Source: Comamonas thiooxydans (GTDB taxonomy: Bacteria; Pseudomonadota; Gammaproteobacteria; Burkholderiales; Burkholderiaceae_C). From it: DNA of 64,000 nt. The position numbers were made by a program, and so were the translations under genes. Below the pieces are notes generated by a model that worked only from the letters and a program-made list of their open reading frames with translations, had not been told where the DNA came from and made no database searches. How positions within the stretch are numbered: position 1 is the stretch's first letter; every line of letters begins with the position of its first letter. Below are positions 1-64,000 of this stretch, in pieces. The DNA lies in assembly GCF_002157685.2 (NCBI RefSeq), contig NZ_AP026738.1, positions 2,976,001 through 3,040,000 on the forward strand. The letters are read 5' to 3'.

Positions 1-765
1 AGTTGCTTGGATCTCTGACCTTCTACTGCTCAAGCACAGGGCACTGTCTGGAAGAATAGAACAAGCTAGGCCGTCCTCCACCACCGCCAATGCGGTATGC
101 ACTGCCCCAACCTCCGCAACGACGTTCAGCACGATGCGGTGGGGCAGAAGCACCGAATCCACCAGACTCCGGATCGGGTTGTGCGACCCTGGCAGCACCA
201 ACGGGAAGTCGGCCAACACCTCAAGGCTAACTTGCCTCGGTAATCGGTAGCCTTTCGGCGCAACAAGCACCATCCGCTCGCGCATCAACGGTTCATACGA
301 CAGCAGCGGCGTGGGTGCTGGATCAAATAGCAAACCCAGATCGATACGACCTGCTATTAAGCCTTCGCGCAGCGAAAGACTAAGCCCCTCGACTACGGAC
401 AACAATGCATTCGGCAAACGACGCCGAAATTCCCGAATCAGGGGGACCCCCAAGCCCATGGCCACTCGATTAGGCAAGCCAACGACGATTCGTCCAACGG
501 GTTCTGAATGCATCTCCTTAAGGTCCGACAGTGCTTGGCTGGCCGCATTGAGCATGACGCGCGCATGAGCGAGCAGCGCATGACCGGCAGCTGTCGCAGT
601 GACCCCCCTCCCGGTGCGTTCCAACAAACGTTGTCCAAGCTCCTCTTCCAGCAAGGCTATCTGCCGACTGACACTGGGTTGCGCAAGGTTGAGGGTCGCT
701 GCGGCACGGCTGAAACTACCTTGCTCAGCAACAGCGACGAAGTATTCAAGCTGCCGCAGATCCAT
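1..765 (-). CDS. LysR-type transcriptional regulator (3' end beyond window)
   Basis: 255 codons are open from the ATG at 765 down to base 1, so the last part of the effector domain lies outside the window. The N-terminus reads MDLRQLEYFVAVAEQGSFSR, followed by a classic LysR winged helix-turn-helix (AAATLNLAQPSVSRQIALLE, about residues 21-40) and the start of a periplasmic-binding-like effector domain. The family usually has about 300 residues, so roughly 45-50 are missing. It is divergent from the SDR gene at 889, which makes it the likely regulator of that cluster. The inducer cannot be read from the sequence. Confidence 0.9.
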   Translation of the reverse strand, partial: MDLRQLEYFVAVAEQGSFSRAAATLNLAQPSVSRQIALLEEELGQRLLERTGRGVTATAAGHALLAHARVMLNAASQALSDLKEMHSEPVGRIVVGLPNRVAMGLGVPLIREFRRRLPNALLSVVEGLSLSLREGLIAGRIDLGLLFDPAPTPLLSYEPLMRERMVLVAPKGYRLPRQVSLEVLADFPLVLPGSHNPIRSLVDSVLLPHRIVLNVVAEVGAVHTALAVVEDGLACSILPDSALCLSSRRSEIQAT

Positions 766-776
766 AGGAAATAGAC

Positions 777-796
777 ATAGCTGATATAGGAGCTAT
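777..796. promoter_or_regulatory. Inverted repeat in the LysR/SDR divergent promoter region
   Basis: ATAGCT, 8 bases, then AGCTAT: a 6-bp-arm inverted repeat between the divergent LysR gene (start 765) and the SDR gene (start 889). Its position and interrupted-palindrome form suit a LysR binding site. No promoter boxes were confidently identified. Confidence 0.4.
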
Positions 797-888
797 CGAG
801 TTTAACTTACCCACTCGAAAGCGCAAACTGATTTCCATGCAGCATCCGCAACAACGGTTGCTCAGCTAATTCAATGACAGGAGCAAGC

Positions 889-1686
889 ATGAGAAGGTTC
901 GAATCCAAAATCGCCATCGTAACGGGCGCCGGTTGCGTCGGAGCAGGCTGGGGCAACGGTCGTGCAATGGCCGTTCGCCTCGCCGAGGAAGGCGCCAAAG
1001 TACTGGCTGTCGATCGCGACCAGGATCGATTGAATGAAACGCTATCTCTAGCGGGCGATGCAGCCTCTTCCATCACGACCTGCATCTGTGATGTGACCAG
1101 TTCTGCAAGCGTACAAGCCATGGTCGAAGCATGTCTGTCGACTTATGGTGCCCCGGACATCTTGATCAACAACGTAGGCGGCTCCGCTGCAGGAGGGCCA
1201 GTGCAGTTGAGCGAGGAAGCCTGGGACAGTCAGATTGACATCAACCTCAAAAGCGTCTTCCTGACCTGCAAATATGTGCTGCCACACATGGTGGAGCACA
1301 AACGCGGCGCCATTGTCAATGTGGCGTCCACATCAGGCCTTCGCTGGACTGGCAGCGCTCAGGTTGCTTACGCCGCAAGCAAAGCCGGCGTGATCCATCT
1401 TTCTCGCGTAGTTGCCGTTCAGCATGCTCCGGATGGGATCCGCGTGAATACGGTAGTCCCAGGTCAGTTGCACACCCCTATGGTTGAGGTGCGCCTAGCC
1501 AAGCAGCGCACGGGAGGCGATGTGGAGTCTTTGCTGGCATCACGTGTCAAGCGTATTCCTCTTGGCTTCATGGGTGACGGTCGCGATACGGCAAGTGCTG
1601 CACTCTATCTCGCTAGTGACGAAGCACAGTTCATTACAGGAACGGAACTGGTCGTGGATGGTGGCATGACTGCTCGCTGCGACTGA
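889..1686 (+). CDS. SDR family NAD(P)-dependent oxidoreductase
   Basis: Short-chain dehydrogenase of 265 residues. The Rossmann motif is [17 protein letters not shown] at about residues 10-26, the NNVGG segment follows the mid-domain, and the catalytic Ser plus YxxxK appear as ASTSG then YAASK. An upstream in-frame ATG exists at 874, but the GGAG at 880-883 sits correctly for the ATG at 889. The C-terminal VVDGGM is typical of the classical subgroup. It is first of four codirectional genes (SDR, Bug receptor, CMD-family protein, amidohydrolase), pointing to oxidation of an alcohol or diol intermediate. The substrate is unknown. Confidence 0.9.
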
Positions 1687-1713
1687 GCAATGCCAGTGCA
1701 AGGAGACATATTC

Positions 1714-2679
1714 GTGAACAAAAGACACATCCTCATCGCGGCGGCAGCGCTCTCGCTGGCACCTATCAGTTATGCGCAGTCCAGTGGAAAACCCGTGCGC
1801 ATCATCACCTCTTTCAGCGCAGGGGGTCCTGTCGATTTTGTTGCGCGTACCCTGGCTGATCAGCTAGGACGCGAACTCAAACGCTCAGTGATCGTGGAGA
1901 ACAAGCCTGGTGCAAATGGTGCATTAGGCGCAATGGAGACTCTGCGAGGAGAAGCCGATGGGACATCTATATGGATCACCAGTGTGGGGGCCGCAGCAAT
2001 CAACCCGTCATTGCAGGAAAAGGCGCCCTACAACACACAGCGCGACTTTGCACCAGTTTCCCTAGTGGCAAACAACGTAGAAGTGTTGGTGGTCAGCTCT
2101 AAGGACCCCGCAAAGGATGCAGCGGAGTTCGTAAAAAATGCGAAGGGCATTAAGGAGTCAACACCCATGGCTTCCTCAGGATCCGGCAGCATCCCTCACC
2201 TGGCTCTTATCCAGTTGGAAGAGTCCACAGGGGCGAAGTTCCTGCATGTCCCTTACAAAGGAATGGCACCAGCGATGACCGACATCATGGGTGGACAGGT
2301 AAAGGGCGTTTTTGCAGACGTCGCAGCCATCATGCCCCACGTCCAAGGGGGACGTCTGAAAGCCATCGGGCTAGCAGCACAGAAGCGACATCCTTCGCTT
2401 CCAAACGTGAAAACGTTCGAAGAACAAGGTATCAAGGCTGTCGACACCAATAACTGGTATGCCTTGTTCGTGTCCGCAAAGACCTCTCCCGCCGTCGTCG
2501 AGCAACTGAACAAAGCGGTGCGTGCCGCGATCGCGAATCCAGATGTCAGTGCTAGGTTGTTGCAAGGGGGCGCAGAACCGAAATCTTCTACCTCCCAGGA
2601 ACTAGCCGCTCTGCTGAAGGCGGATACGGATAAATGGGGCGCCATCATCAAGTCCCGCAACATCAAGGCAGATCAATGA
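1714..2679 (+). CDS. Bug/TctC-family periplasmic solute-binding receptor
   Basis: Tripartite tricarboxylate transporter receptor family. The best start is GTG 1714, preceded by AAGGAGAC at about 1700-1707; the in-frame ATG at 1690 lacks this spacing. Residues 1-22 form a signal peptide (basic VNKRH, hydrophobic core, cleavage after SYAQ). Family signatures include VRIITSFSAGGPVDFVART near the N-terminus, VENKPGANG and HVPYKG. No TctA/TctB membrane genes are in the window, so it is an orphan receptor, as is common in Burkholderiales. It probably captures the carboxylate degraded by the neighbouring enzymes. Confidence 0.92.
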   Translation: MNKRHILIAAAALSLAPISYAQSSGKPVRIITSFSAGGPVDFVARTLADQLGRELKRSVIVENKPGANGALGAMETLRGEADGTSIWITSVGAAAINPSLQEKAPYNTQRDFAPVSLVANNVEVLVVSSKDPAKDAAEFVKNAKGIKESTPMASSGSGSIPHLALIQLEESTGAKFLHVPYKGMAPAMTDIMGGQVKGVFADVAAIMPHVQGGRLKAIGLAAQKRHPSLPNVKTFEEQGIKAVDTNNWYALFVSAKTSPAVVEQLNKAVRAAIANPDVSARLLQGGAEPKSSTSQELAALLKADTDKWGAIIKSRNIKADQ

Positions 2680-3203
2680 CAACCTCTCATATTCGCGTGC
2701 CCCTGGTGGTACCAGGCTCGAAACCTGAACTAGCTGAGGTAGAAGCACGCATACAGTCCGAACGTGGCCGCATATCACTGCTGTATCAGGCATTGCTCAA
2801 CAGCGCACCGATTGCTGCGGGATGGGAGGCTATGTTGACCGCCGTGCGCAATCGAACAGGGATTGCGGCAGACCTGCGCGAGATGATCATTCTTCGAGTT
2901 GCCGTTTTGAACGATGCAGCCTTCGAGTTCGACGCACATATCCCCCACGCACTCAAAGCCGGCTTTCCGCAGTACAAGATTGACGCGCTCAAAAGTACGA
3001 CTCCAGAAGGAGTCTTCACTGAGCAAGAGCTGTTGCTACTGGAACTCACCGACCGCATGACACGCGATGTCAAAGTGCCAGAAGAATTGATGGAGCGCAT
3101 CAACGCACTCCACGATCCTCAGACGGTGGTTGAACTTGTGGCGACAGTAGCGGCCTACAACATGGTGTCTCGCTTCCTGGTGGCACTCAACATCTCGCAT
3201 TGA
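2676..3203 (+). CDS. Carboxymuconolactone decarboxylase / AhpD-like family protein
   Basis: 175 residues starting at the ATG that overlaps the stop of the preceding receptor gene (ATGA), so the two are translationally coupled. The CMD fold is indicated by DLREMIILRVAVLNDAAFEF and the E-F-x-x-H segment (EFDAHIPHALKAG). The CxxC pair of AhpD-type peroxidases is absent, which favours a hydrolytic or decarboxylase-like role over peroxidase activity. The exact reaction is not known. Confidence 0.82.
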   Translation: MTTSHIRVPLVVPGSKPELAEVEARIQSERGRISLLYQALLNSAPIAAGWEAMLTAVRNRTGIAADLREMIILRVAVLNDAAFEFDAHIPHALKAGFPQYKIDALKSTTPEGVFTEQELLLLELTDRMTRDVKVPEELMERINALHDPQTVVELVATVAAYNMVSRFLVALNISH

Positions 3204-3403
3204 AGCACGCAAGCACCCTCAACCAGAGCGAGCCAGCCGTCGCAAGCTCGATCGCTGCTCCTCCAATGGGGTAGTGCTTGGAGCCGCCTACATGCCTGCC
3301 CTATGAGCTCGCTAATGGCCTAACACTACCGAGGTTCAAAGCTTCATGGTGTACCAATTGACGCCTAAGCGCTCCCCCCCTGCTCAACTCACCATTGACC
3401 TGT

Positions 3404-4306
3404 ATGTCTGCCCTGACCTCCGACTTTGCTCTCCCTGTACGTACCTACCTGGAACACCCGACGGCACCAAAGTTGCGCCTGCCCCCACAGGCATGCGATA
3501 GCCATGTCCATGTTTTAGGACCTGTTGCCCGATTCCCCTACAACCCCCAGCGTCGGGCTACTCCAGTTGAGGCGCCTAAGGAGACGTTGTTTGCCTTGCA
3601 TCGTCAAATGGGCATCGAACGTTGTGTCATCGTTCAGTCGATCACACACGGCACGGACAACCGGGTTGTTGAGGATGCAATTGCTGCTGGAGGGGGGCGT
3701 TACCTCGGTGTTGCACTGGTTGATCCAGACATCCCCGACACCGAGCTTCAACGCCTCGCACAGGTGGGCTTTCGCGGCGTGCGCTTTAACTTCATGAGAC
3801 ATATCGACGGGGGGGTTACCGTCGACAAAGTCTTAGCGCTTACGCCACGCCTTGCCGCTGTGGGGATGCATTTGCAGGTGCATTTTGAAAGCGAACTGAT
3901 TCATGAACTTGCCGAGCCCCTGCAGCGCAGCCATGTACCGGTAGTGATTGATCATATGGGACGCGTGGACGCTACGCGCGGGGCTAGCCATGCTGATTTT
4001 CAAGCACTTCTCAAACTGCTAGACAATAGCCAGTTCTATGTGAAAGTAAGTGGAATTGACCGTATTGATGCCAATGCACCTCCGCAGCAACGCTACCGCA
4101 ACGGAATAGCACTGGCACGCATACTTGTAGAGCGCTTTCCAGAGCGCTGTGTTTGGGGGACAGACTGGCCCCACCCCAATCACACGCACATTCCCGACGA
4201 TGGAGTACTAGTTGATGCACTGTCTGAAATAGCTAACAGCTCCAATCTTCTTGAACACCTACTTGTCAAGAATCCGCAGGCGCTTTATCGATTTCAGGCG
4301 CATTGA
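3404..4306 (+). CDS. Amidohydrolase family 2 / 2-pyrone-4,6-dicarboxylate lactonase-like hydrolase
   Basis: 300 residues, TIM-barrel metal-dependent hydrolase. The N-terminal CDSHVHVLGP carries the HxH metal motif, VIDHMGR is the downstream His segment and WGTDWPHPN carries the catalytic Asp. This pattern matches LigI-type lactonases and related members that hydrolyse lactones or cyclic intermediates. The ATG at 3404 is preferred over the in-frame TTG at 3395; neither has a strong ribosome binding site. About 200 bases separate it from the upstream gene, so it may have its own promoter. Substrate unknown. Confidence 0.85.
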   Translation: MSALTSDFALPVRTYLEHPTAPKLRLPPQACDSHVHVLGPVARFPYNPQRRATPVEAPKETLFALHRQMGIERCVIVQSITHGTDNRVVEDAIAAGGGRYLGVALVDPDIPDTELQRLAQVGFRGVRFNFMRHIDGGVTVDKVLALTPRLAAVGMHLQVHFESELIHELAEPLQRSHVPVVIDHMGRVDATRGASHADFQALLKLLDNSQFYVKVSGIDRIDANAPPQQRYRNGIALARILVERFPERCVWGTDWPHPNHTHIPDDGVLVDALSEIANSSNLLEHLLVKNPQALYRFQAH

Positions 4307-4430
4307 GCATCTCCTTCTTGTGGTTCCTGGACGTGAGTTAGCTTTTAACCTTTCCAGAGTATCTTGGCGCGCTTTTTTAGGAGGTTGCATTTCCCGCTCT
4401 CACCTCTAAGCTCGGCGTTTTGGGATCGGC

Positions 4431-4682
4431 CCTCATCGTTGCAGCAATACAGCGATCATGGGCGAGGTAATGAGCAATAGCCACCTGCCTTTGCTGCAGC
4501 GAATATTTCGGTGCTCTTGGAGCTTGGCTTGCTGGCAAATCCTGATGCTTCAGGTAGTGCTGATACCAGCCTTTCAATGCGTTCTTGGTTGGGTACCCCA
4601 ACTGGCGAATCGTGGCTCTGACACGCAAGCCAAGCTTGATGTAAAGCTCAACTGCACGAATCCTGTCTGCGTATGAGTACAT
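4431..4682 (-). pseudogene. Truncated IS3-family transposase OrfA (HTH domain)
   Basis: Residues 1-84 of the reading frame starting at 4682 match an OrfA helix-turn-helix of the IS3 superfamily (RIRAVELYIKLG, ATIRQLGYPTKNALKGWY, then a second HTH-like repeat ending RCIAATMRA). After that the frame runs into unrelated sequence and stops at 4377, so the gene has lost its 3' half and its orfB. An AGGAGG ribosome site is still present just upstream of the start. Remnant only. Confidence 0.75.
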
Positions 4683-4960
4683 GAACTACCTCCTGGTAGT
4701 CCAAGTTTTTGTCCGCACCCCCACCGGGGGCTAGTGGGTCAATACTGGGTGGAAATCAACACTCAGCCATCTATGTGTGCCCAAGGGCGTTCAGAGGCAT
4801 GAGAATAAACGCTAGATATGCACTCGTCAAACAGTGTTGACAGTTGGCTAATCTCGATCGGTGTGATCAATCAGATCAAAAGCACCAGTAAAGCCGACGT
4901 CCCCCCGGATTTGAGTAGCGTCTGACTCTGGAGTCCAATCCCGAAGACAGGAGATTGGAC

Positions 4961-5224
4961 GTGAAAAAGAGATTTACAGAAGAACAGATCATTGGCTTCC
5001 TGCGAGAAGCGGAGTCTGGACTGCCAGTGGCAGAGCTGTGCCGTCGGCACGGTTTCTCTGAGGCTAGTTACTACCTCTGGCGTAACAAGTTCGGCGGCAT
5101 GAGCGTCTCGGACGCGAAACGGCTCAAGGAGCTAGAGCTTGAAAATGCACGTCTTAAGCGGCTGCTGGCCGAGTCCATGCTGGAGAACGAGGTGACGAAA
5201 GAAGCCTTGAGAAAAAAGTGGTGA
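4961..5224 (+). CDS. IS407-group transposase OrfA
   Basis: 87 residues with an N-terminal HTH_Tnp_1 domain (KKRFTEEQIIGFLREAESG, CRRHGFSEASYYLWRNKFGG) and a C-terminal leucine-zipper-like helix (LKELELENARLKRLLAE). GTG 4961 is preferred because AGGAG at 4949-4953 is well placed; the in-frame TTG at 4955 is too close to it. The run AAAAAAG at 5212-5218 lies in the correct frame for programmed -1 frameshifting into orfB, giving the fused OrfAB transposase. Confidence 0.93.
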   Translation: MKKRFTEEQIIGFLREAESGLPVAELCRRHGFSEASYYLWRNKFGGMSVSDAKRLKELELENARLKRLLAESMLENEVTKEALRKKW

Positions 5225-6051
5225 GCGCACCTGCACGGCGCGAGCTGGTGCGCCACATGATGGGCTGCGGGCTCAGCGAACGCCGCTCACTGCTCGTGAT
5301 CGGCATGAGCGCCAGCGCCTACCGTTACAAGCCCGCTGAAGACCGAAACGGTGCCTTGAAGGACAAGATCATCGCTCTGGCACAACGCCATCGCCGTTAC
5401 GGCGCCGGCATGATCTATCTCAAGCTCAGGCAAGCTGGTGAGATCGTCAACCACAAACGGGTGGAGCGCTTGTATGCCGAGGCTGGTTTGCAAGTAAGGA
5501 AACGCAAGCGCAAGAAGATCCCGCAGGCTGATCGCCACCCGCTACAGCGTCCGGTAACAGCCAACCAAGTGTGGTCGATGGATTTTGTCTTTGACCGCAC
5601 GGCAGAAGGACGCAGCATCAAGAGCCTGACGGTAGTCGATGATTCGACCCACGAGGCGGTAGCCATCGTGGCCGAGCGAGCAATGGGTGGCAACCAGTTG
5701 GTGCGCGTCCTGGATCAACTCGCCATCACAAGGGGACTGCCCAAAGCGATCCGAACTGACAACGGCAAGGAGTTCTGCAGTCGAGCCATGCTGAACTGGG
5801 CCCACGCCAGGGGTGTTCAGTTGTTTCTCATCGAGCCTGGCAAGCCCAACCAGAACGCCTACATCGAATCGTTCAACGGCCGCTTCAGAGAGGAATGCCT
5901 GAACGAACATTGGTTCACCAGCTTGGCACATGCCCGCGTGATCGTCGAGGCTTGGCGCCGGGAATACAACGAGGAGCGGCCGAAGAAGGTCCTTGGCGGA
6001 CTGACGCCGGCAGCTTATGCCCAAAGGCTGATGCACAACCCGTTAAATTAA
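5218..6051 (+). CDS. IS407-group transposase OrfB (DDE integrase core)
   Basis: 277 residues in the -1 frame relative to orfA and overlapping its end. The rve/DDE catalytic triad is present: Asp in VWSMDFVFD, Asp in IRTDNGKEF and Glu in AYIESFNGRFREECLNEHWF. An N-terminal HTH_21 region (HRRYGAGMIYLKLRQ) precedes it. No internal stop or frameshift is seen, so transposition competence is plausible. Confidence 0.94.
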   Translation: MVSAPARRELVRHMMGCGLSERRSLLVIGMSASAYRYKPAEDRNGALKDKIIALAQRHRRYGAGMIYLKLRQAGEIVNHKRVERLYAEAGLQVRKRKRKKIPQADRHPLQRPVTANQVWSMDFVFDRTAEGRSIKSLTVVDDSTHEAVAIVAERAMGGNQLVRVLDQLAITRGLPKAIRTDNGKEFCSRAMLNWAHARGVQLFLIEPGKPNQNAYIESFNGRFREECLNEHWFTSLAHARVIVEAWRREYNEERPKKVLGGLTPAAYAQRLMHNPLN

Positions 6052-6101
6052 TCCCCGGACTCCAAAGCCCAGTGCTACTGAAAATGGGGGGACGTCGAAG
6101 C

Positions 6102-6769
6102 TTAACGAAGCAGCACAGCATCATAGAGATACTGTGATTTCGTCTAGCAGCAGTCGATAGACTTCTATACACCAACACATTCTTTTAGTTCCGTTTAGAG
6201 TGGCTCACGCCATTTTTATGGGCTCTTGAAAATACTATTGAAAGATCTATTTAACCAATCTTAGAAATATTTCGACTGTTAAGGCATTTAATACCTTGAA
6301 GTAGAAAGTCTGCCTAGAGTAATAATATACTAAATAACATTAAATCTATTAAAAATCTAATATGGTGAAGTGCAGTTTTAAAAATTTTCAAGATTCGATA
6401 AGAAGAATAGATAACAAAAAAGAATAGATTAAATTTTCCCAGTTTTTCCATTTGCGGAAAATATTACCACATGTACGAAGCAAGAAATCAACTTAAAATA
6501 TTTAAGGAAAGCTCAGTAGATCATCCTATCGTTGAGCGAAAATTGGTTATCAATCAGTCTGCGGTGATTTTATGCTTCAGCTTAAAAACTGAGTGTTTCT
6601 GATTTGTTTTCGATAGAGGCACCTACTATCGATGTAAAGAGCATTACTAAGAGCCATGCATAAATAGAATTTACATAGAATATATTCTGAAAATAAAATA
6701 TGACAAAAGACCTCTCCGAAAAATTTACCTCGCCGTACACAAAAATTTTCAATGATCTTAACTAATTTA
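6102..6769. other. AT-rich intergenic stretch without a convincing gene
   Basis: About 670 bases between the insertion sequence and the 3' end of the LysR gene. By eye GC content is only about 30 percent in the middle, far below its surroundings. The only frame of note, 6577-6786 on the minus strand, encodes a low-complexity Leu/Ile/Phe/Cys-rich peptide with no recognisable motif and is probably not a gene. No RNA gene or clear repeat was seen. Confidence 0.6.
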
Positions 6770-7741
6770 TTATACATTGCTGTCAAACTGATTTTTTTGC
6801 ATCTGGAGTAAATCTATAAACCTAGCTGCAGAAATACTGACCGGCCTGTCTCTTTTAATTATCGTTCCAAACAATGCCAATTCGTGTTTCATTCTGTATG
6901 GAATAATTCTAAGAATTCCTGCAGATTCATATTGTTCCGCAATAGTCTTGGAAATCACAGCAACTAAATTTGACTTTTTTATGAGGTTTGTTGTTGTCAA
7001 AACCGATGGTGTCTCAATCAATGGCGACGGTAACGCTGAATGATTAGCACTAAATTCCTGCTCGACGACATCGCGCATGGGACTTCCCTTCGGCTGCAGA
7101 ACCCAGGGGTACCCGAGCAAACTATGAAAACTAATATTCGAAAATTCTGCAAGTGGATGGTGAGGACCTACCACTATACTGAGCTCTTCTGCTGCCATCG
7201 GTTGAAATATGCAGTTAGAGTGGTCATCTATTGGCAACCTACCAATCGCCAAGTCAATTAATCCATCATTTAAATACTCCATCAATTTATTACTTGTTCC
7301 GACTTCTATTATTATGGAAAGCCGCGGATACTCTTCTTTGATTTTCAGTATGGCATTCGTCAAATGCTCTGGGGATGCGGCCATGATGCTTCCCACCCGC
7401 AGCAATAGCGGTCCACCGCGTTGAATCTCTCGCACTTCAGCAGCCATGGCCTCTAATGTTCCTCGAACACCGCGAAAGTAGGAGGTCACGCACTTACCGA
7501 CCTCCGTCATCTTCAGCCGGCGCCCCATCCGTACAAACAGTGGGTGACCCATGGCCGTTTCGAGTTCATGCAACATCTTGGTGGCGGCTGGCTGTGTCAT
7601 GCCAAGCTCAGCTGCGGCTCCACGCAGAGTCCCCTGCTCCGCGATCGTCAAAAGCAATACCAATTGACGCATTCGAAGGCGGTTTAGCAGCTGCGCAGGT
7701 GGAGTTGGCGAGAAAGTACTTGATTCCATTTTTGCAATCAA
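6770..7741 (-). CDS. LysR-type transcriptional regulator (GbpR-like)
   Basis: 323 residues. The N-terminal winged HTH is at about residues 20-80 (LVLLLTIAEQGTLRGAAAEL, GMTQPAATKMLHELE) and a LysR effector domain follows. The pattern resembles the GbpR/galactose-binding-protein regulator subgroup that often controls sugar or sugar-acid transport. An in-frame ATG a few codons downstream (MESSTF, 7729) is an alternative start. It is divergent from the long pdxA-like operon starting at 7881 and is its likely regulator. The 3' half is noticeably AT-richer than the 5' half. Confidence 0.88.
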   Translation of the reverse strand: MIAKMESSTFSPTPPAQLLNRLRMRQLVLLLTIAEQGTLRGAAAELGMTQPAATKMLHELETAMGHPLFVRMGRRLKMTEVGKCVTSYFRGVRGTLEAMAAEVREIQRGGPLLLRVGSIMAASPEHLTNAILKIKEEYPRLSIIIEVGTSNKLMEYLNDGLIDLAIGRLPIDDHSNCIFQPMAAEELSIVVGPHHPLAEFSNISFHSLLGYPWVLQPKGSPMRDVVEQEFSANHSALPSPLIETPSVLTTTNLIKKSNLVAVISKTIAEQYESAGILRIIPYRMKHELALFGTIIKRDRPVSISAARFIDLLQMQKNQFDSNV

Positions 7742-7880
7742 CTATTGCCATTTTTTCAGTAGTTTGGAATCAGTGTAGTCCGTAAGATTGATCACATACA
7801 TAGGGTTTTTAGCGCCAGATACCGAGAAAACGCCTGAAGACAGGCTACCTACAACGAGACAACCTACTCATGGAGACGAT

Positions 7881-8927
7881 ATGAAGCAGAACCTAGCCGT
7901 TGTCGCGCTGACCCTTGGCGATCCTGCTGGCATCGGCGCCGAACTCGTTGCTCGCCTCCTTTCCAAACCCGAAGCCACACAGCATGCCAACCTCGTGCTG
8001 ATCGGAGACCCCTGGCTGTGGGAAAAAGGCCAGCGCGTAGCCGGCGTACGGGTTGCCACCGTGCCCGCAGAGAACCTTGCCGAAGTGCGTCATCGCTACG
8101 ACGCTAGCTTGCCCGCCTTCATCGCCATGGAGACAGTGTCGCCCAGCGATGTGGTGCAAGGCCAAGTCGGCGCAGCGGGAGGGAAGTCGGTATTGCAGGT
8201 GCTCAACCGCTGCATGGATGCGGCGCTGGCGGGCGATATCGATGCCATATGCTTTGCACCCCTGAACAAGCAGGCCATGAAGATGGGCGGACTGCACCAC
8301 GAGGACGAGCTGCACCACTTCGCCGAGTACCTGGGGGCCCAGGGCTACTTCTGCGAATTCAACACGCTGGGCGAGCTGTGGACCTCACGCATCTCCTCGC
8401 ATGTACCGCTCAAGGATGTGGCCAGCTACCTGAGCGTGGAGCGCATCACTCAGGCGGCCGAGCTGATCTACAACGCCCTGCGAGCCAGCGGCGTGGCCGC
8501 GCCCAAGGTGGCGATTGCAGGCTTCAACCCGCACAACGGCGACGGCGGCACCTGCGGCCGCGAGGAAATCGACATCATCGCGCCCGCAGTCCAGGCCCTG
8601 CAGGCGCGCGACTGGCCCAGCGATGCGCCGTTCCACGGCCCGTTCCCGGCCGACACCATCTTCCTCAAGGCGCAGGCCGGCGAGTACCAGGCCATCGTGA
8701 CCATGTACCACGACCAGGGCCAGATCGCCATCAAGCTGCTGGGCTTCTCGCGCGGGGTGACGGTGCAGGGCGGTCTGCCGATTCCCATCACCACGCCGGC
8801 CCATGGCACGGCCTACGACATCGCAGGCCAGGGCAAGGCCAATGTGGAGGCCACCTGGCAGGCGCTGCAGATTGCCGCGCGCATGGGGGCTGCCCACCGC
8901 GATCGCCAGGCTGCCCCAGCCCTCTGA
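7881..8927 (+). CDS. PdxA-family dehydrogenase (4-hydroxythreonine-4-phosphate dehydrogenase-like)
   Basis: 348 residues from ATG 7881 with GGAGA at 7872-7876; a longer frame from 7788 is unlikely. It begins ALTLGDPAGIGAELVARLL, the PdxA signature, and contains the metal-binding His segments HHEDELHHFAEYLG and MYHDQGQIAIKLLGF. PdxA2-type paralogs oxidise 4-phospho-D-threonate or D-erythronate after a DUF1537 kinase, but no such kinase is nearby. The paralog TphB of Comamonas acts on an unphosphorylated cis-diol in terephthalate breakdown. In this operon a hydroxy-acid oxidation is likely; vitamin B6 synthesis is not. Confidence 0.88.
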   Translation: MKQNLAVVALTLGDPAGIGAELVARLLSKPEATQHANLVLIGDPWLWEKGQRVAGVRVATVPAENLAEVRHRYDASLPAFIAMETVSPSDVVQGQVGAAGGKSVLQVLNRCMDAALAGDIDAICFAPLNKQAMKMGGLHHEDELHHFAEYLGAQGYFCEFNTLGELWTSRISSHVPLKDVASYLSVERITQAAELIYNALRASGVAAPKVAIAGFNPHNGDGGTCGREEIDIIAPAVQALQARDWPSDAPFHGPFPADTIFLKAQAGEYQAIVTMYHDQGQIAIKLLGFSRGVTVQGGLPIPITTPAHGTAYDIAGQGKANVEATWQALQIAARMGAAHRDRQAAPAL

Positions 8928-8987
8928 GCCCGTTTTCTTGGCGGCCTGGGCCGCCTGTCCTACTCACTCTTTTCTTCCGAGGTCTGT

Positions 8988-10160
8988 ATGAAGATCAAGT
9001 CCGTCCGCGCCCGTGTCTATGAATGGAAGGGCAAGACCGTTCCGCCCCAGGGAAACTTCTGCTCCAACGCCATGGATCTGGTGTACTCCAACACCGAGTC
9101 CATGAGCACCTTCCGCTTCCATTCGTGGACCGTGGTCGAGATCGAAACCGATGACGGCATCATCGGTCTGGGCAATGTGGCCCTGGCACCAAGAATAGCC
9201 AAGGCCATCATCGACGAGTACCTGGCGCCCCTGGTCATCGGTCAGGACCCCTGGGACTACGAATACCTGTGGCAGCGCATGTACCGCGCCACCCATGCCT
9301 GGGGCCGCAAGGGCGTGACCATGGCCGCCATCTCGGCCGTGGACCTGGCCATCTGGGACATTCTGGGCAAGAGCGTGAACAAGCCCGTGTTCAAGCTGCT
9401 GGGCGGGCGCACCAAGGAAAAGATTCCCTGCTACTACAGCAAGCTCTACCGTACCGACTTGAAGGAGATGCAGGACGAGGCACAGAAATTCCTGGATCAG
9501 GGCTTCAAGGCCTTCAAGATGCGCTTTGGCTACGGGCCCGCCCATCTGCAAGAAGGTGTGAAGGAGAACCTCAAGTCCGTCGAAGCCATCCGTGAAGTGA
9601 TCGGCTACGACACCGACCTGATGCTGGAGTGCTACATGGGCTGGAACCTGGAATACGCCAAGCGCATGCTGCCCAAGCTGGCGAAGTTCGAGCCGCGCTG
9701 GCTGGAAGAGCCCGTGATCGCCGACGACATCGACGGCTACGCCGAGCTCAACGCCATGAACATCGTTCCCATCTCGGGCGGCGAGCACGAGTTCAGCCTC
9801 TACGGCTTCAAGCAGCTGCTCGACAAGAAGGCCGTCTCCGTCGTGCAGTACGACACCAATCGCGTGGGCGGCATCACGGCGGCGCACAAGATCAATGCCC
9901 TGTGCGAAGCCTATTCCGTGCCCGTGATCCCGCACGCCGGCCAGATGCACAACTACCACCTGACCATGAGCACCCTGGCCTCGCCCATGGCCGAGTATTT
10001 CCCCATCTTCGATGTGGAAGTGGGCAACGAGCTGTTCTGGTACATCTTCGACGGCGAACCGGTGGCCGACAACGGCTTCCTGCAGCTGCGCGACGACGTG
10101 CCGGGCCTGGGCCTCACGCTCAAGACCGAGTACCTCGACCAGTTCCATATCATCGAGTAA
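8988..10160 (+). CDS. Enolase-superfamily sugar-acid dehydratase (mandelate racemase/RhmD-like)
   Basis: 390 residues. The N-terminal capping domain is followed by a TIM barrel with the superfamily metal ligands Glu214 ([10 protein letters not shown]), Glu240 (WLEEPV) and Glu266 (SGGEHEF). An Asp289/His316 pair ([19 protein letters not shown]) forms the expected general-acid/base dyad and a K-x-R motif (FKMRF) ends the second strand. These features place it among acid-sugar dehydratases such as L-rhamnonate dehydratase. With the L-KDA dehydratase 11 bases downstream, the best inference is dehydration of an aldonate such as L-arabonate to a 2-keto-3-deoxy acid. Exact substrate unproven. Confidence 0.85.
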
Positions 10161-10171
10161 GGAGCCGCAGC

Positions 10172-11095
10172 ATGCCAGCACTCTCTAATCCCCGTTACCG
10201 GGGCATCTTCCCCGTTGTGCCCACCACCTTTCACGAGGACGGCACGCTGGACCTGACCAGCCAGAAGCGTTGCCTGGACTTCATGATTGACTCCGGCGTG
10301 GACGGCCTGTGCATTCTGGCCAACTATTCCGAGCAGTTTCTGCTAGCCGATGAGGAGCGTGAAATCCTCACCCGCCTCGTGCTGGAACATGTGGCGGGCC
10401 GCGTGCCGGTGATCGTCACCACCACTCACGCCAGCACCGCGATCTGCGCCGCACGCAGCCGCCGTGCGCAGGACATGGGCGCGGCCATGGTGATGGTCAT
10501 GCCGCCCTACCACGGGGCCACCTTCCGCTTCGGTGAGCCACAGATCCAGGCCTTCTTCCAGGGCGTGTCCGACGCCATCGATATTCCCATCATGATCCAG
10601 GATGCCCCGGCCGCCGGCACGCCGCTGCCACCGGCCTTCCTGGCCCGTATGGCCAAGGAAATCGAGCAGGTCAGCTACTTCAAGATGGAAACGGCCGGCG
10701 CGGCCGGCAAGCTGCGCGAGCTGATCGCCCTGGGCGGCGAAGCCATCGAAGGCCCATGGGATGGCGAGGAAGGCATCACCTTGCTGGCCGACCTGGAGGC
10801 CGGTGCCACCGGCGCCATGACCGGCGGTGGCTTTGCCGACGGCATTCGCCCCATCATCGAAGCCCACCGCAACGGCGACAAGGACAAGGCTTTCGAGCAA
10901 TACCAGCGCTGGCTGCCGCTGATTAACCACGAGAACCGTCAGGCCGGCTTTCTGGCGGCCAAGGCGCTGATGAAAGCTGGGGGTGTGATCACCTGCGATG
11001 CACCGCGCGCGCCCTGGCCACCCCTGCATCCCGAGGTGCGCCGTCAACTGCTGGACATCGCACGCCGGCTGGATCCGCTAGTGCTGCGTTGGTAA
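10172..11095 (+). CDS. L-2-keto-3-deoxyarabonate dehydratase (DapA/NAL family)
   Basis: 307 residues, class I aldolase fold with the Schiff-base lysine at Lys171 (YFKMET). Long segments (RYRGIFPVVPTTFHEDG, DGLCILANYSEQF, AMVMVMPPYHGATF, EGPWDGEEGITLLADL) resemble, from memory, the Azospirillum/Burkholderia enzyme that converts L-2-keto-3-deoxyarabonate to alpha-ketoglutarate semialdehyde more closely than dihydrodipicolinate synthase. It sits 11 bases after the dehydratase gene, with GGAG 6-7 bases before the ATG. The semialdehyde dehydrogenase needed for the next step is encoded at 16210 in the same run. Confidence 0.85.
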   Translation: MPALSNPRYRGIFPVVPTTFHEDGTLDLTSQKRCLDFMIDSGVDGLCILANYSEQFLLADEEREILTRLVLEHVAGRVPVIVTTTHASTAICAARSRRAQDMGAAMVMVMPPYHGATFRFGEPQIQAFFQGVSDAIDIPIMIQDAPAAGTPLPPAFLARMAKEIEQVSYFKMETAGAAGKLRELIALGGEAIEGPWDGEEGITLLADLEAGATGAMTGGGFADGIRPIIEAHRNGDKDKAFEQYQRWLPLINHENRQAGFLAAKALMKAGGVITCDAPRAPWPPLHPEVRRQLLDIARRLDPLVLRW

Positions 11096-11142
11096 ATTTG
11101 AAGTAGCAGATCAACGAAAAAAACTAACCAAAGGAGACAAAA

Positions 11143-12126
11143 ATGCAATCAAAACTACTGCATAACACTCGCCACGCAGCAGCTATCGTCACAATTTTCG
11201 CAGCAGGGGTTGCCTCTGCCGGCGATAAATTTCCATCGCGTGCAATCAAGATTGTCGTTGGTTCCGAAGCAGGGAGCGCCCCCGACGTACTGGCTCGTCT
11301 GGTTGCCAGCGAAATGGGGACCACTTTGGGGCAGGCGGTCATCATCGACAACAAGGCTGGAGCAGCGGGAACCATTGGAGCGCAAGCTGTCGCGTCAGCT
11401 CCCCCTGATGGATACACATTGTTGATGGGCACTGTGTCAAACATTGCTCTAGCACCGTCTTTCTACCCAGTGAGGTATGCACCACTCAAGAGCTTCACAC
11501 CCATTGGAATGGTGGCGTCTGTTCCCTTGGTGTTAGTCGTAACGCCTTCTCTTGGTGCCACGACATTTGCACAGCTGCAAGCGAAGGTGAAGCAATCAGC
11601 CTCTGGAGAATTCAATTTCTCATCGCCTGGTGTAGGTGGGCCGCAGCATCTCGCCGGAGTACTGCTGCAAAAACCCCTTGGCACCAAGCTCACTCACGTT
11701 CCCTACAAGAGTGGTGGAGCCGCAATGACCGCTGTTGCAGCTGGCGAAGTCCAGATGGCATTCGCAGGCATCCCAGCAGCAACCAGCTTAGCGCAGGGAA
11801 ACCGGGTCACTCCAATTATGGTGACGTCATCGAAACGGACCTCAACGATGCCAGAAGTCCCCTCAGCTGCGGAAGTTGGCTTGTCTGGCTTTGAAATCGA
11901 CAACTGGCATGCATTGCTCGCACCAGCCAATCTACCAATACCTATTCGTACGGCACTAGAAGCTGCCCTGCGAAAAGCTCTCGTGATGCCAAATATCAAA
12001 GACCAGTTCACCCGAGCTGGCGCCGAACCTGCCACAGGCGACAGCGAGCAGTTGTCGAAGACCATGGAAACAGAAACAGCACGTTGGGAAAAAGTCGTAC
12101 GCGACAACAACCTCAAGGCCAAATAA
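11143..12126 (+). CDS. Bug/TctC-family periplasmic solute-binding receptor
   Basis: 327 residues with a signal peptide (cleavage near GVASAGDKFPS, about residue 26) and family motifs IKIVVGSEAGSAPDVLARL, IDNKAGAAGTIGA, LTHVPYKSGG. AAAGGAGAC lies a few bases before the ATG. Its stop overlaps the sulfatase start (TAATG), so uptake and desulfation genes are coupled. No membrane partner is encoded nearby. GC content falls sharply at this gene compared with the three upstream ones. Confidence 0.92.
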   Translation: MQSKLLHNTRHAAAIVTIFAAGVASAGDKFPSRAIKIVVGSEAGSAPDVLARLVASEMGTTLGQAVIIDNKAGAAGTIGAQAVASAPPDGYTLLMGTVSNIALAPSFYPVRYAPLKSFTPIGMVASVPLVLVVTPSLGATTFAQLQAKVKQSASGEFNFSSPGVGGPQHLAGVLLQKPLGTKLTHVPYKSGGAAMTAVAAGEVQMAFAGIPAATSLAQGNRVTPIMVTSSKRTSTMPEVPSAAEVGLSGFEIDNWHALLAPANLPIPIRTALEAALRKALVMPNIKDQFTRAGAEPATGDSEQLSKTMETETARWEKVVRDNNLKAK

Positions 12127-13580
12127 TGGAAGCACAGAACCTTCTAATCATCATGGACGACGAGCACAACAAGAACGTGCTTGGATACAACGGCCATCCA
12201 GTTGTCCAAACGCCCAACTTAGACAGGCTGGCGTCTGGTGGAACCACATATGAGCGGGCATATTCCAGCTCACCTATATGTGTGCCAGCAAGAGCAGCGT
12301 TCGCTACTGGCCGGTACGTGCATGACAACCGATGCTGGGACAATGCCATCGCATATGACGGCTCGATGCCTAGTTGGGCTCATGTACTGCGCGATTCAGG
12401 CCACCTCGTCACCTCCATTGGCAAGCTTCATTACACCGGCGAGGACATTGATGGTGGCTTCACGGAGCAAATCATTCCAATGCATATTGAAGCCGGCGTT
12501 GGTGACCTTTTCGGGTTGATCCGCGATCCACTTCCTACTCGTCATCAATCTGCGGACTTAGCAAGAAGCATCGGCCCCGGGGAAAGCAGCTATATCCGTT
12601 ACGACCGCGACATCACTGAAAAAACGATCAATTGGCTTCGAACAGCGGGGAAAAAAAGGCATGACAAGCCGTGGGTACTGTACAGCTCCTTTATGGCGCC
12701 TCACTCGCCCCTAATTGCTCCACAAGAGTTCTACGACATGTATCCGGCAAAGGACATTGTTCTGCCGTCAAAGCGAGTGCCCTATCACCCTTGGATAAAG
12801 GCTTGGAATGACTGTTACGGGTTTGACTCGTACTTTGAAAGCGACGAGCACAGGCGCATCGCCATCGCGTCCTATTACGGCCTCTGTTCCTTCCTCGACT
12901 CAAACGTAGGCAAGATCATGCATGCACTTGAGGAGACAGGCCTCGCTCAGAACACTCGAGTGCTGTTCTTATCAGATCACGGTGACAACCTGGGATCACG
13001 TGCCCTGTGGGGAAAATCGACGATGTATGAAGAGTCATGCGGAGTTCCAATGATCGCTTCCGGCCCTGGTATCCAGGCTGGGCGGCGAGTCAAAACACCA
13101 GTTTCGCACGTGGATTGCTTCCCTTCATTCATGCAAGCGGTTGGATCAGAAGACCTAACCCCCAAAGATCTGCCTGGGCGCTCCATTTTCGACATAGCCG
13201 ACAAGCCATACGATGACAAGCGAACTGTGTTCAGCGAATACCATGCAGCAGGTGGCGTGAGTGCCGCCTATATGCTGCGCAAGGGTGACTTCAAATACAT
13301 CCACTACACCGGGTTGAAGCCTGAGCTGTTCAATCTCGCCCAAGATCCAGACGAGGTCATCGACTTGGCGACAGACGCAACAATGTCGAGCGTTCTCGAA
13401 AATTTTCAGCACGAACTCGAGATCATCTGCGATCCAGTCGCTATGGACTTGGCTGCTAAACACGACCAAGCAGCTTTGATTCGCATGCATGGTGGAGTCG
13501 AAAAGATCCTTAACCGGGGCGGCAGCAGCTATACCCCGATCCCCGGGGAAGCAATAAAGCTGATGAGCGATGGACATTGA
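12126..13580 (+). CDS. Type I sulfatase / alkaline phosphatase-fold hydrolase, cytoplasmic
   Basis: 484 residues from the ATG overlapping the receptor stop. Cys52-Val-Pro-Ala-Arg56 (ICVPARAAFATGRYV) is the CxPxR motif converted to formylglycine. Metal ligands are the N-terminal Asp-Asp (IIMDDEHNKN) and SDHGDNLG near residue 285. There is no signal peptide, so it should act in the cytoplasm like choline sulfatase, on a small imported sulfate ester. Some members of this fold are phosphonate or phosphodiester hydrolases, so sulfatase is the best but not the only reading. Confidence 0.85.
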   Translation: MEAQNLLIIMDDEHNKNVLGYNGHPVVQTPNLDRLASGGTTYERAYSSSPICVPARAAFATGRYVHDNRCWDNAIAYDGSMPSWAHVLRDSGHLVTSIGKLHYTGEDIDGGFTEQIIPMHIEAGVGDLFGLIRDPLPTRHQSADLARSIGPGESSYIRYDRDITEKTINWLRTAGKKRHDKPWVLYSSFMAPHSPLIAPQEFYDMYPAKDIVLPSKRVPYHPWIKAWNDCYGFDSYFESDEHRRIAIASYYGLCSFLDSNVGKIMHALEETGLAQNTRVLFLSDHGDNLGSRALWGKSTMYEESCGVPMIASGPGIQAGRRVKTPVSHVDCFPSFMQAVGSEDLTPKDLPGRSIFDIADKPYDDKRTVFSEYHAAGGVSAAYMLRKGDFKYIHYTGLKPELFNLAQDPDEVIDLATDATMSSVLENFQHELEIICDPVAMDLAAKHDQAALIRMHGGVEKILNRGGSSYTPIPGEAIKLMSDGH

Positions 13581-13592
13581 CAGGAGCTGATA

Positions 13593-14342
13593 GTGCCTGA
13601 ACTCGTTGCTTGGCTATTGACGCCCATTAGTGGAACAACTGAACACCTCATCCAACCTGTAGTCGCTTGGCATGGACGAATCATGGTGCTTTGCTGGGGC
13701 GTCGCGATTCCATTGGCTGTACTCATAGCCAGATTTTTCAAGGTGACACCCAGGCAACAATGGCCACATCAACTGGACAACAAGACCTGGTGGACTTGGC
13801 ATCGTGCATTGAATTACACCGCGGTTGCCGCGAGCCTTATCGCTGGGTTGCTTGTGCTGAACCATGATTCATATAGTGGTCTAGCTCGACAGATGCATGA
13901 ATGGATGGGTTGGACCATCGTAGTGTCAGGTCTATTGCAAGTCTTAGTCGGAAATTTGCGTGGCACAAAGGGCGGACCGACAGACCCTCGAATAGATTCC
14001 GACGGCCAGTTCATAGATCTCCATGGGGATCATTACGACATGACGCCGAGGCGCGTGCACTTTGAGCGCTTCCATAAAGGTCTCGGCTATATGGCGTTGT
14101 TACTAGCCGCCGGCACTATGTACCTGGGACTCTGGACAGCAGATGCACCTCGCTGGATGTGGATTGGAATTGGGTTGTGGTGGGCGGGATTGGCATGCGT
14201 AGGCGCAAAACTCCAGGCCAATGGACGTTGCCTGGATACCTACCAAGCCATTTGGGGTCCCGACGACACACATCCAGGAAACAACATGCCCGTCATCGGA
14301 TGGGGCATTCGCCGCGAACGCCCTGGTACCCGTCATCTTTGA
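13593..14342 (+). CDS. Cytochrome b561-domain membrane protein
   Basis: 249 residues from GTG 13593 (CAGGAG about 6 bases upstream). About five hydrophobic segments are seen. Histidines lie at or near membrane segments (AWHGRIMVLCWG, WWTWHRALNYTA, MHEWMGWTIVVSG, ERFHKGLGYMALLL), the layout expected for two-heme b561/ferric-reductase-like domains. It lies 12 bases after the sulfatase gene and 9 before the lactonase gene, so it is in the operon. It may pass electrons between quinone and a soluble partner, but no partner dehydrogenase is obvious. Confidence 0.72.
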   Translation: MPELVAWLLTPISGTTEHLIQPVVAWHGRIMVLCWGVAIPLAVLIARFFKVTPRQQWPHQLDNKTWWTWHRALNYTAVAASLIAGLLVLNHDSYSGLARQMHEWMGWTIVVSGLLQVLVGNLRGTKGGPTDPRIDSDGQFIDLHGDHYDMTPRRVHFERFHKGLGYMALLLAAGTMYLGLWTADAPRWMWIGIGLWWAGLACVGAKLQANGRCLDTYQAIWGPDDTHPGNNMPVIGWGIRRERPGTRHL

Positions 14343-14351
14343 AAGACATTT

Positions 14352-15269
14352 GTGGAACCCATCGAAACTATTGACAACAGATTCGCCCGCGCTTTTGCCG
14401 GAGCGTCACTGGAGAAACTGTGTTCAGGGGCCAGCTGGAGCGAGGGACCTGTGTGGATTGCAGAAGACGAATCTGTTTTATGGAGTGACATTCCAAACAA
14501 CCGTATGCTTCGCTGGTCACGCACTGACGGCATGACAGTTTGGAGAGACAACGTGGAGTTCACGAACGGCCATACGCGAGATGTCAATGGTGACCTGCTG
14601 CATTGCTCCCATGGTCAAAGGGCAATCATGCGCACGCCACTGGCTGCTGGCCGGATACAAGCAGAGACCCCAGACCAAACCGTCATCGACAAGTACCGTG
14701 GAGGTCGTCTCAACTCACCCAATGACTTGGTTGTTCGAGGCGATGGCACCATTTGGTTCACCGATCCACCTTATGGAATTTTGAGCGATCGCGAAGGCCA
14801 CCAAGCCCCCAGGGAGCAGGATGCCAACTACGTGTTCTGCTTCGATCCGTCCACAGGCATCCTTCACGCAGTCACCGCGGAGGTTGAGGAACCCAACGGT
14901 CTGGCCTTTTCACCCGACGAGTCCTTACTTTACGTTAGCGACACCTCGGCAGCATTCAAGGGGCCAGGCGAAGGTAACCATCACATTGTCGCATTCGACG
15001 TCAAAGGGCATGCACTGGAAAACATGCGGATTCTCGCGACAGTCAACCCTGGTTTGCCAGATGGGTTTCGAGTTCACGACAACGGCTGGATTTACACAAG
15101 TTCGGAAGACTCTGTGCAGGTTTTCACACCTGAAGGAAGCCTATTGGGACGCATTCCTGTGCCAGAAAAGGTTGGAAATCTAACATTCGGTGGACCAAAA
15201 GGTAACCACCTTTACATCGCTGCGAGCACCTCGCTTTACTTGATTGTCCTCAACACCGAAGAGCTTTAA
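14352..15269 (+). CDS. SMP-30/gluconolactonase-family sugar lactone hydrolase
   Basis: 305 residues from GTG 14352. Six-bladed propeller of the SMP-30 family with the divalent-metal ligands in the expected order: Glu in SWSEGPVW near residue 32, Asn in LNSPNDLVV, and Asp in LYVSDTS. It would open an aldonolactone to the aldonate used by the dehydratase at 8988. No signal peptide, so cytoplasmic. Substrate specificity cannot be read from sequence. Confidence 0.88.
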   Translation: MEPIETIDNRFARAFAGASLEKLCSGASWSEGPVWIAEDESVLWSDIPNNRMLRWSRTDGMTVWRDNVEFTNGHTRDVNGDLLHCSHGQRAIMRTPLAAGRIQAETPDQTVIDKYRGGRLNSPNDLVVRGDGTIWFTDPPYGILSDREGHQAPREQDANYVFCFDPSTGILHAVTAEVEEPNGLAFSPDESLLYVSDTSAAFKGPGEGNHHIVAFDVKGHALENMRILATVNPGLPDGFRVHDNGWIYTSSEDSVQVFTPEGSLLGRIPVPEKVGNLTFGGPKGNHLYIAASTSLYLIVLNTEEL

Positions 15270-15271
15270 AA

Positions 15272-16207
15272 ATGATCCGCGAAATCCTTCTGTTGGTAGA
15301 AAAATGCAGCCACTGCTTTAGTTACTACGACATCTCGACCGGTGAACGCCTGCACAGCATTCAGCTGGAAGACTTCCCTCACGAGTTCGTGGTTGACGAG
15401 GAAAGGCAGTTTGCGTATGTCGGCCACTATGGCGTTGAAACCTCTGGCCATCCTGGTGCCGGCGGGACAAGAATTTTTCAGATCGATTTACCCAATCGGA
15501 AATTAGCTCGCACTATTGACATCTCACCGTTCAATCGGCTGCATGGCATGCAAATGGATCAGAAGGGCCGACTCTACGCTCTAAGTGAAGAGCGCGCGCA
15601 ACTAGTCGTTATCCAGAAGCCAGCAACCGACACTGCACCCCGGCGTGCGGTGCCAACGGGAGGCATAAAAAGCCACCTATTTGCTTTGACACGGGACGGA
15701 ATGACGGCCTTTTCTATGAACCTTCTGTCCCACACAGTGACCAAACTAAAACCTCATGATGCAACCTTTGCGCCGATCGCGTGCTCGCCTGGTGAAAAAC
15801 CAGAAGGTTACGCTCTGAGTGCTGACGAAAAAACGCTGTTCGTCACCAATCGATGGAGCAACACAATCAGCGCTATTGATGTCGATACGATGAAAGTCAT
15901 CCGTAGTGCCCAATCACGAGAAGACGCCACTCGCCTCTACCAATTCAGGGATGGAAGGCTGGTGGTAACCAACTACGGAGAGCGCAGCCTTTCCATCATT
16001 AATCCCGAAACGCTTCAGGAACTAACACATATCCCAATGGAAGCACGCCCCATTGCGTTGAGCTACCACCCTACGCGACCACTTGCCTTCGTGAGTCAGG
16101 ACAACGACAAGCTTGGCATATTCAACATGGAAACACTGAAATTTGAAAGATTCTTCGCAACGCAGCGCGAACCGGACGTGTCCCAGCTCATCGTGATGGA
16201 AATCTGA
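15272..16207 (+). CDS. YncE-like beta-propeller protein of unknown function
   Basis: 311 residues, 2 bases after the lactonase stop. Repeated blades of the YVTN/lactonase type are visible (HEFVVDEERQFAYVGHYG, GYALSADEKTLFVTNRWSN, YHPTRPLAFVSQDNDKLG). No signal peptide is present, whereas many YncE proteins are exported. It could be a second lactonase of the 6-phosphogluconolactonase propeller type or a binding protein. No catalytic residue could be assigned. Confidence 0.72.
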   Translation: MIREILLLVEKCSHCFSYYDISTGERLHSIQLEDFPHEFVVDEERQFAYVGHYGVETSGHPGAGGTRIFQIDLPNRKLARTIDISPFNRLHGMQMDQKGRLYALSEERAQLVVIQKPATDTAPRRAVPTGGIKSHLFALTRDGMTAFSMNLLSHTVTKLKPHDATFAPIACSPGEKPEGYALSADEKTLFVTNRWSNTISAIDVDTMKVIRSAQSREDATRLYQFRDGRLVVTNYGERSLSIINPETLQELTHIPMEARPIALSYHPTRPLAFVSQDNDKLGIFNMETLKFERFFATQREPDVSQLIVMEI

Positions 16208-16209
16208 AA

Positions 16210-17703
16210 ATGTTGGAACCTATAGCCGTAAACCTACATACCAGCGAACAGCAATATTTGCCTTGCCCAGAGTCCAGTAAGCAAGAAATCGATATATCAG
16301 TAGGACGTGCGGCTGCCGCTGCCATCCCATTCTCGTTGCTGAATTCACACGCTCGAGCGGACTTTTTAGAAGCTCTTGCACGCGCACTTGAGCTTCATCG
16401 CAATACGCTGATTGCCCTAGCAAACAACGAAACCGGACTCGAATTGCCACGGCTGCATAGCGAGCTCGATCGAACAACGTTTCAACTGAGACGCTTCTCT
16501 GCATTGCTGCGTGACGGCGTGTGCGAATACGCAAGCAATGATGCAGCAGTAAGCGGTGCGCCACCAGCAAGTCGACCGCGCTTGACCAAAATTAGGGTGC
16601 CCATTGGTCCAGTCGCCATGTTTTCTGCAAGCAATTTTCCATTTGCTTTCTCGGTGCTCGGTGGTGATACCGCATCGGCGCTGGCGGCCGGATGCCCTGT
16701 GGTAGTCAAGGGCCACCCTGGGCACCCTAAATTATCCCGAGCCACAATAATTTTGGCAGAGCAGGTGGTGAGGGAGCAAGGGTTGCCTCCAGGGGTTATA
16801 CAGTTTGTCCATGGCAACTCTACGGATGTAGGGGTCATGCTTGTCGAGTCGGACGCTATTGCAGCAGTCGCATTCACCGGCTCTTTCAGGGGTGGCATGG
16901 CGCTGGCTAAGGTGGCAGGTGCCCGAGCACGCCCTATACCTTTCTACGGTGAATTAGGCTCAGTCAATCCCCTGGTAGTATTGCCGTCAGCCCTCGAAGG
17001 TAATCAAGCAGCATCATTAGCCGAGGCACTGGCTAACTCTATATGCATGGGGTCCGGTCAATTCTGTACAAGCCCCGGTGTAATCGTGGTTGGCCAAGAC
17101 GCGCAAGGAGATGCCTTTGTACACGCCTTAGCATCTTGCCTGTCCGCCTTATCTCCACATGGGATGCTTTCGACAGGTATCAGGGCCGGCTTTGAAGATG
17201 GTATCCGTCGTTGGCGCAGCATCGCCAAGCTTAAAGTCCTCGTGGATAGTAGCAACGCACGCCATCCGCATCCCGGGCCATTTCTCGGAGAAGTAACCTC
17301 TATCGATTTTCTTGAAGACCATCGCCTTCACGAGGAAGTTTTCGGTTCTGCTGCCCTCGTTGTACGTGTAGCTTCTGTTGATGAAGCCGCCGCCGTACTA
17401 AATGCTATTGGCGGGTCCTTGACTGTGACGCTTTGGGGAGTGCCGTCAGGCCAAGACTGTCCTGACGGACCGACAGAGCACCTCGTGCGAACAGCGCAGG
17501 CTGTGGCTGGGCGAGTGTTGTTCTCAGGCGTTCCCACAGGAGTTGCCGTCACACGTGCACAGCACCATGGAGGCCCATTTCCGGCTTCTACAGCGCCATT
17601 CACCACTTCCGTTGGGGATGATGCGTTGGACCGATTTCTTCGACCACTTGCCCTTCAAGATGCACCAGAGTGGCTCTTAGCACGCTACCGGTTGCACTCT
17701 TAA
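16210..17703 (+). CDS. Alpha-ketoglutarate semialdehyde (2,5-dioxovalerate) dehydrogenase
   Basis: 497 residues, aldehyde dehydrogenase superfamily. The catalytic Cys is in GSGQFCTSPG, the general-base Glu in GELGSVNPLV and the oxyanion Asn in FSASNFPFAFS. The FAFSVLGGDTASALAAGCPVV and GSGQFCTSPG segments are characteristic of KGSADH enzymes that finish non-phosphorylative pentose and glucarate/galactarate routes by making 2-oxoglutarate. It lies 2 bases after the propeller gene. With the L-KDA dehydratase upstream it supplies the last two steps of such a route. Confidence 0.87.
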   Translation: MLEPIAVNLHTSEQQYLPCPESSKQEIDISVGRAAAAAIPFSLLNSHARADFLEALARALELHRNTLIALANNETGLELPRLHSELDRTTFQLRRFSALLRDGVCEYASNDAAVSGAPPASRPRLTKIRVPIGPVAMFSASNFPFAFSVLGGDTASALAAGCPVVVKGHPGHPKLSRATIILAEQVVREQGLPPGVIQFVHGNSTDVGVMLVESDAIAAVAFTGSFRGGMALAKVAGARARPIPFYGELGSVNPLVVLPSALEGNQAASLAEALANSICMGSGQFCTSPGVIVVGQDAQGDAFVHALASCLSALSPHGMLSTGIRAGFEDGIRRWRSIAKLKVLVDSSNARHPHPGPFLGEVTSIDFLEDHRLHEEVFGSAALVVRVASVDEAAAVLNAIGGSLTVTLWGVPSGQDCPDGPTEHLVRTAQAVAGRVLFSGVPTGVAVTRAQHHGGPFPASTAPFTTSVGDDALDRFLRPLALQDAPEWLLARYRLHS

Positions 17704-17743
17704 GCTCCTGCGAAAAGACGTCTATATTCACTTCGAGGAAAAA

Positions 17744-18091
17744 ATGGCGCTGACTAATTGGCATCGGCAAGGAAAAGACCCAGACTACCGTTTCACACTA
17801 GCGAATGAACGTACGTTTCTGGCCTGGATCAGAACCTCTCTTACATTGCTGGCAAGCGGTATTTTGCTAGATCAACTGGGGCCCGCATATCCTAGAGGCC
17901 TGATACTACTGACTGCGCTGATGTTGGTTTTAGGCGCAGCATTTTGCTCTGTCACTGCGTACTTCCGCTGGCGAACAAACGAGATTGCAATGCGCTTCAA
18001 TTATCCGCTGCCGTACACAATAGTGCTACCTGTGATAGTGATGTTGTTCGTTGCGGTAAGCCTAATGGTCGGAGTGCTGCTTCTTCACTAG
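17744..18091 (+). CDS. DUF202 (YidH-like) small membrane protein
   Basis: 115 residues with the DUF202 signature (FTLANERTFLAWIRTSLTLL) and three predicted membrane helices. It follows the semialdehyde dehydrogenase by 40 bases with GAGG upstream of the ATG, and precedes a second DUF202 gene by one base. The molecular role of this family is not established. Confidence 0.85.
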   Translation: MALTNWHRQGKDPDYRFTLANERTFLAWIRTSLTLLASGILLDQLGPAYPRGLILLTALMLVLGAAFCSVTAYFRWRTNEIAMRFNYPLPYTIVLPVIVMLFVAVSLMVGVLLLH

Positions 18092-18092
18092 C

Positions 18093-18398
18093 ATGCGAGA
18101 TCCTGGACTTCAGCAAGATCGTACTGTGCTTTCTTGGCGGCGCACTGCGCTCGCGCTGGCAGCTAACTCTGCCATTTTTTGTCGCCAAGGCCTTTTACAC
18201 GGCCAAGCGATACTGATGGGAATTTCCGCACTCCTCCTATTATGTGCATTTTTCGCAATTTACCTCAGTATGCTTAGGCAACGCCAATTTTCCGAAACCA
18301 AAGTGCCAATGGTGAATAACCCTATTGCCAATGCGACCTTCAGCCTACTCACTTTGTCGGCAAGTTTGGCAGCCGTGTGGGACATATCGGGAAACTGA
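18093..18398 (+). CDS. DUF202 (YidG-like) small membrane protein, second of a pair
   Basis: 101 residues. It begins with the short form of the DUF202 motif (LQQDRTVLSWRRTALALAAN) and has three hydrophobic segments. It starts one base after the preceding DUF202 stop, indicating translational coupling. YidG/YidH-type pairs occur together in many proteobacteria and may form a heteromer. It is the last gene of the long operon. Confidence 0.8.
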   Translation: MRDPGLQQDRTVLSWRRTALALAANSAIFCRQGLLHGQAILMGISALLLLCAFFAIYLSMLRQRQFSETKVPMVNNPIANATFSLLTLSASLAAVWDISGN

Positions 18399-18571
18399 CT
18401 AACCTGGATAGCCGCGTTGTCGATTTAAAAAATCGTACATTGAATATTCCTAAAGAAGCAGTCACTTAGCTGGCAACCGGTGCTTTCCCATTAATTTGAA
18501 TATTTCTGAAAATAAGTTCAAGGTGCTTTTACTGATGCATAGCCTGCGTATCTACAGACGGTCCTTGGAAA

Positions 18572-18605
18572 AACCCACTACCCGACGAATTTCGGGTAGT
18601 GGGTT
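18572..18605 (-). terminator. Rho-independent terminator of the 18621-19058 gene
   Basis: Perfect 14-bp arms (AACCCACTACCCGA at 18572-18585 and its complement at 18592-18605) with a 6-base loop. Read on the minus strand the hairpin is followed directly by a T run, so it ends transcription of the gene to its right. It may also stop readthrough from the DUF202 operon. Confidence 0.8.
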
Positions 18606-18620
18606 GGTTAGAGCTTCTGC

Positions 18621-19058
18621 TTAGTGATCTGTGCCGGTTGCCTTGCGAGACAGCGGCAGCATGATGACGTTTGTAGAAGGGGTTTGCGGCTTAGCCGATT
18701 GCTGGAACTTGTGCCGCTTATGCTCATGGAGTGCGTCACGCGCCCAATGAGCGCAGCAAACGCTAAGTGACCAAAGGGCACCAAGCAACTCCAAACACTT
18801 TCGCTTGATTCGCGCAGTAGCCTGACCCAAGTCATGAGCCTTTGCGTATCGAATCTGCGAGCGCTTGACCGTCTCTTCCGCCATCAGATAGGCACCTAGG
18901 AACTGAAGTTTCAGATCCGGGTACATATCCAACGTGTTGAGAAATATGCGTGCTACGACGGGGTCGTTGACGCGAGAGATCATGTTCACCAGCAACTGGC
19001 GATCCACGTCAAAAGGCGAGGACGCAGGCTTCTTGGCAGAACGTTGAGATTGATGCAT
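18621..19058 (-). CDS. Hypothetical protein, 145 residues
   Basis: A good ribosome site (AGGAGC, 6 bases before the ATG at 19058) and a strong terminator behind the stop support a real gene. The protein is Lys/Arg/Ala-rich with helical stretches (RQLLVNMISRVNDPVVARIF, AEETVKRSQIRYAKAHDLGQ) and a Cys-containing hydrophobic patch (LWSLSVCCAHWA). No family recognised. It lies at the edge of the ICE-like segment and may be cargo. Confidence 0.6.
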   Translation of the reverse strand: MHQSQRSAKKPASSPFDVDRQLLVNMISRVNDPVVARIFLNTLDMYPDLKLQFLGAYLMAEETVKRSQIRYAKAHDLGQATARIKRKCLELLGALWSLSVCCAHWARDALHEHKRHKFQQSAKPQTPSTNVIMLPLSRKATGTDH

Positions 19059-19310
19059 GTGTTGCTCCTAGATGTTGGGCAACACGGTCCCCGACGGGAT
19101 TGTGTTATCCCGTGGGGTTGAAGAATGTCCTCGTCAGCGTGAGCTGATGCGCATCTCTCAAGGACTCAGATGCTACAAGGCTCCGAAGAGCCAGTGTGCG
19201 ATGATTTTAGCGCCGAAACTGAGTGCAACGCAATCCTTGCTTCCAGCAAATCAACCATCATCTCTTAAAATGCCTCATAATATGTTCTGTCATTTTAATG
19301 GAGCATATTG

Positions 19311-19607
19311 ATGTCTAACTCTGCGGTGTCGTACAAGGATCTGCTGGCCCAACGCGCAACACTCGAAGCCCAGATTGAAGCAGCACGTAAAAGCGAAATC
19401 GGCACAGCCGTGCAACAGATTAAGGGTTTGATCGCGACATATGGATTGACCCAAGACGATATATTCCCCCAAGCGAAAGCAAAAGCAACTCGCGGCTCTG
19501 TTGACCCCAAGTATCGTGACCCTGAGACAGGTCAAACTTGGACAGGCCGTGGCAAGCCTCCTGTCTGGATCAAAGATAAGGATCGCTCGCAATTCGAAAT
19601 CAAATGA
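19311..19607 (+). CDS. H-NS histone-family nucleoid protein
   Basis: 98 residues with an N-terminal oligomerisation helix (YKDLLAQRATLEAQIEAARK) and the C-terminal DNA-binding motif DPETGQTWTGRGKPPVW of the H-NS/BpH3/MvaT-like betaproteobacterial family. ATG 19311 is preferred over the adjacent TTG 19308, with GGAG just upstream. It is followed by a strong terminator. H-NS paralogs on mobile elements commonly silence the element's own AT-rich genes. Confidence 0.9.
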   Translation: MSNSAVSYKDLLAQRATLEAQIEAARKSEIGTAVQQIKGLIATYGLTQDDIFPQAKAKATRGSVDPKYRDPETGQTWTGRGKPPVWIKDKDRSQFEIK

Positions 19608-19628
19608 TTGCAGCAGGTTTGATATTAG

Positions 19629-19652
19629 ATGGCCACTAAGTGGCCATTTTTT
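19629..19652 (+). terminator. Rho-independent terminator of the H-NS-like gene
   Basis: ATGGCCAC, 3-base loop, GTGGCCAT, then a run of six T. It lies 22 bases after the hns-like stop and 18 bases before the convergent helicase stop. Confidence 0.85.
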
Positions 19653-19670
19653 ATGGCTGCTTAAAATAGA

Positions 19671-21671
19671 TTAGGCACATTCAAGTGCCAGCACTTCCTC
19701 GCGAACTTCATCTGGCACAGTTTCTACAGCCGCTCGTTGTTGGCCAGGCAATGCTTTCTTGGCTGCCTCCACCACTTCCATTTCTGTGGTGTGCTTGTTC
19801 TCCTGCAGCTGCAGCACGCCCTCATCGATGGTGCCCTGGATGATTGGCACGAGGACCAGGACATCGCGGATCTGACCCAAGCGATAGGCCCGGTCCTCAG
19901 CCTGGCGCATCAAGGCTGGCGTCCACGGCATGGACGCAAATGCCACGATGTTGGCAGCCGTCAGCGTGATGCCCACGCCCGCGGCCATGGTTGTGCCAAT
20001 GAATACCTTGATACTTGCGTCCCCCTGGAACGCATCTACCGCAGCCTGGCGACGCTTCAAGCTATCTGAGCCGACCAACGAGACACAGCCCACGCCGAGG
20101 CTGGCCAGGGCCTGTTTAAGGGCCTCCACGGTGCTCATGTACTCGCAAAAGATGATGAGCTTGTCGTTCTCTCCCATGGCCTGCACGGTTTCGACCAGGT
20201 ACGGAACCTTCAGACCTTCAAGGCATTTACGCAGGCGAACGATCTTGGGCATGGCCTGCAGGGTCATGTCGCCATAGATCTCCTTGTAGACATCGAGCCC
20301 CTCGGCCGACAAAGGCACAAACTGCCTCGCCTTGTCACCCAGATCCTTGAGCACGTCCTTGCTGCGACGGATCATCCACCCCTGAATGGCTGCGGCCAGC
20401 GCGGCTCTCTTCTCCGCAGTGCCAGCGTAGTTCTTACGGAACTCGGCAAGCGTGAGGCTTCCCAGGCGATGGCCGGTAATGCGTAGCAGCGTGTGCATTT
20501 CGATCTCACGATTGAGCAACGGCGTGCCGGTAACGACAAAGCACCGCTCAATGCGTGCGGCCAGCAGGAACACATTGCGCGTGCGGCCGCTCTTGTATTC
20601 CTTCAGGTAGTGGGCTTCATCCACGGCCATCACCGCGAACTCCAGCTCAGTCTCGCGCACTAGACCGCCCATACGTTCGTAGTTGCCGATCACCCAGTCA
20701 CAGCCAGCCAGCGTAGAAATCCGGTCCTCACCGATCATCCCGACGCGAGCGTCGGGGTAGACCATCTTGATCTCTCGCTCCCAGTTCAATCGTAAGGATG
20801 CAGGGCATACGATCAGGACCCGGCCTCTGCCGGCAGCCATCCGGGATGCCACCACCGTCTGGCGACTCTTGCCCAGGCCCATGTCATCGCCCATGCAGGC
20901 GCCCGATTGGCGCAGCATGTGCGCGACCCCTTCGGCCTGGTAGTCGCGCAGAACGCCACAGGCGACCAGGCTGGCCAGGGCCACCCGGTCATACGGCATG
21001 TCATCGACGTGGCCATGCTCGGTCGACAGGAAACCGGTGCCCTCTTCTTCACCAGGCCCGCCGCCCCCGCCCAGCGGTGGCGATGCAGCGGGCACGCTGA
21101 TAGGCGAGCCTTCGTTGCCGCTTGTGGTCAACTCTTCGATGACCACTGGCTGCTCATGGACGAATACGAACTCCGACGACACGCCGGCAATGTTGGCCAG
21201 CCGCTCCATGATGAGCTCAGGATCGGCTCTGACCTGCCACGCTGACGCATGCTTGTGGAAGTAGCCGCCCAACGAGCGCATCGCCTTCACGCATAGCGGG
21301 TCGTAGGTAAAGCTAACCGCCCATGAACCGCGTGCCAGGTCTCCCTTCACCAGCGGGAAGATCTGCACATCGAGCAACTGCGAGAAGTAGTCGGGATCAG
21401 GAGCTGCGACAGCGGCGCGCAGTTGCACATCGAGCTGCTCCATATCCACGAAGTGCCCAGCAAACGCATGCTTAATCACATCGTCGGCATAACTGGAGTC
21501 GGTAGTTTGAAGCAGCCACATGCGCCGAGCTCCACTCCACCAAGCATCGTAGTTTGCTAGTGGACGGCTCACACCTGGAACTGTCAGGAGCTGCAGGCCC
21601 AGCCTGCGTCCATCCGAGACGGCTTTGATAAGGAGATCCGGCGGGCGGATCGTGACGGGCCTAGGCAACAT
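19671..21671 (-). CDS. SNF2-family DEAD/DEAH-box helicase
   Basis: 666 residues. The N-terminal 200 residues are unassigned. Then come SNF2 helicase motifs: Q/I region LRDYQAEGVAHML, Walker A GDDMGLGKSRQT, motif II DEAH, motif III VTGTPLLN, and a C-terminal helicase domain (KLIIFCEYMSTVEALKQALA; motif VI RQAEDRAYRLGQ). A Gly/Pro-rich linker (SPPLGGGGGPGEEEGTG) separates the halves. The start ATG at 21671 overlaps the upstream stop (TGATG). Such ATPases remodel protein-DNA complexes; here it may support element maintenance or defence. Confidence 0.88.
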   Translation of the reverse strand: MLPRPVTIRPPDLLIKAVSDGRRLGLQLLTVPGVSRPLANYDAWWSGARRMWLLQTTDSSYADDVIKHAFAGHFVDMEQLDVQLRAAVAAPDPDYFSQLLDVQIFPLVKGDLARGSWAVSFTYDPLCVKAMRSLGGYFHKHASAWQVRADPELIMERLANIAGVSSEFVFVHEQPVVIEELTTSGNEGSPISVPAASPPLGGGGGPGEEEGTGFLSTEHGHVDDMPYDRVALASLVACGVLRDYQAEGVAHMLRQSGACMGDDMGLGKSRQTVVASRMAAGRGRVLIVCPASLRLNWEREIKMVYPDARVGMIGEDRISTLAGCDWVIGNYERMGGLVRETELEFAVMAVDEAHYLKEYKSGRTRNVFLLAARIERCFVVTGTPLLNREIEMHTLLRITGHRLGSLTLAEFRKNYAGTAEKRAALAAAIQGWMIRRSKDVLKDLGDKARQFVPLSAEGLDVYKEIYGDMTLQAMPKIVRLRKCLEGLKVPYLVETVQAMGENDKLIIFCEYMSTVEALKQALASLGVGCVSLVGSDSLKRRQAAVDAFQGDASIKVFIGTTMAAGVGITLTAANIVAFASMPWTPALMRQAEDRAYRLGQIRDVLVLVPIIQGTIDEGVLQLQENKHTTEMEVVEAAKKALPGQQRAAVETVPDEVREEVLALECA

Positions 21672-21955
21672 CAAAGCCCCTCACGAACAACTCTTGTTGC
21701 TGGTGACTCATAGCCCCAACCTTCGGCCATCCATAGCGCCCATGTGAGCGTTGAATCAGAAACCTGCAGCCCCGATATAAGCGGATCAAAATCGCTGGAA
21801 CACTTCAAGATAAAAGTGTCGTAGGACTTCCCGATCAGAGCGATATTTTTATTGAACACATCCTGGCAAGTATTGGCCCATGCCACAGGATCGAAATTCG
21901 TATCGACTGGATCGGGAACAACGAGCCCCAAAAATTGATATTTTTTTTGCACCAT
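21671..21955 (-). CDS. Hypothetical protein of the element, 94 residues
   Basis: Begins MVQKKYQFLGLVVPDPVDTN after an AGGAGA site; the longer frame to 21988 has no such site. It overlaps the helicase start by one base, so the pair is probably translationally coupled. It ends with a WALWMAEGWGYESPATRVVR segment. No family recognised. Confidence 0.65.
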   Translation of the reverse strand: MVQKKYQFLGLVVPDPVDTNFDPVAWANTCQDVFNKNIALIGKSYDTFILKCSSDFDPLISGLQVSDSTLTWALWMAEGWGYESPATRVVREGL

Positions 21956-22009
21956 ATTCTCCTGTGGACTCAATTGGCGACTGAGCATGCGCCACAGGAA
22001 AACCGATAT

Positions 22010-22336
22010 TTATTCTGTCATCTGGTAGCTGAAGTCATGACAGACAAGCCATAACTGCACCACCGCATCAACGCGACTATCAAAGTCGCCAATCAGCATA
22101 GAGTCCGACTGCGACGACTCATCGTATGTGACCGTGAGACGCGTGTGCCAGGTACCATCAAACTGGAGCTTGCAATATCCCACACATACATCCTTGCCGT
22201 TGGAATCTCGCACGACTAAGAAAGCTGGTGCATTTTCCTCATTCACAGTTTGCGATGGTGCAACCACCATGGTGAATCGACCATCGACAAGCAATGTGAT
22301 GTCGTCCGAGGCCTGTTGATCGGGATGTAAAGTCAA
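22010..22336 (-). CDS. Hypothetical protein of the element, 108 residues
   Basis: Probable TTG start at 22336 with AAGGAG about 9 bases upstream. The sequence suggests a small beta-rich protein (ITLLVDGRFTMVVAPSQ, AFLVVRDSNGKDVCVGYCKL, TRLTVTYDESSQSDSMLIGD). It lies between ssb and the helicase in the same orientation. No known family identified. Confidence 0.6.
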   Translation of the reverse strand: MTLHPDQQASDDITLLVDGRFTMVVAPSQTVNEENAPAFLVVRDSNGKDVCVGYCKLQFDGTWHTRLTVTYDESSQSDSMLIGDFDSRVDAVVQLWLVCHDFSYQMTE

Positions 22337-22363
22337 GATGTGCTCCTTGGTTAAAAACGGTCG

Positions 22364-22810
22364 TTAAGCAGGCTGGCCTGCGTGGTAGGGTTCTTGCACT
22401 TCGCCCGTGGGTCCATCCGACTGCTCCGTGGACGATCGGCGTGGAGCCTCGAACTCAATGGTCTTCACACGCGACAGCAGAAGTGCGACATCCTGGGCCT
22501 CGATCTTGAACACCATCACCTGGCCGCCAGTAGCCTCATCGCGCGCCATGTACTCAAGCTCTTCCCCCATCACTAGCACTCTGGCTCCCTTGCGCAGGAG
22601 CCGCGCGGCATCACGAGCCTTCGCGCCGTAGATTTCCACCTCGCGCCAAAAACCGCCCACTTCTTCGATTCCACCTTCATCGTTGCGGCCGTATCGGCTG
22701 AACCGAACACGCATACTGGCGACATCAAACTCGCCGTTAGGCCCACCCTTGAGCGTCCTGAAACTAGGAGAGCTACCCAGGTTTCCCTTGCCGATAAACA
22801 ATTGCGACAT
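22364..22810 (-). CDS. ssb: ICE-type single-stranded DNA-binding protein
   Basis: 148 residues starting MSQLFIGKGNLGSSPSFRTL, with AAGGAAA about 8 bases upstream; the longer frame to 22858 is not supported. The OB-fold pattern (FDVASMRVRFSRYGR, FWREVEIYGAKARDAARLL, KGARVLVMGEELEYMARDE) is that of SSB proteins. The C-terminus is a divergent tail without the usual DDDIPF peptide, as in many element-encoded SSBs. It lies next to DUF3158 and TIGR03761, its usual neighbours in PFGI-1-type elements. Confidence 0.85.
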   Translation of the reverse strand: MSQLFIGKGNLGSSPSFRTLKGGPNGEFDVASMRVRFSRYGRNDEGGIEEVGGFWREVEIYGAKARDAARLLRKGARVLVMGEELEYMARDEATGGQVMVFKIEAQDVALLLSRVKTIEFEAPRRSSTEQSDGPTGEVQEPYHAGQPA

Positions 22811-22876
22811 ATCCAATTTCCTTGCAGTGCGTGTTGAATGCCAGAGCTGCTGCACCAAGTCAGCCCAGGCGCGGAC

Positions 22877-23497
22877 TCAGACGGTCGAAATCGGGGAGCG
22901 TGGATAAAGAAAGATAGGAGCCTTGTCCACGCTCACGCGAATACGCTTGATATCGCCACGCGTCTGCTGGTGCTCCTCATTCAAGGCCACAGCGCGCTGG
23001 GACGCTGCCATGCACCATTGACGGAGTTCACTGGATAGGCCTGACGCAAGCTGCTCGACCTCTTCAAAGCTCAAATGGCGGTTCGACCCCAGGCGTTGGC
23101 GCCAGCGCAGAAAGACATAGCCCGTTGTGTTTTTCTGGTGCACGACCAGATAGAAGCTCAGTCCTGGAACAGATTTCGACTTCTCGGACAAATCGCGCAT
23201 CTGCTTCAGGATTGCGTCAATGCCGTCAAGTTTCTGGCGCAATCTGGACAGGGTGCCCCTACCCGTAAGGGCCTTTACGTCAGCTCGATCTTGACAGTCC
23301 TGATCCGCCAAGGCCTGGCGACCCCAGAGCACGTTGTTGACGACTCGGCCACGACCGGTGTGCTGCGAAGCCCCTTTTATTTCCAGATCCCTTTTCACAC
23401 CAATCCCTTTCAATATCAGTTCCAAACGACTGCGCTCTGTCTTAATCAGCGGTGGCTGTAGCTTCTGGGCCAGTAGATCCAGATGCATCGGAGCCAT
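22877..23497 (-). CDS. DUF3158-family ICE protein
   Basis: About 206 residues. The start is uncertain: ATG 23497 (MAPMHLD) or 23488, both overlapping the 3' end of the preceding gene. The segment GYVFLRWRQRLGSNRHLSFE with upstream GRGTLSRLRQKLDG matches the DUF3158 family of integrating conjugative elements. Between TIGR03761 and ssb is its standard position. Function unknown; DNA processing during replication or transfer is likely. Confidence 0.75.
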   Translation of the reverse strand: MAPMHLDLLAQKLQPPLIKTERSRLELILKGIGVKRDLEIKGASQHTGRGRVVNNVLWGRQALADQDCQDRADVKALTGRGTLSRLRQKLDGIDAILKQMRDLSEKSKSVPGLSFYLVVHQKNTTGYVFLRWRQRLGSNRHLSFEEVEQLASGLSSELRQWCMAASQRAVALNEEHQQTRGDIKRIRVSVDKAPIFLYPRSPISTV

Positions 23498-24566
23498 GCT
23501 CTTGCGCCTGCTGCAATTGGTCGCCAACTTGCTGCAGCAACGCACGTTCTGCTTCGCTGATGTTGATGAGTCTGCGCGAATGCGACGGCTTCACCTCGGC
23601 CTTGTAGATTTGTGCTGGCACTGCGCCAAACGTGCTCACCACGAACTGAATGCGCTTCGCCGCTTCCGGGTCGGCACTGAACCAGTCGGAGCGGCTCAGT
23701 TCCCGAATCTCTGGGCGGCCAAGCCATTTGTCGAATCGGGCGGTGCCGTAGAACACGCCAAGGATGGCGCGGCTCATTGCGCTCAGCACAGCACGCGCCT
23801 GCTCATCGCTCAGCAAGTTCTTGCGCTGCAGCGTTTTCTGGATACGAACAAAGTAGTCGTAGTCCACGATCAACATGGAGATCGCATAGCCATATGGGCT
23901 GCGAAAGCCTAGGTTCAGGGTCATAGGGCGAGCGGACTGAACGATGCTCAAGCTCAGGCCGCGCTTGCGCTGGCTCTCCAGCAACTCCTCGGCTTTAGCG
24001 ATTTGGGCGCGCAACGACTCTTGAACTTGCGAGATGCCGTACTCATGGCGTACCAGTGCCCAATCCGCATATGGGTTGTCACGGCTCGTCAGTACCCAAA
24101 GGTTCCGCAGAGAGGAAGCAACGCGCTTGCCACCAATGATCGCGTTCAAGCGCTTTTCAGGCTCCCCAGATCGCCCCTGAAAAAGTCGGTGGGCCTCGAT
24201 GGTGTGAATCGTCATCTGGTCCACGCCTTCGTTCGTCAGCGGCCCGAGTTCATCAATGCCTTGTGCTTCGGAGTTCGTCACCACCGCGTCCGCACCACGA
24301 CGATCGCGTCGCTCCGCTTGCATCTTCTGGAATTGCTCTTTGCGATCTTCCAGCTCTACATAGCGATCAAACAAAGGATCGTCTTCAGACGCGCCAGCCT
24401 GGATGAATGCCGCCAAAGCAGCTTCTTCACCAGCAATTGAGTAGCCGTCACGAAATGGCGAATTCGGGTCGGTGGCGAATTTAATGCCTGGTGCACCTGC
24501 ACCCAATACACCGGCCAGCATTACTGGCTGAAAGCCGGGGTCTGTTTTGATTCGATCAGTAGCCAA
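23442..24566 (-). CDS. Integrating conjugative element protein, PFL_4669/TIGR03761 family
   Basis: 374 residues from TTG 24566 with AAGGAGA upstream. Conserved features are the IHTIEAHRLFQGR, RNLWVLTSRDNPYADWALV and SPYGYAISMLIVDYDYFVRI segments. The family is restricted to ICEs of this class and has no assigned biochemical function. The C-terminal tail is Gln/Ala/Ser-rich and overlaps the DUF3158 start by about 50 bases. Confidence 0.88.
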   Translation of the reverse strand: MATDRIKTDPGFQPVMLAGVLGAGAPGIKFATDPNSPFRDGYSIAGEEAALAAFIQAGASEDDPLFDRYVELEDRKEQFQKMQAERRDRRGADAVVTNSEAQGIDELGPLTNEGVDQMTIHTIEAHRLFQGRSGEPEKRLNAIIGGKRVASSLRNLWVLTSRDNPYADWALVRHEYGISQVQESLRAQIAKAEELLESQRKRGLSLSIVQSARPMTLNLGFRSPYGYAISMLIVDYDYFVRIQKTLQRKNLLSDEQARAVLSAMSRAILGVFYGTARFDKWLGRPEIRELSRSDWFSADPEAAKRIQFVVSTFGAVPAQIYKAEVKPSHSRRLINISEAERALLQQVGDQLQQAQEHGSDASGSTGPEATATAD

Positions 24567-24594
24567 GGTCTTCTCCTTAAATTAAATACTTCGT

Positions 24595-25047
24595 CTATCC
24601 AGCGTCCGGGACTTCTCCCGACTTGCCGCCCTCGTCGGCACTGGCGTTCTCTATTGCCACTTGCGCAGCTTCTTTAGCGATGTCTTCATTCCAACCGTCG
24701 ATAAATGGAAAGTGCTTCTTACTAACTGATGGCAGCCGCTCGGCAATGGGCTGTCTTAGCAAATCGAGTACCGCATCGCGATTCACGGTCACCAGCGTTT
24801 TCGTGTTCTTCTGCACGCGGACATTGATAAATCCGGTCTCTTGCAACCGCTGGAGAGTTCGTTTTACGGTGGGTAATGGAATGGTTCTGCACAGTTCGAC
24901 TTCAGTGATCGACCCAGACGTAATGGCGATCTCTCCAATATCCCCCCGCTCTTTGAGTAAGACCCAAAGAACCGCAGCATCCGTGTAGCTTCTGAATTGC
25001 TGAACGAGCTGAATAAATAGATCGTTCCCTGATTTCTGATAGCTCAT
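24595..25047 (-). CDS. Winged-helix-like protein of the ICE replication region
   Basis: 150 residues. The middle (GSITEVELCRTIPLPTVKRT, LQRLQETGFINVRVQKNTKT) is a typical winged-helix segment, suggesting a DNA-binding regulator or replication accessory protein. AAGAGAAG precedes the ATG. The 36-bp tandem repeats end about 24 bases upstream of its start codon, so it may be controlled by them or bind them. Confidence 0.68.
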   Translation of the reverse strand: MSYQKSGNDLFIQLVQQFRSYTDAAVLWVLLKERGDIGEIAITSGSITEVELCRTIPLPTVKRTLQRLQETGFINVRVQKNTKTLVTVNRDAVLDLLRQPIAERLPSVSKKHFPFIDGWNEDIAKEAAQVAIENASADEGGKSGEVPDAG

Positions 25048-25070
25048 ATTGCTTCTCTTGAAAATTGCTG

Positions 25071-25200
25071 TGGCTCATTTCGAGCTACATGGCACTAAGT
25101 GCCGCGTGGTTCATTTCGAGCTACATGGCACTACGTGCCGTGTGGTTCATTTCGAGCTACTTGGCACTGAGTGCCATATGGCCCATCTCGGGGTATTCGG
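25071..25200. repeat. Three and a half 36-bp tandem repeats with internal palindromes
   Basis: Units at 25071-25106, 25107-25142 and 25143-25178, plus a degenerate part at 25179-25200. Each contains TTCATTTCGAGCTAC or a close variant, then GGCAC, 3 bases, GTGCC, a 5-bp-arm palindrome whose centre varies (TAA, TAC, TGA). They fill the 161-base gap between the replication protein stop and the winged-helix gene start. Organisation and location suit iterons for the STY4528-type replication protein or an operator array. Confidence 0.85.
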
Positions 25201-25208
25201 AAGTCAGC

Positions 25209-26966
25209 TCATTTCTTCGCCATTCCGACCTTTGCTGCCCGCTCATTGCGAAGAGCAAGCAACTTGGCACGCGCCGCTTCTTTGCCCAAAGGCCCATTGC
25301 CTTCGACCGCCACTCGCACTGGATTGGCGTCGGCGTTGGCCGATCCTTCGTGAAAAGCTTTCAGCGATGCTTCTTTCTGGGCCTGTTGAGCATCGGCCTG
25401 TTTGGCTAACTCAATGCGCTCTGCAGCGATGACGGGGGCATACGCCCAGATGCATTCGCCGGCTCTATATTTCTTCACCACACTGCTTAGCCAGGCCACT
25501 GGCGACTTCACTTTATGAAATCGCCGGTTCGCTCCTTCCATCTCGTCCAACGCTTGCTGTTGTTGCTCAAGGGGAAACTTGGCCAGCACCTTGGAGAGGG
25601 ACGCGTGCAGTGACTTCTCAATCCAGGTGGGGAAGATGAGGCCAGAGGCAAGTCCGGCATTCAGCTTGTCCGAACTCGAAGACTTACCACCCTCACCTGC
25701 CTGAACGTCAGCCGTGCTGCTGGTGTTCACCGGCGAAGTAGTAGTGGATTGAATAGAAGTCCTTTGAATATTGATTGCGGGAAACGGCAGATCAAGCCTG
25801 TAGGTTTCGTCCAAAGAGTCAGGCTCTTGTTTGCAGGAAACGGCAAACGATTCCTTCGCTCCACCCTCGCTACCCTTATCGCTAAAGCTCTTCGCTAACT
25901 CCTTGCTGGCATTGGAGATTTGCTCCGACTTGGCGGGCTGCTCACTGATCGAAGAAGTAGCTCCAGCTTGTCGGATTTCGACAGGTTTGTGAGGCACCAG
26001 ATCGTCGTTCAAAAAAGACAGCAAGAGATCGCGCGGGCGGGGAGCAGGAGGGGTCGCGGACAGTCCAAGCATCGCTTGCGAGAACGCGAATGAAAGCCCG
26101 GACAGGTCCAGCGTCTGGTTCGTGGCTGGAGCGCTATTTGACGGTGCAGCCTTCGTTGACGCCGCAGGAGTAGCCTTGTCCGCGTCAGCCTTGCGAGGCA
26201 AAGGCTTGATGCTTTGCCCACGCAGGCACAGCAGAATGGCGTCGAAGTTAATGCGTACCAAAGCTCCGCCGATGCCGACCTCGTTAATGAATCCAGCCTT
26301 CTTCAGCCGCTCCCGAGCATTGCGCTGGACCTTCGGACCGAGCACAAGCGCTGTTGAGATTTCATCCTGGCTGACCGGGATAGCGCCATCGGTGAGCTGG
26401 CCTAGCTTCAGACACTCCCGGTGCCGCTGCAGCAGATAGGCCAAGTACAGCCCGCCTGCGATGCTTCCAGCCACATCAGCCAGGGGCTTGTAGTAGACCT
26501 TGCAGCCCTTGAACCAGCTACTTGCCAAGTCCCACGTAAGTTTCTGCCCCTTGCCGCGCATTGCCAATGCCTTGGCGAGTGCAGGTACGTTCAGGCGGTA
26601 GTTCAGCACCGCAGGACGCCCAACGAGCATCTCTTCGAGAACGCCCTCGCCCATCAGCAGCTCGCGCACACTGGCTTGCTCGGTGCGGGTCAGCCCAATG
26701 GCCGACTTCCACTGCTGCAAGGACATAAAGAACCAGCCACCGCGCTCGGGATGGTTGCGGAGACTGTGGCGCGTCCAGTAGAGCGCCATGCCCACGAAGA
26801 TGGCGGCTTTGTGGCCGAATTTTTCAGCCAGCACCGGATGAAATGGAACGAAACCTCGATCGTCCAGATGCAGAAAAATTTGCTCGGCACCCTGGTGGAT
26901 CGGCGCATCCTCCGGCAGTTCATAACGAACTGTTGGAATTGCTGCGAGTGAAAGAGAGCCGCGCAC
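25209..26966 (-). CDS. STY4528-family ICE/pathogenicity-island replication protein
   Basis: 585 residues. GTG 26966 with GGAG 7 bases upstream is preferred to the TTG at 26972. The N-terminal 250 residues hold the family core (FVPFHPVLAEKFGHKAAIFV, SLQQWKSAIGLTRTEQASVR, two winged-helix-like regions). The middle is Ser/Thr/Pro-rich low complexity; the C-terminus (about 430-585) is a second conserved block with PVAWLSSVVKKYRAGE. It is presumed to initiate replication of the excised element. Confidence 0.85.
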   Translation of the reverse strand: MRGSLSLAAIPTVRYELPEDAPIHQGAEQIFLHLDDRGFVPFHPVLAEKFGHKAAIFVGMALYWTRHSLRNHPERGGWFFMSLQQWKSAIGLTRTEQASVRELLMGEGVLEEMLVGRPAVLNYRLNVPALAKALAMRGKGQKLTWDLASSWFKGCKVYYKPLADVAGSIAGGLYLAYLLQRHRECLKLGQLTDGAIPVSQDEISTALVLGPKVQRNARERLKKAGFINEVGIGGALVRINFDAILLCLRGQSIKPLPRKADADKATPAASTKAAPSNSAPATNQTLDLSGLSFAFSQAMLGLSATPPAPRPRDLLLSFLNDDLVPHKPVEIRQAGATSSISEQPAKSEQISNASKELAKSFSDKGSEGGAKESFAVSCKQEPDSLDETYRLDLPFPAINIQRTSIQSTTTSPVNTSSTADVQAGEGGKSSSSDKLNAGLASGLIFPTWIEKSLHASLSKVLAKFPLEQQQQALDEMEGANRRFHKVKSPVAWLSSVVKKYRAGECIWAYAPVIAAERIELAKQADAQQAQKEASLKAFHEGSANADANPVRVAVEGNGPLGKEAARAKLLALRNERAAKVGMAKK

Positions 26967-26978
26967 TGACAAGCTCCA

Positions 26979-27425
26979 TCAGTGCGCAGCTGCGGCTACG
27001 GAGGTTGTCGCTGCACTGCGCATTGCGCTGGCCAAGGGCATGGCTTGCTGCTGCAAAAGCTCAAGCAAGCGCCGCTTCGAGATCCGATAGGTAATGATGC
27101 GGCCCTGACCAGCTTGCTCATGCAGGATGCCCAAGTCCACGAGGGTCTTGCGGCAGGTTTGCTGCTGTGCCCTCGTTATGCCGGTGTCCTTGGTGCAGCA
27201 TGACGATGACATAAGGATTTCGAGAAAGTCCTCCGACTCGCTGCGACGTTCGCGCTCCATCGCATAGGTAAGCCAGAGTGCGCTCAAGACGTTACCGGTG
27301 AGATCCACGAAGGCGCGGTTGATGGTGATGGGCTCTTGGCCGATAAGTTCCAGAAACAGTGCGGACTTCAGAATTTCACTATCACTATTCGACAGCTGGG
27401 CGGGTAAGTTCTTGGTGTTCTTCAT
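26979..27425 (-). CDS. Small helix-turn-helix-like protein of the ICE replication region
   Basis: 148 residues from ATG 27425; the ribosome site is weak. The last half (RAQQQTCRKTLVDLGILHEQ, GRIITYRISKRRLLELLQQQ) resembles a winged helix. It ends 12 bases before the replication protein start. The C-terminus is Ala-rich. No named family recognised. Confidence 0.6.
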   Translation of the reverse strand: MKNTKNLPAQLSNSDSEILKSALFLELIGQEPITINRAFVDLTGNVLSALWLTYAMERERRSESEDFLEILMSSSCCTKDTGITRAQQQTCRKTLVDLGILHEQAGQGRIITYRISKRRLLELLQQQAMPLASAMRSAATTSVAAAAH

Positions 27426-27474
27426 GTTCAAGCTTTATCGATAATGGTTGTAAATAGAACGTCCTGCGGCTGAT

Positions 27475-28098
27475 TTATTTGCCCACCGGGAAGGCATTTC
27501 TCCTGGGAAGAGCCAGGCTATCCTCGTCTTCAAACTCTTTGAGCGTTGAATAAAGCGAGTCGATGGTGTACTCCGCAAAACGAGAATGCAGCTCGAAAAT
27601 CCAATCACGTAGAGATTGCCCAGGCGTGGATTGGCTGGTAATTTCCGCCCAAGCTTGATGAATCTGATCCCGAACATCAAACTGCTTTGGTAGTTTGGCC
27701 CTCCCGCCCGTGACGCTTCCGCCGACCAATTCACGTAACCTACGAATATCGTCTGCGGAGCGCTTAAAAAGCCGCGTAATCAGTGCACGCGAGGCACCAT
27801 TGCGCACAAAATATTCGCAAAGTGCATCGTCTTGCCTTTGTCGGTCCAGGCCTTCTAGATGCTGCCTGAGTTCGCCAGGAGAAAATATGAGCTTAACCCT
27901 CGTTAACTTAGTAGAAATATCCAGAATATCGCGGGTCTTGCGATGCCGAAGTTGGTCGATCAATTCTGCATCGCAACCCATCTGCAATAACTGATCTATT
28001 CCATCCTCGGTTTCGATAGCACGAATTACCTCCGTCAGCAGCAGAAAATTCAACTGCGGATTCGTGTGGATATCGACGGGAACAATATGATCTGTCAT
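27475..28098 (-). CDS. DUF2857-family ICE protein
   Basis: 207 residues. The N-terminal LLLTEVIRAIETEDGIDQLL and the YFVRNGASRALITRLFKRSA segment match the DUF2857 family, which sits between the parB and replication genes of PFGI-1-type ICEs. The second segment looks like a small HTH. It starts 16 bases downstream of the parB stop. Confidence 0.75.
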   Translation of the reverse strand: MTDHIVPVDIHTNPQLNFLLLTEVIRAIETEDGIDQLLQMGCDAELIDQLRHRKTRDILDISTKLTRVKLIFSPGELRQHLEGLDRQRQDDALCEYFVRNGASRALITRLFKRSADDIRRLRELVGGSVTGGRAKLPKQFDVRDQIHQAWAEITSQSTPGQSLRDWIFELHSRFAEYTIDSLYSTLKEFEDEDSLALPRRNAFPVGK

Positions 28099-28114
28099 TG
28101 CTTATCTAACGTGT

Positions 28115-29803
28115 TTATTCCGTAAATAACGGTTTATAGGCTTCGCGGCTATCCTCAGGCCCGGCGATATTGAACTCAGCGAGTGTTTGCATCAGCGCAG
28201 ACAAGCATCTAGCAACCGCCGCATTGCCGAAGAGATATCCATAATGGTCAGAAGTGACATAAATCTGCCCATTCTTCCCGCACAGAATCGCTCTATCTGT
28301 GCACTCCTGACGGAACGTATCAACACCAGCCTGAATAGCCCTTACCCAGCGGCTTTCTGGGTCGCATTTCGAGAGTAGGCTTGAATTGCACTGCCCGGTT
28401 TGCGTTGCAAGAAATGGCCAAAGATACACACGCAGAGTTTCGAGATCTTCGGAGAGCTTTTGATCGCCCAAATACGCCATACGTTCTGGAATATCCACTA
28501 AGAACCCGTATGGCAATGCCGGCGTTGGCTTCACGAAGTCCGACAGCGGTACGACAGCATTCAGATCCACAAGATTCTGCGATAGCCGCGCAGAAAACGC
28601 TGCCAGTTTGTCTGCTGGGCCAGCTCCCGCACCTTGTTGATCTGGCTTTGTCGTGGATCTTTTGTTGCTAGGCGATGCAGCAGCCGACACACCGCCAAGC
28701 ATTCCCGACAGTGGCGCCTGCTTGGCTTGCTGTTGCACCTTCTTGTTCGCGCTCTCTATCGAGCGCATGTCATCGACTGAAAGCTTCGGGTCCTGGAGGT
28801 AGGATTGAACGACTGACTCGATATGGTCGGCGGCAATGCCAAAATGCTTCGAGGACACCGACTGGATCTGAGTGAGTAGCGATGGAACATCCAACTTCAC
28901 CTCTGTCCGGCTTGCAGGATCGGCCTCGGAGTTCGCTTGCTCCATCGCCTCAAGATCGGTAGCGTGCATCAAGAAGATTTCCTCGATAGCTTCCTTGACT
29001 TCTTCGCGTTTGTCGAACTTCGATGCCATTTCGTGAAGTGCCGAAACGGTAGGACGGATATTTATATTGACGTCAGACGTTTGAAGCCAATTACCAATCA
29101 ACGCGAGATTTTCGACAGCGAAGATGAAGTTTTGAACCATCCGCACCCCATAGCTCAATCCCACCTCTTTAAGTGCTTTATTCAGCTCGGTTGCCGAGAA
29201 AGATCTAGCGGTTTCCTTCTCAATTTCGCGCTTGTAATTCATCACGCCCTGAGCACGCTCCCAGAACGAAATATCACTTCGATTGTCGTTTTCGCTCAAG
29301 TGCGCAGCAATGACAGCGGCCTCGCCAGGCCACTTCCTGGTAACGACATGGATGCGCCGCAGTTTCTCAACGCCTTCTTTCACCAGCTCTTTTGCGATCT
29401 CTACGCGGGTATTTCCGCCGCCATATGGGAAATACTTCTCCGTAGGATTACGACGCGTCACCGAGAACATATTGGTGATGCCATCGACCTTCATACTCGC
29501 TTTTATTTCCGCCCGCTGGGAATTAGCTTTCTTGCGAGGATTCAGCGAATATTCATCAATATCAAAAACATCCAAGACGATGATGGAGCCATCAATCTCA
29601 TCCATCGGATCAAAACTGGTAGTTGATCTTTCAGAGTCTCGATGAAGAGCTGCTTTAGCCGCCTCAAGACGTGCTTGATTTGGAGTGAGCTTTGGTTTAT
29701 CTGGTGCAGTCATAGCTGACGTCCCTTGCTTATTTCCAGGGGACGTAGTTAGGTTTAGTGAGGCTGCCCGTTCGCGAGCAGTCATGGTTTCAGGTGTACG
29801 CAT
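28115..29803 (-). CDS. ParB-family partition protein of the PFGI-1 ICE class
   Basis: 562 residues, preceded by AGGAGG 6 bases before the ATG. A ParB/sulfiredoxin-like nuclease fold spans about residues 70-180 (VFDIDEYSLNPRKKANSQRA, YFPYGGGNTRVEIAKELVKE), followed by an HTH region. The long C-terminal half is typical of the ICE-specific TIGR03764 ParB group and about twice the length of chromosomal ParB. It lies 15 bases after parA. It probably stabilises the excised element. Confidence 0.85.
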   Translation of the reverse strand: MRTPETMTARERAASLNLTTSPGNKQGTSAMTAPDKPKLTPNQARLEAAKAALHRDSERSTTSFDPMDEIDGSIIVLDVFDIDEYSLNPRKKANSQRAEIKASMKVDGITNMFSVTRRNPTEKYFPYGGGNTRVEIAKELVKEGVEKLRRIHVVTRKWPGEAAVIAAHLSENDNRSDISFWERAQGVMNYKREIEKETARSFSATELNKALKEVGLSYGVRMVQNFIFAVENLALIGNWLQTSDVNINIRPTVSALHEMASKFDKREEVKEAIEEIFLMHATDLEAMEQANSEADPASRTEVKLDVPSLLTQIQSVSSKHFGIAADHIESVVQSYLQDPKLSVDDMRSIESANKKVQQQAKQAPLSGMLGGVSAAASPSNKRSTTKPDQQGAGAGPADKLAAFSARLSQNLVDLNAVVPLSDFVKPTPALPYGFLVDIPERMAYLGDQKLSEDLETLRVYLWPFLATQTGQCNSSLLSKCDPESRWVRAIQAGVDTFRQECTDRAILCGKNGQIYVTSDHYGYLFGNAAVARCLSALMQTLAEFNIAGPEDSREAYKPLFTE

Positions 29804-29818
29804 GCTTTCCTCCTAAAA

Positions 29819-30712
29819 TTAATTGGAGGGTGCGTTCAGATCGAGATATTGGGGGTGGTTAGATGCGTACATCTCCGACACGCTGGGCACAATTTCCCAA
29901 AGAAGGGAATGAAGCGTGTTGGATGCTTTCACTGGATCAACCCAATGCACTGGAACTCCGGCACTGGCCGCTTTTTTCCAAGCCGTTGCATCGGGAACAT
30001 CAGTATCCAGCATCGTGATTTTTCCGCTCAGCTCAATAAAGCTTTCGCGAATCATTGCGGACATTTCCTTGCTATCGCTGGTCTTTTGGCTTTTATTGAG
30101 AAATGCCTTCATCTGAGGCATCTTCAAGCCCATGGTAGACACGCTATCGTGGCGTTCAATGAGTGCTTTCACATTCGCGATGAACTCGCGAGCCGAGATC
30201 ATGTCTGGCGTTGCAGGCACAAGCAGCAGATCAGCAGCAACCACAGCAGCATCTTGCAGATGGCCGACAGCACCTTGGGTATCAATAATCACCACGTCGT
30301 ATGCGCTAGCGATCGTGGGGTGCTTCAAGGGATTCTTGAAGCTGAACTGCATGCTCAATGGATTGCGATTGGCCATCCAGACCTGCAGAGACGAGTCCTT
30401 GGCATCAGAGCGAACGATATGCAGGCAACCGCCCTCGCTCTTGGGTGCCTTCTCAAGCTTGCCTTGATAGGAAGTCGGAGGCAGTTGGCAATGCGAGATG
30501 CAGTCAGTCGTCAGCGCACCTGATTGCACCAGCTGGGTGAGCCCAAAAGGAGCCTTGTGGGAAAGCTCGTAATAACGCGAGAGCGACGGCTGGATGTCCC
30601 CGTCGATAAGCAACACACGGAAGCCGATGTCGTGCAGCAGGCCGCCCAGATTCGCGACTGTAGTGGTCTTGCCGACTCCGCCCTTGGAAGCCAGAACAGT
30701 GATTGTGAACAT
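29819..30712 (-). CDS. parA: ParA/Soj partition ATPase of the ICE
   Basis: 297 residues starting MFTITVLASKGGVGKTTTVA; the start is fixed by GAGGAA 7 bases upstream and by the family start, and the extended frame to 30793 is not credible. The deviant Walker A is KGGVGKTT, followed by LLIDGDIQPSLSRYY and VVIIDTQGAVGH. It is first of the element operon. Soj-like proteins in pKLC102/PAPI-1-type ICEs are needed for maintenance of the circular form. Confidence 0.92.
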   Translation of the reverse strand: MFTITVLASKGGVGKTTTVANLGGLLHDIGFRVLLIDGDIQPSLSRYYELSHKAPFGLTQLVQSGALTTDCISHCQLPPTSYQGKLEKAPKSEGGCLHIVRSDAKDSSLQVWMANRNPLSMQFSFKNPLKHPTIASAYDVVIIDTQGAVGHLQDAAVVAADLLLVPATPDMISAREFIANVKALIERHDSVSTMGLKMPQMKAFLNKSQKTSDSKEMSAMIRESFIELSGKITMLDTDVPDATAWKKAASAGVPVHWVDPVKASNTLHSLLWEIVPSVSEMYASNHPQYLDLNAPSN

Positions 30713-30722
30713 TGAAATTCCT

Positions 30723-30750
30723 CGTTGAATGGTTGTTGATCCATTCAACG
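30723..30750. promoter_or_regulatory. Perfect inverted repeat in the parA leader
   Basis: CGTTGAATGG, 8 bases, CCATTCAACG: two perfect 10-bp arms ending 11 bases upstream of the parA start codon. Candidate operator for autoregulation by ParA or ParB, or a centromere-like parS site. The downstream arm abuts the ribosome binding site, so binding would block translation or elongation. Confidence 0.65.
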
Positions 30751-30994
30751 GGAGCTGAAGTTCGCTCGCGCATTGGTAGGCCGTTGCGACCAAAACTGAG
30801 GCCGCACTGGCCTTCAGAAGCCACCATTGATCGATGGTTATTTCGTAACTTTTTGTTGAAAATCATGCAAAAAGCCTTGACTTTCAGCTTTAAAAAGTGT
30901 CAGAAAATATACATCGTATCTACTAAAAAAGAAGTTCGGACAGAGGCGTCACGACCGTGATACCCGCTCCCAGCTTGCTCAGAATTTCCGCTCC

Positions 30995-31261
30995 ATGTAC
31001 CGAAGCCTGGGCATGGATCTGCATGGCTGCGCGCAGTTTCTTCATGTGTCGCCCAGGACTGTACATAACTGGGAATCCGGCGAGCACGACATCCCGTATT
31101 CGACGTACAGACTGCTGCGCCTGCTCAACCGCATGAAGCTGCCTGACCAGGCTTGGCAAGGTTGGTGCTTCTATGGCGGCAAGCTGATTTTCGTTCGTTC
31201 GAAGACAAGAACAGTAGCTGGTGGAGGCCTGGTAGGCACGCTTGACGATGTCTGCCAGTAA
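30995..31261 (+). CDS. HTH protein resembling the VC1465 / Xer-activation-factor family
   Basis: 88 residues from ATG 30995. The sequence MYRSLGMDLHGCAQFLHVSP, then TVHNWESGEHDIPYSTYRLL and PDQAWQGWCFYGGKL, resembles small phage/element HTH proteins of the VC1465 type. The last 25 residues diverge from the family (a Trp-Trp segment is expected), while another frame shows AGCTGGTGG (Ser-Trp-Trp) at about 31216, so the gene may be frameshifted near its end. No ribosome site is obvious. Family assignment is from memory. Confidence 0.5.
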   Translation: MYRSLGMDLHGCAQFLHVSPRTVHNWESGEHDIPYSTYRLLRLLNRMKLPDQAWQGWCFYGGKLIFVRSKTRTVAGGGLVGTLDDVCQ

Positions 31262-31393
31262 GCCCACTTATTGCTCGCAAGATACCGGGCTCACTCATCG
31301 TGCCACCGCGCCAGAGGATGTGCAGATCCTTTATGGGCTTGGCTATGTCGTGTAGCAGTGCAGCGTACAAGACACAAGATCAGGCCCGCTCAG

Positions 31394-31498
31394 ACGTGTT
31401 TGATTGACTACATCGAGTGCTTCTACAACCCGACGCGTCGGCATTCGACGCTCGCGTATCTCAGTCCCATACAGCTCGAACAAGCTCAAAAAGCTTAA
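31394..31498 (+). pseudogene. C-terminal remnant of an IS3-family OrfB transposase
   Basis: The last 34 residues of the frame ending at 31498 read CLIDYIECFYNPTRRHSTLA then YLSPIQLEQAQKA, the typical end of an IS3-family integrase core. Nothing upstream in this frame resembles transposase, so the rest is deleted. It sits between the ICE fragment and the LysR gene, with which it overlaps tail to tail. Confidence 0.78.
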
Positions 31499-32457
31499 GT
31501 CGGTTTCAACGAGACCGGTAGCCGCTCAGTATTCATATCTCGATTTGCAGCGATCTCCTCGATGTAACGATAAAAAATTAGCGCTTCATTGCTGAGCTCT
31601 TTCAGAGACGAGCAATAGATTTCCGTCAGAAGGTCTATTCGCGGACGAAAGGGGCGCGTAACAATATCCGGAAAGACACCGGTGGACAAAACCATTGGAT
31701 TGATTAGTCCGACGCCTACATTTCGATGGACAAGAGCACAAACTCCCATGGATGTACTAGCAACAACACCCGTCTTGAGCTTTATGCCCGCCTCTTGGAG
31801 CGTCGCGCGGACCAAGACCGATGTTGGCGACTCCTCGGGCAACGCAATCACCATGTGGCCAGCTAAATCCTCCGGCCTAACCATCGATTTTGCTACCAAT
31901 GGATGGTGTTTGTGCAGTGCCACCACCAATAGATCCTCAGAAATAGTCTTGCGCTTGCATAGTTGTATCGCGCTTATGGTGTTAGGTGCAGGTGGATTGG
32001 TGACACCTAGGTCGACTTCATGGTGTGCAACCTGTCGAAGCACCTCAATGGGTGTTGCCGCTCGCATGCATACATTTACCTCCGGATGGGTGCGCTGCAT
32101 CCGCTGAATAGCTCCTGGCAGAAGCGCAATCAACGAAGGGGTGTGAGCGGCTACCGTTACTGTACGAGAGGCTCCCTGACGTAATGCCGCAGCCTCTTCT
32201 AGTGCCCATTCGAGGTGCTGAGTTACTTGCTCTGCACGGGGAAGCAGTTGATGCGCAGCGGCAGTCGGCTGAAGGCGCCCTCCTCGCCGAGCGAACAACT
32301 CCACACCCGTCTCACGTTGCAAAAGTCTGAGCGACTTGCTCACCGCTGCCTTCGTAATGCCGAGTTTAAGAGCGGCTTCGCCAAGCCCTCGGCTACGCAT
32401 GACAACCACAAACACTTGAAAGTGACGTCCGTTAAGTTGAGAAGTGGAAGAGCGCAT
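31495..32457 (-). CDS. LysR-type transcriptional regulator
   Basis: 320 residues if started at ATG 32457 (MRSSTSQLNGRHF); an upstream in-frame start at 32475 is possible. HTH region: RGLGEAALKLGITKAAVSKS then LRLLQRETGVELF. The effector domain follows (RTVTVAAHTPSLIALLPGAI). It is divergent from the Bug receptor gene at 32627 and likely controls the receptor, alcohol and aldehyde dehydrogenase genes. Confidence 0.88.
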   Translation of the reverse strand: MRSSTSQLNGRHFQVFVVVMRSRGLGEAALKLGITKAAVSKSLRLLQRETGVELFARRGGRLQPTAAAHQLLPRAEQVTQHLEWALEEAAALRQGASRTVTVAAHTPSLIALLPGAIQRMQRTHPEVNVCMRAATPIEVLRQVAHHEVDLGVTNPPAPNTISAIQLCKRKTISEDLLVVALHKHHPLVAKSMVRPEDLAGHMVIALPEESPTSVLVRATLQEAGIKLKTGVVASTSMGVCALVHRNVGVGLINPMVLSTGVFPDIVTRPFRPRIDLLTEIYCSSLKELSNEALIFYRYIEEIAANRDMNTERLPVSLKPT

Positions 32458-32626
32458 AAGCAGTGTCAGAGTCATCCCGAATGTGTAGCTGGAATCGTAT
32501 ACCTTAAGTTGACGATATAGATCGCTCTAATCAACGGGAATTTCTAGAATTCTAAAAAGTACATGCCTGAATTCACCTTGCTTGGAAACTCAAGGTCTTG
32601 TTTCGATCCCTCTTCACCAGATTCAA

Positions 32627-33592
32627 ATGACGATGCGAAAACTACTCATTTCTCTCTCACTTTGCGCAGCAGCATCATCCTCCTCCTTTGCGGGTGGATT
32701 TCCCAGTAAGCCATTGACACTTGTAGTCTCGGTGCCTGCGGGAGGCACTATTGACGCAATTGCACGGATGGTCGCGAAGGACCTTGGAGACAGTCTTGGT
32801 GAACCAGTCATTGTCGACAACCGTGGAGGCGCAAACGGCACCATCGCTGCAGACTATGTGCGTCGTGCCCCCGCTGACGGCCATACGATCCTGATGCTCG
32901 CGTCCAGCACCCTCGTGCTGAGCCCCTATGTCATGGGCAAACTACCATTCGATCCACTTAAAGATCTCGCGCCCGTCGCCAAATCTGCCGGTTTGAACAT
33001 GTCCCTTCTTGTTAATCCATCTGTAGGCGTGTCTGACCTACCCTCGCTGGTGAACAAGATGAGAGGCTCACCTGGGAAGTTGAATTACTCCTCAACAGGC
33101 AATGGCTCATTTCCCCACATCGCCGGCGCATTGCTTAACCTCGAGACGCAAACTACCTCCACCAATGTGGCATACAAGGGACTCGCCCCGTCTATTCAAG
33201 ACCTCTTAGCCAACCAAGTGCAGTTCACCTTCGACTCGGGCAGCGCTAGTTACGTGAAAGCAGGAAAGTTAAAAGCCCTAGCCGTGATCGGCCCCAAGCG
33301 TTCGAGTGCTTTACCCGATGTGCCGACATTTCGTGAACTTGGAATACCAGAAATGGAAAAGATCAATGGTTGGCACGGAGTATTTGCACCCGCGGGAACT
33401 CCACCTGAAGTCATTCGTCGTCTGAATTCTGAAATCCACAAGATATTAATGAAGACCTCATCTATCGAAAAAATTCAATCTATGGGATTTGAGAGTGTCT
33501 CGTCCACGCCTGAGGATTTGGCCGCCGAGCTGCATCGTGACTATAAGAACTTTGGCGAGTTAATGGCGAGAGCAAAAATATCGGCTAATTGA
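32627..33592 (+). CDS. Bug/TctC-family periplasmic solute-binding receptor
   Basis: 321 residues. Start MTMRKLLISLSLCAAASSSS gives a signal peptide cleaved near FAGGFPS; the ATG at 32633 is equally possible. Family motifs are LTLVVSVPAGGTIDAIARMV, VDNRGGANGTIAADYV and TNVAYKG. First gene of a cassette with iron alcohol dehydrogenase, aldehyde dehydrogenase and MFS permease. No TctAB partner seen. Confidence 0.9.
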   Translation: MTMRKLLISLSLCAAASSSSFAGGFPSKPLTLVVSVPAGGTIDAIARMVAKDLGDSLGEPVIVDNRGGANGTIAADYVRRAPADGHTILMLASSTLVLSPYVMGKLPFDPLKDLAPVAKSAGLNMSLLVNPSVGVSDLPSLVNKMRGSPGKLNYSSTGNGSFPHIAGALLNLETQTTSTNVAYKGLAPSIQDLLANQVQFTFDSGSASYVKAGKLKALAVIGPKRSSALPDVPTFRELGIPEMEKINGWHGVFAPAGTPPEVIRRLNSEIHKILMKTSSIEKIQSMGFESVSSTPEDLAAELHRDYKNFGELMARAKISAN

Positions 33593-33644
33593 AACCTCGT
33601 CTGATGAATAGTAGATCCTCTCCAATAACTGCTTAAATCTCACC

Positions 33645-34799
33645 ATGGGCATTTTTAATTTTCAGTTCGAACCTGCACCTCGAATTATTTGTGAATTGGG
33701 TGCATCTCTACGGTTAAATTCCTACTTGGAGGATTGCCGCCATGTGTTCGTTGTCACCGATAGCGGTTTGGTGCAAGCGGGAATTATTGAACAGCCAGTC
33801 GCTGCACTAATTAATTCAGGAGTGAACGTCACAGTCTATGACGGGGTAAAGCCAGATCCATCCGAGCATGTCGTACTTGCAGCGGCTGAAGCTGCTCGAA
33901 GCGCTGGTGCCGATTGCGTCGTCGGATTCGGCGGCGGCAGTTCGTTGGACACCGCTAAATTGGTGGCCCTGCTGGCATCTACTCCGCAGTCGCTAAAGGA
34001 CATCTACGGAAGCCAACAAGCCCGAGGATCACGGTTGCGATTGATTCAAGTTCCAACTACGGCAGGAACTGGTTCCGAGGTAACACCAACGGCTGTGGTC
34101 TCCACGCCAGACCACCAAAAGAAGGGAGTCATAAGTCGGTTGCTGCTTCCCGACGTAGCAGTGCTCGATGCAGGCTTGATAGTGACCTTGCCACCAGCAA
34201 CTACAGCGACGACTGGTATTGACACCATGGTGCACGCCATTGAGGCATATACCTCACGTAATCGAAAGAACCCCCTCTCCGACCAATTTTCGATCCGCTC
34301 GCTGCAGCTCTCCCATACCTATATGGGCCGCGCTATTGCTGACGGCACTGATCTCCAGGCCCGACAAGCGTTACTTCTAAGTTCTTTGATGGCAGGTGTC
34401 GCCTTTGCGAATTCTCCTGTCGCTGCCATACATGCACTTGCCCATCCCTTGGGCAGCCACTTTCATCTGCCGCACGGCTTGGCCAACGCACTGGTCATGA
34501 TGCCGGTCCTACGCTTCAATCTGCCTGCGGCAGAACTTCAGTATGCGGAACTAGCGCGCGCTCTGCATCCTGAACTACGCGAAGCGACCGACTTCGTAGC
34601 CGCAGAAGCTTTCATGATCACAATCGCAAAGCATGTGACCAAGGCGCCGATCCCACAGCGGTTACGCGACGTGGATATTCGTAAAACCGATCTTCCAAAG
34701 CTGGTAGATGCCGCCATGACAGTCCAGCGCTTATTAGTCAACAACCCTCGTGAGGTCGGATATTCAGACGCGTTGCAAATATACAACGAGGCGTATTGA
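33645..34799 (+). CDS. Iron-containing (group III) alcohol dehydrogenase
   Basis: 384 residues. NAD-binding GFGGGSSLDTAK at about residues 92-103; TTAGTGSEVTPTAV; metal ligands in GIDTMVHAIEAYTS (Asp, His) and AIHALAHPLGSHFHLPHGLA (two His). The family includes 1,2-propanediol and other alcohol dehydrogenases and maleylacetate reductases. The ATG follows the receptor stop by 52 bases. With the downstream aldehyde dehydrogenase it could oxidise an alcohol to an acid in two steps. Confidence 0.9.
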   Translation: MGIFNFQFEPAPRIICELGASLRLNSYLEDCRHVFVVTDSGLVQAGIIEQPVAALINSGVNVTVYDGVKPDPSEHVVLAAAEAARSAGADCVVGFGGGSSLDTAKLVALLASTPQSLKDIYGSQQARGSRLRLIQVPTTAGTGSEVTPTAVVSTPDHQKKGVISRLLLPDVAVLDAGLIVTLPPATTATTGIDTMVHAIEAYTSRNRKNPLSDQFSIRSLQLSHTYMGRAIADGTDLQARQALLLSSLMAGVAFANSPVAAIHALAHPLGSHFHLPHGLANALVMMPVLRFNLPAAELQYAELARALHPELREATDFVAAEAFMITIAKHVTKAPIPQRLRDVDIRKTDLPKLVDAAMTVQRLLVNNPREVGYSDALQIYNEAY

Positions 34800-35027
34800 T
34801 CCTTTTTACCCGAGAAGATTTCAATTCTTTACATCTAATTCATTTTTCATTTTTCATTTTTTCCGTATTAATGCATGACAGCACTAATCACGTTAAGAGA
34901 TCGTCGCTCCCTATATAAATCATTGCAATACTTTCAACAAGCAACGTAGCAACTGAGTATTAATTATATTTCACCTTGATCACCAGCAATTTTCTCCAAT
35001 AACTTATCTCGAAACGAAGCAAAAACC

Positions 35028-36536
35028 ATGAAAAGCACAACTTTAATATCCGAAAAATTGCTTCCAATTTGCATTGCAGGCGAATGGCGCCTTGGTGGAG
35101 GCGAGGTCTATGAAAGTATCTATCCCGCGACAGGTGAGGTTGTTGCTCGTTTATGTGCAGCATCACTAGCTGATGTCGAGGAGGCAATTCAGCGTGCGCA
35201 CAAGGCATTTCTTACGAGCGGCTGGGCGAAAAAACTCCCTCACGAGCGGGCAACAGTGCTTTTCAGGATCGCTCAGCTTATCCGGGAAAATGCTGAGGAG
35301 CTGGCGCAAAAGCAGCGACTTGATAATGGAAAGTCGATTAAAGAAACGCGCGCTTTGGTCGCTAGTGCTGCGGGCACCTTCCAGTTTTTTGGCGCGGCCT
35401 GTGAGACATTGGAAGACTCCATCACTCCATCGAGGGGCGACTACGTAACGATGAGTGTGCATGAACCGATGGGAGTCGTGGCAGCTATCACTCCCTGGAA
35501 TTCTCCTATCGTCAGCGACGCCCAAAAGATGGCCCCAGCACTCGCTGCCGGCTGCGCCATTGTTCTAAAGCCTGCAGAAATCACACCAGTCCTGGCCCTA
35601 GAGCTAGCACGCATCTGCCAAGCAGCAGGTGTACCCAAAGGACTCATCAGTGTGTTGCCGGGCAAGGGCTCTGTCATTGGCGATGCAATCACCAAGCACC
35701 CTCTTGTCAAGCGAGTTTCGTTCACCGGAGGTACCTCTACGGGAAAGCACATCGCTCGTATTGCAGCCGAAAAGATGATGCCAGTGTCCATGGAGCTTGG
35801 GGGCAAATCTCCAACCATGGTGCTGGAAGATGCGGATCTGGATCACGCGGTTGCCGGAGTGCTTTATGGAATTTTCAGCAGTTCCGGCCAGTCCTGCATC
35901 GCAGGGTCACGGCTATTCGTTGCTGAGCCGATCTACGACGAGTTCCTAAGCCGCCTCACTGCCGGCGCTAGGGCACTTCGCGTAGGTGACCCGTCTCAGG
36001 ACACCACGCAGATGGGGCCGCTGATTTCATCCTCTCATCGAAATAGTGTCGAGCGTTACGTGGAACTGGGTGTCTCGGAGGGGGCCAGTATTCGGACAGG
36101 CGGTTCTCGCCTTGGCAACGACAGGCTCTTGGGCAAGCTGAGCAACGGCTATTTTTATGAGCCGACTATCCTCGAAGGACTCTCCAATAAAGCCCGCACG
36201 GCACAGGAAGAGATTTTCGGACCAGTATTGGTTGCGATGCCCTTCAAAGACGAGGCCACGCTGATCGAGGAGGCCAACGATAGCGTTTATGCGCTTGCTG
36301 CAGGCATCTGGAGCCGCGATTTCAAACGTGCCTGGAAGCTTGGGCGGGCTGTACAAGCAGGTACCGTATGGATCAACACATACAAGCAACTCTCCTCTTC
36401 AACACCGTTTGGAGGATGGCGCGACTCAGGCCTTGGACGCGAAAAGGGACGCGCAGGAATCTTTCAATATATGGAGCAGAAAGGCATGTACTGGGGTACA
36501 AACGAAATGCCGCTCCCATGGGCCAACCTTTCCTAA
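35028..36536 (+). CDS. NAD(P)-dependent aldehyde dehydrogenase
   Basis: 502 residues. Oxyanion Asn in ITPWNSPIV, cofactor loop FTGGTSTGKHI, catalytic Glu in MELGGKSP, and catalytic Cys in SSGQSCIAGSR. It falls in the broad betaine/gamma-aminobutyraldehyde-type ALDH group; substrate not readable. Upstream (34800-35027) is an AT-rich 228-base gap with three CATTTTT units at about 34846-34868 and no gene. Confidence 0.9.
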   Translation: MKSTTLISEKLLPICIAGEWRLGGGEVYESIYPATGEVVARLCAASLADVEEAIQRAHKAFLTSGWAKKLPHERATVLFRIAQLIRENAEELAQKQRLDNGKSIKETRALVASAAGTFQFFGAACETLEDSITPSRGDYVTMSVHEPMGVVAAITPWNSPIVSDAQKMAPALAAGCAIVLKPAEITPVLALELARICQAAGVPKGLISVLPGKGSVIGDAITKHPLVKRVSFTGGTSTGKHIARIAAEKMMPVSMELGGKSPTMVLEDADLDHAVAGVLYGIFSSSGQSCIAGSRLFVAEPIYDEFLSRLTAGARALRVGDPSQDTTQMGPLISSSHRNSVERYVELGVSEGASIRTGGSRLGNDRLLGKLSNGYFYEPTILEGLSNKARTAQEEIFGPVLVAMPFKDEATLIEEANDSVYALAAGIWSRDFKRAWKLGRAVQAGTVWINTYKQLSSSTPFGGWRDSGLGREKGRAGIFQYMEQKGMYWGTNEMPLPWANLS

Positions 36537-36576
36537 CTGAATAGAACTAGTTTGTAAGTCCCGGAGGATTGGCATC

Positions 36577-37803
36577 ATGAATAAAAGTTTCAATCGCTGG
36601 TGGGGTGTACTCACGCTGATGATGGTCGTGGTGATTGCCTATATCGACCGCGTGAACGTTTCCGTGCTCATTGTCGATAGTGATTTCCTTCGTGCCTTTG
36701 GTATCGAAGGAGATCGTCAAGGCCAAGGTTCGATGATGACAACGTTCCTTCTGGGATATGGGATCTCAGCACTTATCCTGACGCCTTTATATGAGCGCTT
36801 CTTAGGATATCGCCGTGGTCTACTCGTAAGCATGCTGGCTTGGGCAGTTTTAACTGCAATTGCCCCCTGGACAGGCTCATTGTTTGCATTTTTAATTCTA
36901 CGCACCGTACTAGGCATGAGCGAGGGGCCGCTATTCTCACTCAAGACCATGTACGTGCGAGATTGGTTCTCCGCTAACGAACGGGGAAAACCAAATGCGG
37001 TGAGTTCGATGGGAGTGTCTTTGGGGCTAGCAGTGGGTTTTCCCCTGATCAGCTGGCTGCTGCGAGAGCATGGATGGCATTCATCGTTTGAAATGCTTGC
37101 GATGCTCAATCTATTGCTGGGGCTGCCACTGATCTACTGGTTCATTCATGAAAATCCGCAAATAGCAAAAGTAGCTTCCACCAAGCCAAATATAGGTCTG
37201 AAGCAAACTGTACGTGGCGCATTCACAATGCCTCACTTGATTGCAATGCTTGCAGTAGAAGTCTTCACGCTAGCGTACCTATGGGGCAGCAGCTCCTGGC
37301 TTCCAGCCTATCTGGTTCAGGATAAAGGCTTTTCGCTAAAGGAGATGGGGTGGATGTCTTCTCTGCCGTTCGTAGTTGGCATCGTTGCCAACTTTCTAGG
37401 AGGGCTCCTGGTCGACCTACTGCCCCAGCAACGTGTTCCGCTGATCTTCACATTTGGGGGGTTAGCCACTGCGCTTTCAGTCTTCATGCTGATGGGCGCT
37501 GACAATACCGCTACTACCGTTGTCTATCTTCTTATCGCAAGTGCCTGCTGGGCCCTGCAGGGCGCGGCGATCCCTTCGATCGTGCAAGCCCTCTCTCCAG
37601 CGGCCAGCGTAGGAAGTGCATACGGAATCATCAATGGTGTGGGCAATCTTGCGGCGGCATTCATGCCAATGGCGATGGGCTCCATGATGAAAGGAAACGT
37701 AGCGGGAGGATTTTCGTTACTCGTCTGCTCACAAGTTCTGGCTGCAGTCAGCGGGTTCTGGATCTTCCTACGCTGGTCATCTGGCCTCGCTGCCAAATCA
37801 TGA
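36577..37803 (+). CDS. MFS transporter, anion:cation symporter (ACS) family
   Basis: 408 residues with about 12 hydrophobic segments. The N-terminal VVVIAYIDRVNVSVLIVD and the RTVLGMSEGPLFSLKTMYVR segment fit the ACS/sugar-acid or aromatic-acid branch of MFS. GGAGG lies about 10 bases before the ATG. It probably imports the organic acid or its precursor handled by the two dehydrogenases and receptor upstream. Confidence 0.88.
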   Translation: MNKSFNRWWGVLTLMMVVVIAYIDRVNVSVLIVDSDFLRAFGIEGDRQGQGSMMTTFLLGYGISALILTPLYERFLGYRRGLLVSMLAWAVLTAIAPWTGSLFAFLILRTVLGMSEGPLFSLKTMYVRDWFSANERGKPNAVSSMGVSLGLAVGFPLISWLLREHGWHSSFEMLAMLNLLLGLPLIYWFIHENPQIAKVASTKPNIGLKQTVRGAFTMPHLIAMLAVEVFTLAYLWGSSSWLPAYLVQDKGFSLKEMGWMSSLPFVVGIVANFLGGLLVDLLPQQRVPLIFTFGGLATALSVFMLMGADNTATTVVYLLIASACWALQGAAIPSIVQALSPAASVGSAYGIINGVGNLAAAFMPMAMGSMMKGNVAGGFSLLVCSQVLAAVSGFWIFLRWSSGLAAKS

Positions 37804-38002
37804 ATCCCGGATCGGGTAGCTGCTCGGGGTTCTCAAAACCACAAACGCTGCCCTCCTCTGCGCGGCACAGCCTCGGGCAGCTTCCGACTAGGCCCAAATC
37901 TTGGCTCTGATCTTGGACCTACCCGTCAGGTCCCGGATGATTGCGCACGTTCTTGACGAATAAATCGGGCACTTTCATCCTCCATTTTTTTGAGCGCTTG
38001 CC

Positions 38003-38190
38003 GCTGTTGAAGTGGGGTGAGCGCAGTACATGACTCAATCGTCCATTGAAGCGTTCAATCATGCCGTTGATCTGCGGTGTCTTGGGCCTGGTCAGCCGAT
38101 GTTCGATCTCCAGCGCTTGGCATAGCTGGTCAAACTCATGCTCGCCTGTGGGCTGGCGGCTGCCAGACAATCGGCCTGACGGCTCGGTGA
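38003..38190 (-). pseudogene. IS481-family transposase remnant
   Basis: The frame ending at 37919 contains PTGEHEFDQLCQALEIEHRL, TRPKTPQINGMIERFNGRLS and HVLRSPHFNSG, the C-terminal part of an IS481-type DDE domain including its catalytic Glu. After HFNSG the similarity ends and the 5' two thirds of the gene are missing. Neither IS end was found. It marks the right border of the catabolic cassette. Confidence 0.75.
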
Positions 38191-38202
38191 ATAAGAAAAC
38201 TA

Positions 38203-38226
38203 GAAAAGAGGCCGAAGCCTCTTTTC
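38203..38226 (-). terminator. Rho-independent terminator of asdA
   Basis: GAAAAGAGGC, loop CGAA, GCCTCTTTTC, a perfect 10-bp stem about 70 bases past the asdA stop, followed on the minus strand by TAGTTTTCTTATTC. A-rich on both sides, so it could act in both directions. Confidence 0.8.
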
Positions 38227-38294
38227 AAATGCATTGGTGGCCGGGCTGATATTTTTTCGGCTGGCGGTGCCGCAAGCCTTGAAGCCCCTCACCG

Positions 38295-39926
<1,632 letters not shown>

Positions 39927-39940
39927 TCAGTGCAGGGGTT

Positions 39941-41632
39941 TCACGCAAAGGCAATGACCAGCGGACCCAACAAAGTCAGGAACACATTGGCCAACGCATA
40001 AGTGATTGCAAACGGGGTGGTGGGGATTGAATTGCCGGCCTTGTCCAGAACCTCGCCAAACGCGGGGTTGGCACTGCGTGCGCCGGACAGCGAGCCCGCG
40101 AACACGGCAACGTTGTCATAACGCAGCACATACTTGCCAAACAAAATGGCAATCAGCAGCGGAATGATGGTGACCAGAACGCCCAGCATGAACAACGTCA
40201 AGCCCTGCTCCATGACCGTGCTGACCGCCTGCTGGCCGGACTGCAGGCCCACCATGGCCACAAAACCTGCCAGCCCCAGATCGCGCAGCAATGTCGAGGC
40301 GCTTGTCGGCATATTGCCCATGGTGTGCTTGCGGCTGCGCCACCAGCCAAACAGCAGGCCCGAGAGCAAGGCACCGCCACCGCTGCCCAAGGTGATGGGA
40401 ATAGCGCCTATGCGCAGCACCAGCAGGCCGATCAGCAGGCCGACGACAATGCCGAAGCCGTGGAACACCCAGTCGGTCTTGTCGCTGGGAACAATGATGG
40501 GACCGGCGGCCTGAGCAGCCTTCTGAACGTCCTGAGGTGTGCCGAACAAGGTGACCACATCGCCGGGCATCACCATGGTCTGCGCAGTGATGGGAACCGG
40601 CGATCCCGCACGTATCAAGCCCTCGGCATAGACGCCGTGCTTGAGATCCTGAGACAGGCTGTCCAGAATGTCCTTGACGCTGCGGTTCAGATACCGGGAA
40701 TTGGAAATGGCCACATCGCGGCGCACCATCACCACATCCATGCCCTGGGCACCGGGCAGCTCATCGCCTACCGACTTGCCCAGAGACACCACGGCGGAGC
40801 GGCGTCCGACCAGCAAAATAATGTCGCCAGCCTCGAGTACCAGGCTGGGGTCTACGCCGACCAGCGCATTCTTTCGCTGAATGCGCTCCACTGTCACCCT
40901 GCCCTGAGTCCCCTCGGCTTCGAGATCAGCCACGGTTTTGCCTGATTGGGCGACGCGGAAAATACGCCCCACCAGATCGGGTGCCGCTGGCGATTCACCC
41001 ACGCCATAAACCCGAACGCCCTTGAGTTGCTCCTGCTCGGCTTGAACCGCGTCATCCCGGATATTGCGTCCGGTAATCCATGGCAGGACATTGACGCACA
41101 TGATGATGGCGCCGAAAGAGCCGAATATATAGGTGACCGCATAGCCGATGGCAACATTGGCCTGCATGCGCTGCACCTCTTCACCCGAGAGTCCGAGTTT
41201 CTCAATGGCAGAGCCAGCCGTCCCAATGATTGCCGACTGCGTCAGTCCGCCGGCGGCAAGGCCTGCAGCTAGGCCTTTGTCCAGCCCGAATATCCGGGCA
41301 ATCACCACCACCGTGATCAAGCCGGACAAGGCCACCACGACGGCCATCATGATTTCCTTGACCGAATGACGCCCCAAAGAATTGAAGAACTGCGGGCCGC
41401 TTTCGAAGCCTACGGCGTATATGAACAAGGCGAAAAGCACAGCCTTGATGCCTGAATCGATCTGAATGCCGATCTGGCTGATCAACACCGCTGCCAATAG
41501 CGAACCAGCCACACCACCTAACTGGAATGACCCGAAGCGGAACTTGCCGACCCAGTACCCCAGAGCCAGAGACGCGAAAAGTGCGGCTTCCGGTGATTGG
41601 TGAAAGATGCTTTTGAGTAATTCCACGGCCAC
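39941..41632 (-). CDS. aspT: Aspartate:alanine antiporter
   Basis: 563 residues, AAEX family. Two hydrophobic halves surround a cytoplasmic region with two TrkA_C-like domains (about 205-375; LEAGDIILLVGRRSAVVSLG, MVMPGDVVTLFGTPQD). The GxxxG-rich AAGLAAGGLTQSAIIGTAGS and SLSGARSANPAFGEV segments are family signatures. 44 bases upstream of asdA, one operon. Imports Asp in exchange for Ala. Confidence 0.93.
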   Translation of the reverse strand: MAVELLKSIFHQSPEAALFASLALGYWVGKFRFGSFQLGGVAGSLLAAVLISQIGIQIDSGIKAVLFALFIYAVGFESGPQFFNSLGRHSVKEIMMAVVVALSGLITVVVIARIFGLDKGLAAGLAAGGLTQSAIIGTAGSAIEKLGLSGEEVQRMQANVAIGYAVTYIFGSFGAIIMCVNVLPWITGRNIRDDAVQAEQEQLKGVRVYGVGESPAAPDLVGRIFRVAQSGKTVADLEAEGTQGRVTVERIQRKNALVGVDPSLVLEAGDIILLVGRRSAVVSLGKSVGDELPGAQGMDVVMVRRDVAISNSRYLNRSVKDILDSLSQDLKHGVYAEGLIRAGSPVPITAQTMVMPGDVVTLFGTPQDVQKAAQAAGPIIVPSDKTDWVFHGFGIVVGLLIGLLVLRIGAIPITLGSGGGALLSGLLFGWWRSRKHTMGNMPTSASTLLRDLGLAGFVAMVGLQSGQQAVSTVMEQGLTLFMLGVLVTIIPLLIAILFGKYVLRYDNVAVFAGSLSGARSANPAFGEVLDKAGNSIPTTPFAITYALANVFLTLLGPLVIAFA

Positions 41633-42005
41633 CTCGACTTCCGGATAAAAGGATCAAGCAACGGAAAGCCCGCCCTAGCCCCCAAAAGAGGGAGGCATTG
41701 GAAATGCTTGAACTCAGGAGAAAGCGGTTTGCTACTGGGAAGCGTGGATCGAGATCGCCTATCTCAAAACTGATGCCACGTCCATTAGCTGGATAGTTTC
41801 TTGTCTTCTTCTATTTCCACCCACTATTAAAGACAAATGCGTATCGAAATGTAGGACGTTGCCGATTATTCTTTTCAAAATACTCAGGACTCTTCAATTA
41901 GGCTTGGCATTGACCGCCAATATTGACAAGCCGCCGGCAGAAGCCGGCGGTCAAGTCTGTGGCGCCGAGACTGAGCGGGATCGCAGACCAGGAGCCAGCT
42001 ACCGG
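41633..42005. other. Intergenic region upstream of aspT with a GC-rich hairpin
   Basis: 373 bases between the aspT start and the kfrA-like stop, both on the minus strand. It must hold the aspT-asdA promoter, but no boxes were convincing. The only clear structure is the GC-rich hairpin at 41931-41950. No open frame of interest. Confidence 0.5.
41931..41950 (-). terminator. GC-rich hairpin, possible terminator of the kfrA-like gene
   Basis: CCGCCGGC, loop AGAA, GCCGGCGG: a perfect 8-bp stem 56 bases past the kfrA-like stop. The following minus-strand sequence (CTTGTCAATATT) has only a weak T content, so this may be an imperfect terminator. Confidence 0.5.
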
Positions 42006-42989
42006 TTAGCGCAAGGTTCGCCGGTTAATGGAGCGCCGGGTTGCCGCCAGATTGCTTCGACGCGCCAGGGGTTGAGCCACATTTGGATCAGCTGTATTGG
42101 CTGCAGCCGCCAGTCTTTGCTGCGCCTCCAGCAGGCTCTTGAGATCGGCTGCACGCTCCTGTGCCAATGCAGCCGTGTTCTGAGCGGTCTGCAACTGGGC
42201 ATGCAGATTCAGGATCTCCTGCTCGGATTGTTCAAAGCGAGTCTGCAGCTCTTGATAGCGAGACTCTGCCTTGCGCTCCTGGTCCTGCAGGCTTTTTCGC
42301 GCTGCAGTGAGTTCCTGCCGCGCACGATCGACCTCGTTGAGCATATGGCGCTCGTTGCCCGCGTACTGCTCGGCCATGCGCTGGCGCTCGGCGGCGGCCG
42401 ACTGAATTTCCTCGCTGTGCTTTTGCTGCTGCAACTCACGCTGGCGTACGGCATTGCTCAGCTCATCACGTAGTTCTTCCAGGCGCTGATCACGTTCCTG
42501 TAGCGTCTGCTGCATTTCGTCAAGACGCCGGGCCAAGTCTTGGGCGTGATTTTGAGCTGCCTGCAGGGCCTGATTCAGCGCATCTTTTTGCGCTTCCATG
42601 GTGGCCTGGCGCTGCGCGAGTTGCTCCTGTTGCGCCACAAATGCCTGCTCCGCAGCTTTCAAAGCCTGTTCGCGAAGATCCAAAGCCTTGCTGGCTGCGG
42701 CTTTCGCCTCTTCCTGCGCCGTATTCCAGAGCTCTTCGGCAAGGCGCTGCACAGGGTCTGGCACCGATTGCAACACGGAAGGGTCCTGCTCTCCTGCCAC
42801 GCCCAGACGACGGCCCAGCGTGGCAAACCAAGTCTCCAGCATAGGGCTGACCGTATTGGGAGAGCCTCGCCCGATCTGCTGGCGCACCCGCTCTATGGTC
42901 GGACGCAGTCCCTGAGCAATCAAAGCATCCGCTGCAGCCCAGACATCGGACTCCTGCACACCTCTAGACGTAGTTTTGCTTGTATTCAT
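42006..42989 (-). CDS. KfrA-like DNA-binding protein with long coiled coil
   Basis: 327 residues. The N-terminal 60 residues form the KfrA_N domain (VWAAADALIAQGLRPTIERV, RQQIGRGSPNTVSPMLETWF). Residues about 85-295 are an almost unbroken Gln/Glu/Ala-rich coiled coil, and the end is Arg-rich. KfrA of IncP/IncW plasmids is an autoregulator with a coiled coil linked to nucleoid organisation. Here it is chromosomal, divergent from a tyrosine recombinase, with two palindromes just upstream that are candidate binding sites. Confidence 0.85.
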   Translation of the reverse strand: MNTSKTTSRGVQESDVWAAADALIAQGLRPTIERVRQQIGRGSPNTVSPMLETWFATLGRRLGVAGEQDPSVLQSVPDPVQRLAEELWNTAQEEAKAAASKALDLREQALKAAEQAFVAQQEQLAQRQATMEAQKDALNQALQAAQNHAQDLARRLDEMQQTLQERDQRLEELRDELSNAVRQRELQQQKHSEEIQSAAAERQRMAEQYAGNERHMLNEVDRARQELTAARKSLQDQERKAESRYQELQTRFEQSEQEILNLHAQLQTAQNTAALAQERAADLKSLLEAQQRLAAAANTADPNVAQPLARRSNLAATRRSINRRTLR

Positions 42990-43006
42990 ACCTATTCTTC
43001 AAATAA

Positions 43007-43033
43007 ATAACGATAAGTGATTGTTATCGTTAT
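43007..43033. promoter_or_regulatory. Perfect inverted repeat upstream of the kfrA-like gene
   Basis: ATAACGATAA, 7 bases, TTATCGTTAT: two perfect 10-bp arms starting 18 bases upstream of the kfrA-like start codon. A candidate autoregulatory operator; KfrA proteins repress their own promoters through such sites. Confidence 0.7.
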
Positions 43034-43044
43034 CTATATTACAA

Positions 43045-43087
43045 ATACGTAATACACAATACATCTTATGTATTAAATATTACGTAT
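43045..43087. promoter_or_regulatory. Nested 43-bp imperfect palindrome
   Basis: Outer arms ATACGTAATA and TATTACGTAT (10 bp), inner arms AATACAT and ATGTATT (7 bp), each pair separated by three unmatched bases, with CTT in the middle. It lies 11 bases beyond the first inverted repeat in a very AT-rich stretch. It may be a second KfrA site, a recombination site or an AT-rich nucleoid-protein target. Confidence 0.65.
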
Positions 43088-43444
43088 GAAATTTTCATAC
43101 AGATGACAACGTACATTAACCCGTTTTCAACCCCTTTTTTTCGGATGAAGTCCGTTCTGAGTTCAAGCAAGAGCAATTTCGCTGGCTTGCATACTGGTGG
43201 TTCTGCCAAGCCTGTGATCAGGCTGGCATGAGGGCGCGCTGTGCCTGATAGCTGCCATTGATGTACGCGATGCCTGCCATCAGCTCGCAGGCTCTCAACA
43301 GAGTTGCGCCCGCCTGACAGGGCGTGAATAAGGACTCTTGAGTAAGGACGCGTGAGTAAGGACAGCAGGGGCCGCAGTGCTGGGCCTCCTTTTGCCGGCA
43401 CATTGATTTCAGCTGGCGTGCAAAGTCAGGGCGAAAATAGCGTC

Positions 43445-44551
43445 ATGGATTCACGCAAGCCCTCGCCCTTCCCTGCTCCAGCGGCCTTTGATGCCAACCG
43501 CCTACAGATGCGGGATATGCCACCAGCCGCCCTGGCACCCGAAGCGCATGAAGCCATCAAGGAACTGATGCATGAAGGCGAATCCCGCAACACGCGCAAC
43601 AGCTATCAAAGTGCCATGCGTTACTGGGCGGCCTGGCATCTGCTGCGTCTGGGCCAGCCCATGCAACTGCCGCTGCAGGTTTCCACGGTGCTGCAGTTCA
43701 TCATTGACCATGCCCAGAGGCAGAGTGGTACCGGCCTGCTTCATGAGATGCCTCCCGAAATCGATGAAGCCTTGGTAGCTGCCGGCTACAAGGGTAAAAA
43801 AGGGGCACCTTCACACAACACGCTGGTGCACCGCATGGCCGTGATGTCCAAGGCACATCAGGTGCATGCCATGTCCAACCCCTGTCAGGATGGGGCGGTC
43901 AGGGAGTTGATGTCACGTACGCGCAAGGCCTATGCAAGACGCGGTGATCTGCCCCAGAAAAAAGAGGCGCTGACGCGAGACGTGCTGGAGGCGCTGCTGG
44001 CCAGCTGTGACGATAGCTTGCGCGGCCTGCGCGACCGGGCGCTGCTGCTGTTTGCCTGGGCCAGCGGCGGGCGGCGCCGCTCCGAAGTGGCCGCTGCTGA
44101 TATGCGCTTCCTGCGCGCCGTGGCAGGTGGCGAGTTCATCTACACCCTGAGCCATAGCAAGACCAACCAGAGCGGCACCGATGCCCCCGAGAATCACAAG
44201 CCCGTCACCGGACGCGCAGCCATCGCCCTGAGAGCATGGCTGGACGCAGCAAGCATCACCGAAGGTCCTATCTTCAGGCGCATCCGCAAAGGAGGCCATG
44301 TGGCAGAGCCACTGACTCCCGCTGCTGTGCGCAACATCGTCAAGGAACGCTGTGCACTGGCCGGTGTGGAAGGAGACTTTTCGGCACACTCGCTGCGCTC
44401 GGGATTTGTGACCGAGGCCGGCAGACGCAATCTGCCGCTGGCTGACACCATGGCATTGACCGGGCACCATAGCGTGAACACGGTACTCGGCTACTTCCGG
44501 GCCGACTCGGCGCTCAACAATCAGGCGGCGCGTATGCTGGACGAGGACTGA
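43445..44551 (+). CDS. Tyrosine recombinase (phage-integrase family)
   Basis: 368 residues from ATG 43445; an in-frame upstream start at 43352 would add 31 residues, and neither has a strong ribosome site. An N-terminal SAM-like domain (SRNTRNSYQSAMRYWAAWHL) is followed by the catalytic domain with Arg (ASGGRRRSEV), the Lys hairpin (LSHSKTNQSG), HxxR (AHSLRSGF), His (LTGHHSVNTV) and Tyr (LGYFRADS), so the active site is complete. No att repeats or element genes flank it, suggesting a resident recombinase of unknown target. Confidence 0.85.
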   Translation: MDSRKPSPFPAPAAFDANRLQMRDMPPAALAPEAHEAIKELMHEGESRNTRNSYQSAMRYWAAWHLLRLGQPMQLPLQVSTVLQFIIDHAQRQSGTGLLHEMPPEIDEALVAAGYKGKKGAPSHNTLVHRMAVMSKAHQVHAMSNPCQDGAVRELMSRTRKAYARRGDLPQKKEALTRDVLEALLASCDDSLRGLRDRALLLFAWASGGRRRSEVAAADMRFLRAVAGGEFIYTLSHSKTNQSGTDAPENHKPVTGRAAIALRAWLDAASITEGPIFRRIRKGGHVAEPLTPAAVRNIVKERCALAGVEGDFSAHSLRSGFVTEAGRRNLPLADTMALTGHHSVNTVLGYFRADSALNNQAARMLDED

Positions 44552-45441
44552 TCAAGCCCCATCAACTGCAGCGCAGTCTGATGAATGGCAGATTGCGGAT
44601 CGGCCAGTTGCAGCGGCAAATCAAAGTGGTTGGTAGCCGGCGCCTCCACCCATTGCCCCGGCAGACAACGCGCCTGCCACGCAGCCAAGTATTCGCGCGA
44701 CTGGCGCTTGAATTCATGGCTTTCAAACTCGCCACAGCTCACGCGCAGCTGACACTGACCATGCGTACTCGCATCGGGAAGTAGAAAGCGCGGGCTGTTG
44801 CGTATGGCTGCAGCATCGTCCAGCTGCATCCAGCCGTTGATATGGGTTGTCAGCAGCGGCTGCAGGTCAAACAGACCGCTCAAGGTCAATACCGACCGAG
44901 GCACGGCCTGCGCTGGCAGGTCATAGTCTTGCAGCCACTCCTTGGCCAGCAACATGGCTGCCAGATGTCCACCGGCCGAGCTTCCGCAGACACAGATATT
45001 GTGGGCATCACCGCCGTAGATGGCAATATTGCGCACCACCCAGGCATAGGCTTGGCGCATCTGCTCGACGATATGATCCAGCGTGGCGGCCGGAGCCAGA
45101 TCGTAGTCAGGAACCACGACGATAGCCCCCTCCCGCGTCAGCGCGGGTGCCATGAATGCCGAATCATCCTTGCTCAAGGCCTTCCAGTAGCCGCCATGAA
45201 TGAAGATGAAAACAGGCGCCGCTTGTGCTTTTCCTGCCTGAGTTGCGGGCAGATAGATATCCAGAACATCCACGGCCCTGGGGCTGTAGCGCTGGTTGCG
45301 AACTGCACCAGGCAATGCAAACGCAGCCAGGCTTTCCTGCGTGTAGCGCGCCAGATACGCAAGCGGATCCTGCACGCTGGCACGGGCGTTGTATTGGCGG
45401 TCGTAGTAAGCAGTCGTGAGGACGGTCGAGATGGGATGCAT
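44521..45441 (-). CDS. Alpha/beta hydrolase, arylformamidase (kynurenine formamidase)-like
   Basis: 306 residues from ATG 45441 (MHPISTV); the longer frame to 45549 is not needed. The oxyanion motif HGGYW (FIFIHGGYWKALSKDD) is characteristic of arylformamidases; the nucleophile is in CGSSAGGHLAAML and the His near the end in PATNHFDLP. Its 3' end overlaps the convergent recombinase gene by 31 bases. Tryptophan-catabolic neighbours are absent, so the formamidase role is not secured. Confidence 0.78.
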   Translation of the reverse strand: MHPISTVLTTAYYDRQYNARASVQDPLAYLARYTQESLAAFALPGAVRNQRYSPRAVDVLDIYLPATQAGKAQAAPVFIFIHGGYWKALSKDDSAFMAPALTREGAIVVVPDYDLAPAATLDHIVEQMRQAYAWVVRNIAIYGGDAHNICVCGSSAGGHLAAMLLAKEWLQDYDLPAQAVPRSVLTLSGLFDLQPLLTTHINGWMQLDDAAAIRNSPRFLLPDASTHGQCQLRVSCGEFESHEFKRQSREYLAAWQARCLPGQWVEAPATNHFDLPLQLADPQSAIHQTALQLMGLDQSSSSIRAA

Positions 45442-45631
45442 TTTTCTGCGCGGCTTTGGGCTTCGGGCGGCGATCACTCGCAGCGCACAGCATAAGCCAC
45501 GCTGGTAGCTCTTTGGAGCCCCGAAAGCGTCAACTGCACGAGCCTGCATCCTCCAATTAGACCTATACGCCTGTCACTTAGACACATTAAATTACATTCA
45601 TGCAACTGGAATCAGAGCGTTGGAGCAGGTG

Positions 45632-46729
45632 TTGAGAAAAGCAAAAATGGGGGCTGGCTGCGCAGCCATGATGTGGGGCCTCTGCGCCCAGGCCGGCGGC
45701 CTTGATAGAACTGGCCAAGACCTTGGGCCTTTGTTTGAAAACGGCCGCTATCTTTCCGTGGAGACCTATACGGTTCGGCCCCGGATCCAGGGCACGGATG
45801 CCTTGGGCAAGTCCACCGGTCAGGTCGCCGACGATTACACCCAATGGGGCTTTGCATACAAGCAGGATGTGAATCCACGCACCTCGGTGCTGCTCATGTT
45901 GAGCAAGCCTTTTGGCCTTGACATTGCTTACAGCCCTCTGCAATCGCCTCTTTTTGGCGGCACTCAGGCCCGCGTGAGCAGCCATGAGCTCATGGGGGCC
46001 ATGCGCTACCGCTTGGATGAGCACTGGGCTGTTCATGGTGGGCTACGCCTGCAGCGCACCGAAGGACATGTGGCTCTGGGGGGAATGGTGTTTGGAGCGC
46101 TCAATGGGTACCGGGTGGATTTCAGACCCAGTACCGAGCCTGGCTACTTGCTGGGCATGAGCTATGAGCGCCCCGATATGGCTTTGCGCGTTGCTGCGAC
46201 CTATTACTCAGCCATCAAGCACAAGATCGCTACCCGTGAAAACCTATGGCCGGGCGAAACAAGCACGGCATCGACAGCTCCGCAGAGCTTCAACCTCGAT
46301 ATTCAGACAGGCATCGCGCCAGGTACCCTGCTCTTTGGACAGATTCGCTGGACCAACTGGTCGCAATTCAGGCTGTATCCGCAGACCCTGGCGGCGGTAC
46401 TCCCAGGCCACAGCCTGGCAGACATGGAGGACACCACCACCTACACGCTGGGTCTTGGACAGAAGTTGGCTGCGAACTGGTCCGGCTTTGTCGCCATAGC
46501 TTATGACAGGCACAACGACAAGGCCGCGCTGTCGCCATTGCGCCCCACCAATGGTCGCCTTGGCTACACAGTGGGGGTGAGCTATCAGCAAGGGCAGTTC
46601 AAGCTCACGCCCTGGCTGAGCTACCAGCGTCTGGGCTCGGTAGATATTTCCAGCGGCGGCACAACCCTGGCGAATTTTGATGCCGAGTCCGCCACAGCGT
46701 TCGGGATCAGGCTCGGCTATCAGTTCTAA
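45632..46729 (+). CDS. FadL-family outer-membrane transport protein
   Basis: About 365 residues. TTG 45632 with GGAG 6 bases upstream gives a short signal peptide (LRKAKMGAGCAAMMWGLCAQ, cleaved after AQA); TTG 45620 or ATG 45647 are possible. The body is beta-strand-rich with aromatic girdle residues and the C-terminal Phe typical of outer-membrane barrels (FGIRLGYQF). DYTQWGFAYKQDVNP, GYLLGMSYERPDMALR and the WTNWSQFRLYP segment fit FadL. Probably imports a hydrophobic compound. Its neighbours give no substrate clue. Confidence 0.78.
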   Translation: MRKAKMGAGCAAMMWGLCAQAGGLDRTGQDLGPLFENGRYLSVETYTVRPRIQGTDALGKSTGQVADDYTQWGFAYKQDVNPRTSVLLMLSKPFGLDIAYSPLQSPLFGGTQARVSSHELMGAMRYRLDEHWAVHGGLRLQRTEGHVALGGMVFGALNGYRVDFRPSTEPGYLLGMSYERPDMALRVAATYYSAIKHKIATRENLWPGETSTASTAPQSFNLDIQTGIAPGTLLFGQIRWTNWSQFRLYPQTLAAVLPGHSLADMEDTTTYTLGLGQKLAANWSGFVAIAYDRHNDKAALSPLRPTNGRLGYTVGVSYQQGQFKLTPWLSYQRLGSVDISSGGTTLANFDAESATAFGIRLGYQF

Positions 46730-46782
46730 GAACAATCGCAGCTATCACGCTGCTGCAATCTGGCAGCCGGCGCCCGGAACAC

Positions 46783-47247
46783 TCAGCCTAGCGCCGCGAT
46801 CACCTCGGCCGGGGCCTGTACCAGCTCAATCAGCACGCCTTCGCCGGCAATCGGAAACTCGTCATTGCTCTTGGGGTGCAGGAAAGTGATGTCATAGCCC
46901 GCCGCTCCCTTGCGGATACCGCCGGGAGCAAATCGCACGCCATTGGCCGTCAGCCATTCAACGGCCTTGGGCAGGTCGTCGATCCACAGGCCGATGTGGT
47001 TCAGCGGCGTGGCGTGCACGGCGGGCTTTTTCTCGATATCCATGGGCTGCATGATGTCCACTTCCACCTTCATCGCGCCCCGCCCCATGGCCAGAATGTC
47101 CTCGTCCACGTTTTCGCGCTCGCTCTGAAAGGTGCCGGTCTGCTCCAGACCCAGCATGTCCACCCACAGCTTTTTCATGCGCTGTTTATCGGTGCCGCCG
47201 ATGGCGACTTGCTGAATGCCCAGAACCTTGAAAGGACGATTGCTCAT
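46783..47247 (-). CDS. VOC-family protein, methylmalonyl-CoA epimerase candidate
   Basis: 154 residues from ATG 47247 with AAGGAG upstream. Glyoxalase fold with [20 protein letters not shown] at the N-terminus, the metal His in [16 protein letters not shown] and Glu in VLIELVQAP. Together with the propionyl-CoA carboxylase and methylmalonyl-CoA mutase genes just upstream on the same strand, epimerase is the likely role, but glyoxalase-type members look alike. Moderately confident. Confidence 0.7.
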
Positions 47248-47316
47248 GAATAACTCCTTGATTGATAGCTTAAGACGCAATACTGATAAGCGCCAGAGCC
47301 GGTTTTTATTGAAATA

Positions 47317-48129
47317 TCAGACCTCGCCCAGCAACCAGCTGCTGGCCATGGCAAAGTATTCGCGCAGCCAGGAATTGAAACGCGTGGCCAGAGGGGTCGG
47401 AGCTGCCACGGGATAGACCTGAGGCAGATCCTGCCGCTTTGCAATGTTCATGGCACGCATCAGGTGAAAGTCGCTGCTGACCATGGCCATGGGTGCATCC
47501 GCGGCCACGCCGCGCTCGGCCAGCAAGGGCCGGCTGAGTTTGAGGTTCAGCTCGGTACTGGTACTGAGCTTTTCCAGCACCAGCCGCTGCGCAGCAATAC
47601 CGTGACGCTGCTGCAGATAGCGAGCCATGACCTCGGCCTCAGACTCTTTCTCACCCCAATCGACACCGCCACAAACAGCGACCAAGGCCTGGGGCTGCAG
47701 CTTGGCCAGTTCTGCTGCCGTATCCAGTCGCGTAGCCAGAACCGGCCTGGGGTGACCATCGAGCGTGCCGCTGCCCAGCACCACGATGGATTGCACGGGC
47801 GGCACTTGCTGCGGCGCAAGACCCAGACCGAAAAGGTGGCTCCAGAACCAGAAAAGGCTGATCAGCCACAGCGTAAAGCCAGCCCAACCCAACGACCAGA
47901 GCCTTTTATGCAAGGGTCTGATCGAACGCCAGTGTTGCACCGACCGCCATTTCCAGCTCAGCCACAAGGCCGCGATACCCAGCATGGCGGGCAACACCAC
48001 GCCGACATTGAAATGCCCCATGCCCATCAGTACCAGAGCATCGACAAGCAGCAGCGTCCCCAACAGAGCCAGCAGCGTACGCGCCAATCTGGCAGGGTGG
48101 GAAATCGTTGCATCTGCTTTCAATGTCAT
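47317..48129 (-). CDS. YdcF-like (DUF218) membrane protein
   Basis: 270 residues from ATG 48129 (MTLKADATISH). Three N-terminal membrane segments (about 18-35, 39-55, 75-100) precede a DUF218 domain: VVLGSGTLDGHPRPVLATR, LVAVCGGVDWGEKESEAEVM, STSTELNLKLSRPLL, MVSSDFHLMRAMNIA. The family relates to ElyC/SanA-type envelope proteins; in those, this domain acts in the periplasm. The exact function is unknown. It is not clearly connected with propionate metabolism. Confidence 0.85.
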   Translation of the reverse strand: MTLKADATISHPARLARTLLALLGTLLLVDALVLMGMGHFNVGVVLPAMLGIAALWLSWKWRSVQHWRSIRPLHKRLWSLGWAGFTLWLISLFWFWSHLFGLGLAPQQVPPVQSIVVLGSGTLDGHPRPVLATRLDTAAELAKLQPQALVAVCGGVDWGEKESEAEVMARYLQQRHGIAAQRLVLEKLSTSTELNLKLSRPLLAERGVAADAPMAMVSSDFHLMRAMNIAKRQDLPQVYPVAAPTPLATRFNSWLREYFAMASSWLLGEV

Positions 48130-48181
48130 AGCTGCGATCTGAGTCTGGATAAAGGATAGAGCCGATCTTATTGAAAATTGG

Positions 48182-48214
48182 AAAGCCCGCAGAGCCAAAG
48201 CCGTGCGGGCTTTT
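48182..48214. terminator. Bidirectional terminator after pccA
   Basis: AAAGCCCGC at 48182-48190 pairs with GCGGGCTTT at 48205-48213, with a 14-base loop and T on the outside. It lies 61 bases past the pccA stop and ends the mcm-meaB-pccB-pccA transcript. Confidence 0.75.
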
Positions 48215-48274
48215 GCTTCGGGGCCTTATGCTCAGACCAGATCGGTTCTGAACAGAGGCCCCGAAAAGCTCTCA

Positions 48275-50323
48275 TTACTCGAATTCCAGAATGATGTCGT
48301 CCACCGCCAGCGAGTCTCCCTTGGCGGCGCTGATCTTGCTGACCACACCATCCTGGGCTGCGAACAGGATGTTCTCCATCTTCATGGCTTCGATGACGGC
48401 CAGCTTCTCGCCGGCCTGCACCTTCTGGCCGGGCTGCACTGCCACGTCGACCAACAGGCCGGGCATGGGCGAGAGCAGGAATTTGGACAAATCTGGCGGA
48501 GCCTTGTAAGGCATGAGCTTGTGCATCTCGGCGCCCTTGGGCGAGAGCACCAGCACATCTGCTTGCGTGCCGTTGTGGATGACACGCAGAGCCAGCGGGT
48601 TCTTGCCGTTGCCGCGCTCGATCTGGCACGTGAAAGCCTTGCCATTGCAGACGCCGCGAACCACCAGGTCGCGAATATCGGCATTGCTGCGGAACTCGTA
48701 GGCCTTGTCGCCGATCACTACCTTGCAAACGCGCGCCTGGGCGTCGAAGTCGGTCACTTCGCCAGTCACATACTGATTCTTGCCTTCAGCCCCCAGAACC
48801 ACGGCGGTGTACTTCTCGCCCACCTGCACCTGGTGGCCCTGCATCTGGCCGGTGATGGTCGATGCACGCGCACGATAGCGGCGATTGCGGAACAGGGCCA
48901 AAGCCACCAGGAAGTCGGGATCATCGTGGGGCACGTCCTCGGCATGGAAGCCGTCGGCATAGTGCTGGGCGATGAAGCCGGTGTTGAACTTGCCCGAGAC
49001 AAAGTCCGGGTGTGCCAGCAGAGCTGCCTGGAACGGGATGTTGGAGCTGATGCCGCGGATGGCAAAGCCGTTGAGCGCTTCACGGGCCTTGGCGATGGCG
49101 TCGTTGCGATCCTTGCCATGCACGATGAGCTTGGCAATCATCGAGTCGTAGTACATGGGGATCTCGCCGCCGTCATAGACGCCGGTATCCACACGCACGC
49201 CGTTCAGGTGCTCGGTATCGGACTGCCACATGGTCTGCTCGGGCGGTGCAAAGCGCACCAGACGACCGGTCGAAGGCAGGAAATTGCGGAACGGGTCTTC
49301 GGCGTTGATACGGCACTCGATGGCCCAGCCGTCGCGCCTCACATCCGCTTGGGTAAAAGCCAGCTTTTCACCGGCGGCCACACGAATCATCTGCTCGACC
49401 AGATCGAGGCCGGTGATGCATTCGGTCACCGGGTGCTCCACCTGCAGACGGGTATTCATCTCCAGGAAGTAGAAGTCCTGGTCCTTGCCGACCACGAACT
49501 CCACGGTGCCGGCGCTCTGGTACTTGACAGCCTTGGCCAGGGCCACGGCTTGCTCGCCCATGGCCTTGCGGGTTTCGTCACTGATGAAGGGCGAAGGCGC
49601 TTCCTCGATCACCTTCTGGTGACGACGCTGGATCGAGCATTCGCGCTCGTTCAGGTAAACCACATTGCCGTGGCTGTCGCCCAGAATCTGGATTTCGATA
49701 TGGCGTGGCTCCTGCACGAACTTCTCGATGAAGATGCGGTCGTCGCCAAAGCTGTTGCGCGCTTCGTTCTGGCACGAGGCAAAACCTTCAAAGGCTTCCT
49801 TGTCGTTGAAGGCCACGCGCAAACCCTTGCCGCCACCACCGGCCGAGGCCTTGATCATCACCGGGTAGCCAATGCCCTTGGCAATTTCCACGGCCTGCTC
49901 GGGGCCCGCGATGGCGTCGTTGTAGCCGGGGATGGTATTGACCTGGGCTTCGCCGGCCAGCTTCTTGGAAGCGATCTTGTCGCCCATGGCCGCAATGGAA
50001 TGCGACTTGGGGCCGATGAAGGCAATGCCCTCTTCTTCGCAGCGCCTTGCAAAGCCCTCGTTTTCCGACAGGAAACCGTAGCCGGGGTGCACTGCCTGTG
50101 CGCCGGTCTGCTTGCAGGCTTCAATGATTTTTTCGCCCAGCAGATAGGACTCGCGGCTGGGTGCAGGGCCCAGGCGCACGGCCTCGTCGGCCAGCTTGAC
50201 ATGGCGTGCGTCCTTGTCGGCGTCGGAATAGACCGCCACGGTCTGGATGCCCATCTTGCGGGCGGTGGCGATGACTCGGCAGGCGATCTCGCCGCGGTTG
50301 GCAATCAGAATCTTGGTAAACAT
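48275..50323 (-). CDS. pccA: Propionyl/acetyl-CoA carboxylase alpha subunit (biotin carboxylase + BCCP)
   Basis: 682 residues. Biotin carboxylase domain at about 1-450 (TKILIANRGEIACRV, SAGGGGKGLRV, FLEMNTRLQVEHPVTE), a BT-like middle region and a C-terminal biotinyl domain with EAMKMEN at about 647-653. AGGAG lies before the ATG. It follows pccB by 27 bases. Carboxylates propionyl-CoA to methylmalonyl-CoA together with PccB; the methylmalonyl-CoA mutase is in the same operon. Confidence 0.95.
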   Translation of the reverse strand: MFTKILIANRGEIACRVIATARKMGIQTVAVYSDADKDARHVKLADEAVRLGPAPSRESYLLGEKIIEACKQTGAQAVHPGYGFLSENEGFARRCEEEGIAFIGPKSHSIAAMGDKIASKKLAGEAQVNTIPGYNDAIAGPEQAVEIAKGIGYPVMIKASAGGGGKGLRVAFNDKEAFEGFASCQNEARNSFGDDRIFIEKFVQEPRHIEIQILGDSHGNVVYLNERECSIQRRHQKVIEEAPSPFISDETRKAMGEQAVALAKAVKYQSAGTVEFVVGKDQDFYFLEMNTRLQVEHPVTECITGLDLVEQMIRVAAGEKLAFTQADVRRDGWAIECRINAEDPFRNFLPSTGRLVRFAPPEQTMWQSDTEHLNGVRVDTGVYDGGEIPMYYDSMIAKLIVHGKDRNDAIAKAREALNGFAIRGISSNIPFQAALLAHPDFVSGKFNTGFIAQHYADGFHAEDVPHDDPDFLVALALFRNRRYRARASTITGQMQGHQVQVGEKYTAVVLGAEGKNQYVTGEVTDFDAQARVCKVVIGDKAYEFRSNADIRDLVVRGVCNGKAFTCQIERGNGKNPLALRVIHNGTQADVLVLSPKGAEMHKLMPYKAPPDLSKFLLSPMPGLLVDVAVQPGQKVQAGEKLAVIEAMKMENILFAAQDGVVSKISAAKGDSLAVDDIILEFE

Positions 50324-50350
50324 GGATATATCTCCTGGTTCTTCTTGTTC

Positions 50351-51886
<1,536 letters not shown>

Positions 51887-51966
51887 GCTTGTCCTCTAAC
51901 GTGATTTGGGTTGCTTGTCTCGCAATGGTGATGCTGCGATGCTATGGTAATAAGAGCTGCTAGCGC

Positions 51967-52971
51967 CTACTGCATTTGGGCTAGAAGCAGATTTCTTGCT
52001 GCGGTACTGGCGGCGATACGACCCGCTGCCACATCGTCCTGAAGGACGGGGAGCATGGCCTTGACCTGCGGATGCTGGCGAAACGCCTGCTTGAGACCGA
52101 AGTCGATGCGCTCCCACATCCAGGCCAGGGCCTGCTTCTCGCGACGCAGGGTCAGGCGGCCGTTCGCGGTTTGCAGCTCCCTGAAGCTGCTGACTGCAGC
52201 CCAGAAACCCTCCACCCCCTGCCCCAGCAAGGCACTGATCTGCAGCACCCGCGGCTGCCATAGCGCGCCGGTGTTGGCATGATCGGGGTTACCGTGCATA
52301 CCCAGCAGGCGCAGGCTCGATGTGATCTGGGCCTGGGCACGCGTGGCGGCATGGGGGTCGATGTCGGCCTTGTTGATGACCACCAGATCGGCCAGTTCCA
52401 TCACGCCCTTCTTGATGGCCTGCAGGTCGTCGCCCGCATTGGGCAGTTGGAGCACGCAGAACATGTCCGTCATGCCGTGCACGGCGATCTCGCTCTGGCC
52501 CACGCCAACGGTCTCGACGATGACCACGTCATAACCGGCGGCTTCGCAGACCAGCATGGCCTCGCGCGTCTTTTCGGCCACGCCGCCCAGCGTACCGCTG
52601 CTGGGACTTGGGCGGATATAGGCCTCCAGCCGCATGGACAGTTGCTCCATGCGGGTCTTGTCACCGAGGATGGAGCCGCCCGAGACGGTACTGGACGGAT
52701 CGATCGCCAGCACGGCCACACGCAGACCCTGCTCTATCAGGTACAGGCCCAGGGCTTCGATGAAAGTGGATTTGCCGACGCCCGGCACACCACTGATGCC
52801 AAGGCGAAATGCCTTGCCCGTATGCGGCAGCAGAGCGGTGAGCAGGCCGTCTGCCTGTTCACGGTGGTCGGTCCGGGAGGATTCAAGCAAGGTAATGGCC
52901 TTGGCCATGGCCCGGCGCTGCACGGCAGGGTTGCCGCGCAGGATGCCGTCTTGCATTTGCTCAGGTGTCAC
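51967..52971 (-). CDS. meaB: MeaB/ArgK G-protein chaperone of methylmalonyl-CoA mutase
   Basis: 334 residues. GTG 52971 (VTPEQMQDGILRG) is preferred because AAAGG lies about 8 bases upstream and it starts after the mcm stop; ATG 52956 is possible. Walker A GVPGVGKSTF, LAIDPSSTVSGGSILGDKTR, the Glu/Thr/Val-Gly-Val-Gly-Gln-Ser segment (VETVGVGQSE) and NKAD specificity motif are present. It loads and protects cobalamin on the mutase. Lies between mcm and pccB. Confidence 0.92.
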   Translation of the reverse strand: MTPEQMQDGILRGNPAVQRRAMAKAITLLESSRTDHREQADGLLTALLPHTGKAFRLGISGVPGVGKSTFIEALGLYLIEQGLRVAVLAIDPSSTVSGGSILGDKTRMEQLSMRLEAYIRPSPSSGTLGGVAEKTREAMLVCEAAGYDVVIVETVGVGQSEIAVHGMTDMFCVLQLPNAGDDLQAIKKGVMELADLVVINKADIDPHAATRAQAQITSSLRLLGMHGNPDHANTGALWQPRVLQISALLGQGVEGFWAAVSSFRELQTANGRLTLRREKQALAWMWERIDFGLKQAFRQHPQVKAMLPVLQDDVAAGRIAASTAARNLLLAQMQ

Positions 52972-53008
52972 GTCGCGATCGCCTTTGCTATCGATGCTTG
53001 CCGGCCGA

Positions 53009-55183
53009 TCAAAGACCGTTGGCCTTCTTGATCTGCTCCAGCACATCCTTGGCGCTGGCGGGAATGGGAGTGCCGGGGCCGTATACGCCCTTGACGCCCG
53101 CGTTGTAGAGGAAATCATAGTCCTGGGCGGGAATCACACCGCCCACGAAGACGATGATGTCGTCCGCGCCCTGCTTCTTGAGCTCGGCAATGATGGCCGG
53201 AACCAGGGTTTTGTGACCGGCAGCCAGAGTGGAGACACCCACAGCGTGCACATCGTTCTCGATGGCCTGGCGCGCGCATTCTTCGGGGGTCTGGAACAGC
53301 GGCCCCATGTCCACGTCAAAGCCCAGGTCGGCAAAGGCGGTGGCGACCACCTTGGCACCGCGGTCGTGGCCGTCCTGACCCAGCTTGGCGATCATCACGC
53401 GGGGGCGTCGGCCCATGGCCTGCGAAGCGGTGTTGATCTCTTCCTTGAGCTTGTCCCAGCCTTCGGCTGAGTCATAAGCGGCAGCATACACACCGGTCAC
53501 CTTCTGGGTATCGGCGCGATGGCGACCAAACGCCTTTTCCATCGCGTCGGAAACTTCACCTACAGTGGCACGCAGGCGCACGGCCTTGATGGACAGGTCC
53601 AGCAGATTGCCATCGCCGGACTCTGCCGCTGCCGTGATGGCAGCCAACGCAGCTTCCACTTGGGTTGCATCGCGCTTGGCCTTGATATTCTTGAGCCGCG
53701 CAATCTGGCTGTCACGCACCTTGACATTGTCCACTTCCAGAATGTCGACCGGGTCTTCCTTGGCCAGCTTGTACTTGTTGACGCCGACGATGACTTCCTT
53801 GCCCGAATCGATGCGCGCCTGCTTCTCGGCGGCGGCGGCTTCGATCTTGAGTTTGGCCCAGCCGCTGTCCACGGCCGCAGTCATGCCGCCCATGGCATCG
53901 ACTTCCTCGATGATGGCCCAGGCCTTGTCGGCCATTTCCTGAGTCAGCTTTTCCATCATGTAGGAGCCAGCCCAGGGGTCGATCACATTGGTGATATGGG
54001 TCTCTTCCTGAATGATCAGCTGTGTGTTGCGGGCAATGCGGGCCGAGAATTCCGTGGGCAGGGCAATGGCCTCGTCCAGCGCATTGGTGTGCAGGGACTG
54101 GGTGCCGCCAAACACGGCAGCCATGGCTTCGATCGTAGTGCGGACCACGTTGTTGTAGGGGTCCTGCTCGGTCAGCGACCAGCCCGACGTCTGACTGTGC
54201 GTGCGCAGCATCAGACTCTTGGGGTTCTTGGCGTCAAAGCCCTTCATGATGCGGCACCACAGCAGACGCGCGGCACGCATCTTGGCCACTTCCAGGTAGA
54301 AATTCATGCCCACGGCCCAGAAGAAGGACAGACGGCCCGCAAAAGCGTCCACGTCCATGCCCTTGGCAATGGCAGTCTTCACATATTCCTTGCCGTCGGC
54401 CAGCGTGAAAGCCATCTCCAGTGCCTGATTGGCACCGGCTTCCTGCATGTGATAGCCCGAGATCGAGATCGAGTTGAACTTGGGCATGTTCTGGCTCGTG
54501 TACTCGATGATGTCGCCAATGATCTTCATCGATGGCTTGGGCGGGTAGATATAGGTGTTGCGCACCATGAACTCTTTCAGAATGTCGTTCTGAATCGTTC
54601 CGGCGAGTTGGTCCTGCGAGACACCCTGCTCTTCGGCAGCCACCACATAACCGGCCAGCACGGGCAGCACGGCGCCATTCATGGTCATGGAGACGGAGAC
54701 CTTGTCCAGGGGGATCTCGTTGAAGAGAATCTTCATGTCCTCGACGGAGTCGATCGCCACGCCGGCCTTGCCCACATCACCCGTCACACGTGGATGATCG
54801 GAGTCATAGCCGCGGTGGGTGGCCAGATCAAAGGCGACGGAAACGCCTTGGCCGCCGGCAGCCAGCGCCTTGCGATAGAAGGCGTTGGATTCTTCTGCAG
54901 TCGAGAAGCCGGCGTACTGGCGGATCGTCCAGGGCCGCCCTGCATACATGGTGGCCTGGGGGCCGCGGATATAAGGTGCGAATCCCGGCAGCGTGTTGGT
55001 AAAGGGCAGATCGGCAGTGTCTTCGGCCGTATACAGCGGCTTGACGGTGATGCCGTCCGGCGTGACCCAGTTCAGGTTGTTGATGTCGCCACCGGGGGCC
55101 GCCTTGTTGGCGGCCTTGTTCCAGGCTTGCAGATCAGCGGGTGCAAATTCTTGTGGGTCCTGTGCCGGATTCTCTTGGCTCAT
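53009..55183 (-). CDS. mcm: Methylmalonyl-CoA mutase
   Basis: 724 residues, single-chain B12 enzyme. The TIM barrel begins at about residue 50 ([40 protein letters not shown]), and the C-terminal cobalamin domain has the lower-axial-ligand motif [11 protein letters not shown]. It isomerises methylmalonyl-CoA to succinyl-CoA. First gene of the propionate operon and divergent from the GntR regulator at 55306. Confidence 0.96.
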
Positions 55184-55258
55184 GTTGTCTCTCGTATGCG
55201 GTGCGCGCAGTGAAGTTTGGAATTGCGGTGAACTACCTAGATGCGCCTAGTGTACATG

Positions 55259-55274
55259 ATTCATAATTATGAAT
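55259..55274. promoter_or_regulatory. Perfect 16-bp palindrome in the mcm/gntR divergent promoter
   Basis: ATTCATAATTATGAAT, a perfect 16-base palindrome 32 bases before the gntR start and 76 before mcm. FadR-subfamily GntR repressors bind short palindromes in such positions, so it is the likely operator for propionate-operon control and autoregulation. Confidence 0.7.
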
Positions 55275-55305
55275 TCAAAATACTTGCAGCATATAATCCC
55301 GCGTA

Positions 55306-55941
55306 ATGACAAGCAAAACACTTACTCCTCTTGCGCTATATGAGCAGGTCGCCGAGCAGCTGCGTCAACGCATCTTCCGGCGAGAGCTTGAGCCCGGAGC
55401 CTGGATTGACGAACTCAAGATTGCCGAGGAATACGGCATCAGCCGCACTCCCCTGCGCGAGGCGCTGAAGGTACTGGCCGCCGAAGGCCTGGTGACCATG
55501 AAACTGCGTCGAGGCGCTTACGTGACCGAGGTGTCGCGCAAGGACATCTCCGATGTCTATCGATTGCTGAGCCTGCTGGAGGCAGATGCAGCGGCCGAGG
55601 TTGCAGGCAAGGCCACGGACGAGCAATTGCAGCGTCTGCAGCAGACCCACGAGGAGTTGAAGCAGAACACAGCCGACGCCGAGCGGTTCTTCGCGCTCAA
55701 CGAAAGCTTTCACATGCAGATTCTCGATATCGCAGATAACCGCTGGCGTAATCAGCTGGTGGCCGATTTGCGCAAGGTCATGAAGCTGAACCGCCACAAA
55801 TCGCTGTTCAAACAAGGCCGTATTGAAGACTCCCTCGCAGAGCACGAAGCCATCATGCAAGCACTGCTGAAGCGCGATCCGAAAATTGCCATGAGCGCAG
55901 TGCAGCAGCATTTCGCGAATGGACTTGACGCAGCGATCTAA
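55306..55941 (+). CDS. GntR-family (FadR subfamily) transcriptional regulator
   Basis: 211 residues. N-terminal winged HTH (LYEQVAEQLRQRIFRRELEP, IAEEYGISRTPLREALKVLA) and a C-terminal FCD ligand domain (HMQILDIADNRWRNQLVADL, RHKSLFKQGRIEDSLAEHEA). Divergent from mcm, so probable repressor of the propionate operon with a CoA-ester or organic acid as effector. Confidence 0.9.
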   Translation: MTSKTLTPLALYEQVAEQLRQRIFRRELEPGAWIDELKIAEEYGISRTPLREALKVLAAEGLVTMKLRRGAYVTEVSRKDISDVYRLLSLLEADAAAEVAGKATDEQLQRLQQTHEELKQNTADAERFFALNESFHMQILDIADNRWRNQLVADLRKVMKLNRHKSLFKQGRIEDSLAEHEAIMQALLKRDPKIAMSAVQQHFANGLDAAI

Positions 55942-56061
55942 AAGATCCACTTCTGATCCGCTCTAGTATTTATCCTACATATTTGAAATATTGGATTACC
56001 CAATTCATGAGATGCTTGCTGTGTAACTGAATGTGCTTTCAGTGTTACAGGATCATGATTC

Positions 56062-57606
56062 ATGCTGGCGCAATTTTTCTGGAGCCCGTCTGCCGACGCT
56101 CACGTGCTCAAGGGTGAATATGACCCCTTCCTTGTGACCTTATCGCTGGCAGTTTGCTGGATTGCCTCTGGCCAAGCTTTGCGCCATGCTGCTTTTGCCA
56201 GATTGGCCACATCAAGGCAGTTGCGCAACTGGTCCATTGTGAGCGGGTCGCTGGCACTGGGCATAGGCATCTGGGCCATGCATTTCATCGGCATGCTCGC
56301 TTATTCGATGCATGCTGCAGTTCAGTATGATTTGCCGGTCACCGTCTTCTCCATCATTCCAGGTATCGCAGCATCAGCAGTGGCCCTTGCCTTGCTGGCT
56401 CACAATGAACTCAATCTCAGGCAATTAGCATTAGGTGGCTTGACGGTTGGTATCGGCATTGCTGCCATGCATTACAGCGGCATGGCAGCAATGCGCATGC
56501 CTGCCACGCACCAGTATTCACCACTCTGGTTTGCCATTTCTCTCATTGTTGGCGTAGCGCTGGCCACCTTGGCGCTCTGGATTCGTTTCGGGCTGGCACG
56601 TTTCAACCTCAAACAAGACCACTGGCGCAAAACACTGGCGGCCATCATCATGGGCGCCGCGATCTCGGGCATGCATTACACAGCCATGCTGGCGCTGCGA
56701 GTCACGGCCGAGCATGAAACGCATGATGCGGCATCATCGAACGATCGTTTGATTCTGGCGCTGACCATTGCCGTGATTACTCTGCTATTTGGCGCACTGA
56801 TTGCACAAGCCAATGCCTTGATTCAGTACCGCAGTCGCTGGCAGAAAGTGGATATGAATGAAGCTCGACTGCAAGCTTTGGTGAATATGGCAGCAGATGC
56901 AATTATCTGCATCGATAATCGAGGATGCGTAACAGATTACAACCCTGCAGCTGAGGTCATATTCGGCTGGAGCCCGGATGAAGTATTGGGCCAGAACGTG
57001 AAAATGCTCATGCCCGCAGCGCTGTTCAACCAGCATGATCATTATCTGGAGCAGCATGAAGCCGGCCAGCGAAACAACGCGCCACCTCTGAAGAACAAGA
57101 TTTCAGAGGTCCTTGGCCAGCACAAGGACGGTACGCTGATTCCCATGCGCCTGGCCTTGAGCCAAGCCGAGGCCCGGGGTCAGCGCATGTATGTAGGCCT
57201 TTTGACCGATCTCTCAGACCGCAAGCGAACCGAGCGGCAACTACATATAGCTGCCACGGTATTCAATCATTCCTTTGAAGGCATGGTGGTCCTTGATGCG
57301 AACCGGAAAATTGTAGACATCAACCCAGCCTTTGCACGTATCAGCGGCTTGAACCGCCAGGCAGCGAAGAACAAGGAGTTTTCCAGTCTTTTCATCCATG
57401 GCGATGACAACACGGCTGTCCAGTGGTCGCAGATCTGGACGGAAATCGGTAAAAAAGGGCACTGGCAAGGCCTTCGCGTCATGCACCACGACAGGAACTG
57501 CCATCAGATTTCTCTGACCGCAGTGCGCGACGAGCAGCAACGCTTGCACCATTACATCGCCGTCTGCTATCAAAGCATCGATATCCCGCTTGGAGCCACA
57601 ATCTGA
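56062..57606 (+). CDS. MHYT-domain membrane sensor with two PAS domains
   Basis: 514 residues. Seven-helix MHYT domain at about 1-250 with three MHYT-like repeats (WAMHFIGMLAYSM, AMHYSGMAAMRM, GMHYTAMLALRV), proposed to bind metal for O2/NO/CO sensing. PAS domain 1 at about 270-390 (ADAIICIDNRGCVTDYNPAA), PAS 2 at about 395-510 (EGMVVLDANRKIVDINPAFA). It then stops: no GGDEF, EAL or kinase domain follows. AGGA lies upstream of the ATG. The partner is unknown. Confidence 0.85.
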   Translation: MLAQFFWSPSADAHVLKGEYDPFLVTLSLAVCWIASGQALRHAAFARLATSRQLRNWSIVSGSLALGIGIWAMHFIGMLAYSMHAAVQYDLPVTVFSIIPGIAASAVALALLAHNELNLRQLALGGLTVGIGIAAMHYSGMAAMRMPATHQYSPLWFAISLIVGVALATLALWIRFGLARFNLKQDHWRKTLAAIIMGAAISGMHYTAMLALRVTAEHETHDAASSNDRLILALTIAVITLLFGALIAQANALIQYRSRWQKVDMNEARLQALVNMAADAIICIDNRGCVTDYNPAAEVIFGWSPDEVLGQNVKMLMPAALFNQHDHYLEQHEAGQRNNAPPLKNKISEVLGQHKDGTLIPMRLALSQAEARGQRMYVGLLTDLSDRKRTERQLHIAATVFNHSFEGMVVLDANRKIVDINPAFARISGLNRQAAKNKEFSSLFIHGDDNTAVQWSQIWTEIGKKGHWQGLRVMHHDRNCHQISLTAVRDEQQRLHHYIAVCYQSIDIPLGATI

Positions 57607-57637
57607 GTCCTATATCGGCTGGCGCTATCATTCACGT

Positions 57638-57655
57638 AGCGGGAAATTACCCGCT
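57638..57655 (+). terminator. Possible terminator after the MHYT sensor gene
   Basis: AGCGGG, 6 bases, CCCGCT followed by TTCT, 31 bases after the sensor stop. The stem is short and the T run weak, so it may only attenuate readthrough into the acyl-CoA synthetase gene. Confidence 0.35.
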
Positions 57656-57671
57656 TTCTGAAGGCAAGCGC

Positions 57672-59621
57672 ATGAACCAAGCAAGTGAAACCGATGTACT
57701 GGGTCTCCAAGCAGAGAAACAGCATTTGACTATCGAGCAAGTGCAAACCTTGCCAGAGCTTCTGGCCATGCGGGTTCGCCGCACACCATTAGGCGAGGCT
57801 TACCGAGAGTTCGATGAAAGCTCAGGTGCCTGGAAAAGCCTGAGCTGGGCCGAAACAGCCGAACGTGTCGCTCTGTGGAGCCGCGCCTTATGTGCCTCGA
57901 ATCTTCCTGCCGGCGCAAGGGTTGCAATCTTGCTGCCCAATGGCTTTGATGCAATGACCATCGACCAGGCCTGTCTGCGCTGTGGTTACGTACCAGTTCC
58001 TCTGCATGCCATCGACAATGCCGGCAGCATTGCCTACATCCTGGCCGATTCGGGAGCATCCTTGCTTGTGGTGGCCGATGCCAAGGCCTGGCAGAGAATT
58101 TGTGCTACAGGTCAGGACCTGCCGGGACTCCAGGCCGTTATTCACGCACAGCAAGGCCGTACCAACGAGTCACCGAGCGCCTCTCCCATATCTGCCGAAC
58201 AAGCAGAGCAGGAGTCTGTCAAGACCCTGCAGCGAAAGCCGCTCATCGTCTTGTCCGCCTGGCTTCAGGCTGGTCAGCGGCATACCTCTGCCCTCCCCCT
58301 GCCACCAAAGAAAACGGAGCTGGCGGGCATTGTCTATACCTCGGGTACGACGGGAAAGCCCAAGGGGGTCATGCTCACGCATGACAACGTGGTCAGCGAC
58401 TTGCATGCTGTGATGCAGCGTGTGAAGGCTTTTCCCGAGGACGTCTTTCTCTCGTTTCTGCCGCTTTCACACACTTTCGAGCGCACTGCAGGCTACTACC
58501 TGGCCATTGCCACCGGCTCCTGCGTGGCCTACGCGCGTTCTGTTGCACAACTCGCACAGGATATGAAGCAGGTCAAGCCGACCGTGCTGATATCCGTGCC
58601 TCGCATCTATGAACGTGTTTATGCCAAGGTTCAGGAATCGCTTGCCTCCAGCAGCTTCAAGCGCAAGCTGTTCGAGGCGGCAGTCAACAAGGGCTGGAAG
58701 AGCTTCTGCACTCATCAAGGCATTCCCTTGGACGAGCAGTTCGATACCCAAGCAAGCTGGGCTTCTGCCTTGCCAGCCTGGCTGTTGCGCAGGCTTGTCG
58801 CACAGCCCCTGCTCGCACAGTTTGGAGGCCGGCTACGCGTGGCCGTGAGCGGTGGAGCCCCATTGTCTCCAACCATTGCACGCAGTTTTCTGGGCCTGGG
58901 TCTTCCTATGTTGCAAGGCTATGGAATGACCGAAACCGCCCCTGTGGTCAGTGCTAACGGCCTCGACGACAACTGGCCCGATACCGTTGGCCGGGTGCTT
59001 CCAGGGATCGAAGTCCGCATTGGCGATGATCAGGAACTGCAGGTCTCCGGCCCTGTGGTGATGCTTGGTTACTGGAACCGTCCGGAAGACACAGCCAAAG
59101 CCTTTACTGCCGACGGTTGGCTCAGAACCGGGGATCAGGCAGCCATCGAAAACGGTCGCATTCGAATCAAGGGTCGCATCAAAGAAATCATTGTTACGTC
59201 AACGGGTGAGAAAGTGCCTCCCAATGATGTAGAACAAGCCATCCTCGTTGATCCCCTGTTTGAGCAAGTGTTTGTGGTTGGCGAGGATCGTCCGTTCATC
59301 GCCTGTATTGCGGTTGTTGGCCAAGCGGAATGGGAAATGCTCGCCAGGAGTGTTGGACTGAACCCGAATGACGGAGCCAGTCTGCAGCATGCGGCGGCAG
59401 AGAGAGAAGCGCTTGCTCGAATAGAAAAGCAGACACGCAGCTTCGCCCGTTATGCGGTGCCCAGAGCCATCCACCTGGTCAGGGATAGCTGGACTATTGA
59501 CAACGGCCTGATGACCCCTACCCTCAAACTCAAACGAAAGAACCTGATGGCCCACTACGAAGACGCTATCGAGGAGATGTACGGCAAGCCCATTGATAGT
59601 TGGAAGACGAAGGCTCAGTAA
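57672..59621 (+). CDS. Long-chain fatty acyl-CoA synthetase (AMP-forming)
   Basis: 649 residues, ANL superfamily. ATP loop YTSGTTGKPKGVMLTH, motif LPLSHTFER, adenylate motif GYGMTETAPV, WLRTGDQA and RIKGRIKEIIVTSTGEKVPP with the catalytic Lys. Length and FAA1-like N-terminus (SETDVLGLQAEKQH, LLAMRVRRTPLGEAYREFD) fit long-chain acyl-CoA synthetase. GAAGG precedes the ATG. Confidence 0.9.
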   Translation: MNQASETDVLGLQAEKQHLTIEQVQTLPELLAMRVRRTPLGEAYREFDESSGAWKSLSWAETAERVALWSRALCASNLPAGARVAILLPNGFDAMTIDQACLRCGYVPVPLHAIDNAGSIAYILADSGASLLVVADAKAWQRICATGQDLPGLQAVIHAQQGRTNESPSASPISAEQAEQESVKTLQRKPLIVLSAWLQAGQRHTSALPLPPKKTELAGIVYTSGTTGKPKGVMLTHDNVVSDLHAVMQRVKAFPEDVFLSFLPLSHTFERTAGYYLAIATGSCVAYARSVAQLAQDMKQVKPTVLISVPRIYERVYAKVQESLASSSFKRKLFEAAVNKGWKSFCTHQGIPLDEQFDTQASWASALPAWLLRRLVAQPLLAQFGGRLRVAVSGGAPLSPTIARSFLGLGLPMLQGYGMTETAPVVSANGLDDNWPDTVGRVLPGIEVRIGDDQELQVSGPVVMLGYWNRPEDTAKAFTADGWLRTGDQAAIENGRIRIKGRIKEIIVTSTGEKVPPNDVEQAILVDPLFEQVFVVGEDRPFIACIAVVGQAEWEMLARSVGLNPNDGASLQHAAAEREALARIEKQTRSFARYAVPRAIHLVRDSWTIDNGLMTPTLKLKRKNLMAHYEDAIEEMYGKPIDSWKTKAQ

Positions 59622-59682
59622 CGATTGATACAGGGTTTAGGGAGCCCTTGAAAAATTCATGTAAGTTACATTAAATATAAAT

Positions 59683-59703
59683 AACCGAATTTAAAATTCG
59701 GTT
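59683..59703. terminator. AT-rich hairpin between convergent genes
   Basis: AACCGAATTT, one base, AAATTCGGTT: a perfect 10-bp stem between the acyl-CoA synthetase stop (59621) and the convergent hydrolase stop (59717). It probably acts as a shared terminator, although no long T run follows. Confidence 0.55.
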
Positions 59704-59716
59704 GCTAACTTCATAC

Positions 59717-60391
59717 TCACCGACCTTCTCTCTTCTTCAGCCATTCGATAACGATGTCTGACACTGGCTTCTCATAGCCACGGTAATCATGCTTTGCTCC
59801 AGGAACCTCCACTTGGATAAAGTTCTCGGAAACGAGGGACTTGCGAAAAGATGCTGCTCTCACATCCATTTCGTTGTCACCATACACATCGACAACTGGA
59901 AGCTTCACTTTTCGCAGATTTAGATTGGTGTTAACAGGCTCCTTGCCTCCCGCAGTCAATCCGACCCCGATGAAACCTACAACCGGCGCAGTGGGATTGT
60001 TTGCTAGGAAGCCAGTTGTCATACGCCCACCCATACTGTGCCCCATCAAGTAGACGCGCTCCACTCCTTTCTGCATTTTCAGATATTCAATTGCAGATTG
60101 AATTCGCTGATAGGCCTCAGGAAACGAGGCGGCAAGCTCGGGCGAATCAGGCGAGTCTGCGCCAGGATCTGGCATCCGCAAAGAGAAGGTGTGGAAGCCT
60201 AAGTCTTTGTGAATGGCACGCCTCAATGGCCCGACTACGTTACCGTCTGGAGAGTTCCCTCTGCCGTGAGCCAGGACAACTCCCACCTTGGAGTCCTTTC
60301 CGTCAAGATACTCACCTTGAGGCATCTGCGCCGCAACTGACGTCGTCAAGACGCAGCTGAAAACCCATATGAGTGATTTGAGCACTGACAT
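59717..60391 (-). CDS. Secreted alpha/beta hydrolase, unknown substrate
   Basis: 224 residues from ATG 60391 with AAGGGGG upstream; the longer frame to 60523 adds an implausible N-terminus. Signal peptide (MSVLKSLIWVFSCVLTTSVA, cleaved after AAQ). HAR motif in VLAHGRGNSPDG, nucleophile MGHSMGGRM, Asp in VYGDNEMD, and His in GAKHDYRGY, so the triad is complete. Composition is AT-richer than its neighbours and it lies between the acyl-CoA synthetase gene and an integrase remnant at dusA, so it could be island cargo. Confidence 0.75.
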   Translation of the reverse strand: MSVLKSLIWVFSCVLTTSVAAQMPQGEYLDGKDSKVGVVLAHGRGNSPDGNVVGPLRRAIHKDLGFHTFSLRMPDPGADSPDSPELAASFPEAYQRIQSAIEYLKMQKGVERVYLMGHSMGGRMTTGFLANNPTAPVVGFIGVGLTAGGKEPVNTNLNLRKVKLPVVDVYGDNEMDVRAASFRKSLVSENFIQVEVPGAKHDYRGYEKPVSDIVIEWLKKREGR

Positions 60392-60669
60392 CACAGGTAC
60401 CCCCTTGGTAAGAGCTAGCTCTGGAATGACGGACTTGCGCTTCAATAGCGCTAACTTGAGAGAATTGAACTCGCTACGCATACTCTTGGAAGTCATCAAT
60501 AGAGGCTCACTACTGTCCTCCAAAAGCCAGCTTACATGACCGCCAGGAGTCTTCTACAGCTCTTGAACTGAGCAGCCCTTGAGAAATCAATCGATATTCA
60601 TAGACTGGTTGATCTGCACCTGTGGGCTAAGCAGCTCCAATTCGTCGTCTCACCTTGCAAGATCACCTC

Positions 60670-61046
60670 TCAAACGGCAAATGATCTACAGCCTCTGCAG
60701 TTCCTGCACCAGCTTGTGCATGCCATAGCGCGCCACGCCCCCAGGCCGCCCTTCTGCAAGCGGGTGATGTCGGCCGTCTTGGACCGCCCCCATGCCACGA
60801 TGCCTTTTGCATCGCTGACATAATCCTGCTGTATCTGCTTGAGGGTGACGAGACCTTGAACAGGCAGGCCTGTCGCTTGGGCCTCCTCGATTTCTGCTTC
60901 ACGTCTCCGCAACCATCTCTGGGCAAGAGCACGCTGGGTGAATGTCTTGGACTCGAAAAGAGTCAGCTCTCCGCCTTCTTTCAGACGGATCTGAGCCGGA
61001 ACGATACGACACCCTTGGCACTCTTTCGTTGGGTGATGGTTCCCAT
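60670..61046 (-). pseudogene. N-terminal remnant of a tyrosine integrase, frameshifted, at dusA
   Basis: From ATG 61046 one frame gives MGTITQRKSAKGVVSFR; after a shift of one base near 60995-61000 the other frame continues AQIRLKEGGELTLFESKTFT, QRALAQRWLRRREAEIEEAQ, GIVAWGRSKTADITRLQKGG, the N-terminal arm and core-binding domain of a phage-type integrase. It then ends at 60670 with no catalytic domain. It lies 112 bases from dusA in divergent orientation, the arrangement of dusA-targeting integrases. Confidence 0.7.
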
Positions 61047-61049
61047 CAG

Positions 61050-61083
61050 TGCTCCATGAAATTCGTGGTGCACCAATGGAGCA
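61050..61083. repeat. Inverted repeat and palindrome between integrase remnant and dusA
   Basis: TGCTCCAT and ATGGAGCA (8-bp arms) enclose TGGTGCACCA, a perfect 10-base palindrome at 61066-61075. A related AGTGCACCAC occurs about 55 bases further on. It may be an operator of the lost integrase gene or part of an attachment site. Confidence 0.5.
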
Positions 61084-61158
61084 TTCAGCATCAAAAACCC
61101 GGAAAAACGGGGTACCACAGGGTCAATTTTCAGTGCACCACACGGCACTTTTCATAGT

Positions 61159-62193
61159 ATGAGCACCGAACGAACCATTAAAAAACAAATAGATAGCAGC
61201 ATGTGGCGTATGTCGGTGGCCCCTATGATGGACTGGACAGACAAGCATTGCCGCTACTTCCACCGGCTGCTCAGTCAGCACGCCCTGCTCTACACCGAAA
61301 TGGTGACAACCGGAGCTCTGGTGCATGGCGACGTGGCTCGCCATCTGCGGTTTGAGGCCGAAGAACACCCTGTGGCATTGCAGTTGGGTGGCTCGGAGCC
61401 GGCCGATCTGGCGCACAGCGCACGCCTGGGCGAGCAATGGGGCTATGACGAGATCAATCTCAACTGCGGCTGCCCTAGTGAACGCGTTCAGCGCGGGGCT
61501 TTCGGTGCCTGCCTGATGAACGAGGCCCAACTGGTGGCCGATTGCGTCAAGGCCATGGCCGATGTGGTGTCCGTGCCCGTCACTGTCAAGCACCGAATCG
61601 GCATCGACAAGATCGAAAGCTACGATTTTGTGCGCGACTTCGTCGGCACCGTTGCCGATGCAGGCTGCCAGGTGTTTGTGGTTCATGCCCGCAATGCCTG
61701 GCTCAAAGGCCTCTCCCCCAAGGAAAACCGTGAAGTCCCGCCGCTGCGCTACGAAGTCGTGGCACAACTCAAGCGTGACTTTCCGGGCTTGACCATCGCT
61801 GTCAACGGAGGCATCAAGACCGATGACGTGGTGCAGCAGCAATTGCAGCAGGTCGATGGCGTCATGGTGGGCCGCGAGGCCTACCACAACCCCTGGTGGA
61901 TGGCGTCCTGGGATGCTCTTTACTATCAGGATGAGAGCAGAGAGCGTACGCGCGAACAGATCGAAGAGCAGATGGTGCTATATATGGAGCGCGAAGCGCG
62001 CGAGCATGGCACGCACTGGTATTCGATTGCCCGGCATATGCTTGGGCTGCGCAACGGCCTCGCCGGTGCGCGCCGCTGGCGCCAGGTCTGGAGCGATCAC
62101 CGTCTCAAGAGCCTGCCTGCGCACGAGGTCATGAAGCTGGCCCGCACCAAGCCGAACGAGATCCAGCCGGAACCCGCAGAGCAGATGCTTTGA
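61159..62193 (+). CDS. dusA: tRNA-dihydrouridine synthase A
   Basis: 344 residues. FMN-binding TIM barrel with SVAPMMDWTDKHCRYFHRLL, the catalytic Cys in NLNCGCPSERVQRGAFGACL and KHRIGID / VVHARNAWLKGLSP. The C-terminal helical tRNA-binding region is complete. The N-terminal 16 residues upstream of the conserved SVAPMMDWTD may have been re-supplied by an integrated element, as seen for islands in dusA. Ends with a good terminator. Confidence 0.94.
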   Translation: MSTERTIKKQIDSSMWRMSVAPMMDWTDKHCRYFHRLLSQHALLYTEMVTTGALVHGDVARHLRFEAEEHPVALQLGGSEPADLAHSARLGEQWGYDEINLNCGCPSERVQRGAFGACLMNEAQLVADCVKAMADVVSVPVTVKHRIGIDKIESYDFVRDFVGTVADAGCQVFVVHARNAWLKGLSPKENREVPPLRYEVVAQLKRDFPGLTIAVNGGIKTDDVVQQQLQQVDGVMVGREAYHNPWWMASWDALYYQDESRERTREQIEEQMVLYMEREAREHGTHWYSIARHMLGLRNGLAGARRWRQVWSDHRLKSLPAHEVMKLARTKPNEIQPEPAEQML

Positions 62194-62202
62194 CCCTGCA
62201 TG

Positions 62203-62228
62203 AAAAGCTGGCTTCGGTCAGCTTTTTT
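62203..62228 (+). terminator. Rho-independent terminator of dusA
   Basis: AAAAGCTGGC, TTCG tetraloop, GTCAGCTTTT, then TT, 9 bases after the dusA stop. Classic stable TTCG hairpin with a six-base T run. Confidence 0.88.
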
Positions 62229-62328
62229 ACTTTCAAGCGCGGCCAAGTCCGGCATGCGTTGCGCAATCCCCGCAGTTGCGCGGTTTGAAGGGAATTCACT
62301 ACTTCGCATGTCAAACTCTGCTGTTATA

Positions 62329-62339
62329 TTGCACTGCAA
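62329..62339. promoter_or_regulatory. TTGCA-C-TGCAA palindrome upstream of phaZ
   Basis: An 11-base palindrome 24 bases upstream of the phaZ start codon. Sites of the type TTGCA/TGCAA occur at PHA-gene promoters bound by PhaR repressors, so it is a candidate PhaR operator. Assigned from motif type only. Confidence 0.45.
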
Positions 62340-62362
62340 CATAACCCGCAGAAGTGCGTCCC

Positions 62363-63796
62363 ATGCTCTATCAGATCTACGAAATGCAGCGCGCAATGGT
62401 TGAGCCCTTTGCAGACTTTGCCCAGGCCGCCTCCAAGTTCTACAACAACCCCCACTCGGTCTTCAGCCAGGTGCCCCTGGCCCAGCGCATGGCAGCGGGC
62501 TTCAACCTCATGTACCGCTTGGGCAAGGACTACGAAAAGCCCGAATTCGATCTGCATAACGTCGAAGTCAACGGCGTGGATGTCACCATCCGCGAGCGGG
62601 TGGAGGTCGACAAGCCGTTTTGTGAGCTGCGTCGCTTCAAGCGCTTTTCCGACGATCCAGAAACACTGGATCTCATGCTCAGCCAGCCCGTGGTGCTGAT
62701 CGTTGCACCTCTCTCGGGCCACTATGCCACCTTGCTGCGCGACACTGTGCAAAGCATGCTCGGAGGCCACAAGGTCTATATCACCGACTGGAAGAATGCC
62801 CGCACCGTGCCGCTGTCCGAGGGCGAGTTCCATCTGGACGACTATGTGAACTATGTGCAGGAATTTATTCGCTATCTGCAAGGGCGCTATGGTCAGTGTC
62901 ATGTGGTCAGCGTCTGCCAGCCCACTGTGCCCGTGCTGGCGGCCGTCTCCCTGATGGCCAGCCGTGGCGAGGTGACGCCGCTGTCCATGACCATGATGGG
63001 CGGCCCCATCGATGCGCGCCGCTCACCGACGGCCGTCAACAACCTGGCCGAAACCCGCAGCTACGAATGGTTCGAGAACAACGTCATCTATGAGGTGCCG
63101 AACAATTACCCCGGTGCCGGCCGCCGCGTCTACCCCGGCTTTTTGCAGTACTCGGGCTTTGTGGCCATGAATCCCGACCGTCATGCCAACAGCCATTACG
63201 ACTATTTCAAGGACCTGATCAAGGGTGACGAGGCCAGCGCCGAGCACCACCGCAAGTTCTATGACGAGTACAACGCCGTGCTGGACATGGATGCCGACTA
63301 CTATCTTGAGACTATCGCCACCGTGTTTCAGGAGTACAAGCTGGTCAAGGGCACCTGGGAAGTCAGGAACGAGCAGGGCCAGCCCGAGCTGGTGCGTCCT
63401 CAGGACATCCAACATACAGCCTTGCTGACCGTGGAAGGCGAGCTCGACGATATCTCGGGCGCAGGCCAGACCCGCGCCGCCCATGATCTGTGTGCCGGCA
63501 TCGCTGCCGAGGCCCGCCAGCATATCGAAGTCCAAGGTGCAGGCCATTACGGCATCTTCAGCGGCAGCCGCTGGCGCAAGACCGTCTACCCGCAGGTGCG
63601 CGACTTCATCCTGTCCCACCAGCCCGCGAGCGCGACAGCCGCCAGCGCTGCAGGCCATCTGAGCAGCGTCAGTGACGACGGAGCCGAGCTGGAAAGCAAC
63701 GAGGCCCATGCCGACAAGCCTGCCAAGGCCCTGAAAACAGGTCAAAATAGCGCCCCTGCCCAGAAAGGACGCGGCCCCCACCGCGCCAGGGCGTAA
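62363..63796 (+). CDS. phaZ: Intracellular poly(3-hydroxybutyrate) depolymerase
   Basis: 477 residues from ATG 62363; GTG 62354 is an alternative. The N-terminal [20 protein letters not shown] and the lipase-box-like [16 protein letters not shown], in which Cys is the nucleophile, match PhaZ of Ralstonia-type intracellular depolymerases. The final 60 residues are a Ser/Ala/Lys-rich extension beyond the core. Mobilises stored PHB granules. No signal peptide, consistent with the cytoplasm. Confidence 0.92.
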
Positions 63797-63813
63797 AGGC
63801 TCGCCAGACCAGA

Positions 63814-64000
63814 ATGAACTCATCCCTGTCCGCAGCCTCTTCGCTTCAAGCACTGGCTGCGAACATCGATGCAGCCCTGCCCCAGACACAGTGCACGCGC
63901 TGCGGTTACCCTGACTGCGCGTCCTATGCCGAGGCCATTGCCAGCGGAGAAGCCGCCATCAATCAATGCCCGCCCGGTGGCCAGGACGGCGTACGCCGTC
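63814..64000 (+). CDS. RnfB-like iron-sulfur electron-transport protein (partial)
   Basis: 62 codons from ATG 63814 to the window end. [20 protein letters not shown] followed by AINQCPPGG is the N-terminal Fe-S (Cys4) motif of RnfB-like proteins in betaproteobacteria, which usually lack the membrane anchor of true RnfB. The rest, with expected ferredoxin domains, lies to the right. It starts 17 bases after phaZ. Confidence 0.8.

Follow-up and report, generated by a model that had tools for sequence, protein, structure and literature searches.

L-Ascorbate catabolism in bacteria was reportedly described for Ralstonia eutropha H16 by Stack et al. (2020, JACS 142:1657). In its upper steps, a b561-type protein is said to oxidise ascorbate, an SMP-30 lactonase to open the ring, a propeller protein to rearrange the product and a PdxA-family enzyme to decarboxylate it to L-lyxonate. 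In the lower steps, L-lyxonate reportedly passes through two dehydratases and an aldehyde dehydrogenase to 2-oxoglutarate. The L-lyxonate pathway of Pseudomonas aeruginosa PAO1, ascribed to Ghasempur et al. in 2014, is said to consist of an enolase-type dehydratase, a keto-deoxy-lyxonate dehydratase and a KGSA dehydrogenase. In the non-phosphorylative L-arabinose pathway of Azospirillum, the dehydratase is of the IlvD/EDD type.

We compared these systems with an operon in the window, the whole 64,000-nucleotide stretch of Comamonas thiooxydans DNA that was analysed. The operon resembles the R. eutropha H16 pathway in its b561 protein, gluconolactonase, WD40-like propeller, PdxA-family protein and L-lyxonate tail, but lacks the amidohydrolase lactonase and adds a sulfatase, the Bug receptor of that sulfatase and DUF202 genes. 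A preliminary description had proposed an undescribed pathway; the operon instead matches the route of Stack et al., and we predict with high confidence that it degrades L-ascorbate. The Azospirillum pathway shares a DapA-like enzyme very close to the solved L-KDA dehydratase, whereas the operon has an enolase-type dehydratase and no arabinose dehydrogenase. The PAO1 pathway, with the same three enzymes, matches only the last three steps of the operon; it is cited (Ghasempur et al. 2014) in PMC6336799.

Eleven ORFs lie on the forward strand between 7881 and 18398, all codirectional, in the order PdxA-like, enolase/mandelate racemase, DapA-like, Bug/TctC, sulfatase, b561-like, SMP-30, YncE-like propeller, aldehyde dehydrogenase (ALDH), DUF202 and DUF202. 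The intergenic gaps after each stop are, in order, 60, 20, 47, 2, 12, 9, 2, 2, 40 and 1 bases; the initial count of eleven codirectional genes with gaps of at most 60 bases was exact (measured range, 1–60 bases). An ORF read by eye as a LysR-type regulator (6770–7741, reverse strand) diverges from the operon, and LysR homologues adjoin PdxA in several relatives. A Polaromonas plasmid carries the order PdxA–Enol–(Bug–Sulf2)–DapA–Bug–Sulf–b561–SMP30–propeller–ALDH–DUF202, in a cluster whose genes are broken up by frameshifts. Because this order matches that of the operon down to the closing gene, annotated DUF202, the gene order is not due to chance.

The first gene (7881–8927; PF04166, 6e-84), left unnamed in the preliminary description, is a key clue to the pathway. 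It encodes a PdxA-family protein, proposed to be an NAD-dependent 2-carboxy-L-lyxonate decarboxylase, which scores under the cut-offs of all seven NCBIfam PdxA models listed and matches Cupriavidus copies adjoining an enolase gene at 51–55%. The protein carries SSHVPL at 172, NPHNGD at 216 and YHDQG at 276, the PdxA motifs in which we take the metal ligands to sit.

The b561-type membrane protein (13593–14342), a proposed ascorbate:acceptor oxidoreductase, scores 19.9 bits against the Pfam cytochrome b561 model PF03188 (cut-off, 23), which is matched by 24 of 25 b561 homologues at E ≤ 0.01 (best, 1.4e-10). Across the 25 aligned sequences, which represent 25 of the 27 copies from the window and the named loci (L092 and L156 were left out), His 18, 27, 70, 102, 147 and 161 are invariant. 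In VIA-align, the three best structural alignments were with Dcytb and with cytochrome b561 in two entries, of which one has bound ascorbate; Foldseek gave no match at E ≤ 0.001. This b561 was not found in Cupriavidus. The neighbouring SMP-30/gluconolactonase-type lactonase (14352–15269; PF08450, 8e-39), proposed to open the dehydroascorbate ring, resembles the gluconolactonase structures 3dr2 (3e-58) and 3e5z.

The YVTN-type β-propeller (15272–16207) is proposed to rearrange 2,3-diketo-L-gulonate to the 2-carboxy-L-lyxono skeleton. Its AlphaFold model (pLDDT 96.4) matches 1l0q in Foldseek (1e-17), and its sequence matches two Cupriavidus necator homologues (L138 and L151), near an amidohydrolase, at 46%. 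His14, His37, His52, His91 and Glu178 are invariant in an alignment of 29 of the 83 copies, covering both propeller types; the comparison of types covered stop-free hits longer than 250 residues. The operon propeller is of the KCSHC type adjoining SMP-30, whereas that of Cupriavidus is of the amidohydrolase-paired type. Genes for b561, SMP-30, propeller and PdxA occur together in many of the 77 named loci. The b561 and propeller genes, previously taken for unusual extras, would rather supply, with SMP-30 and PdxA, the upper steps of L-ascorbate breakdown.

The amidohydrolase-superfamily lactonase of the published pathway is absent from the operon; a 44% homologue lies elsewhere in the genome. 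We considered the upstream amidohydrolase at 3407–4303 as the missing lactonase and rejected it. It resembles 4-sulfomuconolactone hydrolase, below cut-off, and no homologue was found in L006, L007, L054–L073 or the 77 loci; owing to this resemblance to another family and the lack of homologues in the compared loci, we do not claim it as the lactonase. Ascorbate genes have a second arrangement, in which SMP-30 adjoins the propeller without an amidohydrolase, raising the question of whether this variant requires the lactonase step at all.

The lower half begins with an enolase-superfamily acid-sugar dehydratase (8988–10160), a proposed L-lyxonate dehydratase, which matches PDB entries 3stp, 3ssz and 3sqs at 2.8e-193 to 3.3e-189. 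It has the KxR motif as KMR at 177–179, plus His316; we take KxR with R179 and a catalytic H316 to be the signature of L-lyxonate dehydratase in this superfamily. We discarded L-rhamnonate, galactonate, arabinonate and glucarate dehydratase identities, as all model scores fell far under cut-off. For the DapA-family protein (10181–11095), a predicted 2-keto-3-deoxy-L-pentonate dehydratase, the closest PDB sequences are those of L-KDA dehydratase (3fkk and 7c0c, about 2e-148), the next following at 3.5e-26. This match supports the initial proposal that the lower half leads to 2-oxoglutarate, via L-2-keto-3-deoxypentonate. The closest PDB entry to the ALDH (16210–17703) is the NADP+ ALDH 3v4c (1.3e-101). 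Since it scores 89.5 bits against the GucD-type 2-oxoglutarate semialdehyde dehydrogenase model NF042993 (cut-off, 770), we propose this substrate from context only. The Polaromonas plasmid has an ALDH copy at the corresponding position, split in two, with one part 50% and the other 72% identical.

The real addition to the known pathway is an S1-type sulfatase (12129–13580; PF00884, 1.2e-43), a proposed ascorbate-2-sulfate sulfohydrolase, paired with its own Bug/TctC periplasmic receptor (11143–12126; PF03401). The PF00884 match and the CxPxR motif, here C-V-P-A-R with Cys51, are features of formylglycine-type sulfatases; by eye, the protein has no signal peptide. CVPAR is conserved in all ten linked sulfatases in the tree, which form one clade (support 100/99). 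In each of the 11 linked loci (the window and ten relatives), the gene immediately before the sulfatase encodes Bug; every one of these pairs is accompanied by b561 and SMP-30, and ten of them by the propeller as well. Within the stretch examined, the sulfatase is missing from 69 of 77 propeller loci. Choline sulfatase (PDB 6fny) belongs to the same family, with the C-x-P-x-R region aligned and the alignment spanning residues 3–448, but it has other gene neighbours and the operon protein falls below the TIGR03417 cut-off (281.7 versus 433.45 bits), so we rejected this identity. In Polaromonas, this sulfatase bears the annotation 'DUF4976 domain-containing protein'. Ascorbate-2-sulfate occurs in nature as a stabilised vitamin C. 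The sulfated substrate first suggested for the operon is plausible; the belief that it would also degrade sulfated ascorbate, most likely ascorbate-2-sulfate, holds a slight edge over disbelief, and the joint reading, degradation of L-ascorbate and of sulfated ascorbate, is one that we favour with reasonable confidence.

The Bug–sulfatase pair could instead act on another sulfate ester, for example a different ascorbate ester or in general sulfur scavenging, and share only the regulator with an ascorbate operon. The best NCBIfam models for the sulfatase (choline sulfatase, arylsulfatase and PehA) all score below cut-off, leaving the substrate choice wide, and a second, distant sulfatase occurs in Polaromonas and in six of the eight named loci that carry the first, so that one substrate may not explain both. 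We nevertheless consider this unlikely: b561 directly follows the sulfatase in nine of 11 loci, spanning Comamonadaceae and Alcaligenaceae, and the searches gave no further member of the sulfatase clade above 60%.

Alternatively, the operon may be a hybrid that lies on a genomic island and is partly idle, with its sulfatase not matured here and its remaining role limited to duplicating chromosomal L-lyxonate genes. Island features do accompany it, and the genome yielded no intact FGE or anSME, only a shortened FGE fragment and an EgtB-like frame (by eye); a PF03781 match of nearly full length is present in eight of the nine relatives searched. The genome also holds a second PdxA–Enol–DapA copy, 90% identical in DNA and followed by an ALDH gene; the match is limited to 7897–11092. 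However, all eleven reading frames are open and neither b561 nor the propeller has a second full-length copy in the genome; we regard idleness as distinctly improbable. Very unlikely is the original reading, in which a different modified aldonolactone or sugar acid would be degraded by a route not yet described and b561 would be the electron partner of a sugar dehydrogenase that has escaped notice. In one locus (L058), read by eye, an L-idonate-type dehydrogenase set adjoins SMP-30, b561 and an ABC transporter for sugars, and the SMP-30/b561 module may therefore serve several lactones. The operon, however, has no separate sugar dehydrogenase, and a plain aldonolactone route offers no obvious task for PdxA and the propeller, both of which suit the ascorbate route.

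Two DUF202 membrane proteins (17744–18091, PF02656, 7e-17; 18093–18398, PF02656, 2e-10) close the operon. The E. coli yid genes presumably connect DUF202 with sulfatases; neither tblastn nor a profile search bore out a general link of this kind. Among 170 records, tblastn found one of the two, DUF202a, only in the window and in one sulfatase locus of the family that is unrelated and entered twice (L079 and L162). A profile built from four sequences (two from the window, Polaromonas and L162) found only these four in 88 stretches.

For combined degradation of L-ascorbate and its sulfate, the analysis shows which genes and families are present, which residues are conserved, how the genes are ordered and that they are inherited together, whereas every substrate and reaction in this organism is inferred. 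A Bug receptor would deliver the sulfate ester to a transporter of the tripartite tricarboxylate type, whose membrane parts are absent from the operon, and the cytoplasmic sulfatase would split the ester into ascorbate and sulfate before b561 can oxidise the ascorbate. At the membrane, b561 would convert ascorbate to dehydroascorbate, whose lactone SMP-30 would open to 2,3-diketo-L-gulonate; the propeller would turn this into a 2-carboxy-L-lyxono compound and PdxA would decarboxylate it to L-lyxonate. The enolase-type enzyme would then form 2-keto-3-deoxy-L-lyxonate, the DapA-type enzyme 2-oxoglutarate semialdehyde and the ALDH 2-oxoglutarate. Against this explanation we count the many sulfatase-free propeller loci, the shortened FGE, the missing amidohydrolase and the DUF202 genes, for which it does not account.

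We hold evenly balanced the broader proposal of a dedicated ascorbate-2-sulfate pathway, in which, within Comamonadaceae and Alcaligenaceae, a clade of cytoplasmic sulfatases with their own Bug receptors joined the ascorbate operon, here on an island and in Polaromonas on a plasmid, some clusters having a second Bug–sulfatase pair for another ascorbate ester and DUF202 membrane proteins of linked function. Titles and abstract starts in the open-licence literature held no report of a bacterial ascorbate-sulfate sulfatase, a weak absence given that most subscription journals lie outside that search. If true, the explanation would name genes for the bacterial use of sulfated vitamin C and would supply a substrate for a sulfatase clade that has so far carried general labels only.

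The operon lies on the + strand at 7881–18398 of a window (2,976,001–3,040,000) in a single-contig genome of 5.91 Mb. The preliminary description of an eleven-gene codirectional run with gaps of at most 60 bases was borne out by the open reading frames and measured gaps, which are, in order, 60, 20, 47, 2, 12, 9, 2, 2, 40 and 1 bases. The genes belong to the families PdxA, enolase superfamily, DHDPS/DapA, TctC/Bug, sulfatase, b561-like, SMP-30, YncE-like propeller, aldehyde dehydrogenase (ALDH) and, twice, DUF202. PdxA, the first gene and previously unnamed, is key to reading the operon as L-ascorbate degradation with an added sulfatase and Bug receptor.

The DapA-like protein matches the solved L-2-keto-3-deoxyarabonate dehydratase (3fkk, 7c0c) at about 2e-148, the next PDB sequence scoring 3.5e-26. 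Three PDB entries whose names give no settled function (3stp, 3ssz and 3sqs) are very closely related to the enolase-type protein. The KxR motif of the window protein at 177–179 and the His of PHAG at 316 agree with the L-lyxonate dehydratase numbering. An enzyme of this kind, matching 3ssz best among PDB entries (7e-261), is encoded in Ruegeria pomeroyi, where the genes run TRAP transporter, heme-binding protein, propeller, PdxA, enolase, DapA, NADP+ ALDH, LacI, SMP-30. Because the operon ALDH scored under the NCBIfam cut-off for KGSA dehydrogenase and its nearest match is the NADP+ ALDH 3v4c (1.3e-101), its substrate was inferred from context.

Scanning named genomes with two peptide patterns of the window propeller type gave 77 loci, some sharing one genome. 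Within 10 kb or less on each side, PdxA was present in 56, enolase in 51, SMP-30 in 51, DapA in 29, b561 in 26 and the sulfatase in 8; its absence from the stretches examined at the other 69 counts against the reading. When 83 propellers (window and named loci, second copies counted) were classified by neighbour, 44 lay near SMP-30, 26 near an amidohydrolase only and 13 near neither, with a single SMP-30-side propeller (L090) also near an amidohydrolase. There are therefore two main arrangements, and the window operon has the SMP-30 one. Two main propeller types were also seen among the named loci, KCSHC mostly beside SMP-30 and the other mostly beside the amidohydrolase. Two Cupriavidus necator genomes and one of C. 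lacunae hold Bug–PdxA–Enol and DapA–ALDH together at one site and, at a second, a propeller accompanied by LysR and an amidohydrolase (gene order taken from L138); an amidohydrolase match was obtained at each of the six Cupriavidus propeller loci. The operon lacks the amidohydrolase lactonase, and the single homologue in the genome has 44% identity and lies at a distance of 0.4 Mb, which also counts against the reading. A separate upstream run (874–4306) encodes an SDR, a Bug, a carboxymuconolactone decarboxylase-like protein and an amidohydrolase that is 4-sulfomuconolactone hydrolase-like, below cut-off.

SMP-30 is present in all 26 named loci carrying b561. A search for window-type b561 in four Cupriavidus genomes and two others, run without a positive control, found no copy. 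This b561 occurs in 13 of 299 same-family genomes, the window's own included; the 12 other loci (two on contigs under 8 kb) have SMP-30 in 11, propeller in 6, enolase in 5 and sulfatase in 2. By eye, many contain a sugar-type ABC transporter; among the 77 named loci, 20 carry a homologue of its receptor. Four loci (L058, L061–L063) have SMP-30 and b561, with an ABC transporter by eye, and lack propeller, PdxA and enolase in the stretch; in L058 the pair adjoins idonate-type dehydrogenases.

The operon sulfatase has a CVPAR motif, and its nearest model is choline sulfatase, under cut-off. Linked copies number 11: the window, L054, L082 (apparently the same contig as L055), L109, L110, L111, L113, L115, L116, L146 and a Polaromonas plasmid, whose cluster has genes split by frameshifts. 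In all 11, Bug lies directly upstream of the sulfatase, and b561 and SMP-30 are present. b561 follows the sulfatase directly in nine (ALDH intervenes in L082, LysR in L116), and propeller with PdxA or enolase occurs in ten, the exception being L054, on a 7.7-kb contig. Of the 51 sulfatases placed in a tree (ten linked copies, Polaromonas aside, six 'second' ones and 35 of the best other matches), the ten linked copies group as a single clade (100/99), with the six in a clade of their own. The second Bug–sulfatase pairs occur in clusters L109, L110, L111, L113, L115, L146 and L178; the six sulfatases checked have CMPNR, and pieces are 27–39% identical to the window sulfatase. DUF202 was found in the Polaromonas cluster and in no linked locus other than that and the window, a point against the reading. 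In another genome of the family, a DUF202 gene (L162, 8075–8431) adjoins an unrelated 49% sulfatase.

Since most linked copies came via the propeller, context-blind sulfatase searches were examined. Among 299 family genomes (up to five candidates scored each), matches above 60% were the window's own, G148 (79%) and G186 (77%), all beside b561 and SMP-30; a 60% match in G132 had Bug nearby and no other query gene. Across 399 order genomes (up to four candidates each), none exceeded 57% except the window's own, and b561 and PdxA were absent near the sulfatase in the eight loci examined (L066–L073). From 72,556 plasmids, one of 30 matches exceeded 60%, that of Polaromonas.

For sulfatase maturation, this genome gave no anSME match and no complete FGE, which counts against the reading; PF03781 picked up one frame judged EgtB-like by eye and one fragment beginning at position 110 of 255. 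Near full-length PF03781 matches occur in eight of the nine sulfatase-bearing relatives other than Polaromonas that were searched, Pigmentiphaga kullae being the exception. The FGE fragment (G000:C1:4644568-4645038, L008) is 5'-truncated, keeps a C-x5-type C-terminal cysteine pair and has a transposase-like frame nearby (by eye).

GC3 is 0.82–0.89 in PdxA, Enol and DapA and 0.48–0.59 in the other operon genes. Only this PdxA–Enol–DapA block (7897–11092) has 90% DNA identity to a second chromosomal copy (G000:C1 about 4908448–4911643, L006), which has its own Bug, divergent LysR and ALDH (by eye). The GC3 split and the restricted identity thus make the operon a hybrid, or patchwork. Its setting seems to be an AT-richer genomic island, and it was probably assembled there by recombination; the region holds a transposase with integrase core (5218–6051), an SNF2 helicase (19674–21674), ParA-like (29822–30793) and KfrA-like (42009–42989) genes and a tyrosine integrase (43352–44548).

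An ascorbate oxidase with a neighbouring sulfatase makes chemical sense. The core of the operon is most probably the known, ordinary ascorbate pathway, and the sulfatase–Bug module is its new part.
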